Of a DNA stretch of 64,000 nucleotides, positions 1 through 64,000 are shown in pieces (position 1 is the stretch's first letter; each line of letters starts with the position of its first letter). A model generated the notes under the pieces. It was not told where the DNA came from. It was given only the letters and a program-made list of their open reading frames with translations, and did not search any database. The DNA is from Microbacterium arborescens (GTDB taxonomy: Bacteria > Actinomycetota > Actinomycetes > Actinomycetales > Microbacteriaceae). A program made the position numbers and the translations under genes. The stretch covers positions 434,001-498,000 of the forward strand of contig NZ_CP128474.1 in NCBI RefSeq assembly GCF_030369635.1, in the 5' to 3' direction.

Positions 1-1
1 C

Positions 2-313
2 GTGTCGATCGAGTACGCCCTCATCAAGGACATGAACGACCACGCCTGGCGGGCCGACCTGCTGGCCGAGAAGCTGAACGCGCGGGGCCGCGGCTGGGTC
101 CATGTGAACCCGATCCCGCTGAACCCGACGCCCGGTTCGATCTGGACCTCGTCCGAGCCCGAGGTGCAGGACGAGTTCGTGCGACGGCTCAACGAGGCCG
201 GCATCCCGACGACCCTCCGCGACACCCGCGGCAAGGAGATCGACGGCGCGTGCGGTCAGCTCGTCGCGACCGAGGACGACCAGCGCGCGGCCGACACCGT
301 TCCCGCCGGTTGA
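2..313 (+). CDS. rlmN: 23S rRNA (adenine2503-C2)-methyltransferase RlmN, C-terminal part
   Basis: This is the last 103 codons of a gene that begins before the window. The motifs [14 protein letters not shown] and [15 protein letters not shown] are characteristic of the end of RlmN, the radical-SAM enzyme that methylates C2 of A2503 in 23S rRNA and of A37 in some tRNAs. The cysteine in GACGQL matches the conserved C-terminal cysteine that forms and resolves the protein-RNA thioether. The iron-sulfur CxxxCxxC motif would lie upstream, outside the window. The tail after GQLVATE is short and acidic. Identification rests on family motifs and is secure; only the 5' end is missing. Confidence 0.93.
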
Positions 314-356
314 GGTCATAAGACGCAACTCCGGCCCGTGCGCGTCCACCGCGAGG

Positions 357-362
357 TAGCGT
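357..362 (+). promoter_or_regulatory. -10 hexamer TAGCGT, leaderless start of the aldo/keto reductase
   Basis: TAGCGT ends exactly 6 nt before the ATG at 369. There is no purine-rich ribosome binding site in between, so transcription probably starts at or next to the A of the start codon. Confidence 0.6.
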
Positions 363-368
363 TTTCCC

Positions 369-1382
369 ATGGTTGAGTATCGCTACCTCGGCAACAGTGG
401 ATTCAAGGTCTCGGAGATCACGTACGGCAACTGGGTGACGCACGCGTCGCAGGTGGAGAACGACGCGGCCATCGCGACCGTCCACAAGGCGCTGGACCTC
501 GGCATCACCTCGTTCGACACCGCAGACGCGTACGCCAACACGGCCGCGGAGGTCGTGCTCGGCGAGGCGCTGAAGGGTCAGCCGCGCGAGACGCTCGAGA
601 TCTTCACGAAGGTGTACTGGCCGACCGGCCGCAAGGGACCGAACGACCAGGGGCTCTCGCGCAAGCACATCTTCGACAGCATCAACGGGTCGCTCCGCCG
701 CCTCGGCGTCGATTACGTCGACCTTTATCAGGCGCACCGGTACGACTACGAGACGCCGCTCGAAGAGACGATGCAGGCCTTCGCCGACATCGTCCGCCAG
801 GGCAAGGCGCTCTACATCGGCGTCAGCGAGTGGACGGCGGAGCAGCTTCGCGAGGGCCACGCCCTCGCGACGAAGCTCGGGTTCCAGCTCGTCTCGAACC
901 AGCCGCAGTACTCGGCGCTCTGGCGCGTCATCGAGGGCAAGGTCATCCCCGCCTCGCAGGAGCTCGGCATTTCTCAGATCGTCTGGTCGCCGCTCGCGCA
1001 GGGCGTGCTGACCGGGAAGTACCAGCCCGGCCAGCCCGTGCCCGAGGGGTCGCGCGCGACCGATGAGAAGAGCGGCGCGAACTTCATCAAGCGCTTCCTG
1101 AACGACGAGGTGCTCACGGCCGTCCAGAAGCTGAAGCCGATCGCCGACGAGGCGGGCCTCACTGTCGCGCAGCTCTCGCTCGCGTGGGTGCTGCACAACG
1201 AGAACATCGCGGCGGCGCTCGTCGGCGCCTCGCGCCCCGAGCAGCTGGAGGACACCGTCAAGGCCTCGGGCGTGAAGCTCGAGCAGTCGGCGTACGACGC
1301 GATCAACGACGCCCTCGCCGGCGTCGCGGTGACCGACCCGGCCGAGACCGACAAGGTCTCGCCGAAGACGCGCCCGGCCTGA
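369..1382 (+). CDS. aldo/keto reductase (potassium-channel beta-subunit-like clade)
   Basis: A 337-residue NADPH-dependent oxidoreductase with the aldo/keto reductase TIM barrel. The catalytic tetrad can be read directly as Asp50, Tyr55, Lys81 and His123. The SFDTADAYAN segment and the ALVGASRPEQL segment near the C-terminus (cofactor-binding loop) are typical. The closest family style is that of the Kv-beta/YghZ group, which reduces aldehydes and ketones; the physiological substrate cannot be deduced. The start follows a TAGCGT hexamer by 6 nt, so it looks leaderless. The NUDIX gene follows after 12 nt and is probably cotranscribed. Family assignment is firm, substrate unknown. Confidence 0.9.
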   Translation: MVEYRYLGNSGFKVSEITYGNWVTHASQVENDAAIATVHKALDLGITSFDTADAYANTAAEVVLGEALKGQPRETLEIFTKVYWPTGRKGPNDQGLSRKHIFDSINGSLRRLGVDYVDLYQAHRYDYETPLEETMQAFADIVRQGKALYIGVSEWTAEQLREGHALATKLGFQLVSNQPQYSALWRVIEGKVIPASQELGISQIVWSPLAQGVLTGKYQPGQPVPEGSRATDEKSGANFIKRFLNDEVLTAVQKLKPIADEAGLTVAQLSLAWVLHNENIAAALVGASRPEQLEDTVKASGVKLEQSAYDAINDALAGVAVTDPAETDKVSPKTRPA

Positions 1383-1394
1383 CTCCGCCTGATC

Positions 1395-1886
1395 GTGGTC
1401 ACGACGAGCGCCGGCATCCTGCCCTACCGCATCGCTGCGGACGGCACGGTGTCGGCGCTCGTCGCGCACATGGGCGGGCCGTTCTGGTCGGCCAAGGATG
1501 CCGGGGCGTGGTCGATCGTAAAAGGCGAGTACGACCCCGACGGCGAGACGGCGCTGGATGCCGCACGACGCGAGTTCCGTGAGGAACTCGGGCTCGAGGC
1601 GCCTGATGGTCCGTACGCCGAGCTGGGCACCTTCTCGTACTCGTCGGGCAAGCGCATCACGGTGTTCGTCGTCGACGGCGCCGATCTCGACGTCTCGGGT
1701 GCCGTTTTCGGCGAGTTCGAGATGGAGTGGCCGCCGCGGTCGGGCCGTACGGCATCCTTTCCGGAGGTCGACCGCGTCGAGTGGGTCGACCTCGGCCGTG
1801 CCCGCGAGCTGCTCGTGAAGGGACAGCGGCCGGCGCTCGATCGGCTCGCCGATCTCGTGCATGGGGAGAACTCCCCATCGCCGTGA
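1395..1886 (+). CDS. NUDIX hydrolase
   Basis: A 163-residue NUDIX-fold pyrophosphohydrolase. The NUDIX box is visible at about residues 48-69, ending in REFREELGL, which supplies the metal-binding glutamates of the REUXEEXGU core. The segment KGEYDPDGE precedes it. Such proteins cleave nucleoside diphosphates linked to another moiety; this one resembles the small uncharacterised DUF-like NUDIX proteins whose substrate is not known. The GTG start at 1395 lies 12 nt after the aldo/keto reductase stop without a clear ribosome binding site, suggesting coupled translation. The last codons overlap a perfect palindrome at 1861-1878 that belongs to the next transcription unit. Confidence 0.88.
   Translation: MVTTSAGILPYRIAADGTVSALVAHMGGPFWSAKDAGAWSIVKGEYDPDGETALDAARREFREELGLEAPDGPYAELGTFSYSSGKRITVFVVDGADLDVSGAVFGEFEMEWPPRSGRTASFPEVDRVEWVDLGRARELLVKGQRPALDRLADLVHGENSPSP
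1861..1878. promoter_or_regulatory. perfect palindrome ATGGGGAG-AA-CTCCCCAT, candidate operator
   Basis: Two 8-bp arms are separated by only 2 bp, too tight for an RNA hairpin loop but well shaped for a dimeric DNA-binding protein. It sits inside the 3' end of the NUDIX gene and about 24 bp upstream of the TATGCT hexamer that could drive the type VII-like cassette. Confidence 0.4.
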
Positions 1887-1901
1887 CCACCCGAGTGTTC
1901 C

Positions 1902-1907
1902 TATGCT
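1902..1907 (+). promoter_or_regulatory. candidate -10 TATGCT for the type VII-like cassette
   Basis: TATGCT is followed by a short leader with GGGGAGGA at 1923-1930 before the ATG at 1936. No convincing -35 is seen, which would fit an activator bound at the palindrome 1861-1878. Confidence 0.4.
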
Positions 1908-1935
1908 GTTCCACGACGACCTGGGGAGGATCGTG

Positions 1936-2238
1936 ATGGCCGACGGCGTAGAGATTCCGCTCGACTCGATGCAAGCGCTCAGCGACGCGCTGCACGAGAT
2001 CATTGCCGAGTTCGAGGAGGCTGGCTCGCGTACCAGTGATCTGGTGGGTGCGATCGGCAACCCGCAGGGCGACAGCCGTCTCGCCCGTGCCGCCGAGGAC
2101 TTCGAGTCGGAATGGGACGACAAACGCGAGACGCAGCGCCGCAACCTCGAAGAGATGAAGAAGCGGCTCGATGACGCCCGCGAGGGCTGGGAGCAGGCCG
2201 ATCTGGAACTCGCGCAGAGCATGGAGTCCGCCGAATGA
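1936..2238 (+). CDS. small helical WXG100-like protein
   Basis: A 100-residue, highly charged, cysteine-free protein predicted to be two long helices. It carries a tryptophan near the middle (SEWDDKRE) and another in the second helix (EGWEQAD), and ends in an acidic tail. Size, helical-hairpin character and position before a large gene are as in WXG100/LXG-helper proteins of type VII secretion loci, but the canonical WXG turn is not exact, so this is inference. The ATG at 1936 is chosen because GGGGAGGA lies 5 nt upstream; an in-frame ATG at 1861 lies within the NUDIX gene. Its TGA overlaps the next ATG (ATGA). Confidence 0.7.
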   Translation: MADGVEIPLDSMQALSDALHEIIAEFEEAGSRTSDLVGAIGNPQGDSRLARAAEDFESEWDDKRETQRRNLEEMKKRLDDAREGWEQADLELAQSMESAE

Positions 2239-3473
2239 CCGAGAACTCGTACATCTACTCCCGCGAGGAGATGCCCTCGACGCCGGGCGGACGACGGGTC
2301 CGCAAGATCGAGGGGAACCCCGGTGCGATCAGCACGCGGGCGGCCGACATCGAGTCGCTCGGCGACAAGATGGCCCGCGCGGCGGCGACCCTCCAGCGGT
2401 TCGCCGACGGCACGGTGGGCCGAGGCGAATCGTTCGAGGCGGTCCGCGAGCAGGCGAAGGAGGTCTACGAAGACCTCCAGACGGCGGCACGCCGGTACCG
2501 ACCCAGCGGCACCGCGCTGGCGGCGTATGCGACCGCGCTCAGCACCGTCCAGGCCGACAGCGACTGGCGGGTCGATGGCGCGAACCGGACGTGGCCCGAG
2601 GTCAACGAGGCATCGCGCGCCCTGAGTGGCGCGGAATCCGACCAGCACGAGTTCGACACCCAGGAACGCCTGCATCCCGACGTCGAGCAGACCGGCACGC
2701 GGCCCAGTACCGCCGGTGCGCAGGCCGCGTTCGACGCCGCGGTGTCGTCGTGGGAGGCCTACTGGGGAACCTACGACGCCCCCGTCGAGACGTGGGAGTC
2801 GGCCTACGACACCGCCGTGAACAGCCTCGAGCACACCAACGCCAACGGCGTGTCCGACAGCTTCTGGGACAACTCGATGCCGTTCGTCGAGGCGATGCTC
2901 GACGTGCTCCTCGTCGTAGGCGTGATTCTGCTGATCGTCGCGTTCGTCTTCACCGGGCCGCTCGCGCTCCTGGCCGGTGTGCTCGCCACCGTCGCAGGTG
3001 TGCTCAGCCTTCTCGGCGAGATCGCCAAGCTCAACGCGGGCCGCGGTGACTGGCAGAGCGTCGCCTTCGCCGCCGTCGGCATCATCCCCTTCGGCAAGCT
3101 CGCCAAGCTCGGCAACCTCGCCGAGTTCGCGAACGTGAGCGCTCGGTTCCCGCGCCTGAGCGGTGCGTTCCGGTTAGGGGGCAGCGAATTCGTCGATCTC
3201 CACAGCTCGCTCAACCGGTTCCTCGTCGGCCGGATCCCCGATCTGTTCACGGTGCACGGCCTCAACTCTCAAAACATGATGCGCGTGCTGCAGTTCCCCG
3301 CGTACGTCATGCAGGAGACCCGTCTCGTCGGCGGATGGCGAGCGGGCTGGAACGCGCTCGCCGGCAATCCGACCAACCTGCCCGAGGCGCTCGGTGGCTC
3401 CGTCGACGTCATGCTCGACGTCATGGGCATTCTCAAGGACGGCAGCGAACGCCTCGCCTCGCTATCGCGCTAG
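2235..3473 (+). CDS. large T7SS-substrate-like protein with hydrophobic mid-region
   Basis: A 412-residue protein without a Sec signal peptide. Residues 24-200 are helical and tryptophan-punctuated (GNPGAISTRAADIESLGDKM at 27-46, then W111, W120, W173, W177, W187), resembling the N-terminal signal module of actinobacterial type VII substrates. Residues 218-262 form two strongly hydrophobic segments, followed by the GRGDW...VGIIPFGKLAKLG stretch at 269-293 that resembles the pre-toxin region of WXG/LXG polymorphic toxins. Residues 300-412 match no domain I recognise and could be an effector or membrane-associated tail. It is translationally coupled to the WXG100-like gene. Toxin function is a hypothesis; no nuclease or ADP-ribosyltransferase motif is visible. 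Confidence 0.7.
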   Translation: MTENSYIYSREEMPSTPGGRRVRKIEGNPGAISTRAADIESLGDKMARAAATLQRFADGTVGRGESFEAVREQAKEVYEDLQTAARRYRPSGTALAAYATALSTVQADSDWRVDGANRTWPEVNEASRALSGAESDQHEFDTQERLHPDVEQTGTRPSTAGAQAAFDAAVSSWEAYWGTYDAPVETWESAYDTAVNSLEHTNANGVSDSFWDNSMPFVEAMLDVLLVVGVILLIVAFVFTGPLALLAGVLATVAGVLSLLGEIAKLNAGRGDWQSVAFAAVGIIPFGKLAKLGNLAEFANVSARFPRLSGAFRLGGSEFVDLHSSLNRFLVGRIPDLFTVHGLNSQNMMRVLQFPAYVMQETRLVGGWRAGWNALAGNPTNLPEALGGSVDVMLDVMGILKDGSERLASLSR

Positions 3474-3476
3474 GCT
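3471..3476 (+). promoter_or_regulatory. internal -10 hexamer TAGGCT
   Basis: TAGGCT overlaps the stop codon of the preceding gene and stands 39 nt before the next ATG, which has GGGAGGA at 3503-3509. It could give the downstream gene a transcript of its own, useful if that gene encodes an immunity protein. Confidence 0.4.
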
Positions 3477-3515
3477 CGGCAGCTGCCACATCCTCGGATT
3501 CCGGGAGGAACCGTC

Positions 3516-4082
3516 ATGCCACTCGTCTCCGACCTCGCGCTCCGGGCGGACCCGTCGATCTGGAGTCGCGTCCCCGACACGATCGCCGACGCCGACGCGT
3601 GGATCGCGGCACGGCTGGAGGGAGTTCCTGCCGACTCTGCGCAACGCGTCGAAGATGCGGCACGGCTCGCTCTGTATGCGCGTCTGGGAAGTGAGCTGAG
3701 CGTCGCGCTGTTGCTCTCGGTGCCCGCTTCCGGCATCTTCGGGATGCTGGGCGTCCTCGGGCTCGGAGATGCCCCGGCTCCGTCGACGGCAGCCGGAGCG
3801 AAAGAGATCGCGGAGGCCCTTGTGCCCTCGCCCTGGGGAGCTGAGCTCGCGACGGTCTCGTGGGGCGTGGTTCGCGGGTGGCGCGCGACGGTCCTCGATC
3901 CCGTGGTGGGCGATGACTCGGTCGTTGTGGCGCAGACGATTTCGACGGTGTATGTCCTCGATCTCGAGGGGCGATGCGTCGTGGCGGCGTTGACCCCATT
4001 GGTGCCACTTGCCGCGGCGGCTGCTCACGTCCTGGCCGAGCGGGTGCTCTCGACTCTCTCCCTGTCGGGAGCTGCGGCATGA
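3516..4082 (+). CDS. hypothetical protein in the type VII-like cassette
   Basis: A 188-residue protein of no recognised family. The N-terminal half is amphipathic (SIWSRVPDTIADADAWIAARLEG), and there are two hydrophobic alanine/leucine/glycine-rich stretches at about residues 67-86 and 152-175 that could be membrane-associated or a buried core. A ribosome binding site GGGAGGA lies 6 nt before the ATG, and an own -10 (TAGGCT at 3471) is plausible. It is followed by an ATGA overlap with the next gene. Position immediately after a candidate secreted effector suggests an immunity or chaperone role, but nothing in the sequence proves it. Confidence 0.65.
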   Translation: MPLVSDLALRADPSIWSRVPDTIADADAWIAARLEGVPADSAQRVEDAARLALYARLGSELSVALLLSVPASGIFGMLGVLGLGDAPAPSTAAGAKEIAEALVPSPWGAELATVSWGVVRGWRATVLDPVVGDDSVVVAQTISTVYVLDLEGRCVVAALTPLVPLAAAAAHVLAERVLSTLSLSGAAA

Positions 4083-4930
4083 TGATCGAAGCGCAATGGT
4101 CCGAACAGCTCGCCGCGGTGCACGCTGAGATCGCGCCGGCTCTCCCGCGAAATGTGGAGCCTCGCACTGTCGAGCTCGCGGCGTTCACGGCGGTCGGCGA
4201 GCGGGATCTCGCCATGCGCCTGTGGACGGAGGCCCGCGACGCGGCAGACGCTGCCCGCAGATCGGTAAGGGCCGGTCTGCGGGAGCGGCACGGTTCGCGC
4301 CGACCAGGCGGCTGGCCGCTCATGGTCCTGCTCGTCGGAGCCCTGTGCGCCGCGGTCGCGGCAGTGCTCTCGAGCGGCCTGCGCTTCGATCCCGCTGACA
4401 CCGTGGCCACAGTCGTCACCCTGTCGGGGCTCGCCGCCCTCGCCTGCATCGTCGTCATGATCGCTGCGCGAGGACGGGCGCTGAACCGCGCCGTCATCCG
4501 GCTTCACGGCGTCGCCACGGTGGGGCTCGTCCTCGCCGCGGTGTTCACTGTCGGACGCGGCTGGGACACGACGGCGATGATCCTGCTGGTGACAGCGGCG
4601 ATCGGGGTCGCCGGCCTCGTCGGTGTGCTCGTCGCACGTGCTCGGGATTCCGCCGACACCGAGCTCGTCGACACCGCGGAGAACGTCGCCCTCGCCGAGA
4701 CGAAGCCGGAGGTCGAGGCGGTCGGCCTCCGGCTTCGCGCCGAGACGGAAGCGGCTCTCGATGCCGCGACAGCGGATCGCATCGTGGCACTTCGCGACAC
4801 GGTGCTGGCGGAGATCGCGGCGCGGGGGATCACGCTCGAACCCGTGCCGCCGCGCACCCCGGCGGGTTCGGTGATCATCGACGCGCTGCTGGCAACGTGG
4901 GTGCCCGAGGTCATGAGGGGTGAAGTCTGA
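4079..4930 (+). CDS. hypothetical four-helix membrane protein
   Basis: A 283-residue protein with an N-terminal cytoplasmic helical part (about 1-79), four predicted transmembrane helices at about 80-100, 108-130, 140-159 and 164-186, and a C-terminal soluble helical part rich in glutamate and alanine. No enzymatic motif is seen. The start at 4079 is chosen because it forms an ATGA overlap with the preceding gene; a second ATG follows directly. Its place in the cassette suggests a membrane partner for the putative type VII substrate or its immunity function, which is inference only. Confidence 0.65.
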   Translation: MMIEAQWSEQLAAVHAEIAPALPRNVEPRTVELAAFTAVGERDLAMRLWTEARDAADAARRSVRAGLRERHGSRRPGGWPLMVLLVGALCAAVAAVLSSGLRFDPADTVATVVTLSGLAALACIVVMIAARGRALNRAVIRLHGVATVGLVLAAVFTVGRGWDTTAMILLVTAAIGVAGLVGVLVARARDSADTELVDTAENVALAETKPEVEAVGLRLRAETEAALDAATADRIVALRDTVLAEIAARGITLEPVPPRTPAGSVIIDALLATWVPEVMRGEV

Positions 4931-5090
4931 GGGCTGGTATGCACGCGGTTTCGGACGACCACATAAAGGCGCTGATCGCGCGTCAGACGCGGTTCGTGAC
5001 CTCGGGTCCGAGGCCGTGCGTCGGTCCAGGTCCGGAGGCGGCCGGGACGATGACGGTGATGCGCGATGCGGTCTGACACAGCCGGCTCGA

Positions 5091-5096
5091 TAGGCT
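5091..5096 (+). promoter_or_regulatory. -10 hexamer TAGGCT with short leader
   Basis: TAGGCT is followed by a leader of about 20 nt carrying GGAAGGA at 5109-5115, correctly spaced for the ATG at 5122. The intergenic stretch 4931-5121 also contains a 45-codon frame (4939-5076) that I do not consider supported. Confidence 0.5.
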
Positions 5097-5121
5097 GGCA
5101 CCCCCGACGGAAGGAACCCTC

Positions 5122-5733
5122 ATGTCGCTGCGCGCGGAGCTGATCGGTGAGACCGTGAGCGACCCGTCGTTCGCGGTGCTCCTGCCCACCGGCTGGGAGG
5201 CCCACGCGCCCGATCTCGCATCGGTGGACGAGCGTGTCGACGCCGCCGTCTCCGCGCTTCCGGTCGCTTCCCGAGGGGCTGCGCTGGCGGCGCTGCGCGA
5301 GGCGGTGGCCTCTGCCCGCGCCGAGGCGACGCGCGCCGACGTCATCCGCGTCTTCTCGCCGTCGCAGGTCGGTGAGGACGAGGCGATCCCGGTGTCGCTC
5401 GTCGCCTCGTGGCTCGTCGCACCCGCGGGGGCGACGGCCTCCGACCTGGGCGCGACGATGGTGCAGCGCTACCGGGCTCGACCGCTCGACGAGCGCGGGA
5501 CGATCTTGAAGTGGTCTGCGGCGAAGACCTCCACGATCGAGGGTGCGGAAGTGCGCACGGCGGGTCACGGCTATCTCGTCCGCGTGCCCGACGAGAAGAA
5601 GCGCGCGCTCGTCTTCCGGTCGACGATCCTCCACCGTGTCGACGGGACGGAGATCCCCGACGACGGTATCGATGCGATGGAGCTCGTCTGCGACGCGATC
5701 GTCGCGAGCGTGCGGTGGCGCCGGCGCGATTGA
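5122..5733 (+). CDS. hypothetical protein, last gene of the type VII-like cassette
   Basis: A 203-residue soluble alpha/beta protein. It opens with a strand-rich segment (SFAVLLPTGWEAH), then a charged helix rich in Ala/Glu/Arg at about 40-72, then alternating strands (DEAIPVSLVASWLVAP, TILKWSAAKTSTIEG, HGYLVRVPDE). The pattern recalls the compact chaperone- or lipoprotein-like folds that accompany ESX loci, but I recognise no family with confidence. It has its own promoter and ribosome binding site. It converges on rnhA with only 15 nt between the stop codons. Confidence 0.65.
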   Translation: MSLRAELIGETVSDPSFAVLLPTGWEAHAPDLASVDERVDAAVSALPVASRGAALAALREAVASARAEATRADVIRVFSPSQVGEDEAIPVSLVASWLVAPAGATASDLGATMVQRYRARPLDERGTILKWSAAKTSTIEGAEVRTAGHGYLVRVPDEKKRALVFRSTILHRVDGTEIPDDGIDAMELVCDAIVASVRWRRRD

Positions 5734-5748
5734 TCCGCGCTGCGCCCG

Positions 5749-6279
5749 TCAGCGCTTCTTCCTCGGCGCTTCCGAGACGTCGAGCTTCTCGTGCAGCCCG
5801 CCGAGCGACGACCAGGCGCTGGCGGTGCCCTGCGCGGCGTGCTCGGCGCCGCGCACGGCTCGCTCGTCGGCCCACTCGTTCAGGACATGACCGCGGTGCC
5901 CGCGGACGTGTTCGAGGATGACGTCGGGCAGGCCGCGCGCCCGACGGGCATCGCGGGCGGCGATGAGATGCTCGAGGATGTCGCGGTTCTTCGTCGGCGC
6001 GCCGGTCGAGGTCTTCCAGCCGCGACGACGGTGGCCGTCCATCCACGACGCGTACGTGTCGATGGCGTACTTGGAGTCGGCCTGGACGACGAGCTCGCGG
6101 ACGTCGGGGTGGTCCTCGATCGCCTTCAGCAGCCCGAGAAGCTCACCGATGTTGTTCGTGCCCTGCGGGATCGCTCCCGCGGCCCAGTGACCGTCCTCGC
6201 CGACCCAGGCCCAGCCGGTCGGTCCGGGATTGCCCTTGCAGGCGCCGTCGGTGGCCACGGTGTATCGGTCGGAACTCAC
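5749..6279 (-). CDS. rnhA: ribonuclease HI
   Basis: A 176-residue type 1 RNase H, which degrades the RNA strand of RNA-DNA hybrids. The four metal-binding carboxylates are visible: Asp11 in ATDGACKG, Glu46 in NNIGELLGL, Asp68 in QADSKYA and Asp138 in NEWADERA; His128 in RGHRG is the usual accessory histidine. The family core is about 150 residues; the extra 25 residues are a lysine/arginine-ended tail. The GTG at 6279 is chosen because the protein then begins directly at the first strand and a TACCCT hexamer ends 7 nt upstream. A longer frame reading from 6378 would run into the divergent promoter region and is unlikely. Confidence 0.92.
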   Translation of the reverse strand: MSSDRYTVATDGACKGNPGPTGWAWVGEDGHWAAGAIPQGTNNIGELLGLLKAIEDHPDVRELVVQADSKYAIDTYASWMDGHRRRGWKTSTGAPTKNRDILEHLIAARDARRARGLPDVILEHVRGHRGHVLNEWADERAVRGAEHAAQGTASAWSSLGGLHEKLDVSEAPRKKR

Positions 6280-6286
6280 TCGGGCA

Positions 6287-6292
6287 AGGGTA
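6287..6292 (-). promoter_or_regulatory. -10 TACCCT, leaderless start of rnhA
   Basis: On the minus strand TACCCT ends 7 nt before the GTG start codon at 6279, with no ribosome binding site in between. Confidence 0.5.
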
Positions 6293-6316
6293 CCGGGGGC
6301 CGGCCGACTGCGGTTT

Positions 6317-6379
6317 CTGTATACGCTCACATCGAATCCGATCACTTTCGAGCTGCGAGCGTGCCTCTGTGTATACAAT
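6317..6379. promoter_or_regulatory. paired GTATAC operators and leaderless promoter of the prp operon
   Basis: GTATAC occurs at 6319-6324 (context CTGTATACGC) and again at 6371-6376 (context GTGTATACAA). This is the core of GntR-family operators (GTnTAnAC type). The second copy overlaps the -10 hexamer TACAAT at 6374-6379, which ends 6 nt before the ATG of the regulator at 6386. Binding there would block RNA polymerase, so autorepression is likely. The first copy lies on the rnhA side of the divergent region. Confidence 0.6.
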
Positions 6380-6385
6380 CACTGC

Positions 6386-7048
6386 ATGGTGGCCGAGGGT
6401 GGAGCACGAGCGGGAGAGCGCGCGTACGCCACTTTGCTGACCGAGATCCAGAACGGCGACCTCGCTCCCGGTGCCGTGCTCGCCGAGGTGGAGCAGGCGA
6501 CCCGACTGGGCGTGAGCCGCACCCCGCTGCGCGAGGCCCTGAGACGGCTCGCCGCTGACGGCCTGGTGCGTCAGGCCTCACCGCGCGTGACCGTCGTCGC
6601 CGACATCGATCGTGACGACATCCGGTCGCTGTTCGAGGTGCGGCGCGCTCTCGAGGAGACCGCCGCGCGGCTCGCGGCGTCCCGGGGCGACGCTGCACTG
6701 TTCGCCGAGCTCGCCGCGGCGTTCGAGCGCACGGCGCAGGCTGAAGCGCCCGCGACGGGTGACCCCGACGCGTACTACGCGCTCATCGCTCGCTTCGACG
6801 CGGCGCTCGACGACGCCGCCGGAAACGCCTACCTGACGTCGGCGCTCACGAAGACCCGCGCTCACCTCGTGCGGGTTCGCCGCCTCGCACGCGACAACCC
6901 GGCGCGGCTCGCCGCCTCGATCGGCGAGCACCGGCTCATCGCGAGCGCGATCGCCGCCCGCGACGCCGACCTCGCGGCGCACGCCACCCATGTTCACCTG
7001 CACAACGCCCTGACCAGCATCCTCGACTCCCTGGAGGCATCCGCATGA
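6386..7048 (+). CDS. GntR-family (FadR/FCD subfamily) regulator of the methylcitrate operon
   Basis: A 220-residue transcription factor. Residues about 8-70 form the winged helix-turn-helix ([20 protein letters not shown] is the recognition segment). Residues about 85-215 form the FCD effector domain, whose metal or ligand histidines are visible in GEHRLI and in HVHLH, with an aspartate in ARFDAAL. The ATG at 6386 follows TACAAT by 6 nt and appears leaderless; an in-frame upstream extension would run through the promoter. The stop overlaps the prpD ATG, so regulator and pathway are one operon, most likely autorepressed and relieved by a propionate-pathway metabolite such as 2-methylcitrate. 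Confidence 0.87.
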
Positions 7049-8565
7049 CCGTCAGCCATCACGTCCGCGTCCACCGCAGCGACGAAGAGCTCGCACGCGA
7101 GGAGCAGCTCGCGTGGAAGATCGCGGAGGTCGCGGTCGACCCCGTCGCGGTCGAGCCCGACGTCGTCGGGATGATCATCAACCGCATCATCGACAACGCC
7201 GCGGTCGCGGCGGCATCCCTCACCCGGGCGCCCGTCAGCTCGGCCCGCGCGCAGGCCCTCGACCACCCGGTCTCGCGGGGCGGCGCGGGGGCGAGCGTGT
7301 TCGGGGTGACCGACCTCACGAGCCCCGAGTGGGCCGCGTGGGCGAACGGCGTCGCGGTGCGCGAGCTCGACTACCACGACACCTTCCTCGCCGCCGACTA
7401 CTCGCACCCGGGCGACAACATCCCGCCGATCCTCGCGGTCGCGCAGCACGTGGGCGCCGACGGTGCGGCACTCGTGCGGGGCCTCGCGACCGGGTACGAG
7501 ATCCAGATCGACCTCGTGCGCGCGATCTGCCTGCACAAGCACAAGATCGACCACGTCGCTCACCTCGGGCCCTCCGCCGCCGCAGGAATCGGGACGTTGC
7601 TGGGCCTCGACGCCGCGACGATCTACCAGGCGGTCGGTCAGGCGCTTCACACGACGACCGCGACGCGCCAGTCGCGCAAGGGCGAGATCTCCACGTGGAA
7701 GGCGCACGCCCCCGCCTTCGCCGGCAAGCTCGCCGTCGAAGCGGTCGACCGCGCCATGCGCGGCGAGACGAGCCCGAACCCGATCTACGAGGGCGAGGAC
7801 GGTGTCATCGCGTGGCTGCTCGACGGGCCGGATGCCGCCTACGCGGTGCCGCTGCCGGCTCCGGGGGAGCCCAAGCGCGGCATCCTCGACTCGTACACCA
7901 AGGAGCACTCGGCGGAGTACCAGGCGCAGGCGTGGATCGACCTGGCGCGCAAGCTCCACGGCGAGCACCCCGAGCTGGTCGACCCCGCGAACGTCGAGAG
8001 CGTCGTGCTGCACACGAGCCACCACACGCATTACGTCATCGGCTCGGGCGCGAACGACCCGCAGAAGTACGACCCGACCGCCTCGCGGGAGACGCTCGAC
8101 CACTCGATCCCGTACATCTTCGCGGTCGCCCTGCAGGACGGCGGCTGGCACCACGTCGATTCGTATACGCCCGAACGGGCGGGCCGCCCCGATACGGTCG
8201 AGCTGTGGCAGAAGGTCACGACGGCCGAGGACCCCGAATGGACGCGGCGCTACCACTCGGAGGACCCGGCCGAGAAGGCGTTCGGCGGTCGCGTCGAGAT
8301 CCGCCTGACCGACGGCTCGACGATCGTGGACGAGATCGCCGTCGCCGACGCGCACCCGCTCGGCGCCCGGCCGTTCGCGCGCGAGGACTACATCCGCAAG
8401 TTCCGGATCCTCGCCGAGCCGGTGCTCGAGCCGGCCGAGATCGAGCGCTTCCTCGACCTGGCGCAGCGCCTGCCCGAGCTCACGGCTGACGAGGTGCGCG
8501 AGCTGAACATCGTGGCGCGCGACGGTGTCACCGCGTCGGCTCCGAACCCGAGAGGACTGTTCTGA
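7045..8565 (+). CDS. prpD: 2-methylcitrate dehydratase
   Basis: A 506-residue MmgE/PrpD-family protein, the usual full length. It dehydrates 2-methylcitrate to 2-methyl-cis-aconitate in the methylcitrate cycle that oxidises propionyl-CoA. Recognisable stretches include [18 protein letters not shown] with the conserved His/Asp cluster, the [16 protein letters not shown] segment, and the [11 protein letters not shown] segment typical of PrpD. It starts on the ATGA overlap with the GntR gene, and its TGA shares one base with the prpB ATG. Function is strongly supported by the prpD-prpB-prpC order. Confidence 0.95.
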
Positions 8566-9491
8566 TGCTGTACTCGCGTACGACGGCGGCAGACAAGCGC
8601 CGCATCCTGCGTGAACGTCTCGCGAGCGGTGAGACCCTGCGTTTTCCGGGAGCGTTCAACCCGCTGTCGGCCCGGCTGATCGAGCAGCGCGGCTTCGACG
8701 GCGTGTACGTCTCGGGCGCGGTCATCGCCGCCGACCTCGGTCTGCCCGACGTGGGTCTCACGACCCTCAGCGAGGTCGCCGGACGCGGTCAGCAGATCGC
8801 CCGGATGACTGAGCTTCCCGCGATCATCGACGCCGACACGGGGTTCGGCGAGCCGATGAACGTGGCGCGCACGATCCAGACGCTCGAAGACGCGGGCCTA
8901 GCCGGCTGCCACATTGAGGATCAGGTCAACCCGAAGCGCTGCGGGCACCTCGACGGCAAGAGCGTCGTCGACGAGAACACCGCGGTGGGCCGCATCCGGG
9001 CTGCCGTCGATGCCCGGCGCGACGCGGACTTCCTCATCATGGCGCGCACCGACGTGCGGGCGATCGAGGGGATGGATGCCGCCGTCGACCGCGCCCGCGC
9101 GCTCGTCGATGCCGGGGCCGACGCGATCTTCCCCGAGGCGATGCGCGATCTCGCCGAGTTCGAGGCGATGGCGGCCGCCGTCGACGTGCCGATCCTGGCG
9201 AACATGACCGAGTTCGGGAAGTCGGAGCTGTTCACCGTCGACCAGCTGCGCGACGCGGGCGTTCGGATCGTGATCTGGCCCGTCTCGCTGCTGCGTATCG
9301 CGATGGGGGCGGCTGGCCGCGCGCTCGACGAGCTCACGACGGCCGGGAATCTCACCGCGAAGCTCGACGAGATGCAGCACCGAGCCGACCTGTACGACCT
9401 CGTCGACTACGAGGGCTACACACGTTTCGACTCGTCGGTCTTCGACTTCACCCTGTCGACTCGCCAGAATGAGTCGATCGACCGGGGCTGA
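8565..9491 (+). CDS. prpB: methylisocitrate lyase
   Basis: A 308-residue isocitrate-lyase-superfamily TIM-barrel enzyme that splits 2-methylisocitrate into pyruvate and succinate. The signature NPKRCGHLDGK places the catalytic cysteine at Cys126; the magnesium-binding DADTGFGEP is at about residues 89-97. Length matches PrpB rather than the longer isocitrate lyases. It is the third gene of the operon, directly abutting prpD, with prpC following after 41 nt. Confident assignment from motif and context. Confidence 0.95.
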   Translation: MLYSRTTAADKRRILRERLASGETLRFPGAFNPLSARLIEQRGFDGVYVSGAVIAADLGLPDVGLTTLSEVAGRGQQIARMTELPAIIDADTGFGEPMNVARTIQTLEDAGLAGCHIEDQVNPKRCGHLDGKSVVDENTAVGRIRAAVDARRDADFLIMARTDVRAIEGMDAAVDRARALVDAGADAIFPEAMRDLAEFEAMAAAVDVPILANMTEFGKSELFTVDQLRDAGVRIVIWPVSLLRIAMGAAGRALDELTTAGNLTAKLDEMQHRADLYDLVDYEGYTRFDSSVFDFTLSTRQNESIDRG

Positions 9492-9532
9492 GACCCGCAG
9501 ATTCTGGCTACTCGACGGAGAGGGAACAGGAC

Positions 9533-10723
9533 ATGACCGAGCAAGAGATCCGCAAGGGGCTCGTGGGGGTCGTCGCGGACGTGACGGCGATCTCGAGAGT
9601 GAACCCCGACACGAACTCGCTCCTCTACCGGGGCTACCCGGTGCAGGAGCTCGCCGCGACGCAGCCGGTCGATGCGGTTGCGCACCTGCTGTGGCACGGC
9701 GAGCTGCCGACCGGTGACGAGCTCGCCGAACAGCGACGACAGGCCCGGCCCCAGCGCGCGCTGCCGGCGGAACTGCGCGAGGCGATCGACCGGATGCCGC
9801 TGGACGCGCACCCGATGGATGAGGTCCGGACCGCCGTGAGCGTCCTCGGCGCGCTCGACACCGCCGGCGCGGCATCCGTGCTCGATGCGGTCGGAACACC
9901 CGAACGCAATCTCGCCCGCAGCCTGCGCCTGTTCGCGGTGCTGCCCGCCATCGTCGCGTACGGGCAGCGTCGCCGCCGGGGGCTCGCGCTCATCGATCCG
10001 CGCGACGATCTCGACGACGCGGCCAACTTCCTGTGGATGACCTTCGGAGAGGAGCCCGACCCGGTCGTGGCCGACGCGTTCAACCGGTCGCTGATCCTGT
10101 ACGCCGAGCACTCGTTCAACGCCTCGACCTTCACGGCCCGGGTCATCGCCTCGACCCTCAGCGACCTGTACTCGGCCGTCGTCGGCGCGATCGGCGCCCT
10201 GAAGGGGCCGCTCCACGGCGGGGCGAACGAGGCCGTGATGCATGTGTTCGATGAGATCGGCGACGCCGCCGGCGTCGAGGCCTGGCTCGACCGGGCGCTC
10301 GCCGAGAAGCGGAAGATCATGGGGTTCGGCCACCGCGTCTATAAGCGCGGCGACTCGCGGGTGCCGACGATGAAAGCGGCGCTGGATGCGCTGGTCGACC
10401 ACTACGACCGGCCGGATGTCGCTGAGCTCTACGACACCCTCGAGCGCGAGTTCACCGGCCGCAAGGGCATCTACCCGAACCTCGACTACCCCTCCGGGCC
10501 CGCCTACAACCTCATCGGGTTCGACACGGTGACGTTCACGCCGCTGTTCGTGGCGGCGCGGGTCGTGGGGTGGACGGCTCACATCATGGAGCAGTACGCC
10601 GCCAACGCGCTCATCCGGCCCCTGTCGGCGTACGACGGGCCGGATGAGCGCCACGTCGACGGATATGTCGCGGACGAGGCCGAGATCGACGTGGCGGAGC
10701 GCCCGGAGGAAGCCGCAGGCTGA
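9533..10723 (+). CDS. prpC: 2-methylcitrate synthase (citrate synthase family)
   Basis: A 396-residue citrate-synthase-fold enzyme that condenses propionyl-CoA with oxaloacetate to 2-methylcitrate. The family signature GFGHRVYKRGDSR at about residues 264-276 contains the catalytic histidine, GPLHGGANE supplies the second histidine, and NLDYPSGPAYN is near the C-terminus. Length is that of the short, type II (Gram-positive and PrpC) enzymes. AGAGGGAACAGG just before the ATG provides the ribosome binding site. It ends the prp operon and is followed by a strong hairpin shared with the convergent gene. Many PrpC enzymes also make citrate, which cannot be excluded. Confidence 0.93.
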   Translation: MTEQEIRKGLVGVVADVTAISRVNPDTNSLLYRGYPVQELAATQPVDAVAHLLWHGELPTGDELAEQRRQARPQRALPAELREAIDRMPLDAHPMDEVRTAVSVLGALDTAGAASVLDAVGTPERNLARSLRLFAVLPAIVAYGQRRRRGLALIDPRDDLDDAANFLWMTFGEEPDPVVADAFNRSLILYAEHSFNASTFTARVIASTLSDLYSAVVGAIGALKGPLHGGANEAVMHVFDEIGDAAGVEAWLDRALAEKRKIMGFGHRVYKRGDSRVPTMKAALDALVDHYDRPDVAELYDTLEREFTGRKGIYPNLDYPSGPAYNLIGFDTVTFTPLFVAARVVGWTAHIMEQYAANALIRPLSAYDGPDERHVDGYVADEAEIDVAERPEEAAG

Positions 10724-10750
10724 GCGCGGGCCTCCGGGGCCGGAACGCGG

Positions 10751-10794
10751 ATCGGCCCGCTGCACCTCGTCTCTCGGGGATGCAGCGGGCCGAT
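10751..10794. terminator. bidirectional terminator hairpin
   Basis: A perfect 14-bp inverted repeat (ATCGGCCCGCTGCA and its complement) encloses a 16-nt loop, midway between the convergent prpC and nucleotidase genes. There is no T tract, as is common for high-GC actinobacterial terminators. Confidence 0.8.
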
Positions 10795-10817
10795 GGCCCT
10801 CTCGCGGGTGAGGCGGG

Positions 10818-13800
10818 TCAGGCGGTCCGGCGACGCGCCGCGACCAGCAGGCCGCCGAGCGCGAGGGTGAGGATGCCCGCCACCGCGAACCCGATCGGCG
10901 CGGTCCCGCCCGTGACGGCGATCGTGCCCGCAGGCGCCGCCGCCGTCACGGTCACGCCGACCTCGATGGGCGCGAGCGTCCCCGACGTCACGACGAGGCG
11001 GTGCGCGCCGACCTCGAAGTCGCGCGGGATCGCGATCGAGAACGCCGTCCGGCCGGCCTCGTCAGCCGCGGGGATCCCCGTGACCGCGACCGGGTCGCTG
11101 AACAGCGTCGCCGCGATCTGCTGGCCCGGCTCGAGGCCGGTCACCGTCACTGCGAGGGTTCCGCCCTGCGCGACCGTGGTGCTGCCAAGCTCGACCGTCG
11201 CCCACGGCTGTGCTGGCTCGGCGGGCTCGCCGGGTTCGCCGGGCTCCGTGGGCTCGCCGTCACCGGGGGCGCCTGGCCCGGGGAAGCCGGGCTGCTCGGC
11301 GGGCGGCTGCTCTCCGGAGAGATACGCGCGGTTCGCCGGTGCGGGTGAGACCGGGCCGACGGCGGCGAAGAACTCCACCGTCGCCTGCAGGTCGACCTGA
11401 CCGGAGTCGGTCGCGCTCGAGCCGGTCGCGAAGGTCGCGAAGTTGTCGCCGCCGCCCGCGAGGAACGAGTTGGTGACGACGCGGATCGTCGTGGTGGTGT
11501 CGTCGACCGCGAGCTGCTCACCGTTCAGCTGCATCGAGCGGATGCGCGAGCCTGAGGGTGCTGCCGGGTCGTACTCGAAGGAGAAGCCCTTCGACACGCC
11601 CATGGCGAGCTTGGGACGTGATGCCCCGGCCGGCTGCCACTGCTCTTCGAGCACCTGCTTGATCTGTGCCGGGGTGAGCTCCAGCGTGACCAGGGTGTTC
11701 GCGAACGGCTGGACATTCGCGACCTCGCGGTACGACACGGCTCCGCCGTCGTCGCCGAACAGCAGGTCGGCGCGGAGGCCGCCCGGGTTCATGAACGCCA
11801 CCTCGGCGTCGCGCCCACCGTAGGCCGGGTTCTGCGATGTGGCCCAGAGGTACACGTCGGCGACGGTGTTGCCGAGCGTCGAATGCACGCCGCGGTCCTC
11901 CGATCCCGACGCCGTCTTGCCGCGCATGATGTCGGCGGTGATCGAGCCCACCTGCACCCGGCCCTTCTCGTCCGCGACGCGGACCGCTTCCGCGACGACC
12001 GCACGCGTGTCGACGTCGGGGAAGGCGATCGGCTGGCCGAGCGCAGGGTCGATGAGCGGCACGGTGCTGCCCGTGATGGACTCGAGGTCACCGGCATCCG
12101 TCAGCTCGATGTCGAGGGAGCCGAGCGTCGTGCCGTACTGGTGCGCCTGGATCACCGGGCGACCACCGATCTCGCACGCGTACTTCTGGTGCGTGTGAGC
12201 GGACACGATCGCGTCGATGTCGTCGGACGCGCCGCGGACGAGGTCGCCGAAGTGGCCCGACTCGGTCGCGATCGCCGCGCAGTCCGAGCCGGCCGACCCT
12301 TCGTGGGCGAGGAGCACGACGACATCGGCGCCTTCGGCGACCGCATCGGCGGCGGCGTCGTTGGCCGAGGCGACCTGGTCGCGGAACTCGATGTCGGCGA
12401 TGCCCTGCGGGCTGACCATGCCGGCGGTCTGTTCGGTCACGGTGCCGACGAACGCGATCCGCGTGCCGTCGACCTCCTTGATCGTGTAGGGCTTGAGCGC
12501 GTGCTCGTCGGTGCCCTTGCGGAAGACGTTTGCGCCGAGGGCGAAGTCGCTGAAGGCGCCGGCATCCGCGTTCTCCTCGAATCGAGGGATGACGCGACCG
12601 GTCAGGTCGTCGAAACCGCGGTCGAACTCGTGGTTGCCGACGGCGCTGACGTCGAGGCCGGCGGTCTTCAGCGCGTCGATCGTGGGAGTGTCCTGATCGA
12701 TGAACGACTCGAACGCCGAGGCGCCGATGTTGTCACCGGCCGAGACGAGCAGGGTGTTCGGGTTCTGCTGGCGGAACGTGTCCACCGCACCCGCGAGGAC
12801 CGCGGCACCCGCGACGCCGCCGGACTCCGGCACGAGACGGCCGTGGAAGTCGTTGATCGTCAGCACGCGGATGTCGGGCTGCGCGACGGGAGCGCCGCCG
12901 ACGAGCTGCTCGACGCTGTACAGGGTCGTCGTTCCCGACACCTCGTTGCCGACCGCGAGCAGCGGCTGGCCGGTGGGGGAGCGGTGCGCCCCGATCAACT
13001 GGATGCCTTCGGGGCCGAGGTCGCCCGCAGCGGGCGAGTCGGCAGCAGCATTGAAGTCGCGGTTGTTGACGTACGTGACGTACGTCGGCGCCTTCGGGTC
13101 GGTGATGTCGTAGACGATGACGCCGCCGACGCGCTCGAAGCCGATGAAGGCGTACGTGCGGCCGCCGACGGTGCCGATCGACAGGTTCTCGGGCTCGGGG
13201 CCCTTGTCGTCGCTGCGTCCGTCGAGGTTGGCCTCGGTGTGGTTCGAGTTGAAGTAATCGGGTGCGACGCGGGCGAGGATCCGTTCGAACTGGTCGCCCG
13301 AGTCGAACACGAGCGTGCCGTCGGTGCCCCAGATCGAGAAGGAGCGGCCGCCGAGGGAGGACAGCTCGTCGTAGCAGCTGCCGTCGCCGCGCAATCCGTT
13401 CTCGACTGAGACGTTGAGGCGTCCGAGTGCTCCGTCGCCGAGCTTCGCCGCGAGCGGCGAGTCCGCGCAGACGGCCGGGAGCCCCTTCTTGCCGAGGTCC
13501 TTGACGCGGACTGCCTCGGCGTAGTCGCCCCATTCGCGGGCGTCGCCCTCGTTGGCGGTGACGAGGTAGGTGCTGGTCTTGCCGCCGACGGCGGCCGAGT
13601 ACGACTGGATGCCGTCGGGCATGTACATGCCCTTCAGCCCGGCGTACGTGGCGATGGTGATCCCGCCGTCCTTATCGCTCGCATCGAGACCGTTTCCGGT
13701 CGTGCCGTGATCCTTGAGTCCGAGCGGCAGGATCTTGGTGACCTCGGCCTTCGCGAGGTCGACGACGGCGATCGCGTTGGCCTCTTGGAGTGCGGCGTAG

Positions 13801-14609
13801 GCCGTCGTGCCGTCGACGGTGATGTACTCCGGCTCGAGGTTGCGGCTCACGCGGTTGGCGGCGAGGGGCTTGTCGCCCTGGTCGGGCGCGGCGACATCGG
13901 GTCCGAACACGCGGACGCCCGCGGGGAGCGATTTCGACCCGCCCGTTTCGAACGCGCCGAAGCCCGCGATACGCACGGCCGACTGTGCGGGGGCGGACAC
14001 GGTCTTGGGCAGCGCGACGACGCCGATCGAGCCTTCCGGGTCGAGCGAGAAGTCGTCGGCGGGTTCGCCCTCGTTGGCGACGACCGCGTACGCGCCGTCC
14101 TTGGAGATCGTGACCATGTCGGGCAGCGCGCCGACGGTGACGGCGCCCAGGCGGGTGGATGCCGCGTCATCGGCATTCGCGTCGAAGAACACCAGCGTTC
14201 CGTTCGCGGTCTTGTCCTCTGCCTCGAACGCGACGACGCCGAGCCCGTCGTCGCGAATCGCGAGGGAGTTCGCCGTGCCGGCATCCGAGATGGTGAACAG
14301 CTCGACCGGAGTGGTCGGGTCGCTGTTGTCGAGCACGGTCACCGAGCCCGCTTGCGCGTTGACGACGTGCAGGCGGTCGCGGTACGACTGGACGATCTCG
14401 GCGGCCGACGCATCGAACTCGCCGGTCTCGTGCGTGCCGATGGGCGTGAGCGAAAGCGTCGCGCCGGGGGCGGAGTCGGTGATCGGAGCGGTGACGAGCG
14501 CGGCGGATGCCGCGGTGAGCGGGGTCAGCGCGAGGGTGCAGGTGAGCGCGGCCGTCGCGACGGCGGCGAGCGTGCGGGGAACCGTGCGGCTCCGGGCAGG
14601 CGAAGGCAT
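10818..14609 (-). CDS. cell-wall-anchored choice-of-anchor I / 5'-nucleotidase multidomain protein
   Basis: A 1263-residue exported surface protein. A signal peptide occupies residues 1-36 (basic start, hydrophobic TAALTCTLALTPLTAASA). Residues about 40-575 are a beta-propeller-like region of the choice-of-anchor I type. Residues about 580-860 are a calcineurin-like 5'-nucleotidase domain with the metal motifs TINDFHGR, SAGDNIGAS, GNHEFDRG and AHTHQK. Residues about 880-1070 are the 5'-nucleotidase C-terminal substrate domain (GNTVADVYLW, NPGGLRADL). A Pro/Gly/Glu-rich linker and a small beta domain lead to a sorting signal TIAVTGG near residue 1231, a hydrophobic helix and RRRTA. It probably hydrolyses extracellular nucleotides or cyclic phosphodiesters to release phosphate and nucleosides. 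The ATG at 14609 has AGAGGA upstream. Confidence 0.88.
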   Translation of the reverse strand: MPSPARSRTVPRTLAAVATAALTCTLALTPLTAASAALVTAPITDSAPGATLSLTPIGTHETGEFDASAAEIVQSYRDRLHVVNAQAGSVTVLDNSDPTTPVELFTISDAGTANSLAIRDDGLGVVAFEAEDKTANGTLVFFDANADDAASTRLGAVTVGALPDMVTISKDGAYAVVANEGEPADDFSLDPEGSIGVVALPKTVSAPAQSAVRIAGFGAFETGGSKSLPAGVRVFGPDVAAPDQGDKPLAANRVSRNLEPEYITVDGTTAYAALQEANAIAVVDLAKAEVTKILPLGLKDHGTTGNGLDASDKDGGITIATYAGLKGMYMPDGIQSYSAAVGGKTSTYLVTANEGDAREWGDYAEAVRVKDLGKKGLPAVCADSPLAAKLGDGALGRLNVSVENGLRGDGSCYDELSSLGGRSFSIWGTDGTLVFDSGDQFERILARVAPDYFNSNHTEANLDGRSDDKGPEPENLSIGTVGGRTYAFIGFERVGGVIVYDITDPKAPTYVTYVNNRDFNAAADSPAAGDLGPEGIQLIGAHRSPTGQPLLAVGNEVSGTTTLYSVEQLVGGAPVAQPDIRVLTINDFHGRLVPESGGVAGAAVLAGAVDTFRQQNPNTLLVSAGDNIGASAFESFIDQDTPTIDALKTAGLDVSAVGNHEFDRGFDDLTGRVIPRFEENADAGAFSDFALGANVFRKGTDEHALKPYTIKEVDGTRIAFVGTVTEQTAGMVSPQGIADIEFRDQVASANDAAADAVAEGADVVVLLAHEGSAGSDCAAIATESGHFGDLVRGASDDIDAIVSAHTHQKYACEIGGRPVIQAHQYGTTLGSLDIELTDAGDLESITGSTVPLIDPALGQPIAFPDVDTRAVVAEAVRVADEKGRVQVGSITADIMRGKTASGSEDRGVHSTLGNTVADVYLWATSQNPAYGGRDAEVAFMNPGGLRADLLFGDDGGAVSYREVANVQPFANTLVTLELTPAQIKQVLEEQWQPAGASRPKLAMGVSKGFSFEYDPAAPSGSRIRSMQLNGEQLAVDDTTTTIRVVTNSFLAGGGDNFATFATGSSATDSGQVDLQATVEFFAAVGPVSPAPANRAYLSGEQPPAEQPGFPGPGAPGDGEPTEPGEPGEPAEPAQPWATVELGSTTVAQGGTLAVTVTGLEPGQQIAATLFSDPVAVTGIPAADEAGRTAFSIAIPRDFEVGAHRLVVTSGTLAPIEVGVTVTAAAPAGTIAVTGGTAPIGFAVAGILTLALGGLLVAARRRTA

Positions 14610-14728
14610 GGGTGTCCTCTGGTCGGGTGAACGGGTGCAGGTCGTGAGTACTCCGCGCACGTGTCCGGGACGTGAATGCCCGGCAACTGGTCGGAGACGC
14701 GCGGTGGGGCGCGTGGCACGATGAGGGG

Positions 14729-15505
14729 ATGAGCGACTACACGACGATCATCAGCGAGACGCGAGGGCGCGTCGGCTGGCTGACCCTGAACCGACCCGAG
14801 GCGCTGAACGCCCTGAACTCGACGCTCGTGACCGAGCTCGCGGACGCGGCGACGGCGTTCGATCGCGACGAGTCCATCGGCGCGATCGTCGTGACCGGCT
14901 CGGAGCGGGCGTTCGCGGCGGGTGCGGACATCAAGGAGATGGCGGGCAAGAGCGCCCGTGAGATGTCGATGGATAACCCCTTCGCGGCGCTCGAAGAGTT
15001 TTCGCGGGTGCGCACTCCTGTCGTCGCCGCGGTCGCCGGGTTCGCGCTCGGGGGCGGGTGCGAGCTCGCGATGATGTGCGACATCGTGCTGGCGGCGGAC
15101 ACCGCGGTCTTCGGGCAGCCCGAGATCGATCTGGGCGTGATCCCCGGCATCGGCGGCACGCAGCGGCTGACGCGTGCGATCGGGTACTACAAGGCGGCCG
15201 AGCTGGTGCTGACCGGTCGGCGGATGCCGGCAGAGGAGGCTGAGCGTGCCGGGTTGGTGTCGCGCGTCGTCCCCGCCGCACAGCTGCTCGACGAGGCCGG
15301 CGCGGTGGCTGAGCGGATCGCGTCGAGGTCGCTGCCGGTCGCCTACGCCGCCAAGCAAGCGTTGCGTGCCTCGCAGGAGACGACCGCCGCCGAAGGGCTT
15401 CGCCTGGAGCGCACGCTTTTCGCATCGCTGTTCGCCCTCGACGACCAGAAGGAAGGCATGGCGGCCTTCGCCGAGAAGCGCAGTCCCGAGTTCCGGCACC
15501 GCTGA
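14729..15505 (+). CDS. enoyl-CoA hydratase
   Basis: A 258-residue crotonase-family enzyme that adds water to 2-enoyl-CoA in beta-oxidation. The oxyanion-hole loops are visible as [12 protein letters not shown] (about residues 55-66) and [14 protein letters not shown] (about 107-120, containing the first catalytic Glu), and the second catalytic Glu is in [12 protein letters not shown]. The C-terminal helices ([21 protein letters not shown]) are typical. The start is the ATG at 14729, preceded by GAGGGG only a few nucleotides away and by a CACGAT hexamer, so it may be nearly leaderless. It is followed after 8 nt by a cytochrome-like gene that may be cotranscribed. Confidence 0.93.
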
Positions 15506-15513
15506 TTCGTCGA

Positions 15514-16443
15514 GTGCTGGTCGAACGCGGGTCCGCCATCCGCCGTCGGGCGGCGATCGTGCTCGTCGGCGGGGTGGTGCTGGTGCTCGTGGCTGCCGGG
15601 GCGGTCGCGTGCGCCCGGTGGGCGCTGAGCCTCGATGCGGTGCGCGGGTTTCTCGACCGGTACCCGGGGGCGTACCCGCTGCCCGAGGGTGCGCCTGTCG
15701 GATTTCCGGCGTGGCTCGCCTGGCAGCACTTCTTCAACGCGTTCCTGATGGTGCTGATCATCCGCACCGGTCTGCAGGCTCGTAGGGAGAAACGCCCGAA
15801 GGTCTTCTGGTCGCCGCGTGGTCGACCGAAGCGGCGGACGAGCCTGACGATCTGGTTCCATCAGGCGCTCGACGTCTTCTGGGTCGCCAACGGAGTGGTG
15901 TTCGTGATCCTGCTGTTCGCGACGGGGCAGTGGATGCGGATCGTGCCGACGAGCTGGGAGGTGCTGCCGAACGCGGCGTCGGCGGCGTTGCAATACGTGT
16001 CGCTCGACTGGCCGACCGAAAACGGCTGGGTCAACTACAACAGTCTGCAGCAGCTCGCTTACGCCACCACGGTCTTCGTCGCCGCTCCGCTCGCGGTGGC
16101 GACCGGGCTGCGGCTGAGCACCGTGTGGCCCCGCGGCGACGCGCGGATGAACCGGATCCTGCCGCTGGAGCCGGCGCGCCGCCTTCACGTGCTCGTGATG
16201 CTGTTCTTCGCGGTCTTCATCGTGACCCATGTCGCACTCGTTCTCGCCACGGGAGCGCTTCGCAACCTCAATCACATGTATGCCGCACAAGGGTCGGTGG
16301 GCCCGACGGCCTACGCCGACAACTGGACCGGCTTCTGGCTGTTCGTGCTGTCGCTCGGCGTCATCGTCGGAGCGTGCGTCGCTGCCCGTCCCGCCGTGCT
16401 CGCACCGATCGCGCGCTTGTTCGGCCCGACCATCACCCGCTGA
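15514..16443 (+). CDS. cytochrome b561-like membrane protein
   Basis: A 309-residue integral membrane protein with about six hydrophobic helices. Histidines at 72, 116, 225 and 239 lie inside or at the edges of helices, the arrangement expected for two b-type hemes in the bacterial cytochrome b561 / Ni-hydrogenase b-subunit fold. Such proteins pass electrons between a periplasmic or cytoplasmic donor and the quinone pool. The GTG start at 15514 follows the hydratase stop by 8 nt. A hairpin follows the stop. The exact partner enzyme is not encoded here, so the role is limited to a probable membrane redox carrier. Confidence 0.7.
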   Translation: MLVERGSAIRRRAAIVLVGGVVLVLVAAGAVACARWALSLDAVRGFLDRYPGAYPLPEGAPVGFPAWLAWQHFFNAFLMVLIIRTGLQARREKRPKVFWSPRGRPKRRTSLTIWFHQALDVFWVANGVVFVILLFATGQWMRIVPTSWEVLPNAASAALQYVSLDWPTENGWVNYNSLQQLAYATTVFVAAPLAVATGLRLSTVWPRGDARMNRILPLEPARRLHVLVMLFFAVFIVTHVALVLATGALRNLNHMYAAQGSVGPTAYADNWTGFWLFVLSLGVIVGACVAARPAVLAPIARLFGPTITR

Positions 16444-16455
16444 TCGCGGACGTGA

Positions 16456-16489
16456 CCCGGCGACGTCGCGGCGTCGCGGCGTCGCCGGG
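16456..16489 (+). terminator. terminator-like hairpin after the cytochrome gene
   Basis: CCCGGCGAC and GTCGCCGGG form perfect 9-bp arms around a 16-nt GC-rich loop, 12 nt after the stop codon. Confidence 0.6.
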
Positions 16490-16492
16490 CCC

Positions 16493-16550
16493 GGTGTCGC
16501 ACGCCCGGTGGCGCAGGTGCGGTGCGACACGCCCCCGGTGCGACACGCCC
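16493..16550. repeat. short direct and inverted GTGCGACAC repeats
   Basis: GTGTCGCAC at 16494-16502 is the exact complement of GTGCGACAC at 16522-16530, and the 14-mer GGTGCGACACGCCC is repeated directly at 16521 and 16537. It lies downstream of two convergent genes (cytochrome and HNH) and may terminate the HNH transcript. Confidence 0.55.
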
Positions 16551-16686
16551 AATGTGCGGTCGCGGCGTCGCGGGGCCGGTGTCGCAGGCACGATGTTGCC
16601 GCGCTCGGGCGCAGGCGCGCTGTTGCCTCGCTCGGAGCGCGGGGCATCCCGCTCGTCCCCGGCGCGGGACTGCCCGGCCCTCACGA

Positions 16687-18123
16687 TCAAAATGGTGGTG
16701 GTTCGGGTGGCGGTGCTCCGCCGGTCCGGCCATCCGGTGGCGGGTCCACCGTGCCGGTGGTGAAGCAGACGGCGGGTGTGGGTACGTCTTCGCGGTAGAC
16801 CCGCCCGAGGGGTGAGGTCCATTCGAGGACTCCACCGCCGAGCTGCCGCACTTCCCACCGGGTGAATTGCTTCATGGAGTGGTGTCTCTGGCAGAGGTGG
16901 GCGAGGTTGAGGAGGTGGGTGTGGCCGCCGAGGGCGTAGTCGATGGTGTGGTCGAGTTCGCATCGGATCGCGGCTCTGCGGCATCCGGGGAACCGGCAGT
17001 GCTGGTCGCGTGCGGTGAGGAGTTTCTTCATCGCGATGGTGGGCCGGTAGGTGTCGATCTCGACCGGGGTGCGGGTGACCGGGTCGATGAAGAGCCGGTC
17101 CCACTCGGTGACCTGTCCGGCGAGTTCACGCGCCGTGTCGGCGTCGATCAGTCCGGCACCGACAGCGTCGGCGGGGTGCTCGTCACGGCCTATCAGGGTC
17201 TCGGCGGTGACGGTGACTTGGACTCGTGCTCGGATCGCGCCGAGCCCACCGGCCCGGTCGGTTCCGTAGGTCGGGTCGACCACGGGTGCTCCGCCGAGGA
17301 CAAGGTCGCCGAGAATGTCAGCACGCAGTTGATCCATCGTCCGGGCGTCTGGCGCCGCATCCGCCCCGGCGCCCGCAGCACCGGCCGAGGCAGCACCGGC
17401 CGAGGCAGCATCCGCCTCCACCGCATCCCCGCAACCGCCCGCATCCCGGGCATCCCGGGCATCCCGGGCATCCTTGACGGCTTGTCCCATCTGGGTGAGC
17501 CGGTCAAGCATCCTCACAGCGATGACGGTGGGGAGGTTGGCGACGAGGTTCGACATCCCGTCCGACCCGCGGAACACGCGCACGCACCGCTCCGCCGCCG
17601 CAGCACCATGCCGCTCCGTGAACGACTGGGGGTGCACCCGCGCCGCCAAAACCTCGAGCGCACCCCGCACCCGGGACGGTACATCCCGCTCGCATACATC
17701 GATCGCGGCATCCGCGAACGACCCTCGCACCTCATCGGGCACCCCGGCCCCGGCCTTCACGATCACATCCACGTGTCCGCGTTCGATCCGCCGTTCCACC
17801 CACGCGGCGAACACGGCCGGGTAGTCGTCGATGACGGTCATCGCATGGTCGATCTCGCCCTGCAACCGCCGATCCGTCAACCGCGCCATCCCCGCCGCTT
17901 CAGCTGCGACCGATCGCAGCTCCATGTCGGAGGCCATGCCCCGCACCCCATCGCGCCGGGCCTCACGCAACGCCGACCGTCCCAGATCGGCCAACGCACA
18001 CATCCGTTCAACCTCGCCAGCATGGACAAGATCGAGCGCTTCCGCGAACCTCGCAAACGCGAGCACCTGCGCGGGCGCGGCGTCATCGCGTCGCATCCCG
18101 CCGACCTCGCCGTTCGCTTTCAT
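16687..18123 (-). CDS. 13E12-type DUF222 / HNH endonuclease domain protein
   Basis: A 478-residue member of the 13E12 repeat family common in actinobacteria. The N-terminal two-thirds is the helical DUF222 region; the C-terminal HNH domain at about residues 371-415 shows CRFPGC, the HNH His in CELDHTIDYALGG, and LCQRHHSMK. These proteins are thought to be nucleases, often present in many near-identical genomic copies, but their role is unknown. Residues about 215-270 are low complexity (DARDARDARDA and repeated ASAGA units) and correspond to two DNA tandem repeats. Expression would begin from the AT-richer stretch upstream, with a TACTGT hexamer near 18136. No inverted terminal repeats bound the gene. 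Confidence 0.9.
   Translation of the reverse strand: MKANGEVGGMRRDDAAPAQVLAFARFAEALDLVHAGEVERMCALADLGRSALREARRDGVRGMASDMELRSVAAEAAGMARLTDRRLQGEIDHAMTVIDDYPAVFAAWVERRIERGHVDVIVKAGAGVPDEVRGSFADAAIDVCERDVPSRVRGALEVLAARVHPQSFTERHGAAAAERCVRVFRGSDGMSNLVANLPTVIAVRMLDRLTQMGQAVKDARDARDARDAGGCGDAVEADAASAGAASAGAAGAGADAAPDARTMDQLRADILGDLVLGGAPVVDPTYGTDRAGGLGAIRARVQVTVTAETLIGRDEHPADAVGAGLIDADTARELAGQVTEWDRLFIDPVTRTPVEIDTYRPTIAMKKLLTARDQHCRFPGCRRAAIRCELDHTIDYALGGHTHLLNLAHLCQRHHSMKQFTRWEVRQLGGGVLEWTSPLGRVYREDVPTPAVCFTTGTVDPPPDGRTGGAPPPEPPPF
17375..17473. repeat. two tandem repeats inside the HNH gene
   Basis: A 15-bp unit GCAGCACCGGCCGAG occurs twice plus a partial copy (17375-17410), and a 9-bp unit GCATCCCGG occurs three times plus a partial copy (17441-17473). 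Both unit lengths are multiples of three, so copy-number change keeps the reading frame. Confidence 0.85.
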
Positions 18124-18458
18124 GTTCCCATCATGACAGTAGGGGGCGACATTACAGTCGAAGATACGTTCTATGTTGGATAACTCGCCAGATCATCCGA
18201 TAGGGGAGGAGCGACGGCCACCGCATGTGAGAAAACCGGCGCCATCCGAGACTCAATCGGCGCCAACACAACCGACAGCGCCGGTCACGAGCGACGCCGG
18301 CACAACCCGCGCCCGCTCGTGGCCAGCGCGAGACGGACGTTCGCGCTGGCGATAGCGGGCGATACCGGGCGATACCGGCCCGAAGCCGACGGTCACCAGC
18401 TCAACCCGAGCAGACAGCCGCCGAGGCCAACCGGACTCCGGCCAGAGCGGACTTCACG
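18124..18458. other. intergenic region with short 10-bp tandem repeat
   Basis: No gene is supported in these 335 bases. The first 70 bp are unusually AT-rich for this window and probably hold the HNH gene promoter. Three units of about 10 bp, GGCGATAsCG, lie in tandem at 18348-18377. Confidence 0.5.
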
Positions 18459-18965
18459 TCAGCGAACGAAGCGGACCTCGGTCAGCGTCTCACCGAGGAA
18501 GGGCTCGGTGTGGGTCTGTCCGTCGAGCGTGAAGCCGTTGCGCTCGTAGAAACGGTGCGCGCGGGGGTTGTCCTCCGCGACCCACAGGTAGATCCCCTCG
18601 TCCTTCTCGACGGCGGCATCGAACAGGCGCTGGCCGATGCCGGTGCCGTGCCACGCGTCGAGCAGGTAGATGAAGTAGAGCTCGCGCATCCGAGGCGCGT
18701 CGCGGTCGCGAGCCGGGCCCGAACCCACGAAGCCGACGATCTCGCCGCGGACGAGCGCGGCGTACATCCGGAAGTCCTCGCCCTGCGCGGCCCAGTGCGT
18801 CCACAGCTCGGCGAGTCGGCGAGGCGACACGCTCTGGAGCGCGGCCGTGCTGATGAGGTGGTCGTAGGTCTCGTGCCAGCAGGTGGCGTGCACGCGCCCG
18901 AGGGCTTCGGCGTCGACATCCCGCACCGGACGGACGACGATGTCGGTCTGCAGTTCGGCTTCCAT
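18459..18965 (-). CDS. GNAT family N-acetyltransferase
   Basis: A 168-residue acetyltransferase. The acetyl-CoA-binding motif A is visible in LLDAWHGTGIGQRLFDAAV, followed by the motif B region LWVAEDNPRAHRFYERNGFTLDG. An N-terminal strand-helix with WHETYDHLIS is typical of the RimI-like subgroup that modifies small amines or protein N-termini. The substrate cannot be inferred. The start codon follows a TAGAGT hexamer by exactly 6 nt, so the message is probably leaderless and monocistronic. Confidence 0.9.
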   Translation of the reverse strand: MEAELQTDIVVRPVRDVDAEALGRVHATCWHETYDHLISTAALQSVSPRRLAELWTHWAAQGEDFRMYAALVRGEIVGFVGSGPARDRDAPRMRELYFIYLLDAWHGTGIGQRLFDAAVEKDEGIYLWVAEDNPRAHRFYERNGFTLDGQTHTEPFLGETLTEVRFVR

Positions 18966-18971
18966 GGCCAG

Positions 18972-18977
18972 ACTCTA
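18972..18977 (-). promoter_or_regulatory. -10 TAGAGT, leaderless start of the GNAT gene
   Basis: On the minus strand TAGAGT ends 6 nt before the ATG at 18965 and no ribosome binding site intervenes. Confidence 0.6.
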
Positions 18978-19031
18978 CGCGCGGGTGGCGGTGGCGTGAA
19001 ATCGAGCCGTCGGGGTTGCGCCGCGGGCTCA

Positions 19032-20036
19032 TCAGGCTCCGAGCTCGACCCCTTCTTCGGCATCATGGGCGGCCGCAGCCTCACCCTCGGCCGCTGCCTC
19101 GACCGAGAGCAGACCGACCTCGCCCGGGCTCCACCCCGCCGCGACCAGGCGGGCGCGGAGCGCCGTCTCCACCGCCGCCTGTTCGCCGCCAGCGCGCAGG
19201 CGCGTTCCCGTTCGCGTCGCGCCGAGCACCGCGTCCGGATCGAGCGTCCGTGCCGCGGCGAGCAGCTCGTCCCTCATCCGATCCGCGCGGGCGGTGCCGA
19301 GCGCCGTCCGCACGATGTCGAACGAGCTCAGGGCGACCGACCACATCTGTCCACGGCCGAGCGACGACGCGGCAGGCGGGCGTCGCGCCGCCGCCGTCGC
19401 GCTCCGGTCCGACAGGATCATCAGCAGCGCGACACCCGTGAGAAGCACCAGGACGGCTCCGGCCAGGGTCGTCGGCACGACCGACATCCATGAGCGGAAG
19501 AACGGCGAATCCCACCCGGCCGTCAGCCCCGTCACGGCGCGGCACGTGGAGAAGGCTGCGTACGCTGTCATCGCCGAAGCGAGGAGCCACGTCCCGCGTC
19601 TCGCGGCGATCGCGGGGTGCCTCGCTGCCACGGCGGTCAATCCGCAGGCGACCGCCACGACCAGCACCTTCACCGCGAGTGAGGCGGGGAGACCCACCGC
19701 GGCGGAGACGACGCCGACCACCGCGGCGAGCGACGCGGCGATGCCCGCACGCGCCAGGACGTTGCCGCTGAACGAGCCGAGGCCCGCGAAGACCAAGCCC
19801 GGCGCCAGCACCATGGCGACGTCGCTGATGACGAGGGACGCGGGGTCTCCGGTCTGGGTGTGCACGAGATGCAGCAGGCTCGCCGCCATCGCGGACAGCG
19901 CCCCGACGATCGCGAAACGCAGCACCTCGCCGCGTCGACGCCAGCTCGGGCGTACCGCGAACAGGTAGACCAGCCCGACGATGGTCGCCAGGCACGCGCA
20001 CACCAACGCCACCCCTGCTGTCAGCACGGCCCTCAC
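19032..20036 (-). CDS. membrane protein with possible decayed GGDEF-like domain
   Basis: A 334-residue protein with seven hydrophobic segments in residues about 1-210, followed by a soluble C-terminal part. The soluble part (from [21 protein letters not shown]) has the strand-helix layout of the start of a diguanylate-cyclase domain, but the GGDEF signature and metal aspartate are absent. The last residues are very acidic ([20 protein letters not shown]). Seven-helix sensors fused to GGDEF domains are known in actinobacteria; if this is one it can only be a receptor, not an enzyme. The GTG at 20036 has AGGGG upstream. Family assignment is tentative. Confidence 0.6.
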
Positions 20037-20136
20037 CCCCTGGCGCGCCGGCCCGTGAGCGCGCTCACTCGCAACCTACGCGCTGCGGGGGCCAGGAGAA
20101 AAGGGAGCCGTCATCTCGGCACCGAAACAGGCCTGC

Positions 20137-20142
20137 TATGGT
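20137..20142 (+). promoter_or_regulatory. -10 TATGGT upstream of the TPP riboswitch
   Basis: TATGGT lies 7 nt before the first base of the riboswitch P1 helix, the right distance for transcription to start at the beginning of the aptamer. Confidence 0.5.
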
Positions 20143-20149
20143 CGGGTCC

Positions 20150-20229
20150 CGACACGGGGTGCCCGCGACCGCGAGCTGAGATCAGACCCGTCGAACCTGC
20201 TCCAGTGCAATGCTGGCGAAGGGATGTCG
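20150..20229 (+). ncRNA. TPP (THI-box) riboswitch
   Basis: The conserved thiamine pyrophosphate aptamer parts occur in order: CGGGGTGCCC at about 20154-20163, CTGAGA at 20176-20181 (pyrimidine-binding helix), ACCCG-TCGAACCTG from 20186, and the 3' GCGAAGGGA at about 20216-20224. P1 is closed by CGACA (20150-20154) and TGTCG (20225-20229). The 3' purine-rich end doubles as the ribosome binding site 7 nt before the thiM ATG at 20232. Bound TPP would therefore block translation, the usual mode in actinobacteria. Confidence 0.92.
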
Positions 20230-20231
20230 AG

Positions 20232-21050
20232 ATGCGCGATGTCGTGCCCACCGTCCGAGGTCCGGAGGCGGCGCTCCGAGCGCTGCGGGATGCCGCCCCG
20301 CTCACGCACTGCGTGACCAACGCCGTCGTCACCGGCTTCACCGCGAATGCGCTGCTCGCGCTCGGTGCGAGTCCCGCCATGGTCGACATCGAGGGCGAGG
20401 CCGGGATCTTCGCCGGGGTCGCCGACGGTGTCCTGCTCAACCTCGGAACCCCCACGCCGCAGCAGCAGGCCGGCGCCCGCGAAGTCGTCCAGGTGACGCG
20501 ACGCTGGGTTCTCGACCCGGTCGCGGTGGGGACGCTGCCGGTCCGGACGGCGCTCGCCGCCGAGCTCGTCTCGGCTCGGCCCGCGATCATCCGCGGCAAC
20601 GCGTCGGAGATCGCGGCGGTCGCCGGCAGCGGATCGGGCGGTCGCGGAGTCGACAGCGTCGACGATCCCGACACGGTGCGTGACGCAGCGCTGTCGCTCG
20701 CGCGTCGCACGGGGGCGGTCGTGGCGGTGTCGGGTCCGGTCGACCTGATCACGGATGGAGACCGGATCGCGCGGGTCCGCGGGGGAGACCCCTTGCTGAC
20801 GCGCGTCACCGGCGGCGGCTGCTCGCTCGGTGCGACCATGGCCGCTTTCCTCGGGGTGACGGCCCCCCTCTCGGCGGCGGTCGCCGCGTCCGTCGTGCAC
20901 AAGCGGGCGGCCGAGGCCGCGGCATCCGTCTCTTCGGGGCCGGGTTCGTTCGCCGTGGCCTTCCTCGATGCGCTCGCCGCGCTCGCGCCCGACGAGCTCG
21001 ACGAGTCGCGGGTGTCGATGGAGGTCTCGACATCGGGCGTTGCGCAGTGA
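20232..21050 (+). CDS. thiM: hydroxyethylthiazole kinase
   Basis: A 272-residue ribokinase-like enzyme that phosphorylates 4-methyl-5-(2-hydroxyethyl)thiazole in thiamine salvage. Visible motifs are [20 protein letters not shown] (substrate side), [23 protein letters not shown], and [17 protein letters not shown], which holds the anion-hole and catalytic cysteine. Length is the family norm. The ATG at 20232 is placed by the riboswitch, whose terminal GAAGGGA acts as ribosome binding site. Its stop overlaps the thiE GTG by 4 nt. Confidence 0.95.
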
Positions 21051-21727
21051 TCCGTCGCGAGTCCCTCGCCCTGCACCTCGTCACCGACGACCGCGTCGGC
21101 TTCGAGGCGCTGCCGTCGATCGTCGATGCTGCCGTCGCCGGCGGGGTGACCCTCGTGCAGCTGCGTGACAAGACGTGCGAGGCGGCGGAGCTGGTGCGCC
21201 GCGCGCGTGTGCTGTCGGATGCGATCGCGGGGCGGGTGCCGCTCCTCATCGATGACCGGGTCGACGTCGCCCTCGCCGCGCGGGACGCGGGTGCGCAGGT
21301 CGACGGCGTGCACCTCGGGCAGAACGACATCCCGCCCATCACCGCGCGCAGACTGCTCGGGCCGACCGCCGTGATCGGTTGGACGGCGAACACCGAAGAC
21401 CATCTGCGGGCCGCTCACGCGATGCCGGAGGGCACCCTCGACTACCTCGGAGTCGGCGTCATCCGGCCGACGGCGACGAAGGCCGATCACCCGCCGGCTC
21501 TCGGCATCGCGGGGTTCGCGGCGCGGGCCGCGTCGACCCCGCTCGCGTGCGTCGCGATCGGTGGCGTCGGCGCCGATGACGTCGTCCCGCTCCGCCGGGC
21601 GGGCGCGGCCGGGGTCGCCGTGGTGTCGGCGATCTGCGGTGCCGCGGATCCCGCTGCCGCGGCCCGGGCCTTCACCGCTGCGGCGGCCCGTCATTCACGC
21701 GGCGCGTCGGACGGAGCGGCGCGGTGA
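21047..21727 (+). CDS. thiE: thiamine-phosphate synthase
   Basis: A 226-residue TIM-barrel enzyme that joins HMP diphosphate and HET phosphate to thiamine phosphate. Characteristic segments are [30 protein letters not shown] (phosphate and pyrimidine binding), [36 protein letters not shown], and [11 protein letters not shown]. It starts with GTG in a GTGA overlap and ends in another GTGA overlap, so translation of the operon is fully coupled. Confidence 0.95.
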
Positions 21728-23247
21728 GGGCGCGGGCGGCGGGGATGCCGCGGGCGGTGCGCGTGCCGCGGGTGCTGAGCATCGCGGGCACCGACCCGTC
21801 CGGAGGTGCGGGCATCCAGGCCGACCTGAAGTCGATCGCCGCGATGGGCGGCTACGGGATGGCCGTGGTGACCGCTCTGGTGGCGCAGAACACCCGCGGC
21901 GTGCGGGCGGTGCACGCGCCGCCCGCCGAGTTCCTGCGCGCGCAGCTCGACGCCGTGGGCGACGACGTCGAGATCGATGCGGTGAAGATCGGGATGCTGC
22001 ACTCCGAGCCGCTGGTCGCGGTCGTCGACGACTGGCTCGCGCGTCGGGGTGGCGACCTCGTCGTGCTGGACCCCGTCATGGTCGCCACGAGCGGCGACCG
22101 CCTGCTCGATCACGCGGCGGAGGCGGCGATCCGTGCCCTCTGCATGCGCGTCGATCTCGTGACACCCAACCTGCCCGAGCTCGCCGTTCTGGCCGACGAG
22201 CCGGTCGCGGGCACCTGGCCGGACGCGCTGGCCCAAGCGCTGCGGTTCGCCCGCTCGTCGGGGGCGACGGTACTCGTGAAGGGCGGGCACCTCGGCGGCG
22301 ACGAATGCCCCGACGCCATCGTGACGCCCGAAGGCGTCGCGGGGGAGGTGTCACGGCCGCGCATCGCCTCGACGAACACCCACGGCACGGGATGCTCGCT
22401 GTCCGCGGCCATGGCGACCCTCGGCGCAGCCGGCCGGGGCTGGAGCGATGCGCTCGCACGCGCCACGGACTGGCTCGCCGGCGCGATCGCCGCCGGTGCC
22501 GCTCTCGCCGTCGGCGGGGGCAACGGTCCCGTCGACCACCTGCACGAGATCCGCCCGCAGCTCGTGCCGCCGGCGCCGCCCGTGTCGTGGACGACGCAGG
22601 CATGGGCGGATGTGGCCCCGCTCCGCGCCGCGGTCGACGCGTGCAGCTTCGTCGACGGGCTGCGCACGGGCGAGCTCGATGAGTCGGTGTTCGCCTGGTA
22701 TCTCCGGCAGGACGCGCTCTACCTGTCCGAGTACGCCCGCGTGCTCGCCCGGGCCAGCGCTCTGGCGCCGCGGAGCGACGAACAGGTGTTCTGGGCGGAA
22801 GCGGCCGCTGCGGCGGTCGCGGTCGAGTCCGAACTGCACCGGGCGCGGGTCGGAGCGGATGCCGCAGCCCCCGCTCCCGCGACGCTCGCCTACACCGACC
22901 ATCTGCACGCCGCGACTGCTCGAGGGTCGTACGGTGAAGTGGTGGCCGCGCTCCTGCCGTGCTTCTGGCTCTACGCCGACCTGGGCGAGCGCTTCGTGCT
23001 GGCCTCGCATGCCGGGCATCCCTATCGCGACTGGCTCTCGACCTACGCCGATCCGGCCTTCGCGGCCTCGAACCGTTCCGCCGTCGAGATCGCGGAGCGG
23101 GCTGCGAGCGAAGCATCGGCCTCGGAACGTGAGCGCATGAGCGTCGCGTTCGCGCGGTCGATGCGTCACGAGCTCGCCTTCTTCGAGGCTCCTGTCGCCG
23201 CGGTTTCCGCCGCAACATGGCCGAACGAGGAGATGTGCGGGGCCTAG
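21724..23247 (+). CDS. thiD: bifunctional HMP-phosphate kinase / thiaminase II (ThiD-TenA fusion)
   Basis: A 507-residue fusion. Residues about 17-285 are ThiD, the kinase that phosphorylates HMP and HMP phosphate, with SIAGTDPSGGAGIQADLKS at the start and HGTGCSLSAAMA for ATP and catalysis. Residues about 295-500 are TenA, which hydrolyses base-degraded thiamine to recover HMP; the nucleophile is Cys413 in LPCFWLYADLG, which puts it in the cysteine-type TenA class. The fusion couples release of HMP and its phosphorylation. It starts with GTG overlapping thiE and ends just before a LacI gene promoter. Confidence 0.94.
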   Translation: MRARAAGMPRAVRVPRVLSIAGTDPSGGAGIQADLKSIAAMGGYGMAVVTALVAQNTRGVRAVHAPPAEFLRAQLDAVGDDVEIDAVKIGMLHSEPLVAVVDDWLARRGGDLVVLDPVMVATSGDRLLDHAAEAAIRALCMRVDLVTPNLPELAVLADEPVAGTWPDALAQALRFARSSGATVLVKGGHLGGDECPDAIVTPEGVAGEVSRPRIASTNTHGTGCSLSAAMATLGAAGRGWSDALARATDWLAGAIAAGAALAVGGGNGPVDHLHEIRPQLVPPAPPVSWTTQAWADVAPLRAAVDACSFVDGLRTGELDESVFAWYLRQDALYLSEYARVLARASALAPRSDEQVFWAEAAAAAVAVESELHRARVGADAAAPAPATLAYTDHLHAATARGSYGEVVAALLPCFWLYADLGERFVLASHAGHPYRDWLSTYADPAFAASNRSAVEIAERAASEASASERERMSVAFARSMRHELAFFEAPVAAVSAATWPNEEMCGA

Positions 23248-23250
23248 TCT
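23245..23250 (+). promoter_or_regulatory. -10 TAGTCT, leaderless start of the LacI gene
   Basis: TAGTCT, overlapping the thiD stop codon region, ends exactly 6 nt before the ATG at 23257. This spacing favours the ATG over the in-frame GTG at 23251. Confidence 0.6.
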
Positions 23251-23256
23251 GTGCTC

Positions 23257-24309
23257 ATGCCGAAGCAGCAGGCCGGCCGAGCCACCATGAAGGATGTGGC
23301 GGCGCTCGCCGGAGTCTCGGCGAAGACGGTCTCGAACGTGCTGACGGGCACCGCGGCTGTGCGCCCCGAGACGCAGCAGCGCGTGGAGTCGGCCATGCGC
23401 GAGCTCGACTTCGTACCCAACCTCAGCGCCCGGGGCCTGCGCAACGGCCGCTCCGGCGTGATCGCCATCGCGCTGCCCGATCTCGCGACGGCCTTCTCGG
23501 CAGAGATGCTGCATCACCTCGTCAACGCTGCCCACCAGCGCGGCTACGCCGTGCAGATCGAAGAGACGGCGCTCGAACCCCAACGCGAGCGCGACCTCGT
23601 CTCACGGGCGCGTCAGCATCTCGTCGACGGCGTGGTGCTCAACCCGATCCGCATCGAGGACAGCGTCGTGGACCGCGACCACCGGCTGCCGCCCGTGGTT
23701 CTGATCGGCGAGGTCGAGCAGCATGTCACCGACCGGGTCCTCGTCGACAGTCGCGCCGGGGCGCGCGACGCGGTCGCGCATCTGGTGGCGCGGGGCGCGC
23801 GACGCATCGCCGCGATCGGCGGCGATGAGCAGTCGGCCCTCGCCACGGCGACGAGCCGTCTGCGCCTGGCGGGTATGCGAGACGCGCTCGTCGAGGCGGG
23901 CCTCGAGCACGACCGGCACCGCGAGGTCAACGTCCTGCCCTGGAACCTCGAGGCGGGCGCGATCGGTGTCCGGACCCTCCTCGAGCGCCGGGTCGACTTC
24001 GATGCCGTGCTGTGCTTCACCGACTCGATAGCAGTGGGCGCGCTGCATGTGCTCGCCGAAGCCGGCATCCGGGTTCCCGACGACGTCCTCGTGTGCGGCT
24101 TCGACGACATCGAGCAGTCGCGATACACGACGCCCGAGTTGACGACCGTGTCGTTCGATCGCGATGAGTTCGCGCGCGCGACCGTCGCACTCCTGGAGGA
24201 GCGCATCGCGGCTCGCGACATCCCGGTGCGCGCGGTAGCGATCGAGCACCGCGTGATCGCCCGGGCCAGCACGGGCGCGGCGCCCGGGGGCGTTCTCGCG
24301 CGTCGCTGA
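23257..24309 (+). CDS. LacI-family regulator of the arabino-oligosaccharide operon
   Basis: A 350-residue LacI/GalR repressor. The helix-turn-helix is at residues about 11-32 (TMKDVAALAGVSAKTVSNVL) followed by the hinge helix (NLSARGLRNGRSG). The remaining residues form the periplasmic-binding-protein-like effector domain, with VLCFTDSIAVGAL and VCGFDDIEQSRYTTPELTT as standard core segments. It is monocistronic from a leaderless promoter. The downstream ABC operon has a perfect LacI-type palindrome at 24372-24385, so that operon is its most likely target; the inducer is presumably an arabinose-containing oligosaccharide. Confidence 0.9.
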   Translation: MPKQQAGRATMKDVAALAGVSAKTVSNVLTGTAAVRPETQQRVESAMRELDFVPNLSARGLRNGRSGVIAIALPDLATAFSAEMLHHLVNAAHQRGYAVQIEETALEPQRERDLVSRARQHLVDGVVLNPIRIEDSVVDRDHRLPPVVLIGEVEQHVTDRVLVDSRAGARDAVAHLVARGARRIAAIGGDEQSALATATSRLRLAGMRDALVEAGLEHDRHREVNVLPWNLEAGAIGVRTLLERRVDFDAVLCFTDSIAVGALHVLAEAGIRVPDDVLVCGFDDIEQSRYTTPELTTVSFDRDEFARATVALLEERIAARDIPVRAVAIEHRVIARASTGAAPGGVLARR

Positions 24310-24371
24310 CGCCTGCCCGCGGTTGTCAGCGGCCATCGGTGGCGGTATCCGACCTTTTCCTTGCGCATTGA

Positions 24372-24385
24372 TTACATCGATGTAA
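24372..24385. promoter_or_regulatory. LacI-type operator TTACATCGATGTAA
   Basis: A perfect 14-bp palindrome with the central CG step typical of LacI-family sites, in the promoter region of the sugar ABC operon. A 12-bp direct repeat CCGCGGTTGTCA flanks it at 24317-24328 and 24398-24409. Confidence 0.75.
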
Positions 24386-24439
24386 AAGTGTGAGGGTCCG
24401 CGGTTGTCACAATGTCGTGCCGTCACAAAGGAGTGACCG

Positions 24440-25771
24440 ATGGCCCCACCCCTCGAACTCAGTCGGCGGCGGTTCCTCACCGGAGCCGCCGCCCTCGCCG
24501 GAACCGCCTTCCTCGCGTCGTGCGCGGGGCTCCCCGGCGGTTCCAACGCCCGCACGCTCCAGTTCTGGCACCTGCTCTCGGGTGCCGACGGGGTGACGAT
24601 GTCGGGGCTCATCGACGGCGTCAACGCCGCGCAGTCCGACTATCGCGTGCGGCCGACGGTGCTCGCCTGGGGCGAGCCGTACTACACGAAGCTCGCGATG
24701 GCAGCTGCGGGCGGCCGGGCGCCCGACGTCTCGGTCATGCACGCGTCGCGGGTCGTCGGATACGCGCCGGGCGGTCTCCTCGACACCTGGGACACCGGGC
24801 GGCTGGCCGACCTCGGCGTTGACGCGAGCACCTTCACCGACGCGATCTGGCGTAAGGGCTTCATCGGCGATGACCTCTACAGCGTCGCGCTCGACGCCCA
24901 CCCGTTCATCCTGATGTACAACACCGACATCTGCGCCGAGGCGGGAGTGCTCGACAGCGACGGCAAGCTGCCGCCCATCACCTCGCCCGAGGACTTCCTC
25001 GAGCTCGGGCGTGCCGTGGCCGCGGTGTCGGAGTCGCACGGGCTGTCGTTCGGCTATCTGGGCGACGGAGCGCAGATGTGGCGCCTGTTCTACACGCTCT
25101 ACACGCAGCACGGCCTCGAGATCGAGCTGCCCGAGGGCGGCCAGGCGCAGATCGACGAGGATGCCGCGGTCGCGGCGCTCAGCTTCATGCAGCAGCTGCT
25201 CGACGACGAGATCGCCTCGCGGAGCGCCGACTACCAGAGCGCCATCGCCGAGTTCGCGACGGGCCGCAGCGGACTCTTCCTCACCGGCGTGTGGGAGCTG
25301 CGGTCGATGCAGCAGCAGAACCTCCCGATCGATGCCGCGATCATCCCGGCGGTGTTCGGCACCCCGTCGGTCTACGCCGACTCGCACTCGTTCACCCTGC
25401 CGCACCAGAGCGCACCCGACGAGGAGTCACGCGACCTCGTCTACCGCTTCGTCGCCGACATCCTGAAGGGCTCGTTCGACTGGGCCGGCGCCGGCCACAT
25501 CCCCGCCTACCTGCCGGTGACGCAGTCCGCCGCGTACGCCGATCTGCTGCCGCAGGCGCACTACGCCGAGGCCGCGGAGCTCGTCAGATACGACCCGCCC
25601 GCGTGGTTCACCGGCTCGGGCTCTCGATTCCAGGCCGACTTCGGCGCCGCCGTGCAGAACGTCCTGCTCCAGGGCGCCGACCCCGCCCAGGCGATCGCAC
25701 GCTTCCGCACGGGCGTCGACCAGCGCCTGAAGACGCCCAACCCGGCCGCACCGGAAGGAGCCGGCGCATGA
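24440..25771 (+). CDS. ABC sugar importer, substrate-binding lipoprotein
   Basis: A 443-residue extracellular solute-binding protein of family 1. The N-terminus carries a twin-arginine motif (SRRRFLTG at 8-15), a hydrophobic stretch and a lipobox LASC with Cys28, so it is a Tat-exported, lipid-anchored receptor. Conserved segments include LQFWHLLSGAD and the WGEPYYTKLAMAAAGGRAPDV stretch. AAAGGAG precedes the ATG. It is the first gene of the importer, before two permeases and an arabinofuranosidase, which suggests binding of arabinan- or arabinoxylan-derived oligosaccharides. No ATPase is encoded; a shared MsiK-type ATPase elsewhere is expected. Confidence 0.92.
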   Translation: MAPPLELSRRRFLTGAAALAGTAFLASCAGLPGGSNARTLQFWHLLSGADGVTMSGLIDGVNAAQSDYRVRPTVLAWGEPYYTKLAMAAAGGRAPDVSVMHASRVVGYAPGGLLDTWDTGRLADLGVDASTFTDAIWRKGFIGDDLYSVALDAHPFILMYNTDICAEAGVLDSDGKLPPITSPEDFLELGRAVAAVSESHGLSFGYLGDGAQMWRLFYTLYTQHGLEIELPEGGQAQIDEDAAVAALSFMQQLLDDEIASRSADYQSAIAEFATGRSGLFLTGVWELRSMQQQNLPIDAAIIPAVFGTPSVYADSHSFTLPHQSAPDEESRDLVYRFVADILKGSFDWAGAGHIPAYLPVTQSAAYADLLPQAHYAEAAELVRYDPPAWFTGSGSRFQADFGAAVQNVLLQGADPAQAIARFRTGVDQRLKTPNPAAPEGAGA

Positions 25772-26739
25772 CCCTCGACACCGGATCCGGGCGCGCCGGA
25801 CTCGCCGACACCGCCGCGACGCGCGCGATCGTCACCGGCGACCGCACGGGACGGCACCGGCACGTCGGCGACCGCGGCGAGCAGCGCATCGCCTGGACCT
25901 TCCTCGCGCCGTTCCTCGCCGCCTTCCTCCTCTTCCTCGTGTGGCCGCTGCTGCACGGGCTCTACCTCAGCTTCACCGACCAGTCGCTCACGGGCGCCGG
26001 TGGCTCGTTCATCGGCATCGCGAACTACGTCGAGGCCCTCGGCGATCCCGTCATGTGGCAGTCGCTGGGCAACACCGCCTGGTTCACGGTGCTCTCGACC
26101 GTGCCGCTGGTCGTGATCGCCCTCGTCATGGCGCTCCTCGTGCAACGCGGCCTGCCCGGGCAGTGGCTCTGGCGAATGTCGTTCTTCATGCCCTACCTGC
26201 TGGCCTCGACCGTGATCTCGCAGATCTGGGTGTGGATCTTCAACCCGCAGATCGGCGCGGCCAACGGCATCCTCGAGGCGTTCGGGCTCGAGCCGATCGC
26301 GTGGCTGCAGAACCCCGACACCAACATGCTCGCGATCGTCGTCGCGACGGTGTGGTGGACGATCGGCTTCAACTTCCTGCTCTACCTCGCGGCCCTCCAG
26401 AACATCCCCGAGACCCAGTACGAGGCCGCATCCATCGACGGTGCGGGGGAGTGGCGCAAGCTCTTCTCGATCACGATCCCGCAGCTCGGGCAGGTCACCG
26501 TGCTGATCGTCATCCTGCAGGTGCTGGCTTCGCTGAAGCTGTTCGATCAGGCGTACCAGATGCTCGGAGGCATCGCGAGCGAGACGACCCGCTCGATCGT
26601 GCAGTACATCTACGAGTCCGGGTTCGTCGGGTACCGCTTCGGCTACTCGGCAGCGATCTCGTACGTCTTCTTCGCCGTGATCGTCCTGATCGGCGTCATC
26701 CAGGCCCTCGCCACCCGTCGCCGGAAGGAGCACTCATGA
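25768..26739 (+). CDS. ABC sugar importer, permease 1 (MalF-like)
   Basis: A 323-residue inner-membrane permease with about six transmembrane helices, the first at about residues 44-66. The cytoplasmic coupling loop EAASIDGAGEWRKLFSITIPQL is the EAA motif that contacts the ATPase. An arginine-rich N-terminal extension of about 40 residues precedes the first helix. It begins in an ATGA overlap with the binding protein, with GGAAGGAG 8 nt upstream, and ends overlapping the second permease. This is the MalF-like partner in a carbohydrate importer. Confidence 0.92.
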   Translation: MTLDTGSGRAGLADTAATRAIVTGDRTGRHRHVGDRGEQRIAWTFLAPFLAAFLLFLVWPLLHGLYLSFTDQSLTGAGGSFIGIANYVEALGDPVMWQSLGNTAWFTVLSTVPLVVIALVMALLVQRGLPGQWLWRMSFFMPYLLASTVISQIWVWIFNPQIGAANGILEAFGLEPIAWLQNPDTNMLAIVVATVWWTIGFNFLLYLAALQNIPETQYEAASIDGAGEWRKLFSITIPQLGQVTVLIVILQVLASLKLFDQAYQMLGGIASETTRSIVQYIYESGFVGYRFGYSAAISYVFFAVIVLIGVIQALATRRRKEHS

Positions 26740-27653
26740 GCGCCGCCACCGCCAGCTCCACGGCCACGCGCGCCGTCGTCGCCCCGGGGGTCGGCCCCGA
26801 TCCGCGGAGCCGCAAGCCCGGTCAGCGCCGATTCAGCGCGATCAACGTCGTCGCCTTCATCGCCCTCGCCCTCATGGCGATCGGCTGGCTGCTGCCGTTC
26901 CTGTGGGCGGTCGCCACCGCCTTCAAGACCGAGACCGACGCCGCATCGGGTGCCGGCGGCTGGGTGGGCGAGAGCGGGCCCACGACCGAGGCCTTCACCT
27001 CGATCCTCTCGCAGGGCAACGTCTGGATCTGGGCCGGCAACAGCCTCTGGACCTCCGTCGTGATCACCCTCCTCACCGTCGCGATCTCGGCCGTCGCCGC
27101 CTACGCGTTCTCGCGGCTGGAGTTCCGCGGCAAGAAGCTGCTCTACGGCGCGGTCATCGCCTCGATCGTCATCCCGCCGCAGGTGCTGATCATCCCGCTC
27201 TTCTACGAGATGCTCGCCTTCAACCTCGTCGACACCCCGTGGGGCCTGATCCTGCCGCAGGTGGTCGCCCCGGCGATGGTGTTCATCCTCAAGAAGTTCT
27301 TCGACCAGGTGCCGATCGAGCTCGAGGATGCCGCGCGGGTCGACGGCGCCGGACGCTTCCGGGTGTTCTGGTCGATCGTGCTGCCGCTGTCGCGGCCCAT
27401 CCTCGGCGCCGTCGCGATCTTCGTGTTCATCGGCGCGTGGAACAACTTCCTCTGGCCGTTCCTCATCATCAACGACACGACCCTCATGACCCTGCCGGTG
27501 GGACTCCAGACCGTCATCAGCGCTTACGGCGTGCAGTACGCGCAGGTGATGGCCCAGGCCGTGCTCGCCTCCGTGCCGCTGATCGTCGTCTTCCTGGTGT
27601 TCCAGAAGCAGATCGTCCGCGGCGTCGCCACGACCGGCTTCGGCGGTCAGTGA
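26736..27653 (+). CDS. ABC sugar importer, permease 2 (MalG-like)
   Basis: A 305-residue permease with about six transmembrane helices. The EAA loop is visible as EDAARVDGAGRFRVFWSIVLPL, and the segment GAWNNFLWPFLIINDTTLMT is typical of MalG-type subunits. An ATGA overlap and GGAAGGAG couple it to permease 1. It completes the membrane channel of the importer. The arabinofuranosidase gene follows after 56 nt and has its own ribosome binding site. Confidence 0.92.
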   Translation: MSAATASSTATRAVVAPGVGPDPRSRKPGQRRFSAINVVAFIALALMAIGWLLPFLWAVATAFKTETDAASGAGGWVGESGPTTEAFTSILSQGNVWIWAGNSLWTSVVITLLTVAISAVAAYAFSRLEFRGKKLLYGAVIASIVIPPQVLIIPLFYEMLAFNLVDTPWGLILPQVVAPAMVFILKKFFDQVPIELEDAARVDGAGRFRVFWSIVLPLSRPILGAVAIFVFIGAWNNFLWPFLIINDTTLMTLPVGLQTVISAYGVQYAQVMAQAVLASVPLIVVFLVFQKQIVRGVATTGFGGQ

Positions 27654-27709
27654 CCGGCGCCGCCCGGCACGCGTCCGCATCCCCTCACCCCCGAAAGAAC
27701 AGGAGCATC

Positions 27710-29251
27710 ATGCCCCGCGCCCGCATCGTCCTCGATCGCGACTTCACCGTGGCCGACGTGCCGCGCCGTCTCTTCGGCTCGTTCGTCGAGCACATGGGCC
27801 GCTGCGTCTACACCGGCATCTACGAGCCCGGCCACCCGCAGGCCGACGATCGCGGCTTCCGTCGCGATGTGCTCTCGCTCGTGAAGGAGCTCGGCGCCAC
27901 GGTCGTCCGCTATCCCGGAGGCAACTTCGTGTCGGGTTACAACTGGGAGGACGGCGTCGGCCCGGTCGCCGACCGTCCGCACCGGCTCGACGGCGCCTGG
28001 CACACCGTCGAGACCAACGCGTTCGGGCTGCACGAGTTCGTCGACTGGGCCCGCGAGGCCCAGGTCGAGGTCATGGAGGCGGTGAACCTCGGCACCCGCG
28101 GCGTCGACGAGGCGCGCGCCCTCGTCGAGTACGCCAATCACGCGGGCGGGACGTACTGGTCCGACCTGCGTCGCCGCAACGGCGCCGCAGACCCGTTCGA
28201 CATCCGGCTGTGGTGCCTCGGCAACGAGCTCGACGGACCGTGGCAGATCGGTCACAAGACCGCCCACGAGTACGGCCGACTCGCGCAGGAGACGGCGAAG
28301 GCGATGCGCCTGGTCGACCCCGACATCGAGCTCGTCGCGGTGGGGTCGTCGAATCGGCAGATGCCGACCTTCGGCACGTGGGAGCACACGGTGCTCACCC
28401 ACGCGTACGACGAGGTCGACTACATCTCGATGCACGCCTACTACCAGGAGGACGGCGGCGACGCGGCATCCTTCCTCGCCGAGGCCGTCGACATGGACGC
28501 GTTCATCGACGGCGTCGTCTCGACGATCGACGCGGTCAAGGCCGCCGGCAAGCACCGCAAGCAGGTCGACATCTCGTTCGACGAGTGGAACGTCTGGTAC
28601 CAGCGCGGTCTCGACACCGAGGACCAGCCGCACATCGTCTCGGCGTCGAAGGAATGGCGTGCCCACCCGCGTCTGATCGAGGACACCTACAACGTCACCG
28701 ACGCCGTCGTGGTCGGGACGTTCCTGCACAGCCTGCTGCGGCACGGCGACCGCGTGCGCATCGCCAACCAGGCGCAGCTGGTCAACGTGATCGCCCCCAT
28801 CCGGTCGGAGGAGGGCGGGCCCGCGTGGCGGCAGTCGATCTTCTGGCCGTTCGCGCGCATGTCGCAGCTCGCCCAGGGCCGTGTGCTTCGACTCGCGATC
28901 GACTCGGACCAGACCCCGACGGCGAAGTTCGGCGATGTGGATGTCGTCGACGCCGCCGCCACCTGGGACGAGTCGACCGGCCGCGTCGCGCTGTTCGTCG
29001 CGAACCGCTCACTCGACGCCGAGACCGAGGTGTCGCTCGAACTGCGCGGGCTCGGGGCGTCGAGCGTCGTCTCGGCCGAGGTGCTGACGGTGCCCCAGGG
29101 CGGCGACCGGCGTTCGGCGAACACCGAGGCGGACCAGGATGACGTCGGCCTCGTGCCCCTGCGCGGCGTCGGTCTCGACGACGGCACGCTGCGGGCGACC
29201 CTGCCCGCCCTTTCATGGGCGGTCATCGTGCTCGACACCGCCCGCGCCTGA
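27710..29251 (+). CDS. abfA: alpha-L-arabinofuranosidase, GH51
   Basis: A 513-residue intracellular glycoside hydrolase without signal peptide. It matches family GH51: the opening RRLFGSFVEHMGRCVYTGIYEP, the acid/base Glu173 in CLGNELDGPW, and the nucleophile Glu292 in SFDEWNVWY. A C-terminal beta-sandwich (about 390-513) is normal for GH51. It cleaves terminal arabinofuranose from imported arabino-oligosaccharides, fitting its position as the last gene of the ABC operon. AGGAG precedes the ATG at 27710. A large palindrome follows the stop codon. Confidence 0.95.
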   Translation: MPRARIVLDRDFTVADVPRRLFGSFVEHMGRCVYTGIYEPGHPQADDRGFRRDVLSLVKELGATVVRYPGGNFVSGYNWEDGVGPVADRPHRLDGAWHTVETNAFGLHEFVDWAREAQVEVMEAVNLGTRGVDEARALVEYANHAGGTYWSDLRRRNGAADPFDIRLWCLGNELDGPWQIGHKTAHEYGRLAQETAKAMRLVDPDIELVAVGSSNRQMPTFGTWEHTVLTHAYDEVDYISMHAYYQEDGGDAASFLAEAVDMDAFIDGVVSTIDAVKAAGKHRKQVDISFDEWNVWYQRGLDTEDQPHIVSASKEWRAHPRLIEDTYNVTDAVVVGTFLHSLLRHGDRVRIANQAQLVNVIAPIRSEEGGPAWRQSIFWPFARMSQLAQGRVLRLAIDSDQTPTAKFGDVDVVDAAATWDESTGRVALFVANRSLDAETEVSLELRGLGASSVVSAEVLTVPQGGDRRSANTEADQDDVGLVPLRGVGLDDGTLRATLPALSWAVIVLDTARA

Positions 29252-29285
29252 CCCGCGGCGCTCGCGTCGCGGGTCGCGCTTGCGT

Positions 29286-29348
29286 CGGAGAATCGCGCGT
29301 ACGTCGGACGGATCCCGCGAGATCCTCCGATGTTCGCGCGATTCTCCG
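29286..29348. terminator. 63-bp nested palindrome after abfA
   Basis: CGGAGAATCGCGCG (29286-29299) pairs perfectly with CGCGCGATTCTCCG (29335-29348). Inside, CGGACGGATC and GATCCTCCG form a second stem with one bulged base around a CCGCGA loop. It starts 35 nt after the abfA stop and is probably a strong terminator; a protein-binding role is also possible. Confidence 0.65.
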
Positions 29349-29421
29349 TTCTTGCGAGCGGGCGGGGGCGCGGGTTGTGGGAGATGCACAACGGATGCGG
29401 GCGGGGGCATAGGGCATCCGA

Positions 29422-29427
29422 TAGCGT
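29422..29427 (+). promoter_or_regulatory. -10 TAGCGT before the thioesterase gene
   Basis: TAGCGT ends 8 nt before the GTG at 29436 and there is no ribosome binding site between them, suggesting a leaderless or nearly leaderless message. Confidence 0.5.
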
Positions 29428-29435
29428 CGGCCCTC

Positions 29436-29996
29436 GTGAACGTGTGGCTCCGGACCCTGCTGACGATCTGGCGAGCGAAGCGACAGCTGCGCAGGAACGG
29501 CCCGCGACCGCTCATGGCGGTCGGCCGGGTGGAGCTGCGGACGCTGCCCACCGACATCGACCTGCTCGGGCACATGAACAACGGGCGGTACGCCTCGCTG
29601 TTCGACCTCGGCCGGTTCGACCTGCTGGTGCGCAACGGCATCTGGGACACCTTCCAGGAGAAGGGCTGGTACGGCGTCGTCGCCAGCAGCACCATCACCT
29701 TCCGCAAGTCGCTCAACCTCTGGCAGCGGTTCACGATCGAGACGCGCCTGCACGGGCACGACGACAAGTCGGTGTACATGGTGCACCGTGCCGTGGTGCG
29801 CGGCGAGGTCTACGCCGAGATGCTCGTTCGGTCACGGTTCCTCCGCCGTACGGGCGGTATCGTGCCGCTCGACGAGCTCTTCGCGGTGCTCGGCCGCCGC
29901 GATGACCTGCCCGCGCTCGAGCCGTGGATGACCGAGTGGGCCACCGCCACGGCTCTGCCCTCGACGCGCGCCGAGGCCCCCAGCATCTGGGACTGA
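29436..29996 (+). CDS. hotdog-fold thioesterase
   Basis: A 186-residue 4HBT-like acyl-CoA thioesterase. The motif DIDLLGHMNNGRYASLFDLG is the conserved active-site segment of the 4-hydroxybenzoyl-CoA thioesterase/FatA-like hotdog group, with the aspartate near the start of the substrate site. An N-terminal basic stretch (about 1-25) and C-terminal tail are less conserved. The GTG start is set by the TAGCGT hexamer 8 nt upstream. The acyl substrate is unknown. It is followed by the independently promoted putA. Confidence 0.85.
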   Translation: MNVWLRTLLTIWRAKRQLRRNGPRPLMAVGRVELRTLPTDIDLLGHMNNGRYASLFDLGRFDLLVRNGIWDTFQEKGWYGVVASSTITFRKSLNLWQRFTIETRLHGHDDKSVYMVHRAVVRGEVYAEMLVRSRFLRRTGGIVPLDELFAVLGRRDDLPALEPWMTEWATATALPSTRAEAPSIWD

Positions 29997-30035
29997 CCCC
30001 GGGCGAGGCGCCGCGCCCGGAGGGCGCCCGAGACA

Positions 30036-30041
30036 TAGGCT
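30036..30041 (+). promoter_or_regulatory. -10 TAGGCT, leaderless start of putA
   Basis: TAGGCT ends exactly 6 nt before the ATG at 30048. Confidence 0.6.
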
Positions 30042-30047
30042 GGCGGC

Positions 30048-33000
30048 ATGTCCGACACCGTTTCGTCCGGCACCACCCCGCCGGGCTTCCCCGCCGACGA
30101 TCCCCTCGCCCAACAGGCGGTGGCTTTGGCCCAGAAATGGGTGCACACGTCGGCCGACTTCCCTGCGGATGCCGCAGCGCAGCGCCTCGCCGGAGTCCTT
30201 CGCGACCCGAACGGCCTGCCGTTCACGATCGGCTTCGTCGATGGCGTCATGCGCCCCGAGAGCGTGACCGCCGCCGCGACCCGCCTGCACCACGTCGCCC
30301 CCCTCGTCCCGGAGTTCCTGCCGTGGTACCTCCGCGGCGCTGTGCGCATCGGCGGCGCCGTCGCCCCGATGCTGCCGACCCCGGTCGTGCCCATCGCCCG
30401 CACGGCGCTGCGCGAGATGGTCGGTCACCTCGTCGTCGACGCGCGACCGCACAAGCTCGGCCCGGCGATCGCCCGGATCCGCGAATCCGGTGCCCGCCTC
30501 AACCTCAATCTCCTCGGTGAGGCCGTGCTGGGCGAAGACGAAGCCCGGCGACGCCTCGAGGGCATCCACGAGCTGATCCGCCGGCCCGACGTCGACTACG
30601 TCTCGGTCAAGGTCTCCGCGATCGTCAGCCGCATCTCGATGTGGGCGTTCGACGAGGTCGTCGCCGACGTGGTCGAGCGGCTGCTTCCGCTGTACCTGAG
30701 CGCGGCCGAAGACGGCACCTTCATCAACCTCGACATGGAGGAGTACCGCGACCTCGATCTCACGATCGCCGTCTTCACCCGCATCCTCGAGGACGAGCGG
30801 CTCCGGGGGCTCGAGGCCGGCATCGTGCTGCAGGCCTACCTGCCCGACGCCGCCGACGCGCTCGACGAGCTGACGGCGTGGGCGCAGGCCCGCGTCGCCG
30901 CGGGCGGAAGCCGCATCAAGGTGCGACTGGTCAAGGGCGCGAACCTCGCGATGGAGCGCGTCGACGCCACCGTCCACGGCTGGCCGCTGGCGACCCACGC
31001 GAGCAAGCTCGACGCCGACGCGATGTACCTCCGCTGCCTCGATCGCGCCCTGCGGCCCGAGCGCAGTGCGGCGGTGCGCCTGGGTGTCGCCGGACACAAC
31101 CTGTTCGACATCGCCTACGCCTGGCTGCTCGCCGGTGAGCGCGGGGTGCGTGACGACATCGAGATCGAGATGCTGCTCGGTATGGCTCAGGGCCAGGTCG
31201 CGGCGGTGACGAACGACGTCGGCCACGTGCTGCTCTATGTGCCGGTCGTGCGGCCCGACGAGTTCGACGTGGCGATCAGCTACCTCGTCCGCCGCCTCGA
31301 GGAGAACGCCTCGAGCGAGAACTTCCTGTCGGCCGCGTTCGATCTCGCCACCGACGCGAGCCTGTTCGAGCGCGAACGCGACCGGTTCCTCGCCTCGCTC
31401 GAGCGCGCGGTCGACCCGGCTCTGCCGAGCGGACCGAACCGCACGCAGGACCGCACGCTGACCCTGCGCTCTCTCGCGCCGCAGCGCATCACGCGCGACC
31501 CTGCCGAGGGCGACGACGGTCTGACCCAGGCCGTGCTCGGCATCGCCGACGCGGCTGGTCGCCCGAACGACACGACGGCCCTCGAGCAGCGCGACGACGT
31601 CCTCTTCGGGGGCGAGCATTTCGTCGAGACGGCGGTGTACGCGCCCCGCGAGACGCGGCGGGCGCCGGCGCTCGGAGCTCCCGGCTTCTCGAACACGCCC
31701 GACTCCGACCCCGCGCTCGCGGTCAATCGGGAGTGGGCCCGCCGCATCCTCTCGCGCATCGCCGGCAGCACGGCCGGCGACGAGACGATCGCCGCGGCCC
31801 GGGTCGACGACGCCGAGACGCTCGATGAGATCGTGGCGCGCGTCGGCGCGGCGGCATCCGCCTGGGGTGCGATGCCCGCGGCCGACCGCAGCGCCGTGCT
31901 GCTGGCGGCCTCGCGCGCGCTCGAGTCGCGCCGGGCCGAGCTGATCGAGGTCGCCGCGTCGGAGACCGGCAAGGTGCTCGCCGAAGCAGATGTCGAGGTC
32001 AGCGAGGCGGTCGACTTCGCCGCCTACTACGCCGCGACGGCCCGCGAGCTCGATCGGGTGAGCGGCGCCGTGTTCCAGCCGGCGTCGGTCACGGTGGTCA
32101 CCCCGCCGTGGAACTTCCCGCTCGCGATCCCGGCCGGCGGTGTGCTCGCGGCCCTCGCGGCGGGATCGGGCGTCGTCTTCAAGCCCGCCCCGCAGGCCCG
32201 TCGCTGCGCGGCGGTCGTCGCCGAGGCGCTGTGGGATGCCGGGGTGCCCCGCGACCTCCTCGCGCTCGTCGACATCGACGAAGGCGATCTCGGTCGCCGC
32301 CTGATCACCCATCCGTCGGTCGATCGCGTCATCCTCACCGGCTCGTGGGAGACGGCGGCCCTGTTCCGGTCGTGGCGGCCCGAGCTGCCGCTGCTGGCCG
32401 AGACCAGCGGCAAGAACGCCATCATCGTCATGCCCTCGGCCGATCTCGATCTCGCCGCCGCCGACCTGATCAAGAGCGCGTTCGGTCACGCCGGACAGAA
32501 GTGCTCCGCGGCGTCGCTGGCGATCCTCGTGGGGCCGGTCGGTCGGTCCAAGCGCTTCGCACGCCAGCTGGTCGACGCGACGCGTTCGCTGCGGGTCGGC
32601 CCGCCGACCGACCCGCGCAGCGAGGTCGGGCCGGTCATCGAGCCGCCGCAGGGCAAGCTCGAGTGGGCGCTCACCTCGCTCGAAGACGGCGAGCGGTGGC
32701 TCGTCGAGCCGCGCCGTCTCGACCTCGGCGACGACACCGAAGGACGCTTCTGGTCGCCGGGCGTCAAGGTCGGGGTGAGCCCGGGATCGCGCACGCACCT
32801 CGAGGAGTTCTTCGGGCCGGTGCTCGGCGTCATGCACGCCCGCACGCTCGAAGACGCGATCGAACTGCAGAACGCAGTCGCCTACGGGCTGACCGCGGGG
32901 CTTCACACGCAGGATGCCGCCGACCTCGCGACGTGGCTCGAGCGGGTCGAGGCGGGCAACCTGTACGTCAACCGCGGCATCACCGGCGCCATCGTCCAGC

Positions 33001-33743
33001 GGCAGCCCTTCGGCGGTTGGAAGCGGTCATCTGTGGGCGCGGGTACGAAGGCCGGCGGACCGAACTACCTCATCGGTCTCGGATCGTGGCGCGCCTCGAG
33101 CGGGTCGGCATCCAGCACGCTCCACCTGCGCGGTCTCGACTCGCGGATCACGACCATCATCGAGTCGGCCCAGCCCACGCTCGACTACGAGTCGTTCGAA
33201 TGGCTGCGGCGGGGCGCGCTCTCGGATGCCGTCGCCTGGGACCGCGAGTTCGGTCAGGTGCGCGACGTGTCGGGTCTCGGCGTCGAGCGGAACCTGTTCC
33301 GCTACCGGCCCGTCGACGTCGCGGTCAGAGCGTCGTCCGACGCGACCTGGCAGGCGGTGCTGCGCGTGATCGTCGCGGGCGTGCGGGCCGGATCGGCGGT
33401 GACGCTGAGCTCGCCGGTGGGTCTTCCTGCCGACGTGCGGCGCGCGCTCGGCGAGGTCGACATCTCGGTGTCGGTGGAGACGGACGGCGAATGGCTGCAG
33501 CGCATCGCCGCGGCGAATCGCCGCCCGGGCCGTATCCGCCTGGTCGGCTCGCGCGACACGGTGGCCGAGCTGCGGACGGCGGTCGCGGGGGCGACCGAGG
33601 GTGATCCGGATGTCGCCGTCTACGCCGACGAGGTCACGACGGCGGGTCGCATCGAGCTGCTGCCGTTCGTGCACGAGCAGTCGATCACGATCACGGCGCA
33701 CCGTTTCGGAAACCCCGACGACTGGTCCGAGGCGGTCATCTGA
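30048..33743 (+). CDS. putA: bifunctional proline dehydrogenase / glutamate-semialdehyde dehydrogenase
   Basis: A 1231-residue PutA that oxidises proline to glutamate in two steps. Residues about 60-460 are the FAD-dependent proline dehydrogenase TIM barrel (NLDMEEYRDLDLTI, RLVKGANL, and LEENASSENFLSAAF near its end). Residues about 550-1015 are the NAD-dependent aldehyde dehydrogenase, with Glu785 in LLAETSGKN and the nucleophile Cys819 in GHAGQKCSAAS. A further 215-residue tail resembles the C-terminal extra domain of longer PutA types that helps close the substrate channel. No DNA-binding ribbon-helix-helix domain is present, so it does not self-regulate. It is monocistronic and leaderless. 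Confidence 0.95.
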   Translation: MSDTVSSGTTPPGFPADDPLAQQAVALAQKWVHTSADFPADAAAQRLAGVLRDPNGLPFTIGFVDGVMRPESVTAAATRLHHVAPLVPEFLPWYLRGAVRIGGAVAPMLPTPVVPIARTALREMVGHLVVDARPHKLGPAIARIRESGARLNLNLLGEAVLGEDEARRRLEGIHELIRRPDVDYVSVKVSAIVSRISMWAFDEVVADVVERLLPLYLSAAEDGTFINLDMEEYRDLDLTIAVFTRILEDERLRGLEAGIVLQAYLPDAADALDELTAWAQARVAAGGSRIKVRLVKGANLAMERVDATVHGWPLATHASKLDADAMYLRCLDRALRPERSAAVRLGVAGHNLFDIAYAWLLAGERGVRDDIEIEMLLGMAQGQVAAVTNDVGHVLLYVPVVRPDEFDVAISYLVRRLEENASSENFLSAAFDLATDASLFERERDRFLASLERAVDPALPSGPNRTQDRTLTLRSLAPQRITRDPAEGDDGLTQAVLGIADAAGRPNDTTALEQRDDVLFGGEHFVETAVYAPRETRRAPALGAPGFSNTPDSDPALAVNREWARRILSRIAGSTAGDETIAAARVDDAETLDEIVARVGAAASAWGAMPAADRSAVLLAASRALESRRAELIEVAASETGKVLAEADVEVSEAVDFAAYYAATARELDRVSGAVFQPASVTVVTPPWNFPLAIPAGGVLAALAAGSGVVFKPAPQARRCAAVVAEALWDAGVPRDLLALVDIDEGDLGRRLITHPSVDRVILTGSWETAALFRSWRPELPLLAETSGKNAIIVMPSADLDLAAADLIKSAFGHAGQKCSAASLAILVGPVGRSKRFARQLVDATRSLRVGPPTDPRSEVGPVIEPPQGKLEWALTSLEDGERWLVEPRRLDLGDDTEGRFWSPGVKVGVSPGSRTHLEEFFGPVLGVMHARTLEDAIELQNAVAYGLTAGLHTQDAADLATWLERVEAGNLYVNRGITGAIVQRQPFGGWKRSSVGAGTKAGGPNYLIGLGSWRASSGSASSTLHLRGLDSRITTIIESAQPTLDYESFEWLRRGALSDAVAWDREFGQVRDVSGLGVERNLFRYRPVDVAVRASSDATWQAVLRVIVAGVRAGSAVTLSSPVGLPADVRRALGEVDISVSVETDGEWLQRIAAANRRPGRIRLVGSRDTVAELRTAVAGATEGDPDVAVYADEVTTAGRIELLPFVHEQSITITAHRFGNPDDWSEAVI

Positions 33744-33787
33744 GTCGACGCGGGCGGCTGCGGGTGGTCGCGACGGTGGCATCTCGG

Positions 33788-33793
33788 TAGCGT
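33788..33793 (+). promoter_or_regulatory. -10 TAGCGT, leaderless start of the small membrane protein
   Basis: TAGCGT ends exactly 6 nt before the ATG at 33800. Confidence 0.55.
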
Positions 33794-33799
33794 GACGGG

Positions 33800-34081
33800 A
33801 TGACCGATGACGCATCCGCCGCGCCCGCGCTGATCCTCGCCCGCCTATCGGCCGAGCGTGAGTCGCTCGTGGGCGCCATGTTCATCGGGCTCGGCGCGGT
33901 CGGGCTCGCCATCGTGGTCATCGCGCTGGCCTTCTCGCCCGGCCTCAACATGCCGGTGCTCGTGGGTGTCGGCGTGGGGGCTGTCCTGCTCGTCCATGGC
34001 ATCCTGCGCCGCGGGGCCGCCGCGCGCGCCATCGTCGCACTCGACCGGCTCGACCCCGCTGCGCCACCCGCGTCCCGCTGA
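33800..34081 (+). CDS. small two-helix membrane protein
   Basis: A 93-residue protein of unknown function. After a charged N-terminus (about 1-24), two hydrophobic helices at about 27-48 and 51-68 form a hairpin, followed by a basic tail with repeated arginine and proline. Both termini are probably cytoplasmic. It has its own leaderless-type promoter, 57 nt after putA, and a hairpin downstream shared with the convergent TetR gene. No family is recognised. Confidence 0.75.
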   Translation: MTDDASAAPALILARLSAERESLVGAMFIGLGAVGLAIVVIALAFSPGLNMPVLVGVGVGAVLLVHGILRRGAAARAIVALDRLDPAAPPASR

Positions 34082-34093
34082 CGGCGGCGACGT

Positions 34094-34115
34094 CCCGCTG
34101 ACCGCGGCCAGCGGG
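34094..34115. terminator. bidirectional terminator hairpin
   Basis: CCCGCTG (34094-34100) and CAGCGGG (34109-34115) form a 7-bp stem with an 8-nt loop, right between the stop codons of the convergent small membrane protein and tetR. Confidence 0.6.
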
Positions 34116-34116
34116 G

Positions 34117-34674
34117 TCAGACGAAGCGCTCGAGCACGGCGGTCACGTGGGCGTCCAGCGCCGCGCCCGTCGGCTCGGGGTCGATGCCGAGGAGGCGCCG
34201 GCGGTGCGGTTCGCCGAGGAGAGCCGCGAAGAGATGCTCTGCGCGGCGCTCGTCGCCGCCCAGATGCGCGGCCAGGTATCGCTGCGCAGCGACGGGGCCC
34301 GCGTCGTAGAACGCGTGTGAGATCGCGGGGTCGTCCAGGGCGACTGCGACGGCCGCGCGGTGCAGCCCGACGGCCCGGTCGGCGAAGAGCGCCGCTGCGA
34401 CGAGCGTGCAGGCCTGCCGGAGGTCGCGTGCCGCGACGTCGAGGTAGCCGTGGACGTCGGTCACCGCCGCGCGGAGCAGCGCCGACTTGTCGCCGATCCG
34501 CTCGTAGATGGTGCGCTTGGTCACGCCTGCCTCCTGCGCGATCGTGTCGAGCGAAGCGGCGTGGAAGCCGACGTCGACGAACAGCCGAGCCGCGACGGCG
34601 ACGATGCGGGCGTCGCGCGCCGCCTGCTCATGGGCGGGTGGCCGGCCGCGACGCCGGTCTGCGGTCGAGGGCAT
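34117..34674 (-). CDS. TetR-family transcriptional regulator
   Basis: A 185-residue TetR repressor. The helix-turn-helix at residues about 39-60 contains SLDTIAQEAGVTKRTIYERIGDKS with the usual KxxxYxxxxxK pattern. The rest is the helical ligand-binding and dimer domain. A TAGCCT hexamer ends 6 nt before the ATG, so it is leaderless. It is divergent from a DUF952 gene, and an 8-bp inverted repeat lies in the 49-bp gap, placed to control both genes. Ligand unknown. Confidence 0.9.
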   Translation of the reverse strand: MPSTADRRRGRPPAHEQAARDARIVAVAARLFVDVGFHAASLDTIAQEAGVTKRTIYERIGDKSALLRAAVTDVHGYLDVAARDLRQACTLVAAALFADRAVGLHRAAVAVALDDPAISHAFYDAGPVAAQRYLAAHLGGDERRAEHLFAALLGEPHRRRLLGIDPEPTGAALDAHVTAVLERFV

Positions 34675-34680
34675 GGCGAC

Positions 34681-34686
34681 AGGCTA
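34681..34686 (-). promoter_or_regulatory. -10 TAGCCT, leaderless start of tetR
   Basis: On the minus strand TAGCCT ends exactly 6 nt before the ATG at 34674. Confidence 0.6.
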
Positions 34687-34690
34687 TCAG

Positions 34691-34712
34691 AATGATACGG
34701 TGGCGTTTCATT
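34691..34712. promoter_or_regulatory. TetR-type operator AATGATAC-n6-GTTTCATT
   Basis: Two 8-bp arms agree at seven of eight positions and are separated by 6 bp, the geometry of TetR operators. It lies just upstream of the tetR -10 and just before the AAGGAGG ribosome binding site (34713-34720) of the divergent gene, so one bound repressor could shut both. Confidence 0.7.
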
Positions 34713-34723
34713 AAGGAGGCGTC

Positions 34724-35044
34724 ATGGACGAGATCGTCTGTCACATCGCGATCGCCGACGACTGGGGCATGAGCCGCAAGTTCGGCGAGTACGAGGTCGC
34801 GACGCGCGGCGTGCCGTGGGAGCCGGGCGGGTACATCCGAGCCTGCGATCCGGGCGACGTCGCCGCGGTCGTCGCGACCGTCTACGCCGACGTGCGACTG
34901 CCGCTGCTGCGGATCGACTGCAGCGTCGAGGGGCTCGCCCGCAACGGCGTCGAGGTCACGAGGGTCGACGGACGGCCCCGCATCCACGGGCCCATCCCGA
35001 TGAACGCGGATGCCGTCGTCGGCGAGCATCCACTCACGGCCTGA
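34724..35044 (+). CDS. DUF952-like protein under TetR control
   Basis: A 106-residue small soluble protein. The order of segments fits the DUF952 family: HIAIADDWGMSRKFGEYEVAT near the start, the GYIRACDPGDVAAVVATVYADVRLPLLRID middle, and the RIHGPIPMNADAVV end, where the family has a conserved H-x-YGPLP-like motif. The biochemical role of DUF952 is unknown, although the fold is related to ADP-ribosyltransferase-like domains in some analyses. A strong AAGGAGG precedes the ATG. It is divergent from tetR and shares its operator. Confidence 0.75.
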   Translation: MDEIVCHIAIADDWGMSRKFGEYEVATRGVPWEPGGYIRACDPGDVAAVVATVYADVRLPLLRIDCSVEGLARNGVEVTRVDGRPRIHGPIPMNADAVVGEHPLTA

Positions 35045-35068
35045 GTGGCAGCAGCGCCGGACGCGCGG

Positions 35069-35099
35069 CGGCCCGCCCCGGGCGAACCGGAGCGGGCCG
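35069..35099. terminator. bidirectional terminator hairpin
   Basis: A stem of 13 bp with one mismatch (CGGCCCGC then CCCGG, against CCGGA then GCGGGCCG) closes on a GCGAA loop, between the convergent DUF952-like and aldo/keto reductase genes. Confidence 0.8.
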
Positions 35100-35120
35100 T
35101 CGTGACGTCCGTGCGCCGGG

Positions 35121-36011
35121 TCAGGCGTCGATGCCGACCGACCGCGACAGGCGCGCGCGCTCGTCGCCCGAGAGCTCGAGGTGGACGGCCTTCGCGCTGT
35201 CGATGATCGACTCCGCCCGACGGGCTCCCGGGATGGGGATGACGGTGTCGCCCAGCCCCAGCTCCCATGCCAGCACGACCTGCTGCGGGCTCACGTCGTG
35301 GGCGCGGGCGACCTCGCCGAAGGCGGCGAAGCGCTCGCCGATCGACCGCGCTCCGCCGCCCGTGCCGCCCAGGGGGCTCCAGGGGAGGAAGGCGATCCCG
35401 CGGTCGACGCAGTACCGCAGCTCGTCGTAGCTGCCCGGATGCCGCGGCGAGAACTCGTTCTGCACGCTCGTGAGGTTGCCCTCGCCGAGCACCTGCTCGG
35501 CGATCTCGATCTCCTCGACGCTCGCGTTCGAGATGCCGACCGCGCGGATCTTGCCCTCCTGCTGCAGGGTCTTGAGGTTCTCCATCACCTCGCCGTAGAC
35601 CATCCAGCGGTCGGGCCGGTGGTACTGGTAGAGGTCGATCACATCGACGCGGAGAGCGCGGAGCGACGCCTCGACGGCCTTCCGGAGATAGTCGAGCGAG
35701 CCGTCCCGACCCCACTTCTCGCCCTCGCTGCGAGTGATCCCGCCCTTGGTCGCTACGACGATCTGAGACCGATCGCCGCTCCACGTGGCCAGGGCCTCGG
35801 CCATGATCTCCTCGTTGTGGCCCATCGTGTCCCAGCTCGGGGCGTAGATGTCCGCCGTGTCGAGCAGGGTGACGCCCGCGTCGAGTGCGGCGTGGACCGT
35901 CGCGACGGCATCCTCGCGGTCGGGGATCTGCTTGTCGTTGTTCATCGAGACGGGCATCCCGCCCAGGCCGATGGCCGAGACGGTGAACGGTCCGAGGGTG
36001 CGCTGCTGCAT
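35121..36011 (-). CDS. aldo/keto reductase
   Basis: A 296-residue NADPH-dependent aldo/keto reductase with the full catalytic tetrad Asp51, Tyr56, Lys89 and His131. The C-terminal phosphate-binding segment IPIPGARRAESI is the usual cofactor clamp. It is distinct from the reductase at 369-1382, being closer to the general-stress YccK/YhdN-like group. The ATG at 36011 has AAGGAGA 6 nt upstream. It is divergent from the aminotransferase-like gene with 173 bp between. Substrate unknown. Confidence 0.92.
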   Translation of the reverse strand: MQQRTLGPFTVSAIGLGGMPVSMNNDKQIPDREDAVATVHAALDAGVTLLDTADIYAPSWDTMGHNEEIMAEALATWSGDRSQIVVATKGGITRSEGEKWGRDGSLDYLRKAVEASLRALRVDVIDLYQYHRPDRWMVYGEVMENLKTLQQEGKIRAVGISNASVEEIEIAEQVLGEGNLTSVQNEFSPRHPGSYDELRYCVDRGIAFLPWSPLGGTGGGARSIGERFAAFGEVARAHDVSPQQVVLAWELGLGDTVIPIPGARRAESIIDSAKAVHLELSGDERARLSRSVGIDA

Positions 36012-36184
36012 GGGTCTCCTTCGACGTTTCGCGGTGGTGTGATCCCAGCCTGGCAGTCGGGCAAGCGATCCGGCAGCATCTTGCGCAATCGCACAGCGGG
36101 CCCCACGGGCGCCCGGGGGAGAATGGGTGCCGGCCGCCCGGCGACCCGCCGCCGCGTGCGCGACCGCCGAAGCCAGGAGCCCGA

Positions 36185-37309
36185 ATGACGTTCGCCGACC
36201 ACCACCCGACGCCCGATGCACGCGAGGCGGGAGCCCCTGTGCATGTCCTCGCGGGAAAGCCGCCCCTGCTGCCGGTCATGGTCGCGACGGGCGACGGGGC
36301 GTGGATGACCGACGTCGAGGGGCGTCGCTACCTCGACCTGACCGGCGACCCGGCGCTCACCTTCGGGCATCGGCATCCCGCCCTGCTCGCCGTCGCGACC
36401 GAGCAGCTCGGGCGGTTGACGGCGAGGAGCGCGGTCGTCGCCGACGACCGTACGGACGGATTCGCCGACGCGCTCGCTGCCGTGCTCGGCGCTGAGGCGG
36501 TGCTTCCGGCTGCCTCCGGGCCCGACGCGCTCCGAGCCGCCGTCGAGATCGCGCTCGGCGCGGGGGAGCGGGGGAACGTCGTCGTCGCGGCCGGCTCGCA
36601 CCCCGAGTTCGCGGCATCCGGCGCGGCCACGGTGCCCTTCGGTGACATCGACGCTCTCGTCGCGGCGCTGGACGGCACCGTCGGCGCCGTCGTCCTCGAA
36701 CCCGTCCAGGCCGCAGCAGGAGTCATCGCCGCGCCCGCGGGCTATCTCGCGGCCGCGCGACGGGCGTGCGCCGACCGCGGGGTCATCCTGATCCTCGACG
36801 AGACGCGCAGCGGCCTCGGCCGGCTCGGCGACACCGTCGCGCTCGGCGGGGAGGGCGAGGCCCCCGATCTCCGGGTGATCGGGCCGGCGCTCGGCGGAGG
36901 CATCATTCCCGTCGCTGCCGTCGTCGGAAGCCGAGCGCTGCTCGGTGAAGCAACGGCACCGGTGCCGGTGTCTCCGCTCGCGAGCGCCATCGCGCACCGC
37001 GTGGTCGAGATGCTCGAGGCGGGCGAGCTGCAGAACCGGGCCCGCGCGCTCGCCGAGCACCTGGCCGCGCGGATCGAGGTGCTCGTGGGAGCCGGGGCCG
37101 TCGGCGTCCGCACCGCGGGTGTCTGGGCGGGCGTCGACGTCGACCCCGAGGTCGTGACGGCGGCCGAGGTCGCTCGGCGACTCGTCGCGCGCGGCCTGCT
37201 GGTCGACGTCGTGGGTGACGCGACGGTCGTGCTGGCTCCGCCGCTGGTCGTCCGGGCGACCGAGCTCGACTGGGCGATCGAGCAGCTGCGGGTCGTGCTC
37301 GCGGCCTGA
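36185..37309 (+). CDS. class III aminotransferase-like protein lacking the PLP lysine
   Basis: A 374-residue protein with the fold of class III (ornithine-type) aminotransferases. The opening GAWMTDVEGRRYLDLTGD, the LEPVQAAAGVIAAPAGYLAAAR stretch and LILDETRSGLGRLG (with the aspartate that contacts the PLP nitrogen) are recognisable. However, the lysine that forms the Schiff base, expected in the G-K-x-L/I-x-G-G segment, is proline here (VIGPALGGGIIP), and the only lysine in the protein is Lys25. The HGSTYGGNP segment is also missing. It therefore cannot work as a normal transaminase and is either a pseudoenzyme or has a new role. The frame is intact, so it is not a simple pseudogene. Confidence 0.8.
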   Translation: MTFADHHPTPDAREAGAPVHVLAGKPPLLPVMVATGDGAWMTDVEGRRYLDLTGDPALTFGHRHPALLAVATEQLGRLTARSAVVADDRTDGFADALAAVLGAEAVLPAASGPDALRAAVEIALGAGERGNVVVAAGSHPEFAASGAATVPFGDIDALVAALDGTVGAVVLEPVQAAAGVIAAPAGYLAAARRACADRGVILILDETRSGLGRLGDTVALGGEGEAPDLRVIGPALGGGIIPVAAVVGSRALLGEATAPVPVSPLASAIAHRVVEMLEAGELQNRARALAEHLAARIEVLVGAGAVGVRTAGVWAGVDVDPEVVTAAEVARRLVARGLLVDVVGDATVVLAPPLVVRATELDWAIEQLRVVLAA

Positions 37310-37327
37310 CCCTGTCGCATCACGTCG

Positions 37328-37414
37328 CGATACATCTGCAGGACCGGTGGTGCTGGTGATGCTTCGCATCGCGCGCTGAGCACCACCGGCCCCGCGACTC
37401 TGACAGGTGTGTCG
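37328..37414. repeat. 87-bp inverted-repeat element, copy 1
   Basis: Tips are CGATAC and GTGTCG. The left arm (37326-37358) is identical to copy 2 at 32 of 33 positions. GACCGGTGGTGCT pairs with AGCACCACCGGC across the centre. It starts 18 nt after the aminotransferase-like gene. Confidence 0.8.
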
Positions 37415-37470
37415 CCACCGCCACGGAAATGACCGTTGACACCGTCGCGCCCCGCCCGCTACCGTGCTGG

Positions 37471-37524
37471 TCATACGTAGAAGCACACCGTTGTTCTTCT
37501 ACGGATCGGCGCTCATACGTATGA
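37471..37524. promoter_or_regulatory. two TCATACGTA operators 42 bp apart
   Basis: A perfect 12-bp palindrome TCATACGTATGA lies at 37513-37524, and a half-conserved copy TCATACGTAGAA at 37471-37482, exactly 42 bp (four helical turns) upstream. Between them TAGAAG and CTTCTA form a further inverted repeat (37478-37501). TTGTTC at 37491-37496 could be the -35. The likely ligand is the LacI protein encoded at 43332. Confidence 0.65.
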
Positions 37525-37560
37525 CCGCCGAAACCGCACGCCACGTCACAGGAGACCGGA

Positions 37561-39204
37561 ATGCGCACTTCCCGAATCGCCGCCGCTGCCGCCCTCGCGA
37601 CCGCGGCGCTCGCTCTGGCCGCCTGCACGCCGGGCACCGCTACGAACACCGCCGCCCGAGCCGACACGCTGATCTACGGCAAGTCCGACGGCGGTACGAC
37701 CTACGTCCGCAACTACAACGTCCTCGGTCCCGCGACCGAGAAGGCCCCCAACGCCGAGCTGATCTACGAGCCGCTCGCTCGCATCGACTACGCCAACGGC
37801 GCCGTCGTCGAGCCGTGGCTCGCCGAATCGCTGCAGTTCGACGAGGCCGGCACGGCTCTCACGATCGAGCTGCGCCCGGACGTCACGTTCTCGGACGGCG
37901 AGACGATGGATGCCGACGACGTCGTCTATTCGCTCTCGCTCCCGCTCGAGCGGCCCGAGCTCAACCTCGCGGGCGTGACCTATGAGGCGGTGAGCAAGAT
38001 CGACGACGACACGGTTCAGGTCGACTTCGCCGAGCCCTCGTTCGCCGCGCTCAACCAGTTCGCCTCGAGCTCGCTGCCGGTCGTTCCCGAGCACATCTGG
38101 CGCGACCAGGACCTCATGAGCTGGACGAACCCCGACCCGGTGGGCACGGGCCCCTTCACGGTCGATGCGTTCGCGGCCCAGCAGGTGACGCTCAAGGCGC
38201 GCGACGACTACTGGGGCGGGCAGATGCCCATGACCTACCTCAAGGTGCTCGCGACGAACGGCGAGGCGGTCAAGGCGCAGCTGCTCCGCGGCGACGTCGA
38301 CTGGGCGCCGGCATCGTGGGCGGGTGCGGAGGAGGAGTTCGTCGCGCAGAACCCCGAGACGAACCTGTACCAGCTCTACGCGACGGGCGGGGCCTACTCG
38401 ATGATGTACAACACCGCGCAGCCGCCCTTCGACAACGCCGACCTGCGGCGGGCACTCGCGCTGTCGATCCCACGCTCGGACATCACCGCGACGCTCAACC
38501 GGCCGGGCACCGAGGCCGGCCCGACGGGCCTCGTCGATCAGATCTACGCCGACTGGATCGCTCCGGAGTATCGCGGTGTCGTGCAGGACGTGGATGCCGC
38601 CGCCGCGCAGGCCGCGCTCGCGGCATCCGGCTTCACGGTCGTCGACGGCGCTCTGGAGAAGGACGGGCAGCGGTACTCGCCCCGGCTGTCGTTCAACCAG
38701 GACTTCGGGTGGAACGCCTACGCCGACATCATGATCAACAGCTGGAAGTCGGTGCTGGGCATCTCGGTGGCCCCGGCCGGGGCTCCGGGGGCGACCCTCT
38801 ACGACCAGCAGAAGACGGGCGACTTCGACCTGACGATCGCCACGACCGGCGGTGCCGGGGTCTACGGCGTCTACGGCTTCCTCGACAGCCGGTACGTCGA
38901 ACCGCTCGGTACCGCGGCCGCGACCAACATCGGACGCTGGAACGACCCCGAGACCGACCGCATCCTGTCGGATATGACCCGGGCGGCAGACGAGGAGACG
39001 CTGCGCTCGCTCGGACAGGAGATGCAGCGGATCGTCGTCGACGAGGTTCCCTTCAGCCCGCTGTACAACTCGTACTGGTTCGTCGACGTCAACGCGACGC
39101 ACTGGACCGGCTGGCCGACGCCCGACGACTTCGACGCGGTGCCCTTCCCGAGCCTCGGGCCCGACACCGTCCGCACCCTGCTCTCGCTGAAGCCCGCGTC
39201 ATGA
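37561..39204 (+). CDS. oligopeptide/oligosaccharide ABC importer, substrate-binding lipoprotein
   Basis: A 547-residue family 5 solute-binding protein. The signal peptide ends in the lipobox LAAC with Cys22, so it is lipid-anchored outside the membrane. Family features include IYEPLARIDYANGAVVEPWLAESLQ and DGETMDADDVVYSL. Family 5 receptors bind peptides but in actinobacteria often bind cello- or manno-oligosaccharides; the downstream GH5 enzyme and LacI regulator favour the sugar option. AGGAGA precedes the ATG. It opens a seven-gene operon ending at 45997, with the GH5 gene just beyond. Confidence 0.92.
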   Translation: MRTSRIAAAAALATAALALAACTPGTATNTAARADTLIYGKSDGGTTYVRNYNVLGPATEKAPNAELIYEPLARIDYANGAVVEPWLAESLQFDEAGTALTIELRPDVTFSDGETMDADDVVYSLSLPLERPELNLAGVTYEAVSKIDDDTVQVDFAEPSFAALNQFASSSLPVVPEHIWRDQDLMSWTNPDPVGTGPFTVDAFAAQQVTLKARDDYWGGQMPMTYLKVLATNGEAVKAQLLRGDVDWAPASWAGAEEEFVAQNPETNLYQLYATGGAYSMMYNTAQPPFDNADLRRALALSIPRSDITATLNRPGTEAGPTGLVDQIYADWIAPEYRGVVQDVDAAAAQAALAASGFTVVDGALEKDGQRYSPRLSFNQDFGWNAYADIMINSWKSVLGISVAPAGAPGATLYDQQKTGDFDLTIATTGGAGVYGVYGFLDSRYVEPLGTAAATNIGRWNDPETDRILSDMTRAADEETLRSLGQEMQRIVVDEVPFSPLYNSYWFVDVNATHWTGWPTPDDFDAVPFPSLGPDTVRTLLSLKPAS

Positions 39205-40280
39205 CCGCGCTCGGCGGGGCTCCCACGCCCACGACGACGACGGCTCTGGCCGAGGTCTCGGCGCGCCGGAAGCCCCGTCGGCGCAGCGGCGCCTTCCTCC
39301 TCAAGCGCCTCGGGTTCTACCTGGTCGCGGCCTGGTCGGCGATCACGTTGAACTTCGTCATCCCGCGCCTCATGCCCGGTGACCCGTCGGCGGCGATCAT
39401 CGACCAGCTCGAGCGGGTGAGCGGTCAGGCGCTGGCGCCGGAGGCGCTCGTGTCGATCCGCGGCCTCTTCGGCAATCCCGACCAGAACCTGTTCGAGCAG
39501 TACGGGGCCTACATCGGCCAGCTGGCGCGATTCGACCTCGGGGTGTCGATCTCGAACTTCCCGGTGCCGGTCGCCGACCTCGTCGGCGCGGGCCTGCCGT
39601 GGACGCTCCTGCTCGTGGGCACGACGACGGTCATCTCGTTCGTGCTCGGCACGATGCTCGGAGTCGCGGTCGGATGGCGGGCCGGGTCGCGGTTCGACTC
39701 GATCATGACGCCGCTCATCACCTTCGTCTCGTCGGTGCCCTACTTCTGGATCGCCCTGCTGGCCCTGTGGCTGTTCGGCTTCGTCCTCGGCTGGTTCCCG
39801 CTCTCGGGTGGGTACGACCCGAACCTCCCGATCTCGCTCGAGCCCGCGTTCGTGCTGAGCGTCATGCAGTACGGCGCGCTGCCCGCGCTGACGATCATCT
39901 TCTCGGCGTTCGGGGGATGGATGCTGGGCATGCGCAACATGACCGTCACGACGGTGCGCGAGGACTACGTGCTCCTCGCTCAGGCCAAGGGCCTCTCGCC
40001 CGCGCGAGTGCGCTGGCGGTATGCGGCCCGCAACGCGATGCTGCCGCAGTTCACCGGCTTCGCGATGGCGCTCGGCGGCGTGGTCGGCGGGGCGCTGCTG
40101 ACCGAGATCGTCTTCAGTTACCCGGGCATCGGGTACCTGCTGTTCTCCGCGCTGCAGAAGCGCGACTACCCGGTCATGCAGGGCGTGTTCCTGCTCGTGA
40201 CCCTCACCGTCCTGCTGGCGAACCTCATCGCCGACTCGCTCTACGTGTGGCTCGATCCTCGCGTCCGAGAGGAGAGCTGA
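39201..40280 (+). CDS. ABC importer permease (DppB-like)
   Basis: A 359-residue permease of the DppB/OppB type with six transmembrane helices; a long cytoplasmic N-terminus of about 35 residues precedes helix 1. The segment VREDYVLLAQAKGLSPARVRWRYAARNAMLP is the EAA coupling loop and the GLGG-like end of the family is visible in GGVVGGALLTEIVFSYPGIG. It begins in an ATGA overlap with the binding protein. It forms the channel with the next gene. Confidence 0.92.
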   Translation: MTALGGAPTPTTTTALAEVSARRKPRRRSGAFLLKRLGFYLVAAWSAITLNFVIPRLMPGDPSAAIIDQLERVSGQALAPEALVSIRGLFGNPDQNLFEQYGAYIGQLARFDLGVSISNFPVPVADLVGAGLPWTLLLVGTTTVISFVLGTMLGVAVGWRAGSRFDSIMTPLITFVSSVPYFWIALLALWLFGFVLGWFPLSGGYDPNLPISLEPAFVLSVMQYGALPALTIIFSAFGGWMLGMRNMTVTTVREDYVLLAQAKGLSPARVRWRYAARNAMLPQFTGFAMALGGVVGGALLTEIVFSYPGIGYLLFSALQKRDYPVMQGVFLLVTLTVLLANLIADSLYVWLDPRVREES

Positions 40281-40281
40281 C

Positions 40282-41202
40282 ATGCGCGCCTCCCTGCTCC
40301 GCAACGGCAAGGTCCTCTTCGGAGTCGTCGTGCTGGCGTTCTTCGTGCTGCTCGCCCTGCTCGGTCCCGTGCTGCTGTCGGCGCTCGGCCTCGACGCCCG
40401 CGCCAACGACATCTCGGCGATCGCCGCGCCCCCGAGCGCCGCGCATCCGCTCGGCACGACCCAGTTCGGGCAGGACGTGCTCGCCCAGGTCATCGAGGGC
40501 GCCCGAGGCTCGATGTTCGTCGGGTTCCTCGGTGCCGCCATCGGCACCGCGATCGCGATCGTCGTAGGGGTGCCCGCGGGCTACTTCGGCGGCACGACGG
40601 GCAACCTGCTGAACTTCCTCACCAACATCTTCCTCGTCATGCCGGTGCTGCCGTTGATCTTCGTCGTCGCCGGCTACCTGCAGGGAACGGGCCTGGTCAT
40701 GATCGCGATCATCATCGGGGTGTTCGGTTGGGCGGGAGGCGCGCGCACGCTCCGCGCGCAGGCGATGAGCGTGCGCAACCGTGACTTCGTGCAGGCCATG
40801 CGGATGCTGGGCGAGCCGCACCGCCGCCTCATCTTCGTCGAGGTGCTGCCGCACCTCTACGGCTGGATCGCGTCGATGTTCCTCGGCGGCCTCATCGGCG
40901 CGGTCATGGCCGAGGCCGGGCTCGCCTTCCTCGGGGTCTCCGATTCGTCGGCGATCAGCTGGGGCACGATGATCCAGGCCGCGCAGCAGCAGAGCGCGGT
41001 GCTGCGCGGGCTGTGGTGGTGGTTCGTGCCGCCGGGCCTGTGCATCGCCCTCGTGGGCACGGCGGCCGCGCTCATCAACTTCGGCGTCGACGAGCTCGCC
41101 AACCCCAAGCTCCGGGCGGCGAGCCGGCGGGTCGCCAAGCGCACCGCCTCGGTGCGCCGTGAGGCCGCCGTGCTCGAGACGACCGGCGCAGAGAGGGCAT
41201 GA
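40282..41202 (+). CDS. ABC importer permease (DppC-like)
   Basis: A 306-residue DppC/OppC-type permease with an N-terminal helix (about 12-35), a periplasmic segment containing HPLGTTQFGQDVLAQVIEGAR (the DppC hallmark), and five further helices. The EAA loop is NRDFVQAMRMLGEPHRRLIFVEVLPHL. The ATG is 2 nt after the DppB-like stop with GAGAG upstream. It pairs with the DppB-like subunit. Confidence 0.92.
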   Translation: MRASLLRNGKVLFGVVVLAFFVLLALLGPVLLSALGLDARANDISAIAAPPSAAHPLGTTQFGQDVLAQVIEGARGSMFVGFLGAAIGTAIAIVVGVPAGYFGGTTGNLLNFLTNIFLVMPVLPLIFVVAGYLQGTGLVMIAIIIGVFGWAGGARTLRAQAMSVRNRDFVQAMRMLGEPHRRLIFVEVLPHLYGWIASMFLGGLIGAVMAEAGLAFLGVSDSSAISWGTMIQAAQQQSAVLRGLWWWFVPPGLCIALVGTAAALINFGVDELANPKLRAASRRVAKRTASVRREAAVLETTGAERA

Positions 41203-41203
41203 C

Positions 41204-42243
41204 ATGACGATGATCCAGGAGAGACGACCGGATGCGCCCTCGGATGCCGCGGGCTCGGATGTCCTGCTCGAAGTGCGGGGGCTCACGGTCGAGTACGCCG
41301 GTGCCACGGGCGCCGTGCGTGCGTGCGCCGACGTCACCTTCGATCTGCACCGGGGCGAGATCCTCGGGGTCGTGGGCGAGTCGGGGTCGGGCAAGTCGAC
41401 GCTCATCACCGCGCTCACCCGGCTGCAGCGGCCCCCGGCCGTCACGACGGCGGGGAGCGTGGTCTACCACCCCCGCGAGGGCGGCGCCGGGATCGATCTC
41501 GTGCAGCTCACCCCGCGGCGGCTGCGGGGACTGCGCTGGACGCGGATGTCGATCGTGCTGCAGAGCGCGATGGATGCCCTCAACCCCGTCACCCGCGTCG
41601 GAGAGCAGTTCGTCGACGTGCTGCGCACGCACGACCGCTCGATGAGCCGGGCCGCGGCCTGGGACGAGGCGCGTCGGCTGCTCGGGCTCGTCGGAATCTC
41701 GGCCGATCGTGCGCGGAGCTTCCCGCACGAGCTGTCGGGCGGGATGCGGCAGCGCGCGACCATCGCGCTGGCCCTCGCCTGCCGGCCCGAGCTCGTGGTG
41801 ATGGACGAGCCGACGACGGCGGTCGACGTCGTGATGCAGCGCCAGATCCTCGCCCAGGTTCTGCGGCTGCGCCGCGAGCTCGGATTCGCCGTCGTGTTCG
41901 TGACGCACGACCTGTCGCTGCTGCTCGAGCTCGCCGACCGCATCGCCGTCATGTACGCGGGCCGCATCGTCGAGCTCGCCGCGTCGCGCGAGATCTATCG
42001 CTCGCCGCTGCATCCGTACACGCAGGGGCTCCGCGACTCCTTCCCGCCGTTGCACGCCCCGATCGAGCGTCTCGAGGGCATTCCGGGAACGCCCCCCGAC
42101 CTGCGTCTGCTGCCCGCCGGCTGCCCGTTCGCGCCGCGCTGCGCCCACGCGTTCGACCGCTGCCGGTCCGAGTTGCCGCTGCTCACCCCGCACGGCGAGC
42201 GATCCGTCGCCTGCCATCTGCGCGAACCCGAGGAGGTCGGGTC

Positions 42244-42247
<4 letters not shown>
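41204..42247 (+). CDS. ABC importer ATPase (DppD-like)
   Basis: A 347-residue ATP-binding subunit. Walker A is GESGSGKS with Lys64; the signature is LSGGMRQRA; Walker B and D-loop are LVVMDEPTTAVD. The C-terminal oligopeptide-transporter domain with three conserved cysteines appears as GCPFAPRCAHAFDRC. The start at 41204 lies one base after the DppC-like stop. It energises uptake together with the DppF-like subunit. Confidence 0.93.
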
Positions 42248-43331
<1,084 letters not shown>

Positions 43332-43335
<4 letters not shown>

Positions 43336-44378
43336 CCACGCCCAGCACCCGCCCGCGCTCGATCCGCCAGTCCGACGTGGCCCGACTCGCCGGGGTGTCG
43401 CAGTCGGCGGTGTCACGCGTGATCAGCGGCGATGCCGCGCGTATCCCCGACGAGACGCGGCAGCGCATCCACGAGGCGATCGCCCAGCTCGGCTACGTCC
43501 CAAACCCCGTCGCCCGCAACCTCCGGGGCTCCCGCACGCAGTTGCTGGGGGTCCACACGTTCGAGCCGCTCTTCCCCAACGCCCGCGAGGGCTTCTACGT
43601 CGAGTTCCTGCTCGGCATCGAGCAGCGCGCCGAAGAGACGGGGCACGATCTCGTGCTGTTCAGCTCCACCGGTGACGGCGCCGGCGGGCGGCGGATCTAC
43701 CGCGACGAGACGAACCGGCTGCGCATCGCCGACGGCAGCGTGCTGCTGGGCGTCTCGCCCGACCGCGACGAGCTCGCCAAGCTCTGGCGCGAGGGGTACC
43801 CCTTCATCCACATCGGTCGCCGCGACGTCCCCGGCGCCGACATCCCGTGCATCATCCCCGACTACCGTGCGGCGGCCTCCGGGATCGTCGAACGCCTGCA
43901 CGCCCTCGGCCATCGCACCCTCGCGTACCTGCGCGACTCGATGGACGTCGAACCGTACGAGGACCGCCGCGCCGGCTATGCCGAGGCGGTGACGCGTCTC
44001 GGCATCGCGGACGCGTCGCCCGGGTACCGCGAAGGCCGGGCGGGGGTGCCCGACGAGGTCGTCGCCGCGCTCGTGGACGGACGCTGCACCGCCGCCGTCG
44101 CCGAGAGCGAGCGGGTGGCGGGCGAGCTGCGCAACCGGCTGATCGAGCGCGGGGTCGACATCCCGGGCGAGGTCTCGGTCGCCGTCCTCGAAGACACGAG
44201 CGCCGGGGACGTGCGGTGGGACGACCTCCGCATCCCGCGCCAGGAGATCGGCCGCATCGCCGTCGACCGCCTGATCGAGATGGTGGACGACCCGGATGCC
44301 GCCCGCGAGAGCACGTTCGTCGCGTGCGAGGTGGTCGCCGGCGGCACCGTCGCACAGGTCAGAAAGGACCGAGGATGA
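43332..44378 (+). CDS. LacI-family regulator of the oligosaccharide/GH5 operon
   Basis: A 348-residue LacI/GalR repressor inside the operon it probably controls. The helix-turn-helix is at about residues 12-33 (RQSDVARLAGVSQSAVSRVI) with hinge sequence PNPVARNLRGSRTQ. The GTG start overlaps the DppF-like stop by 4 nt and has GAGGAGG upstream. The effector domain shows FYVEFLLGIEQRAEETGHD. Its likely operators are the TCATACGTATGA sites at 37471-37524. Being in the operon, it would be coinduced, giving a self-limiting response. Confidence 0.9.
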
Positions 44379-45997
44379 CCGAGCCGATCGACCTGCTGAT
44401 CATCGGAGGCGGCGTCGGCGGCGTAGCCGCGGCCATCACCGCGACCCGCCTGGGCCTGCGTGTCGTGCTGACAGAGGAGTCGGGCAGGCTCGGCGGGCAG
44501 CTGACCTCGCAGGCGGTGCCGCCCGACGAGCACGCCTGGATCGAGCAGCCGACGACATCGCCGAGCTACGCCGAGTTCCGCCGCCGAGTCCGCGACTACT
44601 ACCGCCGCAACTACCCGGTCACGGCGGAAGCCGCCGCCGAGCCGATCCTCAACCCGGGGCGCGGCATCGTCAGCCGGCTCTGCCACGAGCCGCGCGTCGC
44701 CGACGCGGTCATCGACGAGATGCTCGCCCCGTGGCTCGCGACCGGCCGGCTGCGGATCCTCCGCGACCACGAGCCCGTCGCCGTCGACGTCGTGCGCGAC
44801 CGGGTCGAGGGCGTGGTCGTCCGCAGCCGGACGGGGGAGGAGACGGTGCTCGAAGCGCCGATCGTGGTGGATGCCACGGAACTCGGCGACCTGCTCGAGC
44901 TCGCACGCGTCGAGCACGTCATCGGGGCCGAGGGCGTCGACGACACCGGCGAGCTGCACGCTCCGGCCGTCGCCGATCCGATGGACCAGCAGGCGGTCTC
45001 ATGGTGCTTCGCGCTCGAGCACCGCGAGGGCGAGGATCACGTCGGCGACCGTCCCGCACGCTACGAGCACTGGCGCACGCACGTCGACTCGTTCTGGCCC
45101 GGCCCGCAGCTGTCGTGGACCGACATCGAGCCGATCGGGCTGCACGAGCGCACCCGGCCGCTCTTCCAGAAGGTCGACACCCCCGACGTGCCGTTCGACC
45201 TGTGGCGGTACCGGCGCGTCCTCGCCGCCGACAACTTCACCGGTGGCATCTCCGACGTGACGCTCGTCAACTGGCCGCAGATCGACTACTGGGAGGCACC
45301 GCTCCTCGGCGTCGACGCCGCCGCGGCCGACCGGGCACGCGCAGCCAGTCGCGAGCTGTCGGAGTCGTTCCTGTACTGGATGCAGACCGAAGCGCCGCGG
45401 CACGACGGCGGCACGGGCTACCCGGGGCTCCGCCTGCGCGGAGACGTCACCGGCACCGCCGACGGGTACGCCGACCGCGTCTACATCCGCGAGGCGCGAC
45501 GCGCGGTGACCGAGTTCCGCGTGCTCGAGCAGCACGTCGGCGTACAGGCCCGTGGCGCGGGGGCGGGCAGCGCCGTGTTCGACGACAGCGTCGGGCTCGG
45601 GCATTACCGCATCGACCTGCATCCCTCGACGGCCGGGCGCACCTACGTCGACATCGAGTCGTACCCGTTCCAGATCCCGCTGGGGGCACTGCTGCCGGTG
45701 CGCGTCGACAACCTGCTGCCGGCCGCGAAGAACATCGGCTCGACCCACATCACCAACGGCTGCTACCGCCTGCATCCGGTCGAATGGAGCATCGGCGAGG
45801 CCGTCGCCGCGCTTGCTGCCGTCGCGCTCGCCGAACGGGTTCCCCCGCGCGCGGTCCGGGCCCAGCCGCGGCTGCTCGACGACCTGCGCCGGGTGCTGAC
45901 GGACCGTCTCGGGATCACGCTGCGCTGGCCGGAAGAGGTGCGCACGCACCACTGGAAGCCGCGGGAACGAGCCCGCGAAATCGTCCCGTCGCGCTGA
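44375..45997 (+). CDS. FAD-dependent oxidoreductase
   Basis: A 540-residue flavoprotein of the FAD-dependent oxidoreductase group (PF12831-like). The dinucleotide-binding motif IIGGGVGGVAAA is at residues 9-20, and a second FAD contact is VVDATELGDLLELA at about 164-177. The C-terminal AAKNIGSTHITNGCYRLHPVEWSIGEAVA (about 451-479) is the closing FAD motif. Relatives often sit in glycan-use loci with unknown sugar or polyol substrate. There is no signal peptide, so it acts in the cytoplasm on an imported compound. It overlaps the LacI stop. Confidence 0.85.
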   Translation: MTEPIDLLIIGGGVGGVAAAITATRLGLRVVLTEESGRLGGQLTSQAVPPDEHAWIEQPTTSPSYAEFRRRVRDYYRRNYPVTAEAAAEPILNPGRGIVSRLCHEPRVADAVIDEMLAPWLATGRLRILRDHEPVAVDVVRDRVEGVVVRSRTGEETVLEAPIVVDATELGDLLELARVEHVIGAEGVDDTGELHAPAVADPMDQQAVSWCFALEHREGEDHVGDRPARYEHWRTHVDSFWPGPQLSWTDIEPIGLHERTRPLFQKVDTPDVPFDLWRYRRVLAADNFTGGISDVTLVNWPQIDYWEAPLLGVDAAAADRARAASRELSESFLYWMQTEAPRHDGGTGYPGLRLRGDVTGTADGYADRVYIREARRAVTEFRVLEQHVGVQARGAGAGSAVFDDSVGLGHYRIDLHPSTAGRTYVDIESYPFQIPLGALLPVRVDNLLPAAKNIGSTHITNGCYRLHPVEWSIGEAVAALAAVALAERVPPRAVRAQPRLLDDLRRVLTDRLGITLRWPEEVRTHHWKPRERAREIVPSR

Positions 45998-46055
45998 CGC
46001 GTCGGGACCGTGCGTCGGCGACGAGGCCGGCGCACGTGTCAGGAAGGACGGATCC

Positions 46056-47549
46056 ATGCCCCCTCTCTCCCACCCGCCCCACTCCGCCTCAGGCCGGCGC
46101 GGCCGGCTGCGGCGACGCCTCGGCGCCGTCGTCTCGGCGGTCGCCCTCATCGCCGGCCTCGCGTGGGTCGCGCCCACCGCAGCCGTCGCCGACGGCTCTC
46201 TCCCCGCCCTGTCGACGCAGGGGAACCGCGTCGTCGACGCCACCGGAGCCGACGTCGCCCTGCGCGGGGTGTCGGTGCTCGCCCCCGAGCAGAACGACCT
46301 CTGCGACTACTGCGACTCGCGGCCGACCTCCGAGATGATCGATCTCGCGGCGGCCTGGGGATCGAAGGTCGTGCGCCTGCCCGTCACCGAGATCTCCGCG
46401 ACCACCGACCTCGCCGCCTACGACGCCGAGTACATCGCGCCGTACGTCCAGCAGGCCGTCGATCTCGGCATCTACCTCATCATCGACCTGCACCTCGTCC
46501 GCGACTACGGCGACGGGGCGGGCGCCGTGCCGCGCTCGACGGTCGAGCGCTTCTGGGACTACATCGCGCCGCAGTACGGCGACGTGACCAACGTCGTGTT
46601 CGAGGTCTTCAACGAGCCCATCAACCCCGCGAGCTGGTCGACGTGGAAGGCCTACATCCAGCCGGTCGTCGACGGCATCCGGGAGACCGCGCCCGACACT
46701 CTCCTGCTGATGGGCTCGCCGCAGTGGAGCACGTTCGTCAACGGTGCCGTGAGCGACCCCATCGCGGGCGGCAACATCGCGTACGTCTTCCACATCTACC
46801 CCAACCAGGGGGCGCCGACGACGGTGCTGCTCGACAGCAAGTTCGGCAACGCCGCGCAGCAGATCCCCGTCGTCGTCACGGAGTTCGGGTGGAACCCGCC
46901 GGGGGAGTTCTCCGACAGCATCACCGCGGGCACGACTACCAACTGGGGCGTGCCGTTCCGCACGTACCTCGACGCCCGTCCGTGGATCGGGTGGCAGGCG
47001 TGGATCCTCGACAATTTCTGGAAGCCGCAGATGTTCGACTACGACTGGAACATCCTCGGTGGCGAGCACCAGGGGCAGTTCGTGAAGGACTGGCTCGGCG
47101 GCCTGCCCAACGTCTCTCCGTGCGCCTCGCACGACGGTCTCGGGGCCACGGTCACGGTGTCGTCGACGTACTCGGCCGCCTACCCGGGCTCGCGCCTCGT
47201 CGACGGCGACTGCACCGATGCGGGCCGGTGGCTCTCGGCCGTCGGAGACGCGACGCCGACGGCGACGATCGAGCTGGCCGCGCCGCAGCGGGTCAGTTCG
47301 CTCGGGGTCTACAGCGGGTTCGGCGGCGGGGCCGGAACCGGCGTCGTGCTCGTCGACTTCACGGTCGAGGTGCGCACCTCGGCGGGATGGCAGCAGGTCG
47401 CCGCCGTCACCGGCAACACGCAGGCCGCGCGCGAGGTCGCGATCGGGGTCGACGGGGTCGAGGCGGTACGCCTCGTGGTCACCAACCCCTCCGCCTCGAC
47501 CACCGAGGCCAAGATCGCCCGCGTCTACGAGCTCGCCGTGCGCGGCTGA
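46056..47549 (+). CDS. secreted GH5-type glycosidase with discoidin-like domain
   Basis: A 497-residue secreted glycoside hydrolase. A signal peptide with a long arginine-rich n-region (about 1-46) precedes the mature start near ADGSLPAL. The GH5 (cellulase/mannanase) clan-A features are RGVSVLAPE, the acid/base Glu187 in FEVFNEPI, and the nucleophile Glu276 in VVTEFGW. Residues about 365-497 form a beta-sandwich of the F5/8 (discoidin) carbohydrate-binding type. It would cut a beta-glucan or mannan outside the cell, providing fragments for the ABC importer encoded upstream. Exact subfamily is not determined. AGGAAGGA precedes the ATG. Confidence 0.87.
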   Translation: MPPLSHPPHSASGRRGRLRRRLGAVVSAVALIAGLAWVAPTAAVADGSLPALSTQGNRVVDATGADVALRGVSVLAPEQNDLCDYCDSRPTSEMIDLAAAWGSKVVRLPVTEISATTDLAAYDAEYIAPYVQQAVDLGIYLIIDLHLVRDYGDGAGAVPRSTVERFWDYIAPQYGDVTNVVFEVFNEPINPASWSTWKAYIQPVVDGIRETAPDTLLLMGSPQWSTFVNGAVSDPIAGGNIAYVFHIYPNQGAPTTVLLDSKFGNAAQQIPVVVTEFGWNPPGEFSDSITAGTTTNWGVPFRTYLDARPWIGWQAWILDNFWKPQMFDYDWNILGGEHQGQFVKDWLGGLPNVSPCASHDGLGATVTVSSTYSAAYPGSRLVDGDCTDAGRWLSAVGDATPTATIELAAPQRVSSLGVYSGFGGGAGTGVVLVDFTVEVRTSAGWQQVAAVTGNTQAAREVAIGVDGVEAVRLVVTNPSASTTEAKIARVYELAVRG

Positions 47550-47559
47550 CGCCCCACCG

Positions 47560-47646
47560 CGATACAGCTGCAGGACCGGTGGTGCTGGTGTCTGCTCCCG
47601 CCGCAGGCGGGACGACACCGGCACCACCGGTCCGACGGATGTATCG
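47560..47646. repeat. 87-bp inverted-repeat element, copy 2
   Basis: Tips are CGATACA and TGTATCG. ACCGGTGGTGCTGGTGT pairs with ACACCGGCACCACCGGT with one mismatch, and the central CCCGCC-GCA-GGCGGG forms its own hairpin. It starts 10 nt after the GH5 stop codon. Confidence 0.85.
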
Positions 47647-47720
47647 CCGTCGTCGCCGCGCCGGATGTCAACACGGCGGGCGAAACGGGGGCGGAAATAC
47701 TGACGCAACACGGCCCGGAT

Positions 47721-47726
47721 TAGGCT
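47721..47726 (+). promoter_or_regulatory. -10 TAGGCT, leaderless start of the ATP-grasp gene
   Basis: TAGGCT ends 7 nt before the ATG at 47734, without a ribosome binding site. Confidence 0.55.
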
Positions 47727-47733
47727 CGCATCC

Positions 47734-49398
47734 ATGGGTGACCTCTTCGACGGATACGGCTCGACGCTGACGCCGCGCAAGACCGTGTCGGGGGTGCCGC
47801 CGTACGACGAGATGTTCGAGGTCTCGGGCACCATGCCGGCTCCCGGGAGCTCGCGCGCCGCGTACCGCGAGCTGTACCAGGCGCTCGCGCAGATGACGCA
47901 GGAAGAGCTTCGCGGACGCACCGAGTCGCTCGCGAGCTCGTACCTCGCGCAGGGCGTCACCTTCGACTTCGCGGGCGAGGAGCGCCCGTTCCCGTTGGAT
48001 GCCGTGCCCCGGGTGATCGACTACGACGAATGGTCGCATGTCGAGTCGGGCGTGAAGCAGCGCGTGCGCGCGCTGGAGGCGTTCCTCGACGACGCGTACG
48101 GGCACCAGTTCTGCGTCCGCGACGGCGTGCTGCCCGCGAAGCTCATCGCCTCGTCGCAGTACTACTACCGCCAGGCCGCCGGCATCCGCTCCGCCAACGG
48201 CGTGCGCATCCAGGTCTCGGGCATCGACCTCATCCGCGACGAGCACGGCGAGATGCGCGTGCTCGAAGACAACGTGCGTGTGCCCTCGGGTGTCAGCTAC
48301 GTCATCTCGAACCGCCGGGTGATGGCGCAGACCCTGCCCGAGCTGTTCGTCTCGATGCGCGTGCGGCCCGTGGGCGACTATCCGAACAAGCTCCTGCAGG
48401 CGCTGCGCGCCTCGGCCCCGCCCGGAGTCGACGACCCCAACGTCGTCGTGCTGACCCCCGGCGTCTACAACTCCGCGTACTTCGAGCACACGCTCCTCGC
48501 GCGCCTCATGGGCGTCGAGCTGGTCGAGGGCCGCGACTTGGTCTGCTCGGGCGGCAAGGTGTTCATGCGCACCACGCGAGGTCCGCAGCGCGTCGACGTG
48601 ATCTACCGCCGCGTCGACGACGACTTCCTCGATCCGCTGCAGTTCCGCGCCGACTCGATGCTGGGCGCTCCGGGGCTCATGCTCGCGGCGCGCCTGGGCA
48701 ACGTCACGATCGCGAACGCCGTGGGCAACGGCGTCGCCGACGACAAGCTGCTCTACACCTATGTGCCCGACCTCATCCGCTACTACCTCGCGGAGGAGCC
48801 GATCCTCAAGAACGTCGACACGTGGCGGCTCGAGGATCCGGGCGCGCTCGAAGAGGTGCTCGATCGCCTCGACGAGCTCGTCGTGAAGCCCGTCGACGGC
48901 TCGGGCGGCAAGGGGCTCGTCGTCGGGCCCGACGCCTCTGCGGCCGAGCTCGACAAGCTCCGCAAGAAGCTCCTCGCCGATCCGCGCGGCTGGATCGCCC
49001 AGCCGGTCGTCATGCTCTCGACGATCCCCACGCTCGTCGAGGACGGCATGCGCCCCCGTCACGCCGACCTGCGACCCTTCGCCGTCAACAACGGCGAGGA
49101 GGTGTGGGTGCTGCCGGGCGGGCTGACCCGCGTCGCGCTGCCGGAGGGCCAGCTCGTCGTCAACTCCAGCCAGGGCGGCGGCTCGAAGGACACGTGGGTC
49201 GTCGGTGGCGACGCGCCCCGCACGGCCGAGTACAGCCAGGGGAACCTCGCCGGGCTCGTCGCCGATCAGGCCTCGACCCAGGCGATCCCGATCATCTACG
49301 ACGAGCAGGACGAGCCCGCCCACTCGCCGCAGGACCACCCCGGCGGCCTGAGCGAGCAGCAGGAACAGCAGCAGCAGACCGGGGGATCGACGTGCTGA
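47734..49398 (+). CDS. circularly permuted ATP-grasp protein (DUF404/DUF407)
   Basis: A 554-residue circularly permuted ATP-grasp enzyme. Conserved parts include VIDYDEWSHVESGVKQR (about 90-106), LEDNVRVPSGVSYV (about 176-189), and the nucleotide-binding glycine segment GSGGKGLVVGPDAS (about 389-402). The family is predicted to form amide bonds, possibly attaching amino acids or short peptides to proteins or small molecules. The C-terminal 30 residues are a glutamine-rich, probably flexible tail. The start is leaderless. It overlaps the next gene by 7 nt and heads the conserved ATP-grasp / alpha-E / transglutaminase trio. Confidence 0.92.
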   Translation: MGDLFDGYGSTLTPRKTVSGVPPYDEMFEVSGTMPAPGSSRAAYRELYQALAQMTQEELRGRTESLASSYLAQGVTFDFAGEERPFPLDAVPRVIDYDEWSHVESGVKQRVRALEAFLDDAYGHQFCVRDGVLPAKLIASSQYYYRQAAGIRSANGVRIQVSGIDLIRDEHGEMRVLEDNVRVPSGVSYVISNRRVMAQTLPELFVSMRVRPVGDYPNKLLQALRASAPPGVDDPNVVVLTPGVYNSAYFEHTLLARLMGVELVEGRDLVCSGGKVFMRTTRGPQRVDVIYRRVDDDFLDPLQFRADSMLGAPGLMLAARLGNVTIANAVGNGVADDKLLYTYVPDLIRYYLAEEPILKNVDTWRLEDPGALEEVLDRLDELVVKPVDGSGGKGLVVGPDASAAELDKLRKKLLADPRGWIAQPVVMLSTIPTLVEDGMRPRHADLRPFAVNNGEEVWVLPGGLTRVALPEGQLVVNSSQGGGSKDTWVVGGDAPRTAEYSQGNLAGLVADQASTQAIPIIYDEQDEPAHSPQDHPGGLSEQQEQQQQTGGSTC

Positions 49399-50324
49399 GC
49401 CGCATCGCCGAGAGCCTGTTCTGGATCGGACGCTACATCGAGCGGAGCGACGGCACCGCCCGCATCCTCGACGTGCACCTGCAGCTGCTGCTGGAAGACC
49501 CGTGGATCGACGAGGACACCGCCTGCCGGTCGCTCCTGTCGGTCATGGGCTCGTTCCCGCCCGAGGGGCTCGACACCGTGACCCGCCAGGACGTGCTGAC
49601 CCGGCTCGCCGTCGACCGCACCAATTCGTCGAGCATCGCGTACTCGCTGCAATCCGCGCGAGAGAACGCCCGCCGCGCGCGCGAGATCGTCTCGACCGAG
49701 CTGTGGGAGACCCTCAACACCACCTATTCGCGGATGCCGCGGCGCCTGAACGCCGAGAAGGTGCACGAGTTCTTCCACTGGGTGCGTGAGCGCGCGGCGC
49801 TCGCCGTGGGCGTCACCGACTCGTCGACGAGCCGCGACGAGGCCTGGCAGTTCTTCACACTGGGGCGCTCGATCGAGCGCACCGATATGACGGCTCGGCT
49901 GCTCGCGACCCGGTCGCTGACCGAGGAGTCCGGGCCGTCGTGGACGACGATCCTCCGCTCCTGCGGCGCGTACGAGGCATACCTGCGCACCTACCGCGGC
50001 ATGCCGAGCGCGCGCAACGCGGCGGAGTTCCTGCTGCTCGATCGTCTCTTCCCGCGCTCGATCATCCACTCGATCCAGCGGGCGGAGGAGTGCATGAGCG
50101 CGATCGATCCCGTCGCCGACCGCGTGGGGCACTCCAACGCCGTGCTGCGCGCGCTCGGCCGCATCCGCAACGATCTCGAGTACCGGCCGTTGGGCGAGAT
50201 CCTCTCGGAGCTGCCCGAGCACATGGACAACGTGCAGAAGGTGACCCGTGAGGCCTCCGAGGCGATCCGCAGTCGCTTCTTCCCCACCGCCGCGGAGCCG
50301 AACTGGATCGGAGAGACCTCGTGA
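49392..50324 (+). CDS. alpha-E domain protein (DUF403)
   Basis: A 310-residue all-helical protein of the alpha-E family (COG2307). It opens with the typical LSRIAESLFWIGRYIERSDGTARILD and ends with the conserved RIRNDLEYRPLGEIL segment. The fold is a helical bundle of unknown activity, always encoded beside the circularly permuted ATP-grasp gene, and probably binds its substrate or product. The GTG at 49392 overlaps the previous gene by 7 nt; its own stop overlaps the next GTG by 4 nt. Confidence 0.92.
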   Translation: MLSRIAESLFWIGRYIERSDGTARILDVHLQLLLEDPWIDEDTACRSLLSVMGSFPPEGLDTVTRQDVLTRLAVDRTNSSSIAYSLQSARENARRAREIVSTELWETLNTTYSRMPRRLNAEKVHEFFHWVRERAALAVGVTDSSTSRDEAWQFFTLGRSIERTDMTARLLATRSLTEESGPSWTTILRSCGAYEAYLRTYRGMPSARNAAEFLLLDRLFPRSIIHSIQRAEECMSAIDPVADRVGHSNAVLRALGRIRNDLEYRPLGEILSELPEHMDNVQKVTREASEAIRSRFFPTAAEPNWIGETS

Positions 50325-51166
50325 AGCGTCTGCGCATCGAGCACACGACCGGGTTCACCTACCCCGGCGACGTCGCCGCCTCCTACAACGAGGCGCGGAT
50401 GCTGCCGAGCTCGACCGATAGTCAGTTCGTGCTGAGCTCGCAGCTCGACATCGATCCCACGACCGCCGTCAACCACTACGTCGACTACTTCGGCACCCGC
50501 GTCGCCGCGTTCGACGTGCTCGCCGCGCACCGTTCACTCGCGATCACGGCCCGCTCGCTCGTCGAGGTGCGGCCTCGCCCGATCGAGCACCGGCAGATCT
50601 CGTGGGAGGACCTCGCCGACGAGACCGCGCGCTCGATCCACACCGTCGAGCAGCTCGGGCAGACGGCCCGCACGGCGCCGCATCCGGAGGTCGTCAAGCT
50701 CGCCCGCGAGATCGCGGCGTCGCACGACGAGCCCGGCCCGGCCGCGCACGCGATCGCGATCGGGATCGGGGATGCCGTCGAGTACATGCCCGGCGTCACG
50801 GGGGTGCACTCCACCGCCGCGGAGTCGTGGCCCGAGCGCAAGGGCGTCTGCCAGGACATCGCGCACATCACCCTCGGCGCACTGCGCAGCGTCGGCATCC
50901 CGGCGCGTTACGTCTCGGGCTACCTGCATCCCGACCCCGACGCCCAGGTCGGCGTCGCGGTGACGGGCGAGTCGCACGCCTGGATCGAGTGGTTCGCGGG
51001 CGACTGGCAGGGCTTCGACCCGACCAACAACGTCGAGATCAGCGACCGGCACGTGCTCGTCGGGCGGGGCCGCGACTACAACGACGTCCCGCCGCTGCGC
51101 GGGGTGTTCGCGGGCCCGTACAAGAGTGCGCTGCACGTGACGGTGACGATCACCCGCGAGGCTTGA
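50321..51166 (+). CDS. transglutaminase-like cysteine peptidase
   Basis: A 281-residue protein with an N-terminal beta-rich domain (KRLRIEHTTGFTYPGDV) and a transglutaminase core. The catalytic triad is Cys177 in RKGVCQDIAH, His219 in GESHAWIEWF and Asp233 in GFDPTNN. In bacteria this family mostly acts as a peptidase and is the third member of the trio, perhaps removing or trimming a tag laid by the ATP-grasp partner. Its last 17 bp overlap the end of the convergent exporter gene. Confidence 0.93.
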   Translation: MKRLRIEHTTGFTYPGDVAASYNEARMLPSSTDSQFVLSSQLDIDPTTAVNHYVDYFGTRVAAFDVLAAHRSLAITARSLVEVRPRPIEHRQISWEDLADETARSIHTVEQLGQTARTAPHPEVVKLAREIAASHDEPGPAAHAIAIGIGDAVEYMPGVTGVHSTAAESWPERKGVCQDIAHITLGALRSVGIPARYVSGYLHPDPDAQVGVAVTGESHAWIEWFAGDWQGFDPTNNVEISDRHVLVGRGRDYNDVPPLRGVFAGPYKSALHVTVTITREA

Positions 51167-52760
51167 CCTCCGCGGCATCCGTTTCGACCTGCTCGCGGCG
51201 CGCGCCACGGCCGAGGGAGGTCGTGGCCACGAGGCCCAGCACGAGGAACCCCGCCGCGGCGAAGCTCGCGGCGCGGGTGCCGTCCGAGAGGGCGGCCTTC
51301 GCGTCGGTGGCGATGTCGGCGGTCTGCGGCGAGGCCGCCAGGCCCGCGATCGCGCCGCCCGCGCTGTCGACGACGGCGCTGACCACGTGGTCGCGCTGCT
51401 CGGCGGGGATGCCGCGGTCGTCGAGCTTCGCGGTGAGGGCGCCCGATGTGGTCGAGAACAGGATGGTTCCGAGGATCGCGATGCCGAGCGCGGCGCCGAG
51501 CTGGCGAGCGGTCGACTGCGTGCCGGATGCCTGCCCGCCCGCGGCGACGGGGACGTCGGCGAGCACGACGCCGGTCAGCTGCGCGGTGGCGAGGCCGACG
51601 CCGATGCCGTAGACGAACAGCGCCGGGATGAGCGGGCCCCAGGTGGCGTCGGGGGCGACGACGAGGGCGACGCCGCCGACGCCGATGATCTCGGCGGCCA
51701 GGCCGGCGCGGACGATCCACACGGGTGCGACCTTGCCCGACAGGGCGCCGGCGAGCCCGCTCGCGACGAACGAGCCCGCGGCGAGGGCGAGCAGCACGAG
51801 GCCCGTCTGAACGGCTTCGAACCCGAGCGCGAACTGGAGCCACAGGGGGAGGGCCAGGATGATGCCGAACTCGCCGAGCGCGACGACGAGGGCGGCGAGG
51901 TTGCCGTTGCGGAACGACGGGATGCCGAAGAGCCCGAACGCGAGCAGCGTGGGCTTCCCGGCGCGGCGGCGCCGCACGCCCCAGACGACGAAGGCGGCGA
52001 TCGTGACGGCCGAGATGACGAACGCGACCGGCACGGGGGACAGATCCCACGGCCACGACGCGCCGAACAGCTCGGGGCGCTGGTCGACGGTCCACCAGCC
52101 GTAGCTTCGTCCCTCGATGAGGCCGAAGACGAGCGTGCCCATCGCGATGACCGACAGGATCGCCCCGACGACGTCGATCCCCGCGGCGCCGCCGCGCGAT
52201 TCCTCGACCGTCAGCAGGACGCCCACGACGATGAGGATGCCGAGCGGGATGTTGATGCCGAAGGCCCAGTGCCACGAGAACGTCGTCGTCAGCCAGCCGC
52301 CGAGCAGCGGCCCGACGGCGGCCATGCCGCCGATCGTCGAACCCCAGACGGCGAAGGCGATGCCGCGTTCGCGGCCGCGGAACGTCGCGTTCAGGAGCGA
52401 CAGCGTGGTCGGAAGGATCATCGCTCCGCCGACGCCTTGCACGAAGCGGGCGAGGATGAGCAGGTCGCCGGTCGAAGCGAGGGCCGCGCCGACCGAGGCC
52501 AGCGCGAAGACGACGACGCCTGTCAGCAGCATCCGGCGGCGGCCGACCCGATCGGCGATGCTGCCGAAGACGAGCAGCAGCGAGGCGAAGACGAGGGTGT
52601 ACGCCTCTTGCACCCACTGCACCTGGGTCGAGGTGATGCCGAGGTCGTCGACGATCGAGGGGACGGCGACGTTCACGATCGTGGAGTCCACGATGATGAG
52701 CGCCACCGCGATGCTGATGAAGACGAGACCCGCCCACCGGCGGCGTGCCGAAGCTACCAT
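51150..52760 (-). CDS. MFS drug exporter, DHA2 (EmrB/QacA) family
   Basis: A 536-residue proton-driven exporter with 14 predicted transmembrane helices. The first helix holds the DHA2 motif IIVDSTIVNVAVPSI, motif A is GSIADRVGRRRMLLTG (after helix 2), and helix 5 motif GPLLGGWLTTTFSWHWAFGINIPLG follows. Such pumps extrude toxic lipophilic compounds and antibiotics. The start at 52760 is leaderless (TATTCT 7 nt upstream) and lies beside a TAGCTAGCTA palindrome. No regulator is adjacent. The end overlaps the convergent transglutaminase-like gene. Confidence 0.93.
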   Translation of the reverse strand: MVASARRRWAGLVFISIAVALIIVDSTIVNVAVPSIVDDLGITSTQVQWVQEAYTLVFASLLLVFGSIADRVGRRRMLLTGVVVFALASVGAALASTGDLLILARFVQGVGGAMILPTTLSLLNATFRGRERGIAFAVWGSTIGGMAAVGPLLGGWLTTTFSWHWAFGINIPLGILIVVGVLLTVEESRGGAAGIDVVGAILSVIAMGTLVFGLIEGRSYGWWTVDQRPELFGASWPWDLSPVPVAFVISAVTIAAFVVWGVRRRRAGKPTLLAFGLFGIPSFRNGNLAALVVALGEFGIILALPLWLQFALGFEAVQTGLVLLALAAGSFVASGLAGALSGKVAPVWIVRAGLAAEIIGVGGVALVVAPDATWGPLIPALFVYGIGVGLATAQLTGVVLADVPVAAGGQASGTQSTARQLGAALGIAILGTILFSTTSGALTAKLDDRGIPAEQRDHVVSAVVDSAGGAIAGLAASPQTADIATDAKAALSDGTRAASFAAAGFLVLGLVATTSLGRGARREQVETDAAEVKPRG

Positions 52761-52762
52761 GA

Positions 52763-52782
52763 TTGCTAGAATAGCTAGCTAA
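52763..52782. promoter_or_regulatory. operator palindrome over the DHA2 exporter promoter
   Basis: TTGCTAG-AATAG-CTAGCTAA is an interrupted inverted repeat and contains the perfect 10-bp palindrome TAGCTAGCTA (52772-52781). It covers the exporter -10 hexamer TATTCT (52768-52773, minus strand). MarR- and TetR-type repressors use sites of this kind. Confidence 0.6.
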
Positions 52783-52816
52783 ATTGTGGATGCAAGATGT
52801 GGTTCGCGCGGCGCGA

Positions 52817-52849
52817 AAGCGGCCGGGCCCCGTCGGGAACCGGCCGCTT
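52817..52849 (-). terminator. terminator hairpin of the small acidic gene
   Basis: AAGCGGCCGG and CCGGCCGCTT pair perfectly over 10 bp with a 13-nt loop, 12 nt beyond the stop codon of the 52862-53083 gene. Confidence 0.75.
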
Positions 52850-52861
52850 CATGGATGCGGA

Positions 52862-53083
52862 TCAGGCGGGCGGGTCACCCGGGTCGAGGGTCTTCAGCAT
52901 GTCCTCCTCGGCTGCGTTGTCGGCCGTGAGCTCCTGCTCGGTGGTCTCATCGCCGCCGCGGGGTGCATCGTCGGTGATCGACTGCTCGGAGCTGGGGTCG
53001 TCGAGGTGACGGTCGCCGGTGGGCTCTTCGGACGGGATCGCGCTGTCGCCGGCGCCGCCGGCCGGGGTGTCGTGGCTGCTCAT
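52862..53083 (-). CDS. small acidic, probably disordered protein
   Basis: A 73-residue protein with very many Asp, Glu, Ser, Thr, Gly and Pro and almost no hydrophobic residues, so it is probably intrinsically disordered. The only helix-prone part is near the end (NAAEEDMLKTLDPGDPP). A TAACGT hexamer ends 7 nt before the ATG and a good hairpin follows the stop, both supporting a real gene. No family is recognised. Similar short acidic proteins are common in Microbacteriaceae as unannotated genes. Confidence 0.7.
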   Translation of the reverse strand: MSSHDTPAGGAGDSAIPSEEPTGDRHLDDPSSEQSITDDAPRGGDETTEQELTADNAAEEDMLKTLDPGDPPA

Positions 53084-53090
53084 GGTCGCG

Positions 53091-53096
53091 ACGTTA
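53091..53096 (-). promoter_or_regulatory. -10 TAACGT, leaderless start of the small acidic gene
   Basis: On the minus strand TAACGT ends 7 nt before the ATG at 53083. Confidence 0.5.
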
Positions 53097-53149
53097 CGCT
53101 CGCCGTCGCCGCCCGCGGCACCCCTTGACACCCGCGGGACGCCTGACGC

Positions 53150-53236
53150 CGATACATTCGTCGGACCCCTGTGGCTGGTGTCGTCTCGACAGCTGTTCGA
53201 GGCCACTCCCGCACCGCGGGCCCGACGAATGTATCG
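53150..53236. repeat. 87-bp inverted-repeat element, copy 3
   Basis: CGATACATTCGTCGG and CCGACGAATGTATCG form perfect 15-bp outer arms. Internal GGACC (14-18) and GCTGGTGTC (25-33) align with copy 2 without gaps. It lies 20 nt beyond the rhaB stop on the minus strand. Confidence 0.8.
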
Positions 53237-53256
53237 ACCACCGACGGCCGGACGGG

Positions 53257-54675
53257 CTAAGCGCTGGGCTCGTACCGGCGCGGCGCATGCGTGCGGGCGA
53301 CGAGGTCGCGGAGCGCCTCGAGCGAGCCTGAGACGAAGCCCGCGGCGCGGGCCTGCACGAGCACGTTGCCGAGCGCCGTCGCCTCGACGGGCCCGGCGAG
53401 CACGGGCATGCCGGCGCGGTCGGCCGTGCGCTGGCACAGCAGCTCGTTGAGCGCGCCGCCCCCGACGATGTGGATCGTTCGTACGTCGACGCGGCCCAGG
53501 CGTGCGGCGTCGGCGACGGCATCGGCGAACGCCTGCGCGAGCGACTCGACGATCGACCGGGTGTACTCCGCCCGCGTGCGCGGCGGCGCGACGTCGTGCT
53601 CGGTGCACCAGGCGTCGATGCGCGAGGTCATCTCGCCGGGGGCGAGGAACCGCGGGTCGTTGACGTCGAAGACGACGCCGTCGGCCTCGCGCGCGGCATC
53701 GAGCAGCGTCGGCAGGTCGATGCGGTGCCCCTCGCGGCGCTCCCATTGCCGCACGGCCTCGCTCAGTATCCACAGCCCCATGACGTTGTGCAGCAGGCGC
53801 ACGCGCCCGTCGACCCCGCCCTCGTTCGTGAAGTTCGCCTCGAGCGCGGCGCGGGTGAGTACGAGGTGGTCGACCTCCACACCCACGAGGCCCCACGTGC
53901 CGCACGAGATGTAGGCCGCGGCATCCGGCTGCATCGGCACGGCGACGACGGCCGAGGCGGTGTCGTGCGAGCCGACGGCAGTCACGGGCGTGCCGGTCGG
54001 CGCCCCGATCGACGCGGCGACGTCGGTACGCAGCGGTCCCAGCCGATCGCCCGGTGCGATGAGCGGGGGGAGGATGCCGCGGGGGATGCCGAGCGCCGAG
54101 ACGAGGGCGCCGTCCCATGAGGCCTGGAGCACCCGCAACAACCCGGTCGTCGAGGCGTTGGTCTGCTCGGCGCGGGCGACGCCGGTGAGCCAGTATCCGA
54201 CGAGATCGGGCACGAGCAGCGCGGTGTCGGCGAAGGCGAGCAGCTCGGGATCCTCCGCGGCGAGCTGGTACAGGGTGTTGAACGGCAGGAACTGCAGGCC
54301 GTTGCGCTCGAAGAGCTCGGCGTGCGGAAAGCGCGCGTGCACGCTCTCGACCCCGCGGGCGGTGCGCTCGTCGCGGTAGTGGAACGGTTCGCCCAGCATC
54401 CGCCCGCCGCGCAGCAGCGCGTAGTCGACGGCCCACGAGTCGACCCCGATCGAGGCGATGCCGGGGGCCGTGCGCAACGCATCGTGCAGCCCGCCCAGCA
54501 CCGACCCGTACATGCCCACGAGGTTCCAGTGCAGGCCATCGCCGGCGTGCACCGGATCGTTCGCGAACCGTGCGACCGTCTCGGTGCGGAGCGTGTCAGC
54601 CCCCACGTGTCCCACGATGACCCGCCCACTGGTGGCCCCGAGATCCACCGCCGCAACGTCCCCCGACACGCTCAC
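53257..54675 (-). CDS. rhaB: rhamnulokinase
   Basis: A 472-residue FGGY-type sugar kinase that phosphorylates L-rhamnulose. The N-terminal ATP-binding strand is AAVDLGATSGRV, the sugar site has IGVDSWAVDYALL, and the second ATP domain has GSHDTASAVVAVP and HIVGGGALNELLCQRTAD. Length and context (rhaD, rhaI, rhaM) make rhamnulokinase the best choice over xylulokinase. The GTG at 54675 is preferred because GGAAGG lies 9 nt upstream; the ATG at 54684 would abut that site. A nested palindrome separates it from rhaD, so it may be expressed at a different level. Confidence 0.9.
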   Translation of the reverse strand: MSVSGDVAAVDLGATSGRVIVGHVGADTLRTETVARFANDPVHAGDGLHWNLVGMYGSVLGGLHDALRTAPGIASIGVDSWAVDYALLRGGRMLGEPFHYRDERTARGVESVHARFPHAELFERNGLQFLPFNTLYQLAAEDPELLAFADTALLVPDLVGYWLTGVARAEQTNASTTGLLRVLQASWDGALVSALGIPRGILPPLIAPGDRLGPLRTDVAASIGAPTGTPVTAVGSHDTASAVVAVPMQPDAAAYISCGTWGLVGVEVDHLVLTRAALEANFTNEGGVDGRVRLLHNVMGLWILSEAVRQWERREGHRIDLPTLLDAAREADGVVFDVNDPRFLAPGEMTSRIDAWCTEHDVAPPRTRAEYTRSIVESLAQAFADAVADAARLGRVDVRTIHIVGGGALNELLCQRTADRAGMPVLAGPVEATALGNVLVQARAAGFVSGSLEALRDLVARTHAPRRYEPSA

Positions 54676-54690
54676 GCGCGGCATCCTTCC

Positions 54691-54772
54691 CGCGAGTGCA
54701 CGGCCTGCCGCCGAGTGCACGACCTCGGAGCGTGCGGATGCCGTGCACTCGGCGCGTAGCCGTGCACTCGAG
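54691..54772. repeat. nested GAGTGCAC palindromes between rhaD and rhaB
   Basis: The 8-mer GAGTGCAC occurs twice (54694-54701, 54713-54720) and its complement GTGCACTC twice (54743-54750, 54763-54770), making an outer and an inner inverted pair. Arms extend to GCCGAGTGCAC / GTGCACTCGGC in the inner pair. Confidence 0.75.
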
Positions 54773-54781
54773 TGCCTGCCC

Positions 54782-56818
54782 TCATCGGAGGAAGGCGGCG
54801 GCGACGCCGGAGTCGACGGGGATGTGCAGGCCGGTCGTGCGGGAGAGCTCGGGGCCGGTCAGCACGTACACCGCGTCGGCGACGTTCTCGGGCACGACCT
54901 CGCGCTTGAGGATCGTGCGGTTGGCGTAGAACTGGCCGAGGTCCTCTTCCTTGACGCCGTAGGTCGCGGCGCGGTTGGCGCCCCAGCCGGAGGCGAAGAT
55001 GCCCGAGCCGCGCACGACGCCGTCGGGGTTGATGCCGTTCACGCGCACGCCGTGCTCGCCGAGCTCGACCGCGAGCAGCCGCACCTGGTGGGCCTGGTCG
55101 GCCTTCGTCGCCGAGTACGCGATGTTGTTGGGCCCGGCGAAGACGGAGTTCTTCGAGGAGATGTAGATGACGTCACCGCCCATTCTCTGCTCGATGAGCG
55201 CCTTGGCTGCAGCCTTGGACACGAGGAACGAGCCCTTCGCCATGACGTCGTGCTGCAGGTCCCAGTCCTTCTCGGTGGTCTCCAGCAGCGGCTTCGACAG
55301 CGACAGCCCGGCGTTGTTGACGACGAGGTCGATGCCCCCGAACGCGAGCAGCGTCGCGTCGATCGCGGCCTGCACGCCGTCGGCGTCGGCGACGTTGGCG
55401 GCGACGCCGATCGCGACGTCGGTGCCGCCGAGCTCCGCGGCTGCGGCCTGCGCCTTCTCGAGGTCGAGGTCGGCGACGACGACGCACGCGCCCTCGGCCG
55501 CGAGCCGGGTGGCGATGGCCTTGCCGATGCCGGATGCCGCTCCTGTGACGAACGCGATGCGCCCCTGGTGAGTCTTGGGCTTGGGCATCCGCTGGAGCTT
55601 CGCCTCTTCGAGGGCCCAGTACTCGATGCGGAACTTCTCGGCGTCCGAGATCGGCGCGTAGGTCGAGAGGGCCTCGGCGCCGCGCATGACGTTGATCGCG
55701 TTGACGTAGAACTCACCCGCGACCCGCGCGGTCTGCTTGTTCGCGCCGTACGAGAACATGCCCACGCCCGGGACCAGCACGATGAGCGGGTCGGCGCCGC
55801 GGATCGCCGGCGAGTCCGCATCGGCGTGGGCGTCGTAGTACGCCTGGTAGTCGGCGCGGTACGCGGCGTGCAGCTCGTGCAGACGGGCGATCTGCTCCTC
55901 GGCCGACGCCGTCGCCGGCATGTCGAGGATGAGGGGCTTGACCTTCGTGCGTAGGAAGTGGTCGGGGCAGCTCGTGCCCAGAGCGGCGAGAGCGGGTGCC
56001 TTCTCGGATGCCAGGAAGTCGAGCACGACGTCGGCGTCGGTGTAGTGGCCGACCATGGGCTTGTCGGTCGAGGCGATGCCGCGGATCGTGGGGGCGAGGG
56101 CGGCGGCGCGGGCGCGGCGCTCGGTCTCGGGCAGCGCCTCGAACCCGGCGCGCACGCCGCCGAAGGGCTCGGCCGCGCCGTGCTCGTCGATGTAGGCCTG
56201 TGCGGTCTCGATGATCCAGAGGCTGTTCGCCTCGGCCTCATCCGAGGTGTCGCCCCACGCCGTGATGCCGTGCCCGCCGAGGATGCATCCGATGGCCTGC
56301 GGGTTCTGCGCCTTGATCTCGGCGATGTCGAGGCCGAGCTGGAAGCCCGGGCGCCGCCACGGCACCCACACGACCTTCTCGCCGAAGATCGCGGGGGTCA
56401 GCGTCTCGCCGTCGGCGGCCGTCGCGATCGCGATGCCCGCGTCGGGGTGCAGGTGATCGACGTGCGCGGCATCCACCAGTCCGTGCATCGCGGTGTCGAT
56501 CGAGGGCGCGGCGCCGCCCTTGCCGTGCAGGCAGTAGTCGAACGCGGTGACCATCTCGTCCTCGCGATCGACACCCGGGTACACGTTCACCAGTGCTCGC
56601 ATCCGGTCGAGGCGGAGCACGGCGAGCCCCGACTCGGTCAGGGTGCCGAGGTCGCCGCCCGATCCCTTGACCCACAGCAGCTCGACGGGCTCACCGGTGA
56701 CGGGGTCGATGTCGGTGCCCTTGGCGGAGGTGTTGCCGCCGGCGTAGTTGGTGTTCTTGGGGTCGGATCCCAGGCGGTTGCTGCGCGCGATGAGGTCTGC
56801 TGCTGCGGCGGAGGTCAT
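54782..56818 (-). CDS. rhaD: bifunctional rhamnulose-1-phosphate aldolase / lactaldehyde dehydrogenase
   Basis: A 678-residue fusion. Residues about 1-410 are a class II aldolase that splits rhamnulose 1-phosphate to dihydroxyacetone phosphate and L-lactaldehyde, with the zinc histidines in HVDHLHPDA and GGHGITAWG. Residues about 420-678 are a short-chain dehydrogenase with NAD-binding VTGAASGIGKA and the catalytic YSATK; it processes the lactaldehyde. This two-domain form is standard in Gram-positive and actinobacterial rhamnose loci (RhaE/RhaW type). GAAGGA precedes the ATG at 56818. Confidence 0.93.
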   Translation of the reverse strand: MTSAAAADLIARSNRLGSDPKNTNYAGGNTSAKGTDIDPVTGEPVELLWVKGSGGDLGTLTESGLAVLRLDRMRALVNVYPGVDREDEMVTAFDYCLHGKGGAAPSIDTAMHGLVDAAHVDHLHPDAGIAIATAADGETLTPAIFGEKVVWVPWRRPGFQLGLDIAEIKAQNPQAIGCILGGHGITAWGDTSDEAEANSLWIIETAQAYIDEHGAAEPFGGVRAGFEALPETERRARAAALAPTIRGIASTDKPMVGHYTDADVVLDFLASEKAPALAALGTSCPDHFLRTKVKPLILDMPATASAEEQIARLHELHAAYRADYQAYYDAHADADSPAIRGADPLIVLVPGVGMFSYGANKQTARVAGEFYVNAINVMRGAEALSTYAPISDAEKFRIEYWALEEAKLQRMPKPKTHQGRIAFVTGAASGIGKAIATRLAAEGACVVVADLDLEKAQAAAAELGGTDVAIGVAANVADADGVQAAIDATLLAFGGIDLVVNNAGLSLSKPLLETTEKDWDLQHDVMAKGSFLVSKAAAKALIEQRMGGDVIYISSKNSVFAGPNNIAYSATKADQAHQVRLLAVELGEHGVRVNGINPDGVVRGSGIFASGWGANRAATYGVKEEDLGQFYANRTILKREVVPENVADAVYVLTGPELSRTTGLHIPVDSGVAAAFLR

Positions 56819-56846
56819 GGTTTTCCTTCGGGGTAGGGAGGGGAGG

Positions 56847-57707
56847 TCAGGATGCGGCGAGGTCGGCGAAACGCCGCACGATGCGTGCCATCGAGGCTGT
56901 GAATCCCGGATGCTCAGGCCGGTTGAGGTGGCCGTGGTCCGTGCCCGGCTCGACGACGACGTCGACGTCGCCGCCCGCGGCCCGCAGCGTCGCGGCGAAC
57001 ACGTCGCCCGAGACGCTCAGCTCGTCGATCTCGCTGTTGATCATGAGTGTGGGCGGGAAGCCGCGCAGCTCGGCGGCCGACGCGAGGCCCGGCACCGCGG
57101 CGATCGGCGCGCCGATCACGGAGCCGCCGAGGTAGTTCTCGTACATCTCGCGGACGACGTCGGTGCCGAACCGGTCGTGCTCGGGATGGGCGGCGAGGGC
57201 CGCGCGCAGCGCCGGACCGGGGGCGGGCTGGACGGCGAGCAGGGTGGGGTAGGCCAGCACGACGAGGCGGGGAAGGATGCCGCCCGCCCCGAGCAGGCGC
57301 AGGGTCGCACCCGTCGCGAGGTTCGCCCCCGCACTGGCGCCGCCGATCGCGAGGCGCGTGACGCCGAGCTCATCCGCGTGAGAGGTCGCCCAGTCCCATG
57401 CGCGCAGGACGTCGTCGGATGCCGCGGGGTAGCGGTTGCCGGTGCGGTCCTCGATCTGCTGGTCGGCGCCGTCCCAGGTCGGGGGGACGGGGGCGAGGCG
57501 GTAGTCGACGGAGAGGACGGTCGTCCCCGCGGCGGCGAGCCCGCGGGCGACGGCATCCGCTTCCGGCATGTCGAGGTCGCCGAACGCGAAGCCGCCCCCG
57601 TGCATCCACACGAGGCCGGTGCCATCGGGTTCCGCGGCTCGGTAGAGGCGGATGAGCCCGTCCGCCTCGGACGTGGGCACGGCCGCGGCGGCCGACGGGG
57701 CGCTCAT
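56847..57707 (-). CDS. alpha/beta-hydrolase (HSL-like esterase) in the rhamnose operon
   Basis: A 286-residue esterase of the hormone-sensitive lipase type. The oxyanion-hole motif HGGG is at 36-39, the nucleophile Ser125 is in GASAG, and the triad is completed by Asp228 and His258. There is no signal peptide. It lies between the transporter and rhaD with an ATGA overlap, so it is made with the rhamnose enzymes and may remove acetyl or other ester groups from imported rhamnose or rhamnosides. Substrate is inferred from context. Confidence 0.85.
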   Translation of the reverse strand: MSAPSAAAAVPTSEADGLIRLYRAAEPDGTGLVWMHGGGFAFGDLDMPEADAVARGLAAAGTTVLSVDYRLAPVPPTWDGADQQIEDRTGNRYPAASDDVLRAWDWATSHADELGVTRLAIGGASAGANLATGATLRLLGAGGILPRLVVLAYPTLLAVQPAPGPALRAALAAHPEHDRFGTDVVREMYENYLGGSVIGAPIAAVPGLASAAELRGFPPTLMINSEIDELSVSGDVFAATLRAAGGDVDVVVEPGTDHGHLNRPEHPGFTASMARIVRRFADLAAS

Positions 57708-59020
57708 CGCGACACCGACTCTTCCGCCGGGGTCGGGACGTGCCGGCCATAACGCTCGAGCTCGATGTCCTCGAGCGACTTGCCCTCGGTGTTCGGAGCC
57801 CAGATGGTCCCGATCAGCAGCGCCGCGACGAGCAGACCGAGGATGATCACGCCCAGGCCGCCGAGTCCGAGACCCGACAGCAGGACGGGGAAGACCAGGC
57901 TCAGGAGGCCGACCATGACGCGCGCGAGCATGAAGAGCATGCCCTGGGCGCTCGCGCGGTAGCGGGTGGCGAACAGCTCGGCGGTCCACAGTCCGTAGAA
58001 CGCCTGGGCTCCGACACCGGCGGAGACGCCCCACGCGACGGCGAAGAACAGCAGCGAGAAGAGTCCGGGCGGGGCGTAGATTAGCACCGCCCAGGCGACG
58101 ACGCCGAGCCCCGCGCCGGCGAGGTACAGCCACTTGCGGCGCACGCGGTCGCCGAAGCGCATGAAGCCGAAGAAGGTCGCCGCGGCCGTGAGGCTCCAGA
58201 CGAGCACCTGCAGCAGGTTCTGCTGCATCGGATCGTGGAGGCCCGCGGCGTCGTATACCCGCGGCTGGAAGATGCCGGCCTGGCCGGCGACGGTGTTCCA
58301 CAGACCGTAGACGCCGATGAGGAAGGCGAGCGCGCCCCAGTTCTTCGGCTCCTTGAGCAGGCCGATGATGCCGGAGAAGAACGACGGACGCTCGCCCGCG
58401 ACGAGGGCGGCCTCGCGCTGGCTCTTCCACCGGCGCGACTCGGGGAGCCCGCGACGGACCCACCACGTGACGGCGGCGATGACGAACAGGTGGAAGAAGA
58501 TCAGGCGCGAGCCGAGCAGGCCGAGCGGGCCGACGATCACGGCGAGCAGGAACCCGACCGCCGGGCCGATGGACCAGGCGAGCTGGGCCGTGCCCACGTG
58601 CGCGGCACGGTGCTCGTTCGGAGCCTCCTCGGCGATGTAGGTCCACGACGCCGGAACGCCCGCGCCGACGGCGATGCCCATGAGGATGACGCCGACGAGG
58701 AGGATCGCGAGGTTCGGGGCGAACGTCACGGCCAGGGCCCCGAGCATGAACACGATCAGGTCGTAGGTGTAGATGAACTTGCGGCCGAGCCGGTCGCACA
58801 GGGGACCGCCGATCGCGGCACCGATCGCGGCACCGAAGGCGTTGGCCGAGAGGGCGGCGACGATCCCGACGACGCCGTCGTCGAAGCCGAACGCCTCCTG
58901 CCACAGCGTGAGGCTCGTGGCGAGCGCGATGATGGCGCCGGCCTCGATGTAGTTCGACATGGCGACGGCGATGGTCGCCTTCCAGGCGCTCAGCGGGCGG
59001 CGGGTGCGGGTGGTGCTCAT
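57704..59020 (-). CDS. MFS sugar transporter, candidate L-rhamnose importer
   Basis: A 438-residue major facilitator protein with 12 predicted transmembrane helices. Motif A-like sequence GGPLCDRLGRKFIYTYDL follows helix 2, and the C-terminal PNTEGKSLEDIE matches the PETKGxSLEEIE tail of the sugar porter subfamily. Position between rhaI and the esterase, with ATGA overlaps at both ends, makes it the likely rhamnose uptake system. The start at 59020 gives the overlap; the ATG is directly followed by a basic N-terminus. Confidence 0.9.
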   Translation of the reverse strand: MSTTRTRRPLSAWKATIAVAMSNYIEAGAIIALATSLTLWQEAFGFDDGVVGIVAALSANAFGAAIGAAIGGPLCDRLGRKFIYTYDLIVFMLGALAVTFAPNLAILLVGVILMGIAVGAGVPASWTYIAEEAPNEHRAAHVGTAQLAWSIGPAVGFLLAVIVGPLGLLGSRLIFFHLFVIAAVTWWVRRGLPESRRWKSQREAALVAGERPSFFSGIIGLLKEPKNWGALAFLIGVYGLWNTVAGQAGIFQPRVYDAAGLHDPMQQNLLQVLVWSLTAAATFFGFMRFGDRVRRKWLYLAGAGLGVVAWAVLIYAPPGLFSLLFFAVAWGVSAGVGAQAFYGLWTAELFATRYRASAQGMLFMLARVMVGLLSLVFPVLLSGLGLGGLGVIILGLLVAALLIGTIWAPNTEGKSLEDIELERYGRHVPTPAEESVSR

Positions 59021-60183
59021 GCGCCCCATCCCGCCTGGGTGCCTCCCACGCGGTCGGCTTCGATCTTCTGCTGGTACCCGGATGCCGCATACGCGGCCAT
59101 CGGGTCGGCGGGCAGCCCCCGCGACTCGCGCCACTCGGCCAGGGCCGGCCGGACGTCGGTGTAGAACGCGTCCATGAAGACCGCCTGCGCCCCGAGGACG
59201 TCGTTCGCGGTGCGGGCGGCGGCCAGGGCGTCGGCGTCGATGAGCAGCGCGCGAGCCGTCATCTCCTGGACGTTGAGCACCGAACGGATCTGCCCGGGGA
59301 TCTTCGCCTCGATGTTGTGGCACTGGTCGAGCATGAACACCACATCGGGGTTGTCGAACCCGCCGCCGCGCAGCACCTCGACGAGGATCCGGAACAGCTG
59401 GAACGGGTCGGCCGCGCCCACGATGAGGTCGTCGTCGGCGTAGAAGCGCGAGTTGAAGTCGAACGAGCCGAGCTTGCCGAGGCGCAGCAGCTGCATGACG
59501 ATGAACTCGATGTTCGTGCCCGGGGCGTGGTGCCCGGTGTCGAGGCAGACCATCGCGCGCTCGCCGAGGGCCGCGACCTGCACGTAGCTGGTCCCCCAGT
59601 CGGGAACGTCGGTGTGGTAGAAGGACGGCTCGAAGAACTTGTACTCCAGCACGAGGCGCTGCTCGCCCGTGAGGCGGTCGTAGATCTTCTGCAGCGAGTC
59701 GGCCAGGCGGTCCTGGCGTGCGCGCATGTCGTTCTGCCCGGGGTAGTTCGACCCCTCGGCCAGCCAGATCTTCAGGTCGCGCGAGCCCGTGGCATCCATG
59801 ACGTCGATGCACTCGAGGTGGTGGTCGATGGCTTTGCGACGGATCGCGTCGTCCTCGTGGGTCAGCGCCCCGAACTTGTAGTCCTCGTCCTGGAACGTGT
59901 TCGAGTTGATCGTGCCGAGCGCGACCCCGAGGTCCTCGGCGTGGCGGCGCAGGGCACCGAAGTCGTCGACCCTGTCCCACGGGATGTGCAGCGCGACGGC
60001 GGGGGCGAGGCCGGTGACGCGGTTGACCTCGGCGGCATCCGCGATCTTCTCGAAAGGATCGCGCGGGGTGCCGGCCGTGGGGAACACCCGGAACCGGGTG
60101 CCGGAGTTGCCGAACGCCCAGCTGGGCAGCTCGATGCCCTGGCGCTCGAGCAGGGCGAGGTGGTCGGGGGAGAGGGTGCTCAC
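59017..60183 (-). CDS. rhaI: L-rhamnose isomerase
   Basis: A 388-residue metal-dependent TIM-barrel isomerase converting L-rhamnose to L-rhamnulose. It belongs to the RhaI form (Pseudomonas stutzeri/Gram-positive type) and not the E. coli RhaA form. Metal-site segments are LEYKFFEPSFYHTDVPDWG, CLDTGHHAPGTNIE and FDFNSRFYADDDL, and FMLDQCHNIEAKIPG is also typical. It is translationally coupled to the mutarotase upstream (stop of rhaM at 60180 overlaps its start) and the transporter downstream. Confidence 0.94.
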   Translation of the reverse strand: MSTLSPDHLALLERQGIELPSWAFGNSGTRFRVFPTAGTPRDPFEKIADAAEVNRVTGLAPAVALHIPWDRVDDFGALRRHAEDLGVALGTINSNTFQDEDYKFGALTHEDDAIRRKAIDHHLECIDVMDATGSRDLKIWLAEGSNYPGQNDMRARQDRLADSLQKIYDRLTGEQRLVLEYKFFEPSFYHTDVPDWGTSYVQVAALGERAMVCLDTGHHAPGTNIEFIVMQLLRLGKLGSFDFNSRFYADDDLIVGAADPFQLFRILVEVLRGGGFDNPDVVFMLDQCHNIEAKIPGQIRSVLNVQEMTARALLIDADALAAARTANDVLGAQAVFMDAFYTDVRPALAEWRESRGLPADPMAAYAASGYQQKIEADRVGGTQAGWGA

Positions 60184-60587
60184 GATGCGTCGTCGCTTTC
60201 GTCGGTGGGGGTGGATGTCGGTGAGGCGGCGCCGGTGCCGGTCGCCGCGAGTTGGTCGTGCAGATTGAAGATCTCGGTCAGCGGGGTGGCCGCCTGGTCG
60301 GGGCGCCCGTCGAGGCCGACGAAGAAGCGGGCCATCTCGGCTTCCCAGCGCGCCGCGATCGGCGACGCGGCGAGGTACGCCTGGGCTGCGGCGTCGTCGT
60401 CGACTTCGTAGTAGCCGATCAGGCGGCCGCCCTCGCCGAGGAACAGCGAGTAGTTGCGGCGGCCGGATGCGGCGATCTCCGCGAGCATCTCGGGCCAGAC
60501 GGGGGTGTGCCGGGAGATGTACTCATCGAGCAGGTCCGGACGGATCTGCAACGAGAAGCAGACCCGGTGGGCAGATGCACTCGTCAT
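60180..60587 (-). CDS. rhaM: L-rhamnose mutarotase
   Basis: A 135-residue ferredoxin-like protein of the RhaM family that interconverts alpha and beta L-rhamnose. Family positions are seen at CFSLQIRPDLLDEYISRHTPVWPEM with His27, Tyr46 in NYSLFLG, and WEAEMARFF. The C-terminal threonine/serine-rich tail is longer than usual. The ATG at 60587 has AAGGAG 7 nt upstream. It is the first gene of the rhamnose operon, behind a TTGTGC-17-TACGCT promoter. Confidence 0.92.
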   Translation of the reverse strand: MTSASAHRVCFSLQIRPDLLDEYISRHTPVWPEMLAEIAASGRRNYSLFLGEGGRLIGYYEVDDDAAAQAYLAASPIAARWEAEMARFFVGLDGRPDQAATPLTEIFNLHDQLAATGTGAASPTSTPTDESDDAS

Positions 60588-60609
60588 CGAGGCTCCTTGG
60601 TGAGCTGGT

Positions 60610-60669
60610 GTGAATCGTTTCACGAGCGTAGCGGTTTGCGAGCGCGGGCACAAACGGCAAGCGCTTACC
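60610..60669. promoter_or_regulatory. rhamnose operon promoter with two LacI-type operators
   Basis: On the minus strand TTGTGC (60653-60648) and TACGCT (60630-60625) form a promoter with a 17-bp spacer for rhaM. GTGAATCGTTTCAC at 60610-60623 is a LacI-type palindrome over the transcription start. GGCAAGCGCTTACC at 60656-60669 contains the perfect AAGCGCTT core and lies just behind the -35, on the side of the divergent lacI gene. The centres are 46 bp apart. Confidence 0.75.
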
Positions 60670-60699
60670 CATATCCTGCCGTTGCTGTCGCGCTCGCGC

Positions 60700-60705
60700 T
60701 ACGGT
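60700..60705 (+). promoter_or_regulatory. -10 TACGGT, leaderless start of the rhamnose LacI gene
   Basis: TACGGT ends 7 nt before the ATG at 60713, with no ribosome binding site. Confidence 0.55.
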
Positions 60706-60712
60706 GGTGTGC

Positions 60713-61717
60713 ATGGCAGTGAGCGTGCGGGATGTCGCGGTCGCGGCATCCGTGTCGGTGGGGACCGTCTCGAACGTCCTCAACAATCCGACGCGCGTGT
60801 CGCCCGAGATGGTCGCGCGCGTGCAGCAGGCCATCGCCGACCTCGGGTTCGTCCGCAACGACGCGGCGCGGCAGCTGCGGGCCGGGCGAAGCCGCTCGAT
60901 CGGCCTCGTGGTGCTCGATATCGGCAACCCGTTCTTCGCCGAGGTGGCCCGGGGCGCCGAGCAGCGCGCTGCCGAGAGCGGCATGGCGGTGCTGCTGAGC
61001 ACGAGCGACGAGAAGCCCGAGCGTGAATCGGCGTATCTCGACCTCTTCCGCGAGCAGCGCGTCAACGGCGTGCTCGTGACTCCTGCGAGCGACGATCTCG
61101 AGCGGTTGCGCGGGCTGCAGGCGGCCGGCGTCCCGGTCGTCCTCGTCGACCGCGAGGTGCCCGACGACGTGTTCGCCTCGGTGTCGGTCGACGACGTCGA
61201 GGGCGGCTACCTCGCCGTGGCGCACCTTCTGGCACGCGGGCGTCGGCGTATCGCGTTCGTCCGCGGGCCGGTGTCGATCCGGCAGGTCGCCGACCGTCTC
61301 GAGGGCGCGCGCCGAGCGGTGGCCGAGGTCGCCGGTGCGCGGCTGGAAGAGATCGCGGTGCCCGCCCTGTCGGTCCTGCACGGGCGCGCCGCCGGAGAGC
61401 TGCTGCGAGACCGTCGCGGAGATGACCGCGTCGACGCCGTGTTCGCGGCCAACGACCTGCTCGCCGTGGGGGTGCTGCAGGCGTTCTCGGTGCTCGGCCA
61501 GTTGCGGGTGCCCGACGAGGTCGCGCTCATCGGCTACGACGACATCGACTTCGCGTCGGCCACCGTCGTGCCGCTCAGCTCGATACGCCAGCCCGCGCAC
61601 GAGATCGGATACCGCGCCGTCGACCTCCTGCTGCGCGGCCTCGACGACCCCGCCGGCGAGCACGAGCGCCGCGTGCGCTTCCGCCCCGAGCTCGTCGTCC
61701 GCGACTCCACCGCCTGA
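60713..61717 (+). CDS. LacI-family regulator of rhamnose use
   Basis: A 334-residue LacI/GalR repressor divergent from the rhamnose operon. The helix-turn-helix is at about residues 4-25 (VRDVAVAASVSVGTVSNVL), then the hinge segment NDAARQLRAGRSRSIG and the effector domain with DAVFAANDLLAVGVLQ and IGYDDIDFASATVVPLSSIRQP. The two palindromes at 60610-60669 are its likely targets. ATG at 60713 is chosen over the in-frame GTG at 60704 because TACGGT ends 7 nt before it. The effector is presumably L-rhamnose or L-rhamnulose. Confidence 0.9.
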   Translation: MAVSVRDVAVAASVSVGTVSNVLNNPTRVSPEMVARVQQAIADLGFVRNDAARQLRAGRSRSIGLVVLDIGNPFFAEVARGAEQRAAESGMAVLLSTSDEKPERESAYLDLFREQRVNGVLVTPASDDLERLRGLQAAGVPVVLVDREVPDDVFASVSVDDVEGGYLAVAHLLARGRRRIAFVRGPVSIRQVADRLEGARRAVAEVAGARLEEIAVPALSVLHGRAAGELLRDRRGDDRVDAVFAANDLLAVGVLQAFSVLGQLRVPDEVALIGYDDIDFASATVVPLSSIRQPAHEIGYRAVDLLLRGLDDPAGEHERRVRFRPELVVRDSTA

Positions 61718-61734
61718 CCCCAGCCCCCTCCCCG

Positions 61735-61820
61735 CTGCTGCCCCTCCCGCATCCTGCTGCCCCTCCCGCATCCTGCTGCCCCTCCCGCATCCTGCTGCCC
61801 CCGCATCCTGCTGCCCCCGC
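61735..61820. repeat. 19-bp tandem repeat after the rhamnose LacI gene
   Basis: The unit CTGCTGCCCCTCCCGCATC occurs three times exactly (61735-61791), then a 16-bp shortened unit and a partial one. It is strongly strand-biased, C-rich on the plus strand. Confidence 0.85.
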
Positions 61821-61823
61821 GAG

Positions 61824-61872
61824 GTCCCAGTTCGGCCGGTTCTGTGCGCCGCATTCCCGGCCGAACGGGGAC
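61824..61872. terminator. bidirectional terminator hairpin
   Basis: GTCCCA-GTTCGGCCGG pairs with CCGGCCGAAC-GGGGAC over 16 bp with one mismatch and a 17-nt loop, between the convergent LacI gene and the 61985-63883 gene. Confidence 0.75.
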
Positions 61873-61984
61873 TTCGCGCCCACCCCCACCCGGTTCCGCT
61901 CTTACCGGGCGGCGAGGGCGCACATCTGCACGGTGCTGGGGTGGTCTGACCGTGCGGATGCGCGTCCTCGGCGGGCGAGGCGCG

Positions 61985-63883
61985 TCAGAGGCGGGACCGG
62001 GACCAGGTGCCGGGGGAGAGTATGACGGGGGCGAGGGAGACGGCGGCAGGGCGAGCGCCGGGGAGAGCGCCGGGGAGAGCGGCGGGGGAGAGAGCAGCGG
62101 GGGTGGCGGGGAGAGCGGCGGGGGTGGTCACCGTGAGCGTGCGGGGACGGGTGTCGAGGTTGGCCGCCAGCACCGTGACCTGACCGTGGCGCTCGGCGCC
62201 GACGGCCCAGACGAGGCCGTCGGGACTCGAGCCCGACAGGAGCTCGCCGCCCGCGAGCGCGGTGAGGGCTGCGATCGCCTCGGCGACGGGCAGCGCCGTG
62301 CCGTCCGCGGCGAGGATGCCGCGCGGACCCCACGACTCGAAGAACGTCAGGCTCGCGACGCCGCGCACCGCGAGGGCCGCGGCGCTCGCGATCGTCCAGG
62401 CCGCGAGCTCGGGCGAGCGCTGCCGCGGGTCGTCCGCGTCGGTCAGGTGCGTGCCGTAGCCGGCCGACAGATCGGATGCCGCAGGGCGCGGTGGCGCCGT
62501 CGTGGCGACGTCGTTGAAATGCGGGCGCAGCGAGACCGGCCCGACGTGCACCGGCACCCCGCCGCCGATCTCGACCGCCTGCGTCGCCACGAGTCGCTGC
62601 ATCGCGAGCGACTCGACGAGCTGCTCGGTGTCGCGGCTGTGGAAGAGCGGGGTGACGCTGAACGTCAGCCCCGCGAGATGCCGCGGCAGGCGGTGGTGCT
62701 CGCGGTTGAACTCGGTGAAGTGCGAGCGTGCGCCGCCGACGATGGGTACGGCCAGGCCCGACTGATCCAGCGCGCCTCGGAGCAGCGCGACCGTGGCCTC
62801 GTCGGAGATGTGACGGGCCGGCCCGGAGGGCTGGAACGCCGCCACCCGGGCCACACGATGACGTGCGAGCGCGGTCACCGCGTCGGAGAGGGATGCGGCG
62901 ATCGCGGCATCCGCATCATCCGAGACCCCCGCCTCGGCGGGCAGCACGAGGCGGACGTCGAGGGGCGGACCCTCGGATGCCGCGCGCTCGAGCGCCGCCG
63001 GCCATCCCGGCCACGCGAGGTCGAGCTCGACGAGGGTGCTCGCCGCATCGCCACGCCCGACGTGCGCAGGCGCGGGCGCGGGGCCCGGCGCGGTCGACGC
63101 GCTCAGCCCGATCTCAGGAAAGGCCCCGGCACGACGCAGCTCGATCAGCGCGTCCTCGGTCCCGTGGCCTCCGGCTGCGGCATCCGCCATCAACGCGGCA
63201 TCCGACGTCGCCACCACGGCAGTGTTCGCCATGAGGTCCGCGGTGACGGTGATCGCCTGCCGCACCCGCTCACCGGCCCCGACCTCGTACGGGAACGGCA
63301 GCGCGAGCGGCCGGCTGTAGACCTTGAACGAGGCATCGGTCCAGTTGCGCTGATCCTCCATCTCGAACACATCGCCGTCGAACGCCAGCCCGATCTCGAC
63401 GCCGTCGTCGCGCCACCGCAGTCCCGCGATGTCGAACACCGGCTGGTGGGGGCTGATGGCGACCGGCAGCGCCGTGTCCGACACCCGGCCCGTGCTGTGG
63501 GCCACCGACAGCCCGGCCCCGGCCGCGCCGGGCGGGATGAGGGCGACGAGGCCCGTGCGGTTCGTCTCGAGGGGCGACGCCGCCTCGAGGTCGCACAGCA
63601 CCCGCAGGCTCTCGCCGCGCACCTCGGCGCGCACCACACCGCTCAGCGGCATCCGCTCGTCGGCGGTGCGGACGTGCAGCATCAGGCTCGTCTCGGTGGC
63701 GGTGACACGGTCGACGACGAGGTCGGCCGTGTTCCAGTCGCGGTCGCGGACGACGGCCCGGATGCTGCGCAGCACGCGCCGTCCGCTTCGCCGGATGTCG
63801 GCGAGCTCATCGCCGCGCAACTCGAACTCCCACGCTCCGATCTGTCGTCGGTCCGCCTCGGCGCGCCCCCACATCGTCGGCAT
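61985..63883 (-). CDS. D-apionate-lactonase-like protein
   Basis: A 632-residue cytoplasmic protein. Residues about 10-250 are a beta-rich domain opening with FELRGDELADIRRSGRRVL and AVVRDRDWNTADLVV. Residues about 290-560 have TIM-barrel features (VELDLAWPGWPAAL, VPIVGGARSHFTEFNRE, LTFSVTPLFHSRDTEQLVESL). The C-terminus is a small beta domain with a proline/alanine-rich stretch (AALPATPAALSPAALPGALP). The layout resembles ApnL-type D-apionate lactonases of apiose use, but I cannot confirm this without a search. The ATG is 2 nt after an SDR stop, so both form one operon. Confidence 0.6.
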   Translation of the reverse strand: MPTMWGRAEADRRQIGAWEFELRGDELADIRRSGRRVLRSIRAVVRDRDWNTADLVVDRVTATETSLMLHVRTADERMPLSGVVRAEVRGESLRVLCDLEAASPLETNRTGLVALIPPGAAGAGLSVAHSTGRVSDTALPVAISPHQPVFDIAGLRWRDDGVEIGLAFDGDVFEMEDQRNWTDASFKVYSRPLALPFPYEVGAGERVRQAITVTADLMANTAVVATSDAALMADAAAGGHGTEDALIELRRAGAFPEIGLSASTAPGPAPAPAHVGRGDAASTLVELDLAWPGWPAALERAASEGPPLDVRLVLPAEAGVSDDADAAIAASLSDAVTALARHRVARVAAFQPSGPARHISDEATVALLRGALDQSGLAVPIVGGARSHFTEFNREHHRLPRHLAGLTFSVTPLFHSRDTEQLVESLAMQRLVATQAVEIGGGVPVHVGPVSLRPHFNDVATTAPPRPAASDLSAGYGTHLTDADDPRQRSPELAAWTIASAAALAVRGVASLTFFESWGPRGILAADGTALPVAEAIAALTALAGGELLSGSSPDGLVWAVGAERHGQVTVLAANLDTRPRTLTVTTPAALPATPAALSPAALPGALPGARPAAVSLAPVILSPGTWSRSRL

Positions 63884-63885
63884 CC

Positions 63886-64000
63886 TCAGAGGGTCGTCAT
63901 GCCGCCGTCGACCGAGAACGTCGCCCCCGTGGCGAACGAGCCCTCGTCGCTCGCGAGGTAGACCATGATGCCGGTGACGTCGGCGGGGGTGCCGGCGCGG
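63886..64000 (-). CDS. short-chain dehydrogenase/reductase, C-terminal end
   Basis: The last 37 codons of an SDR gene that continues past the window. Read on the minus strand they give GTPADVTGIMVYLASDEGSF followed by ATGATFSVDGGMTTL, the classic SDR ending in which the final beta strand and VDGG motif close the nucleotide-binding fold. It stops 2 nt before the start of the lactonase-like gene. A sugar dehydrogenase supplying a lactone to that enzyme is a reasonable inference. Confidence 0.88.
   Translation of the reverse strand, partial: RAGTPADVTGIMVYLASDEGSFATGATFSVDGGMTTL

Follow-up and report, generated by a model that had tools for sequence, protein, structure and literature searches.

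Three 87-bp elements in the window

The window, a 64,000-nt stretch of the Microbacterium arborescens genome, contains three elements that an earlier note had described as inverted repeats next to stop codons. Copies 1 and 2 (E1 and E2) border a ~10-kb segment, and copy 3 follows a gene for an FGGY kinase.

37328..37414 (genome 471328-471414), + strand: element copy 1 (E1), 87 bp; right tip with one change (TGTGTCG)
37328..37343 (positions 1-16), + strand: left-arm outer tip of copy 1, spelled in a clade-specific dialect and mirrored by positions 72-87
37349..37359 (positions 22-32), + strand: left-arm inner core of copy 1, which is similar in the inspected clades
37415..47559, no strand: accessory segment of ~10 kb between E1 and E2
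47560..47646 (genome 481560-481646), + strand: element copy 2 (E2), 87 bp; exact CGATACA / TGTATCG tips
53149..53150, no strand: point at which synteny with Microbacterium sp. Yaish 1 (G226) breaks, located at copy 3's outer left tip
53150..53236 (genome 487150-487236), + strand: element copy 3, 87 bp; exact tips; 20 nt past the minus-strand FGGY kinase stop

The elements were recovered where the earlier note had placed them, each exactly 87 bp in length, and with the CGATAC-type tips reported there: CGATACA is the left end of all three, and on the right, copies 2 and 3 end in TGTATCG and copy 1 in TGTGTCG. Reading the sequences side by side also bears out that copies 1 and 2 are nearly identical in the left arm, with a difference at one of 33 positions. 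The distances given to a preceding stop codon are correct for copy 1 (18 nt; ORF end 37309) and copy 2 (10 nt; ORF end 47549), whereas the 20 nt of copy 3 lie on its opposite side; because this copy follows a minus-strand gene, which ends at 53257, its orientation relative to that gene is reversed. The arms of copy 3, described as perfectly paired, are so over the outer 15 bp, but the inner stem is broken.

All three elements fold strongly, as evidenced by z-scores of -3.9 to -9.6 for 99-nt stretches on both strands, with none of 200 shuffles as stable. No Rfam family matches above its gathering score in 37000-54000. A scan of the same interval for intrinsic terminators, that is, a G+C-rich stem followed by a T-run, returned two sites, both elsewhere than at the elements.

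A Microbacterium family with clade-specific tips

The repeat family proposed in the earlier note extends beyond the window. With copy 2 as the query, three other full-length copies were found in the same genome (E 4.4e-14 to 6.5e-12), and the 3.37-Mb genome (G000) holds nine intact copies plus remnants in total. An absence of further copies, one of the two outcomes that the earlier note had named as refuting, is excluded. CGATACA is exact in 14 of the 18 arms of these nine copies, and pairwise identity among them amounts to only 51-68 of the 87 positions. Across the genus, 53 of 366 Microbacterium genomes give a match at E<=0.01, and for 36 of these the match reaches E<=1e-5; genomes outside this count can carry weak matches under laxer filters (G061 and G029, as well as G058 and G060 at E 0.0015-0.0028). 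Copy number ranges from ~8 to ~27 across six carriers (strand counts halved), and the length, as delimited by the model, is 87 nt in 75 of 89 inspected copies, a count that leaves aside L010, L051 and the weak hits L093:1823 and L094:883. Weak matches in other genera, at least one of which (L119) resembles coding sequence by eye, are not counted as proven members, nor is L304 in G029, which looks like another palindrome. A search of viral_contigs with one strict pattern gave no exact match. A literature search over titles and abstract openings, with subscription journals largely outside its coverage, returned no description of an 87-bp Microbacterium family. The three elements are thus confirmed as members of a real family of structured repeats, which is intergenic, nearly fixed at 87 bp, and present in several Microbacterium species.

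Each arm carries two conserved patches, an outer tip of 16 bp and an inner core of 11 bp, with centers ~19 bp apart. At orthologous sites in A-type species, tip and core show the lowest mismatch, 0.030-0.076, versus 0.17-0.32 in the spacer and loop. Over 40 A-type orthologous pairs, the mismatches are 17/560 in the tip, 46/720 at positions 8-16, 76/400 at positions 17-21, 67/880 in the core, 97/560 at positions 33-39, and 116/360 in the loop; this count covers copies of 87 nt, and leaves aside some further A-type orthologs and those outside A-type species. Most copies were found with models built on tips, so conserved tips are favored in this sample. Seven orthologs fetched by their flanks alone and compared with G000 give the same order of regions, namely 12/98 in the tip, 16/126 at positions 8-16, 25/70 at positions 17-21, 29/154 in the core, 34/98 at positions 33-39, and 32/63 in the loop, with a contrast for tip and core that is weaker yet present. 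The tips are degraded in the single G341 copy inspected in full. A lone arm is no small palindrome, as the 18 single arms of the nine copies fold with a mean z of +0.36 against shuffles.

The spelling of the tip follows the genome. Identity over positions 1-7 is 0.879 within versus 0.551 between genomes, and 0.659 versus 0.426 when the seven A-type genomes are removed; in neither case do any of 500 shuffles reach this difference, though the shuffles ignore the relatedness of genomes. The core, too, is slightly more similar within than between genomes when all are included (0.784 versus 0.748; 0/500 shuffles), and only without the A-type genomes is it not (0.737 versus 0.718; 171/500 shuffles; 22 within-genome pairs). 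Copies were grouped by genome label only, as clades B to E are named from the tips themselves and would make the comparison circular; each locus is represented by one copy, of 87 nt. The same dependence is seen at one orthologous site, where the neighboring gene is glutamine-amidotransferase-like (67-69% amino acid identity): the tips are of the CGATACA type in sp. SMR1 (G178), G226 and M. arborescens, and in the distant species G165 both tips differ, reading CGCGACGTCCGCACGA / TCGTGCGGACGTCAGG. That the tips are spelled differently by species group suggests a putative protein that recognizes them.

The perfectly paired arms of copy 3 had been taken to point to maintained base pairing, a claim that is not borne out inside a clade. 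Among 285 base pairs that changed within a clade, only 4 changed on both sides and are paired in both copies. The second refuting outcome of the earlier note, a lack of compensatory changes, is thus partly borne out: such changes are largely missing at this level, while between clades the tips do covary. As the changes within a clade are mostly one-sided, it seems that sequence, more than pairing, is kept there. Pairing may have some role alongside sequence, given that 83 of the 285 changed pairs stay paired via a one-sided change when G-U is allowed.

Placement, loss and rearrangement

All nine G000 copies lie in gaps between genes, as judged by eye from their flanks, three in convergent, four in tandem and one in divergent context, with the left neighbor of copy 3 not firmly called. 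Eight of the nine are 5-36 nt from a stop, and they have no T-run. Strains G000 and G243, which belong to the same species, differ in their copies: two of the nine are absent from G243, and one G243 copy is reduced to a single arm in G000 (half copy in L010); these absences look like deletions. In A-type relatives, a hand count of the 37 site-genome pairs with adjoining flanks gives the element in 22, a remnant in 2 and none in 13. Folding was possible for 12 of the 13 empty gaps; 10 of them are no more stable than shuffled sequence (z above -2), and the exceptions are a hairpin at site 487150 in G186 (z -2.3) and one 448-nt gap. G341 retains a shortened hairpin at site 135478. With regard to gain, a pair of copies in G100 is ~215 bp apart with flanks that are unlike, which indicates duplication of the unit, and some other nearby copies are segmental duplications that include the flanks. 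No clean insertion was seen among the nine copies.

There is an alternative reading of the left arm that copies 1 and 2 share, in that they are direct copies flanking a segment which is missing from a related species. The segment encodes a solute-binding protein, transporter permease and ATPases, a LacI regulator and a GH5 cellulase, and the M. arborescens counterparts of E1 and E2, assigned by their flanks, are identical at 85 of 87 positions. In G226 the segment is missing between the two border genes and one element is present there; in G178 and G130 there is neither segment nor element. Some copies sit where Microbacterium genes were gained, lost or rearranged.

These observations are also what attC-like recombination sites for gene exchange would lead to, with element-flanked segments being gained and lost, and the break of G226 at the tip of copy 3 and the position of copy 3 in G164, ~8 kb away from the FGGY gene, fit as well; however, ordinary homologous recombination between direct repeats accounts for E1/E2, an inversion between two elements in G226 was rejected since its partner break point has no element, and both flanks adjoin in 37 of 49 site-genome pairs (seven sites in seven relatives; both found apart in 4 and one found in 8, by hand count). 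We consider this account very improbable.

A putative tip-reading factor and known repeat systems

We favor, at a probability of roughly one half, a REPIN-like family of elements that is recognized by a putative trans-acting factor, with a tip specificity that shifted between clades, rare copying, and losses by deletion. The non-coding, intergenic, dyad-symmetric 87-bp elements would carry two recognition patches per arm, tip and core, and the putative factor would read both patches in both arms. Its preference for tips would have shifted from clade to clade, with the copies of a given genome following it. New copies would be rare and, as in REPINs, stem from duplication of the unit, and old copies would be retained in place for long times until removed by deletion. 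The factor, its part in copying, and recognition at the level of DNA are what we infer from these comparisons. A broader version, which we put forward tentatively and at odds clearly below even, is that this is a new class of small actinobacterial DNA element, spread and maintained by a sequence-specific factor other than a Y1 enzyme, whose tip specificity drifts between species while both arms, at orthologous sites too, are re-spelled to follow.

A gene for such a factor was sought in two ways. The RAYT/Y1 transposase family PF01797 has no match at E<=0.001 in any of 36 genomes, 18 of them with genus-search matches, and 5 of 14 control genomes are positive. An all-against-all comparison of the reading frames in the fetched loci, covering clusters with at least 3 loci among the 40 largest, yields no partner gene that turns up repeatedly next to copies at non-orthologous sites, apart from isolated additional members (e.g., L109 and L099). 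Among the clusters listed, no gene recurs within 1.5 kb of copies as a sign of an autonomous transposon with shared ends.

The earlier note had offered terminators, REP/MITE-type palindromes or nucleoid-protein sites. The latter two, taken as mobile palindromes or as targets of a DNA-binding protein, are in the right area, but terminators are unlikely as a common function because no stem with a T-run is found at the elements and one of the nine copies lies between divergent genes. More generally, the elements might act as RNA at transcript 3' ends, either as bidirectional terminators or as mRNA-stabilizing hairpins read from either side. The strong hairpins on both strands, the stops and convergent genes beside the copies, the covariation of tips between clades, and the G-U-tolerant changes are all consistent with such a role, as are the other hairpin that fills the gap in G186 and the shortened one kept in G341. 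Nonetheless, arm mismatches such as CTGCAGG versus CGTCGG are retained at one site in several species, most empty gaps are not refilled by a structure, and termination does not need tips that are common to a genome. We regard an RNA function as unlikely on balance. Immobile sites for a chromosome-organizing or regulatory protein, with copies kept for the host, are in our view just as doubtful: low divergence of tip and core at orthologous sites, a dialect common within a genome, and a nearly fixed length would be expected of them, but the losses between two strains of one species, the spread in copy number among the six carriers, and the many A-type sites without an element would not.

MITEs are small intergenic elements that have inverted repeats and are non-autonomous, and the Microbacterium elements resemble them in these respects, with arms of ~39 bp. 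If derived from a classical transposon, whose ends are terminal inverted repeats, a MITE would leave target duplications, and we consider this origin very improbable. At their exact borders the nine copies have direct repeats of 0-3 bp, and the longest is 6 bp, partly within the element, when shifts of 3 bp are allowed; compared sites with and without the element show no target duplication by eye. The tips of transposon ends are usually their most conserved part, whereas here they are the part that differs between clades, and the length is nearly fixed. DNA uptake sequences, which are ~10-12 bp long and number in the hundreds to thousands, likewise form inverted pairs near gene ends and come in clade-specific dialects. 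In contrast to these, the exact tip pattern is confined to the elements: G000 has 6 matches, and a further 57 genomes have none.

REP-type palindromes have been described mainly from Proteobacteria and linked to RAYT enzymes, according to two reports on them (PMC3116915, PMC3733652). REPs are given in the second of these as 20-40 bp with an unpaired GTAG or CGTC tag at one end, the CGTC class having no known dedicated transposase (PMC3733652). The position near the 3' ends of convergent and tandem genes is shared with REPs, as is, for the CGTC class, the lack of such an enzyme. The ends of the Microbacterium elements are, however, mostly paired; GTAG/CTAC occurs within ~24 nt of an end, with 6 flanking nt counted in, for only 2 of 89 copies, and CGTC lies only inside the stem of some dialects, as judged by eye. 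REPINs, the inverted REP doublets of Pseudomonas fluorescens SBW25, are the nearest match (PMC3116915): two conserved 16-bp inverted ends surround a less conserved spacer, and the units have typical lengths per group, are extragenic, and form hairpins. The Microbacterium family differs in lacking a PF01797 gene (0/36 genomes), in single arms that fold no better than shuffles, in a second conserved inner patch, in having at most tens of copies in the genomes counted, and in the rarity within a clade of compensatory changes, which are called common for REPINs (PMC3116915). An actinobacterial family without RAYT, with a near-fixed length and a clade-specific tip code, would point to a different enzyme or binding protein, and its co-varying tip sites provide a natural series with which to seek the protein that recognizes them.

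Copies in the genome and their setting

The three inverted repeats of the window, copy 1 (E1, 37328-37414), copy 2 (E2, 47560-47646) and copy 3 (53150-53236), are each exactly 87 bp, as the earlier note had described, and fold on both strands far above shuffled sequences. The window spans positions 434001-498000 of a genome (G000) that forms one contig of 3,370,341 bp. Searching it with the copy 2 sequence and with a tip pattern of fixed length bears out the expectation of further copies, returning nine intact 87-bp elements, besides remnants.

Element copies in G000 (genome positions)
135478, intact
471328, intact (copy 1)
481560, intact (copy 2)
487150, intact (copy 3)
655891, intact
2312676, intact
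2748630, intact
3011029, intact
3077835, intact
~3031878, remnant, 59 nt
~3109025, remnant, one arm
~301480, remnant, one tip

Pairwise, the nine copies are identical at 51-68 of 87 positions, and 14 of their 18 arms start exactly with CGATACA. Reading frames and flanks place three in convergent, four in tandem and one (3011029) in divergent gaps, copy 3 having a left neighbour gene without a firm call. A stop codon lies 5-36 nt away for 8/9. Their neighbours in the window are ordinary genes, encoding a class-III aminotransferase, a solute-binding protein, a GH5 cellulase, an ATP-grasp protein and an FGGY kinase. Every intact copy falls in the part of the contig that runs from 2.31 Mb over the contig ends to 0.66 Mb; the other half, 0.66-2.31 Mb, holds none of the nine.

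The window holds other repeats. At 54692-54771, two CGAGTGCACG-type motifs face two inverted ones, immediately upstream of FGGY. A locus of another species (L148) contains this motif three times; within the window the motif's count is not above chance. A 19-bp unit, CTGCTGCCCCTCCCGCATC, is repeated directly in a short tandem array at 61735-61826, in several registers.

Constraint on the arms and dialects of the tips

Positions 1-16 pair with 72-87 through many pair types (38 copies, 21 genomes), and whole-stem covariation in this set, with kinship not removed, is 0.340 versus 0.172 for shuffled and 0.05-0.11 for slid controls. Mismatch was scored in orthologous pairs of 87-nt copies, which are non-independent, from A-type species (G000 and near relatives sharing its tip dialect). 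Seven orthologs fetched by their flanks alone rank the parts in the same order, with smaller contrast.

Mismatch by element part (40 orthologous A-type pairs; seven flank-fetched orthologs vs G000)
Tip (1-7): 0.030 (17/560); 0.122
Positions 8-16: 0.064 (46/720); 0.127
Positions 17-21: 0.19 (76/400); 0.357
Core (22-32): 0.076 (67/880); 0.188
Positions 33-39: 0.173 (97/560); 0.347
Loop: 0.322 (116/360); 0.508

The earlier note had taken the paired arms of copy 3 as pointing to maintained base pairing. Between clades the tips do covary. Within the clade the reading finds little support: among 285 changed base pairs, 4 changed on both sides and are paired in both copies, and 83 are one-sided changes still paired with G-U allowed. 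Because mismatch is lowest in tip and core and both-sided paired changes are so few, each arm appears to be preserved within the clade mainly by its own sequence, in two patches ~19 bp apart. Covariation between clades appears to reflect the re-spelling of both tips.

CGATACATYCGTCGGAC-type tips characterize G000 and the seven searched genomes whose ATP-grasp proteins are closest to its own (95-100% identity), although in one of these, G341, the sole copy inspected in full has degraded tips. Other genomes carry GTCACCATCCGTCGGA, CGTGTCGGATTTCGGA, GGTGACGTCTGCACGA, TGGCTCGTCTGCATGA and others. Taking one copy per locus, 69 copies from 25 genomes give a tip identity of 0.879 within versus 0.551 between genomes, and of 0.659 versus 0.426 without the A-type genomes (0/500 shuffles as high in each case). 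The corresponding core values are 0.784 versus 0.748 (0/500) and 0.737 versus 0.718 (171/500; 22 within-genome pairs). One orthologous site adjoins a gene for a 244-aa protein that we take to be glutamine-amidotransferase-like. Here sp. SMR1 (G178), sp. Yaish 1 (G226) and an M. arborescens genome listed apart from G000 have CGATACA tips, G000 has a 59-nt decayed copy, and G165 has a full element with different tips on both sides (67-69% amino acid identity; downstream DNA, 72-74%). A second site links G178 in this way to G100 and G175, with orthology judged solely from BLAST matches between flanks.

Spread, turnover and rearrangement

A covariance model from the nine G000 copies, applied with strict filters and at most 12 candidates scored per genome, extends the family beyond this genome, with matches in at least 53 of 366 genus genomes at E<=0.01 (~4 expected by chance) and at least 36 at E<=1e-5. 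Laxer filters, counting strands separately, gave 19 matches in G000, 16 in sp. AG238 (G243), 40 in G178, 54 in G100, 20 in G032 and 19 in G358, with weak matches in G058 (1) and G060 (2). Eight of 20 further genomes match at E<=1e-4, including two genus members matchless in the strict search, and 75/89 copies inspected are 87 nt long. Across 398 genomes of the taxonomic family, 10 match at E<=1e-3. Two of these 10 belong to Microbacterium, and the matches outside the genus are weak and of mixed quality. Weak matches in another genus (L116, L118, L124, L125) have CAAATCAAGGACC-type tips, seemingly also as extra copies adjoining the element. TCAGGAG-type tips occur in L303, L121-L123 and L127, several within A+T-rich ends. 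In G032 (C1:1557767-1558081), three consecutive elements follow an exact 114-bp period.

The presence of copies varies between two strains, a comparison that the earlier note had asked for: G243, the same species by kinship label, has no element at 135478 or 655891, where the gaps are replaced or deleted in the alignments. Conversely, G000 has a single arm at the site of a whole G243 element. Losses are the simplest account, because other species carry elements at those sites. For seven sites in seven A-type relatives, flanks adjoin in 37/49 site-genome pairs, of which 22 contain an element, 2 a remnant and 13 neither (manual count); of these empty gaps 12 were folded, and in 10 any hairpin is no more stable than in shuffled sequence. 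The best case of element-only duplication comes from G100: similarity between two copies ~215 bp apart covers the element and ~7 bp beyond. In other close pairs the duplicated match includes flanks.

A 10-kb stretch of accessory genes separates E1 from E2. At this locus G226 has a single element between the aminotransferase and ATP-grasp genes, and G178 and G130 have both border genes and no element. Since the E1 and E2 counterparts in M. arborescens, identified by flanks, are 85/87 identical, a simple account is that the segment was lost through recombination between these direct copies. Homology between G226 and the window breaks off at the outer tip of copy 3, with end points at 53148 and 53134 for the two sides, and the two pieces lie 1.07 Mb apart in G226. 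In G000 and G178 the partner pieces lie next to each other, with no element where they adjoin. Another palindromic repeat sits at this partner break point (G000:C1:2779800-2782100, locus positions 1186-1558), in three copies in a gene gap, composed of TGGCAGCTCGCGCCC and an inverted partner, e.g. GGGCGCCAACTGCCA; G178 has hairpins of similar appearance.

Comparison with REP and REPIN sequences

REP classes track species and their RAYT (Y1 transposase) genes (PMC3686654). The RAYT domain, PF01797, was found in 0/36 genomes, the GTAG tag is missing from 87/89 element copies, and single element arms are not hairpins. We do not class the Microbacterium element as a REPIN (inverted REP doublet). 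The REPIN plan described in PMC3116915, a less constrained spacer between two conserved 16-bp ends, is common to both in its arrangement, and a location close to 3' ends is common to the element and to REPs (PMC3733652). The element may act in a REPIN-like manner.
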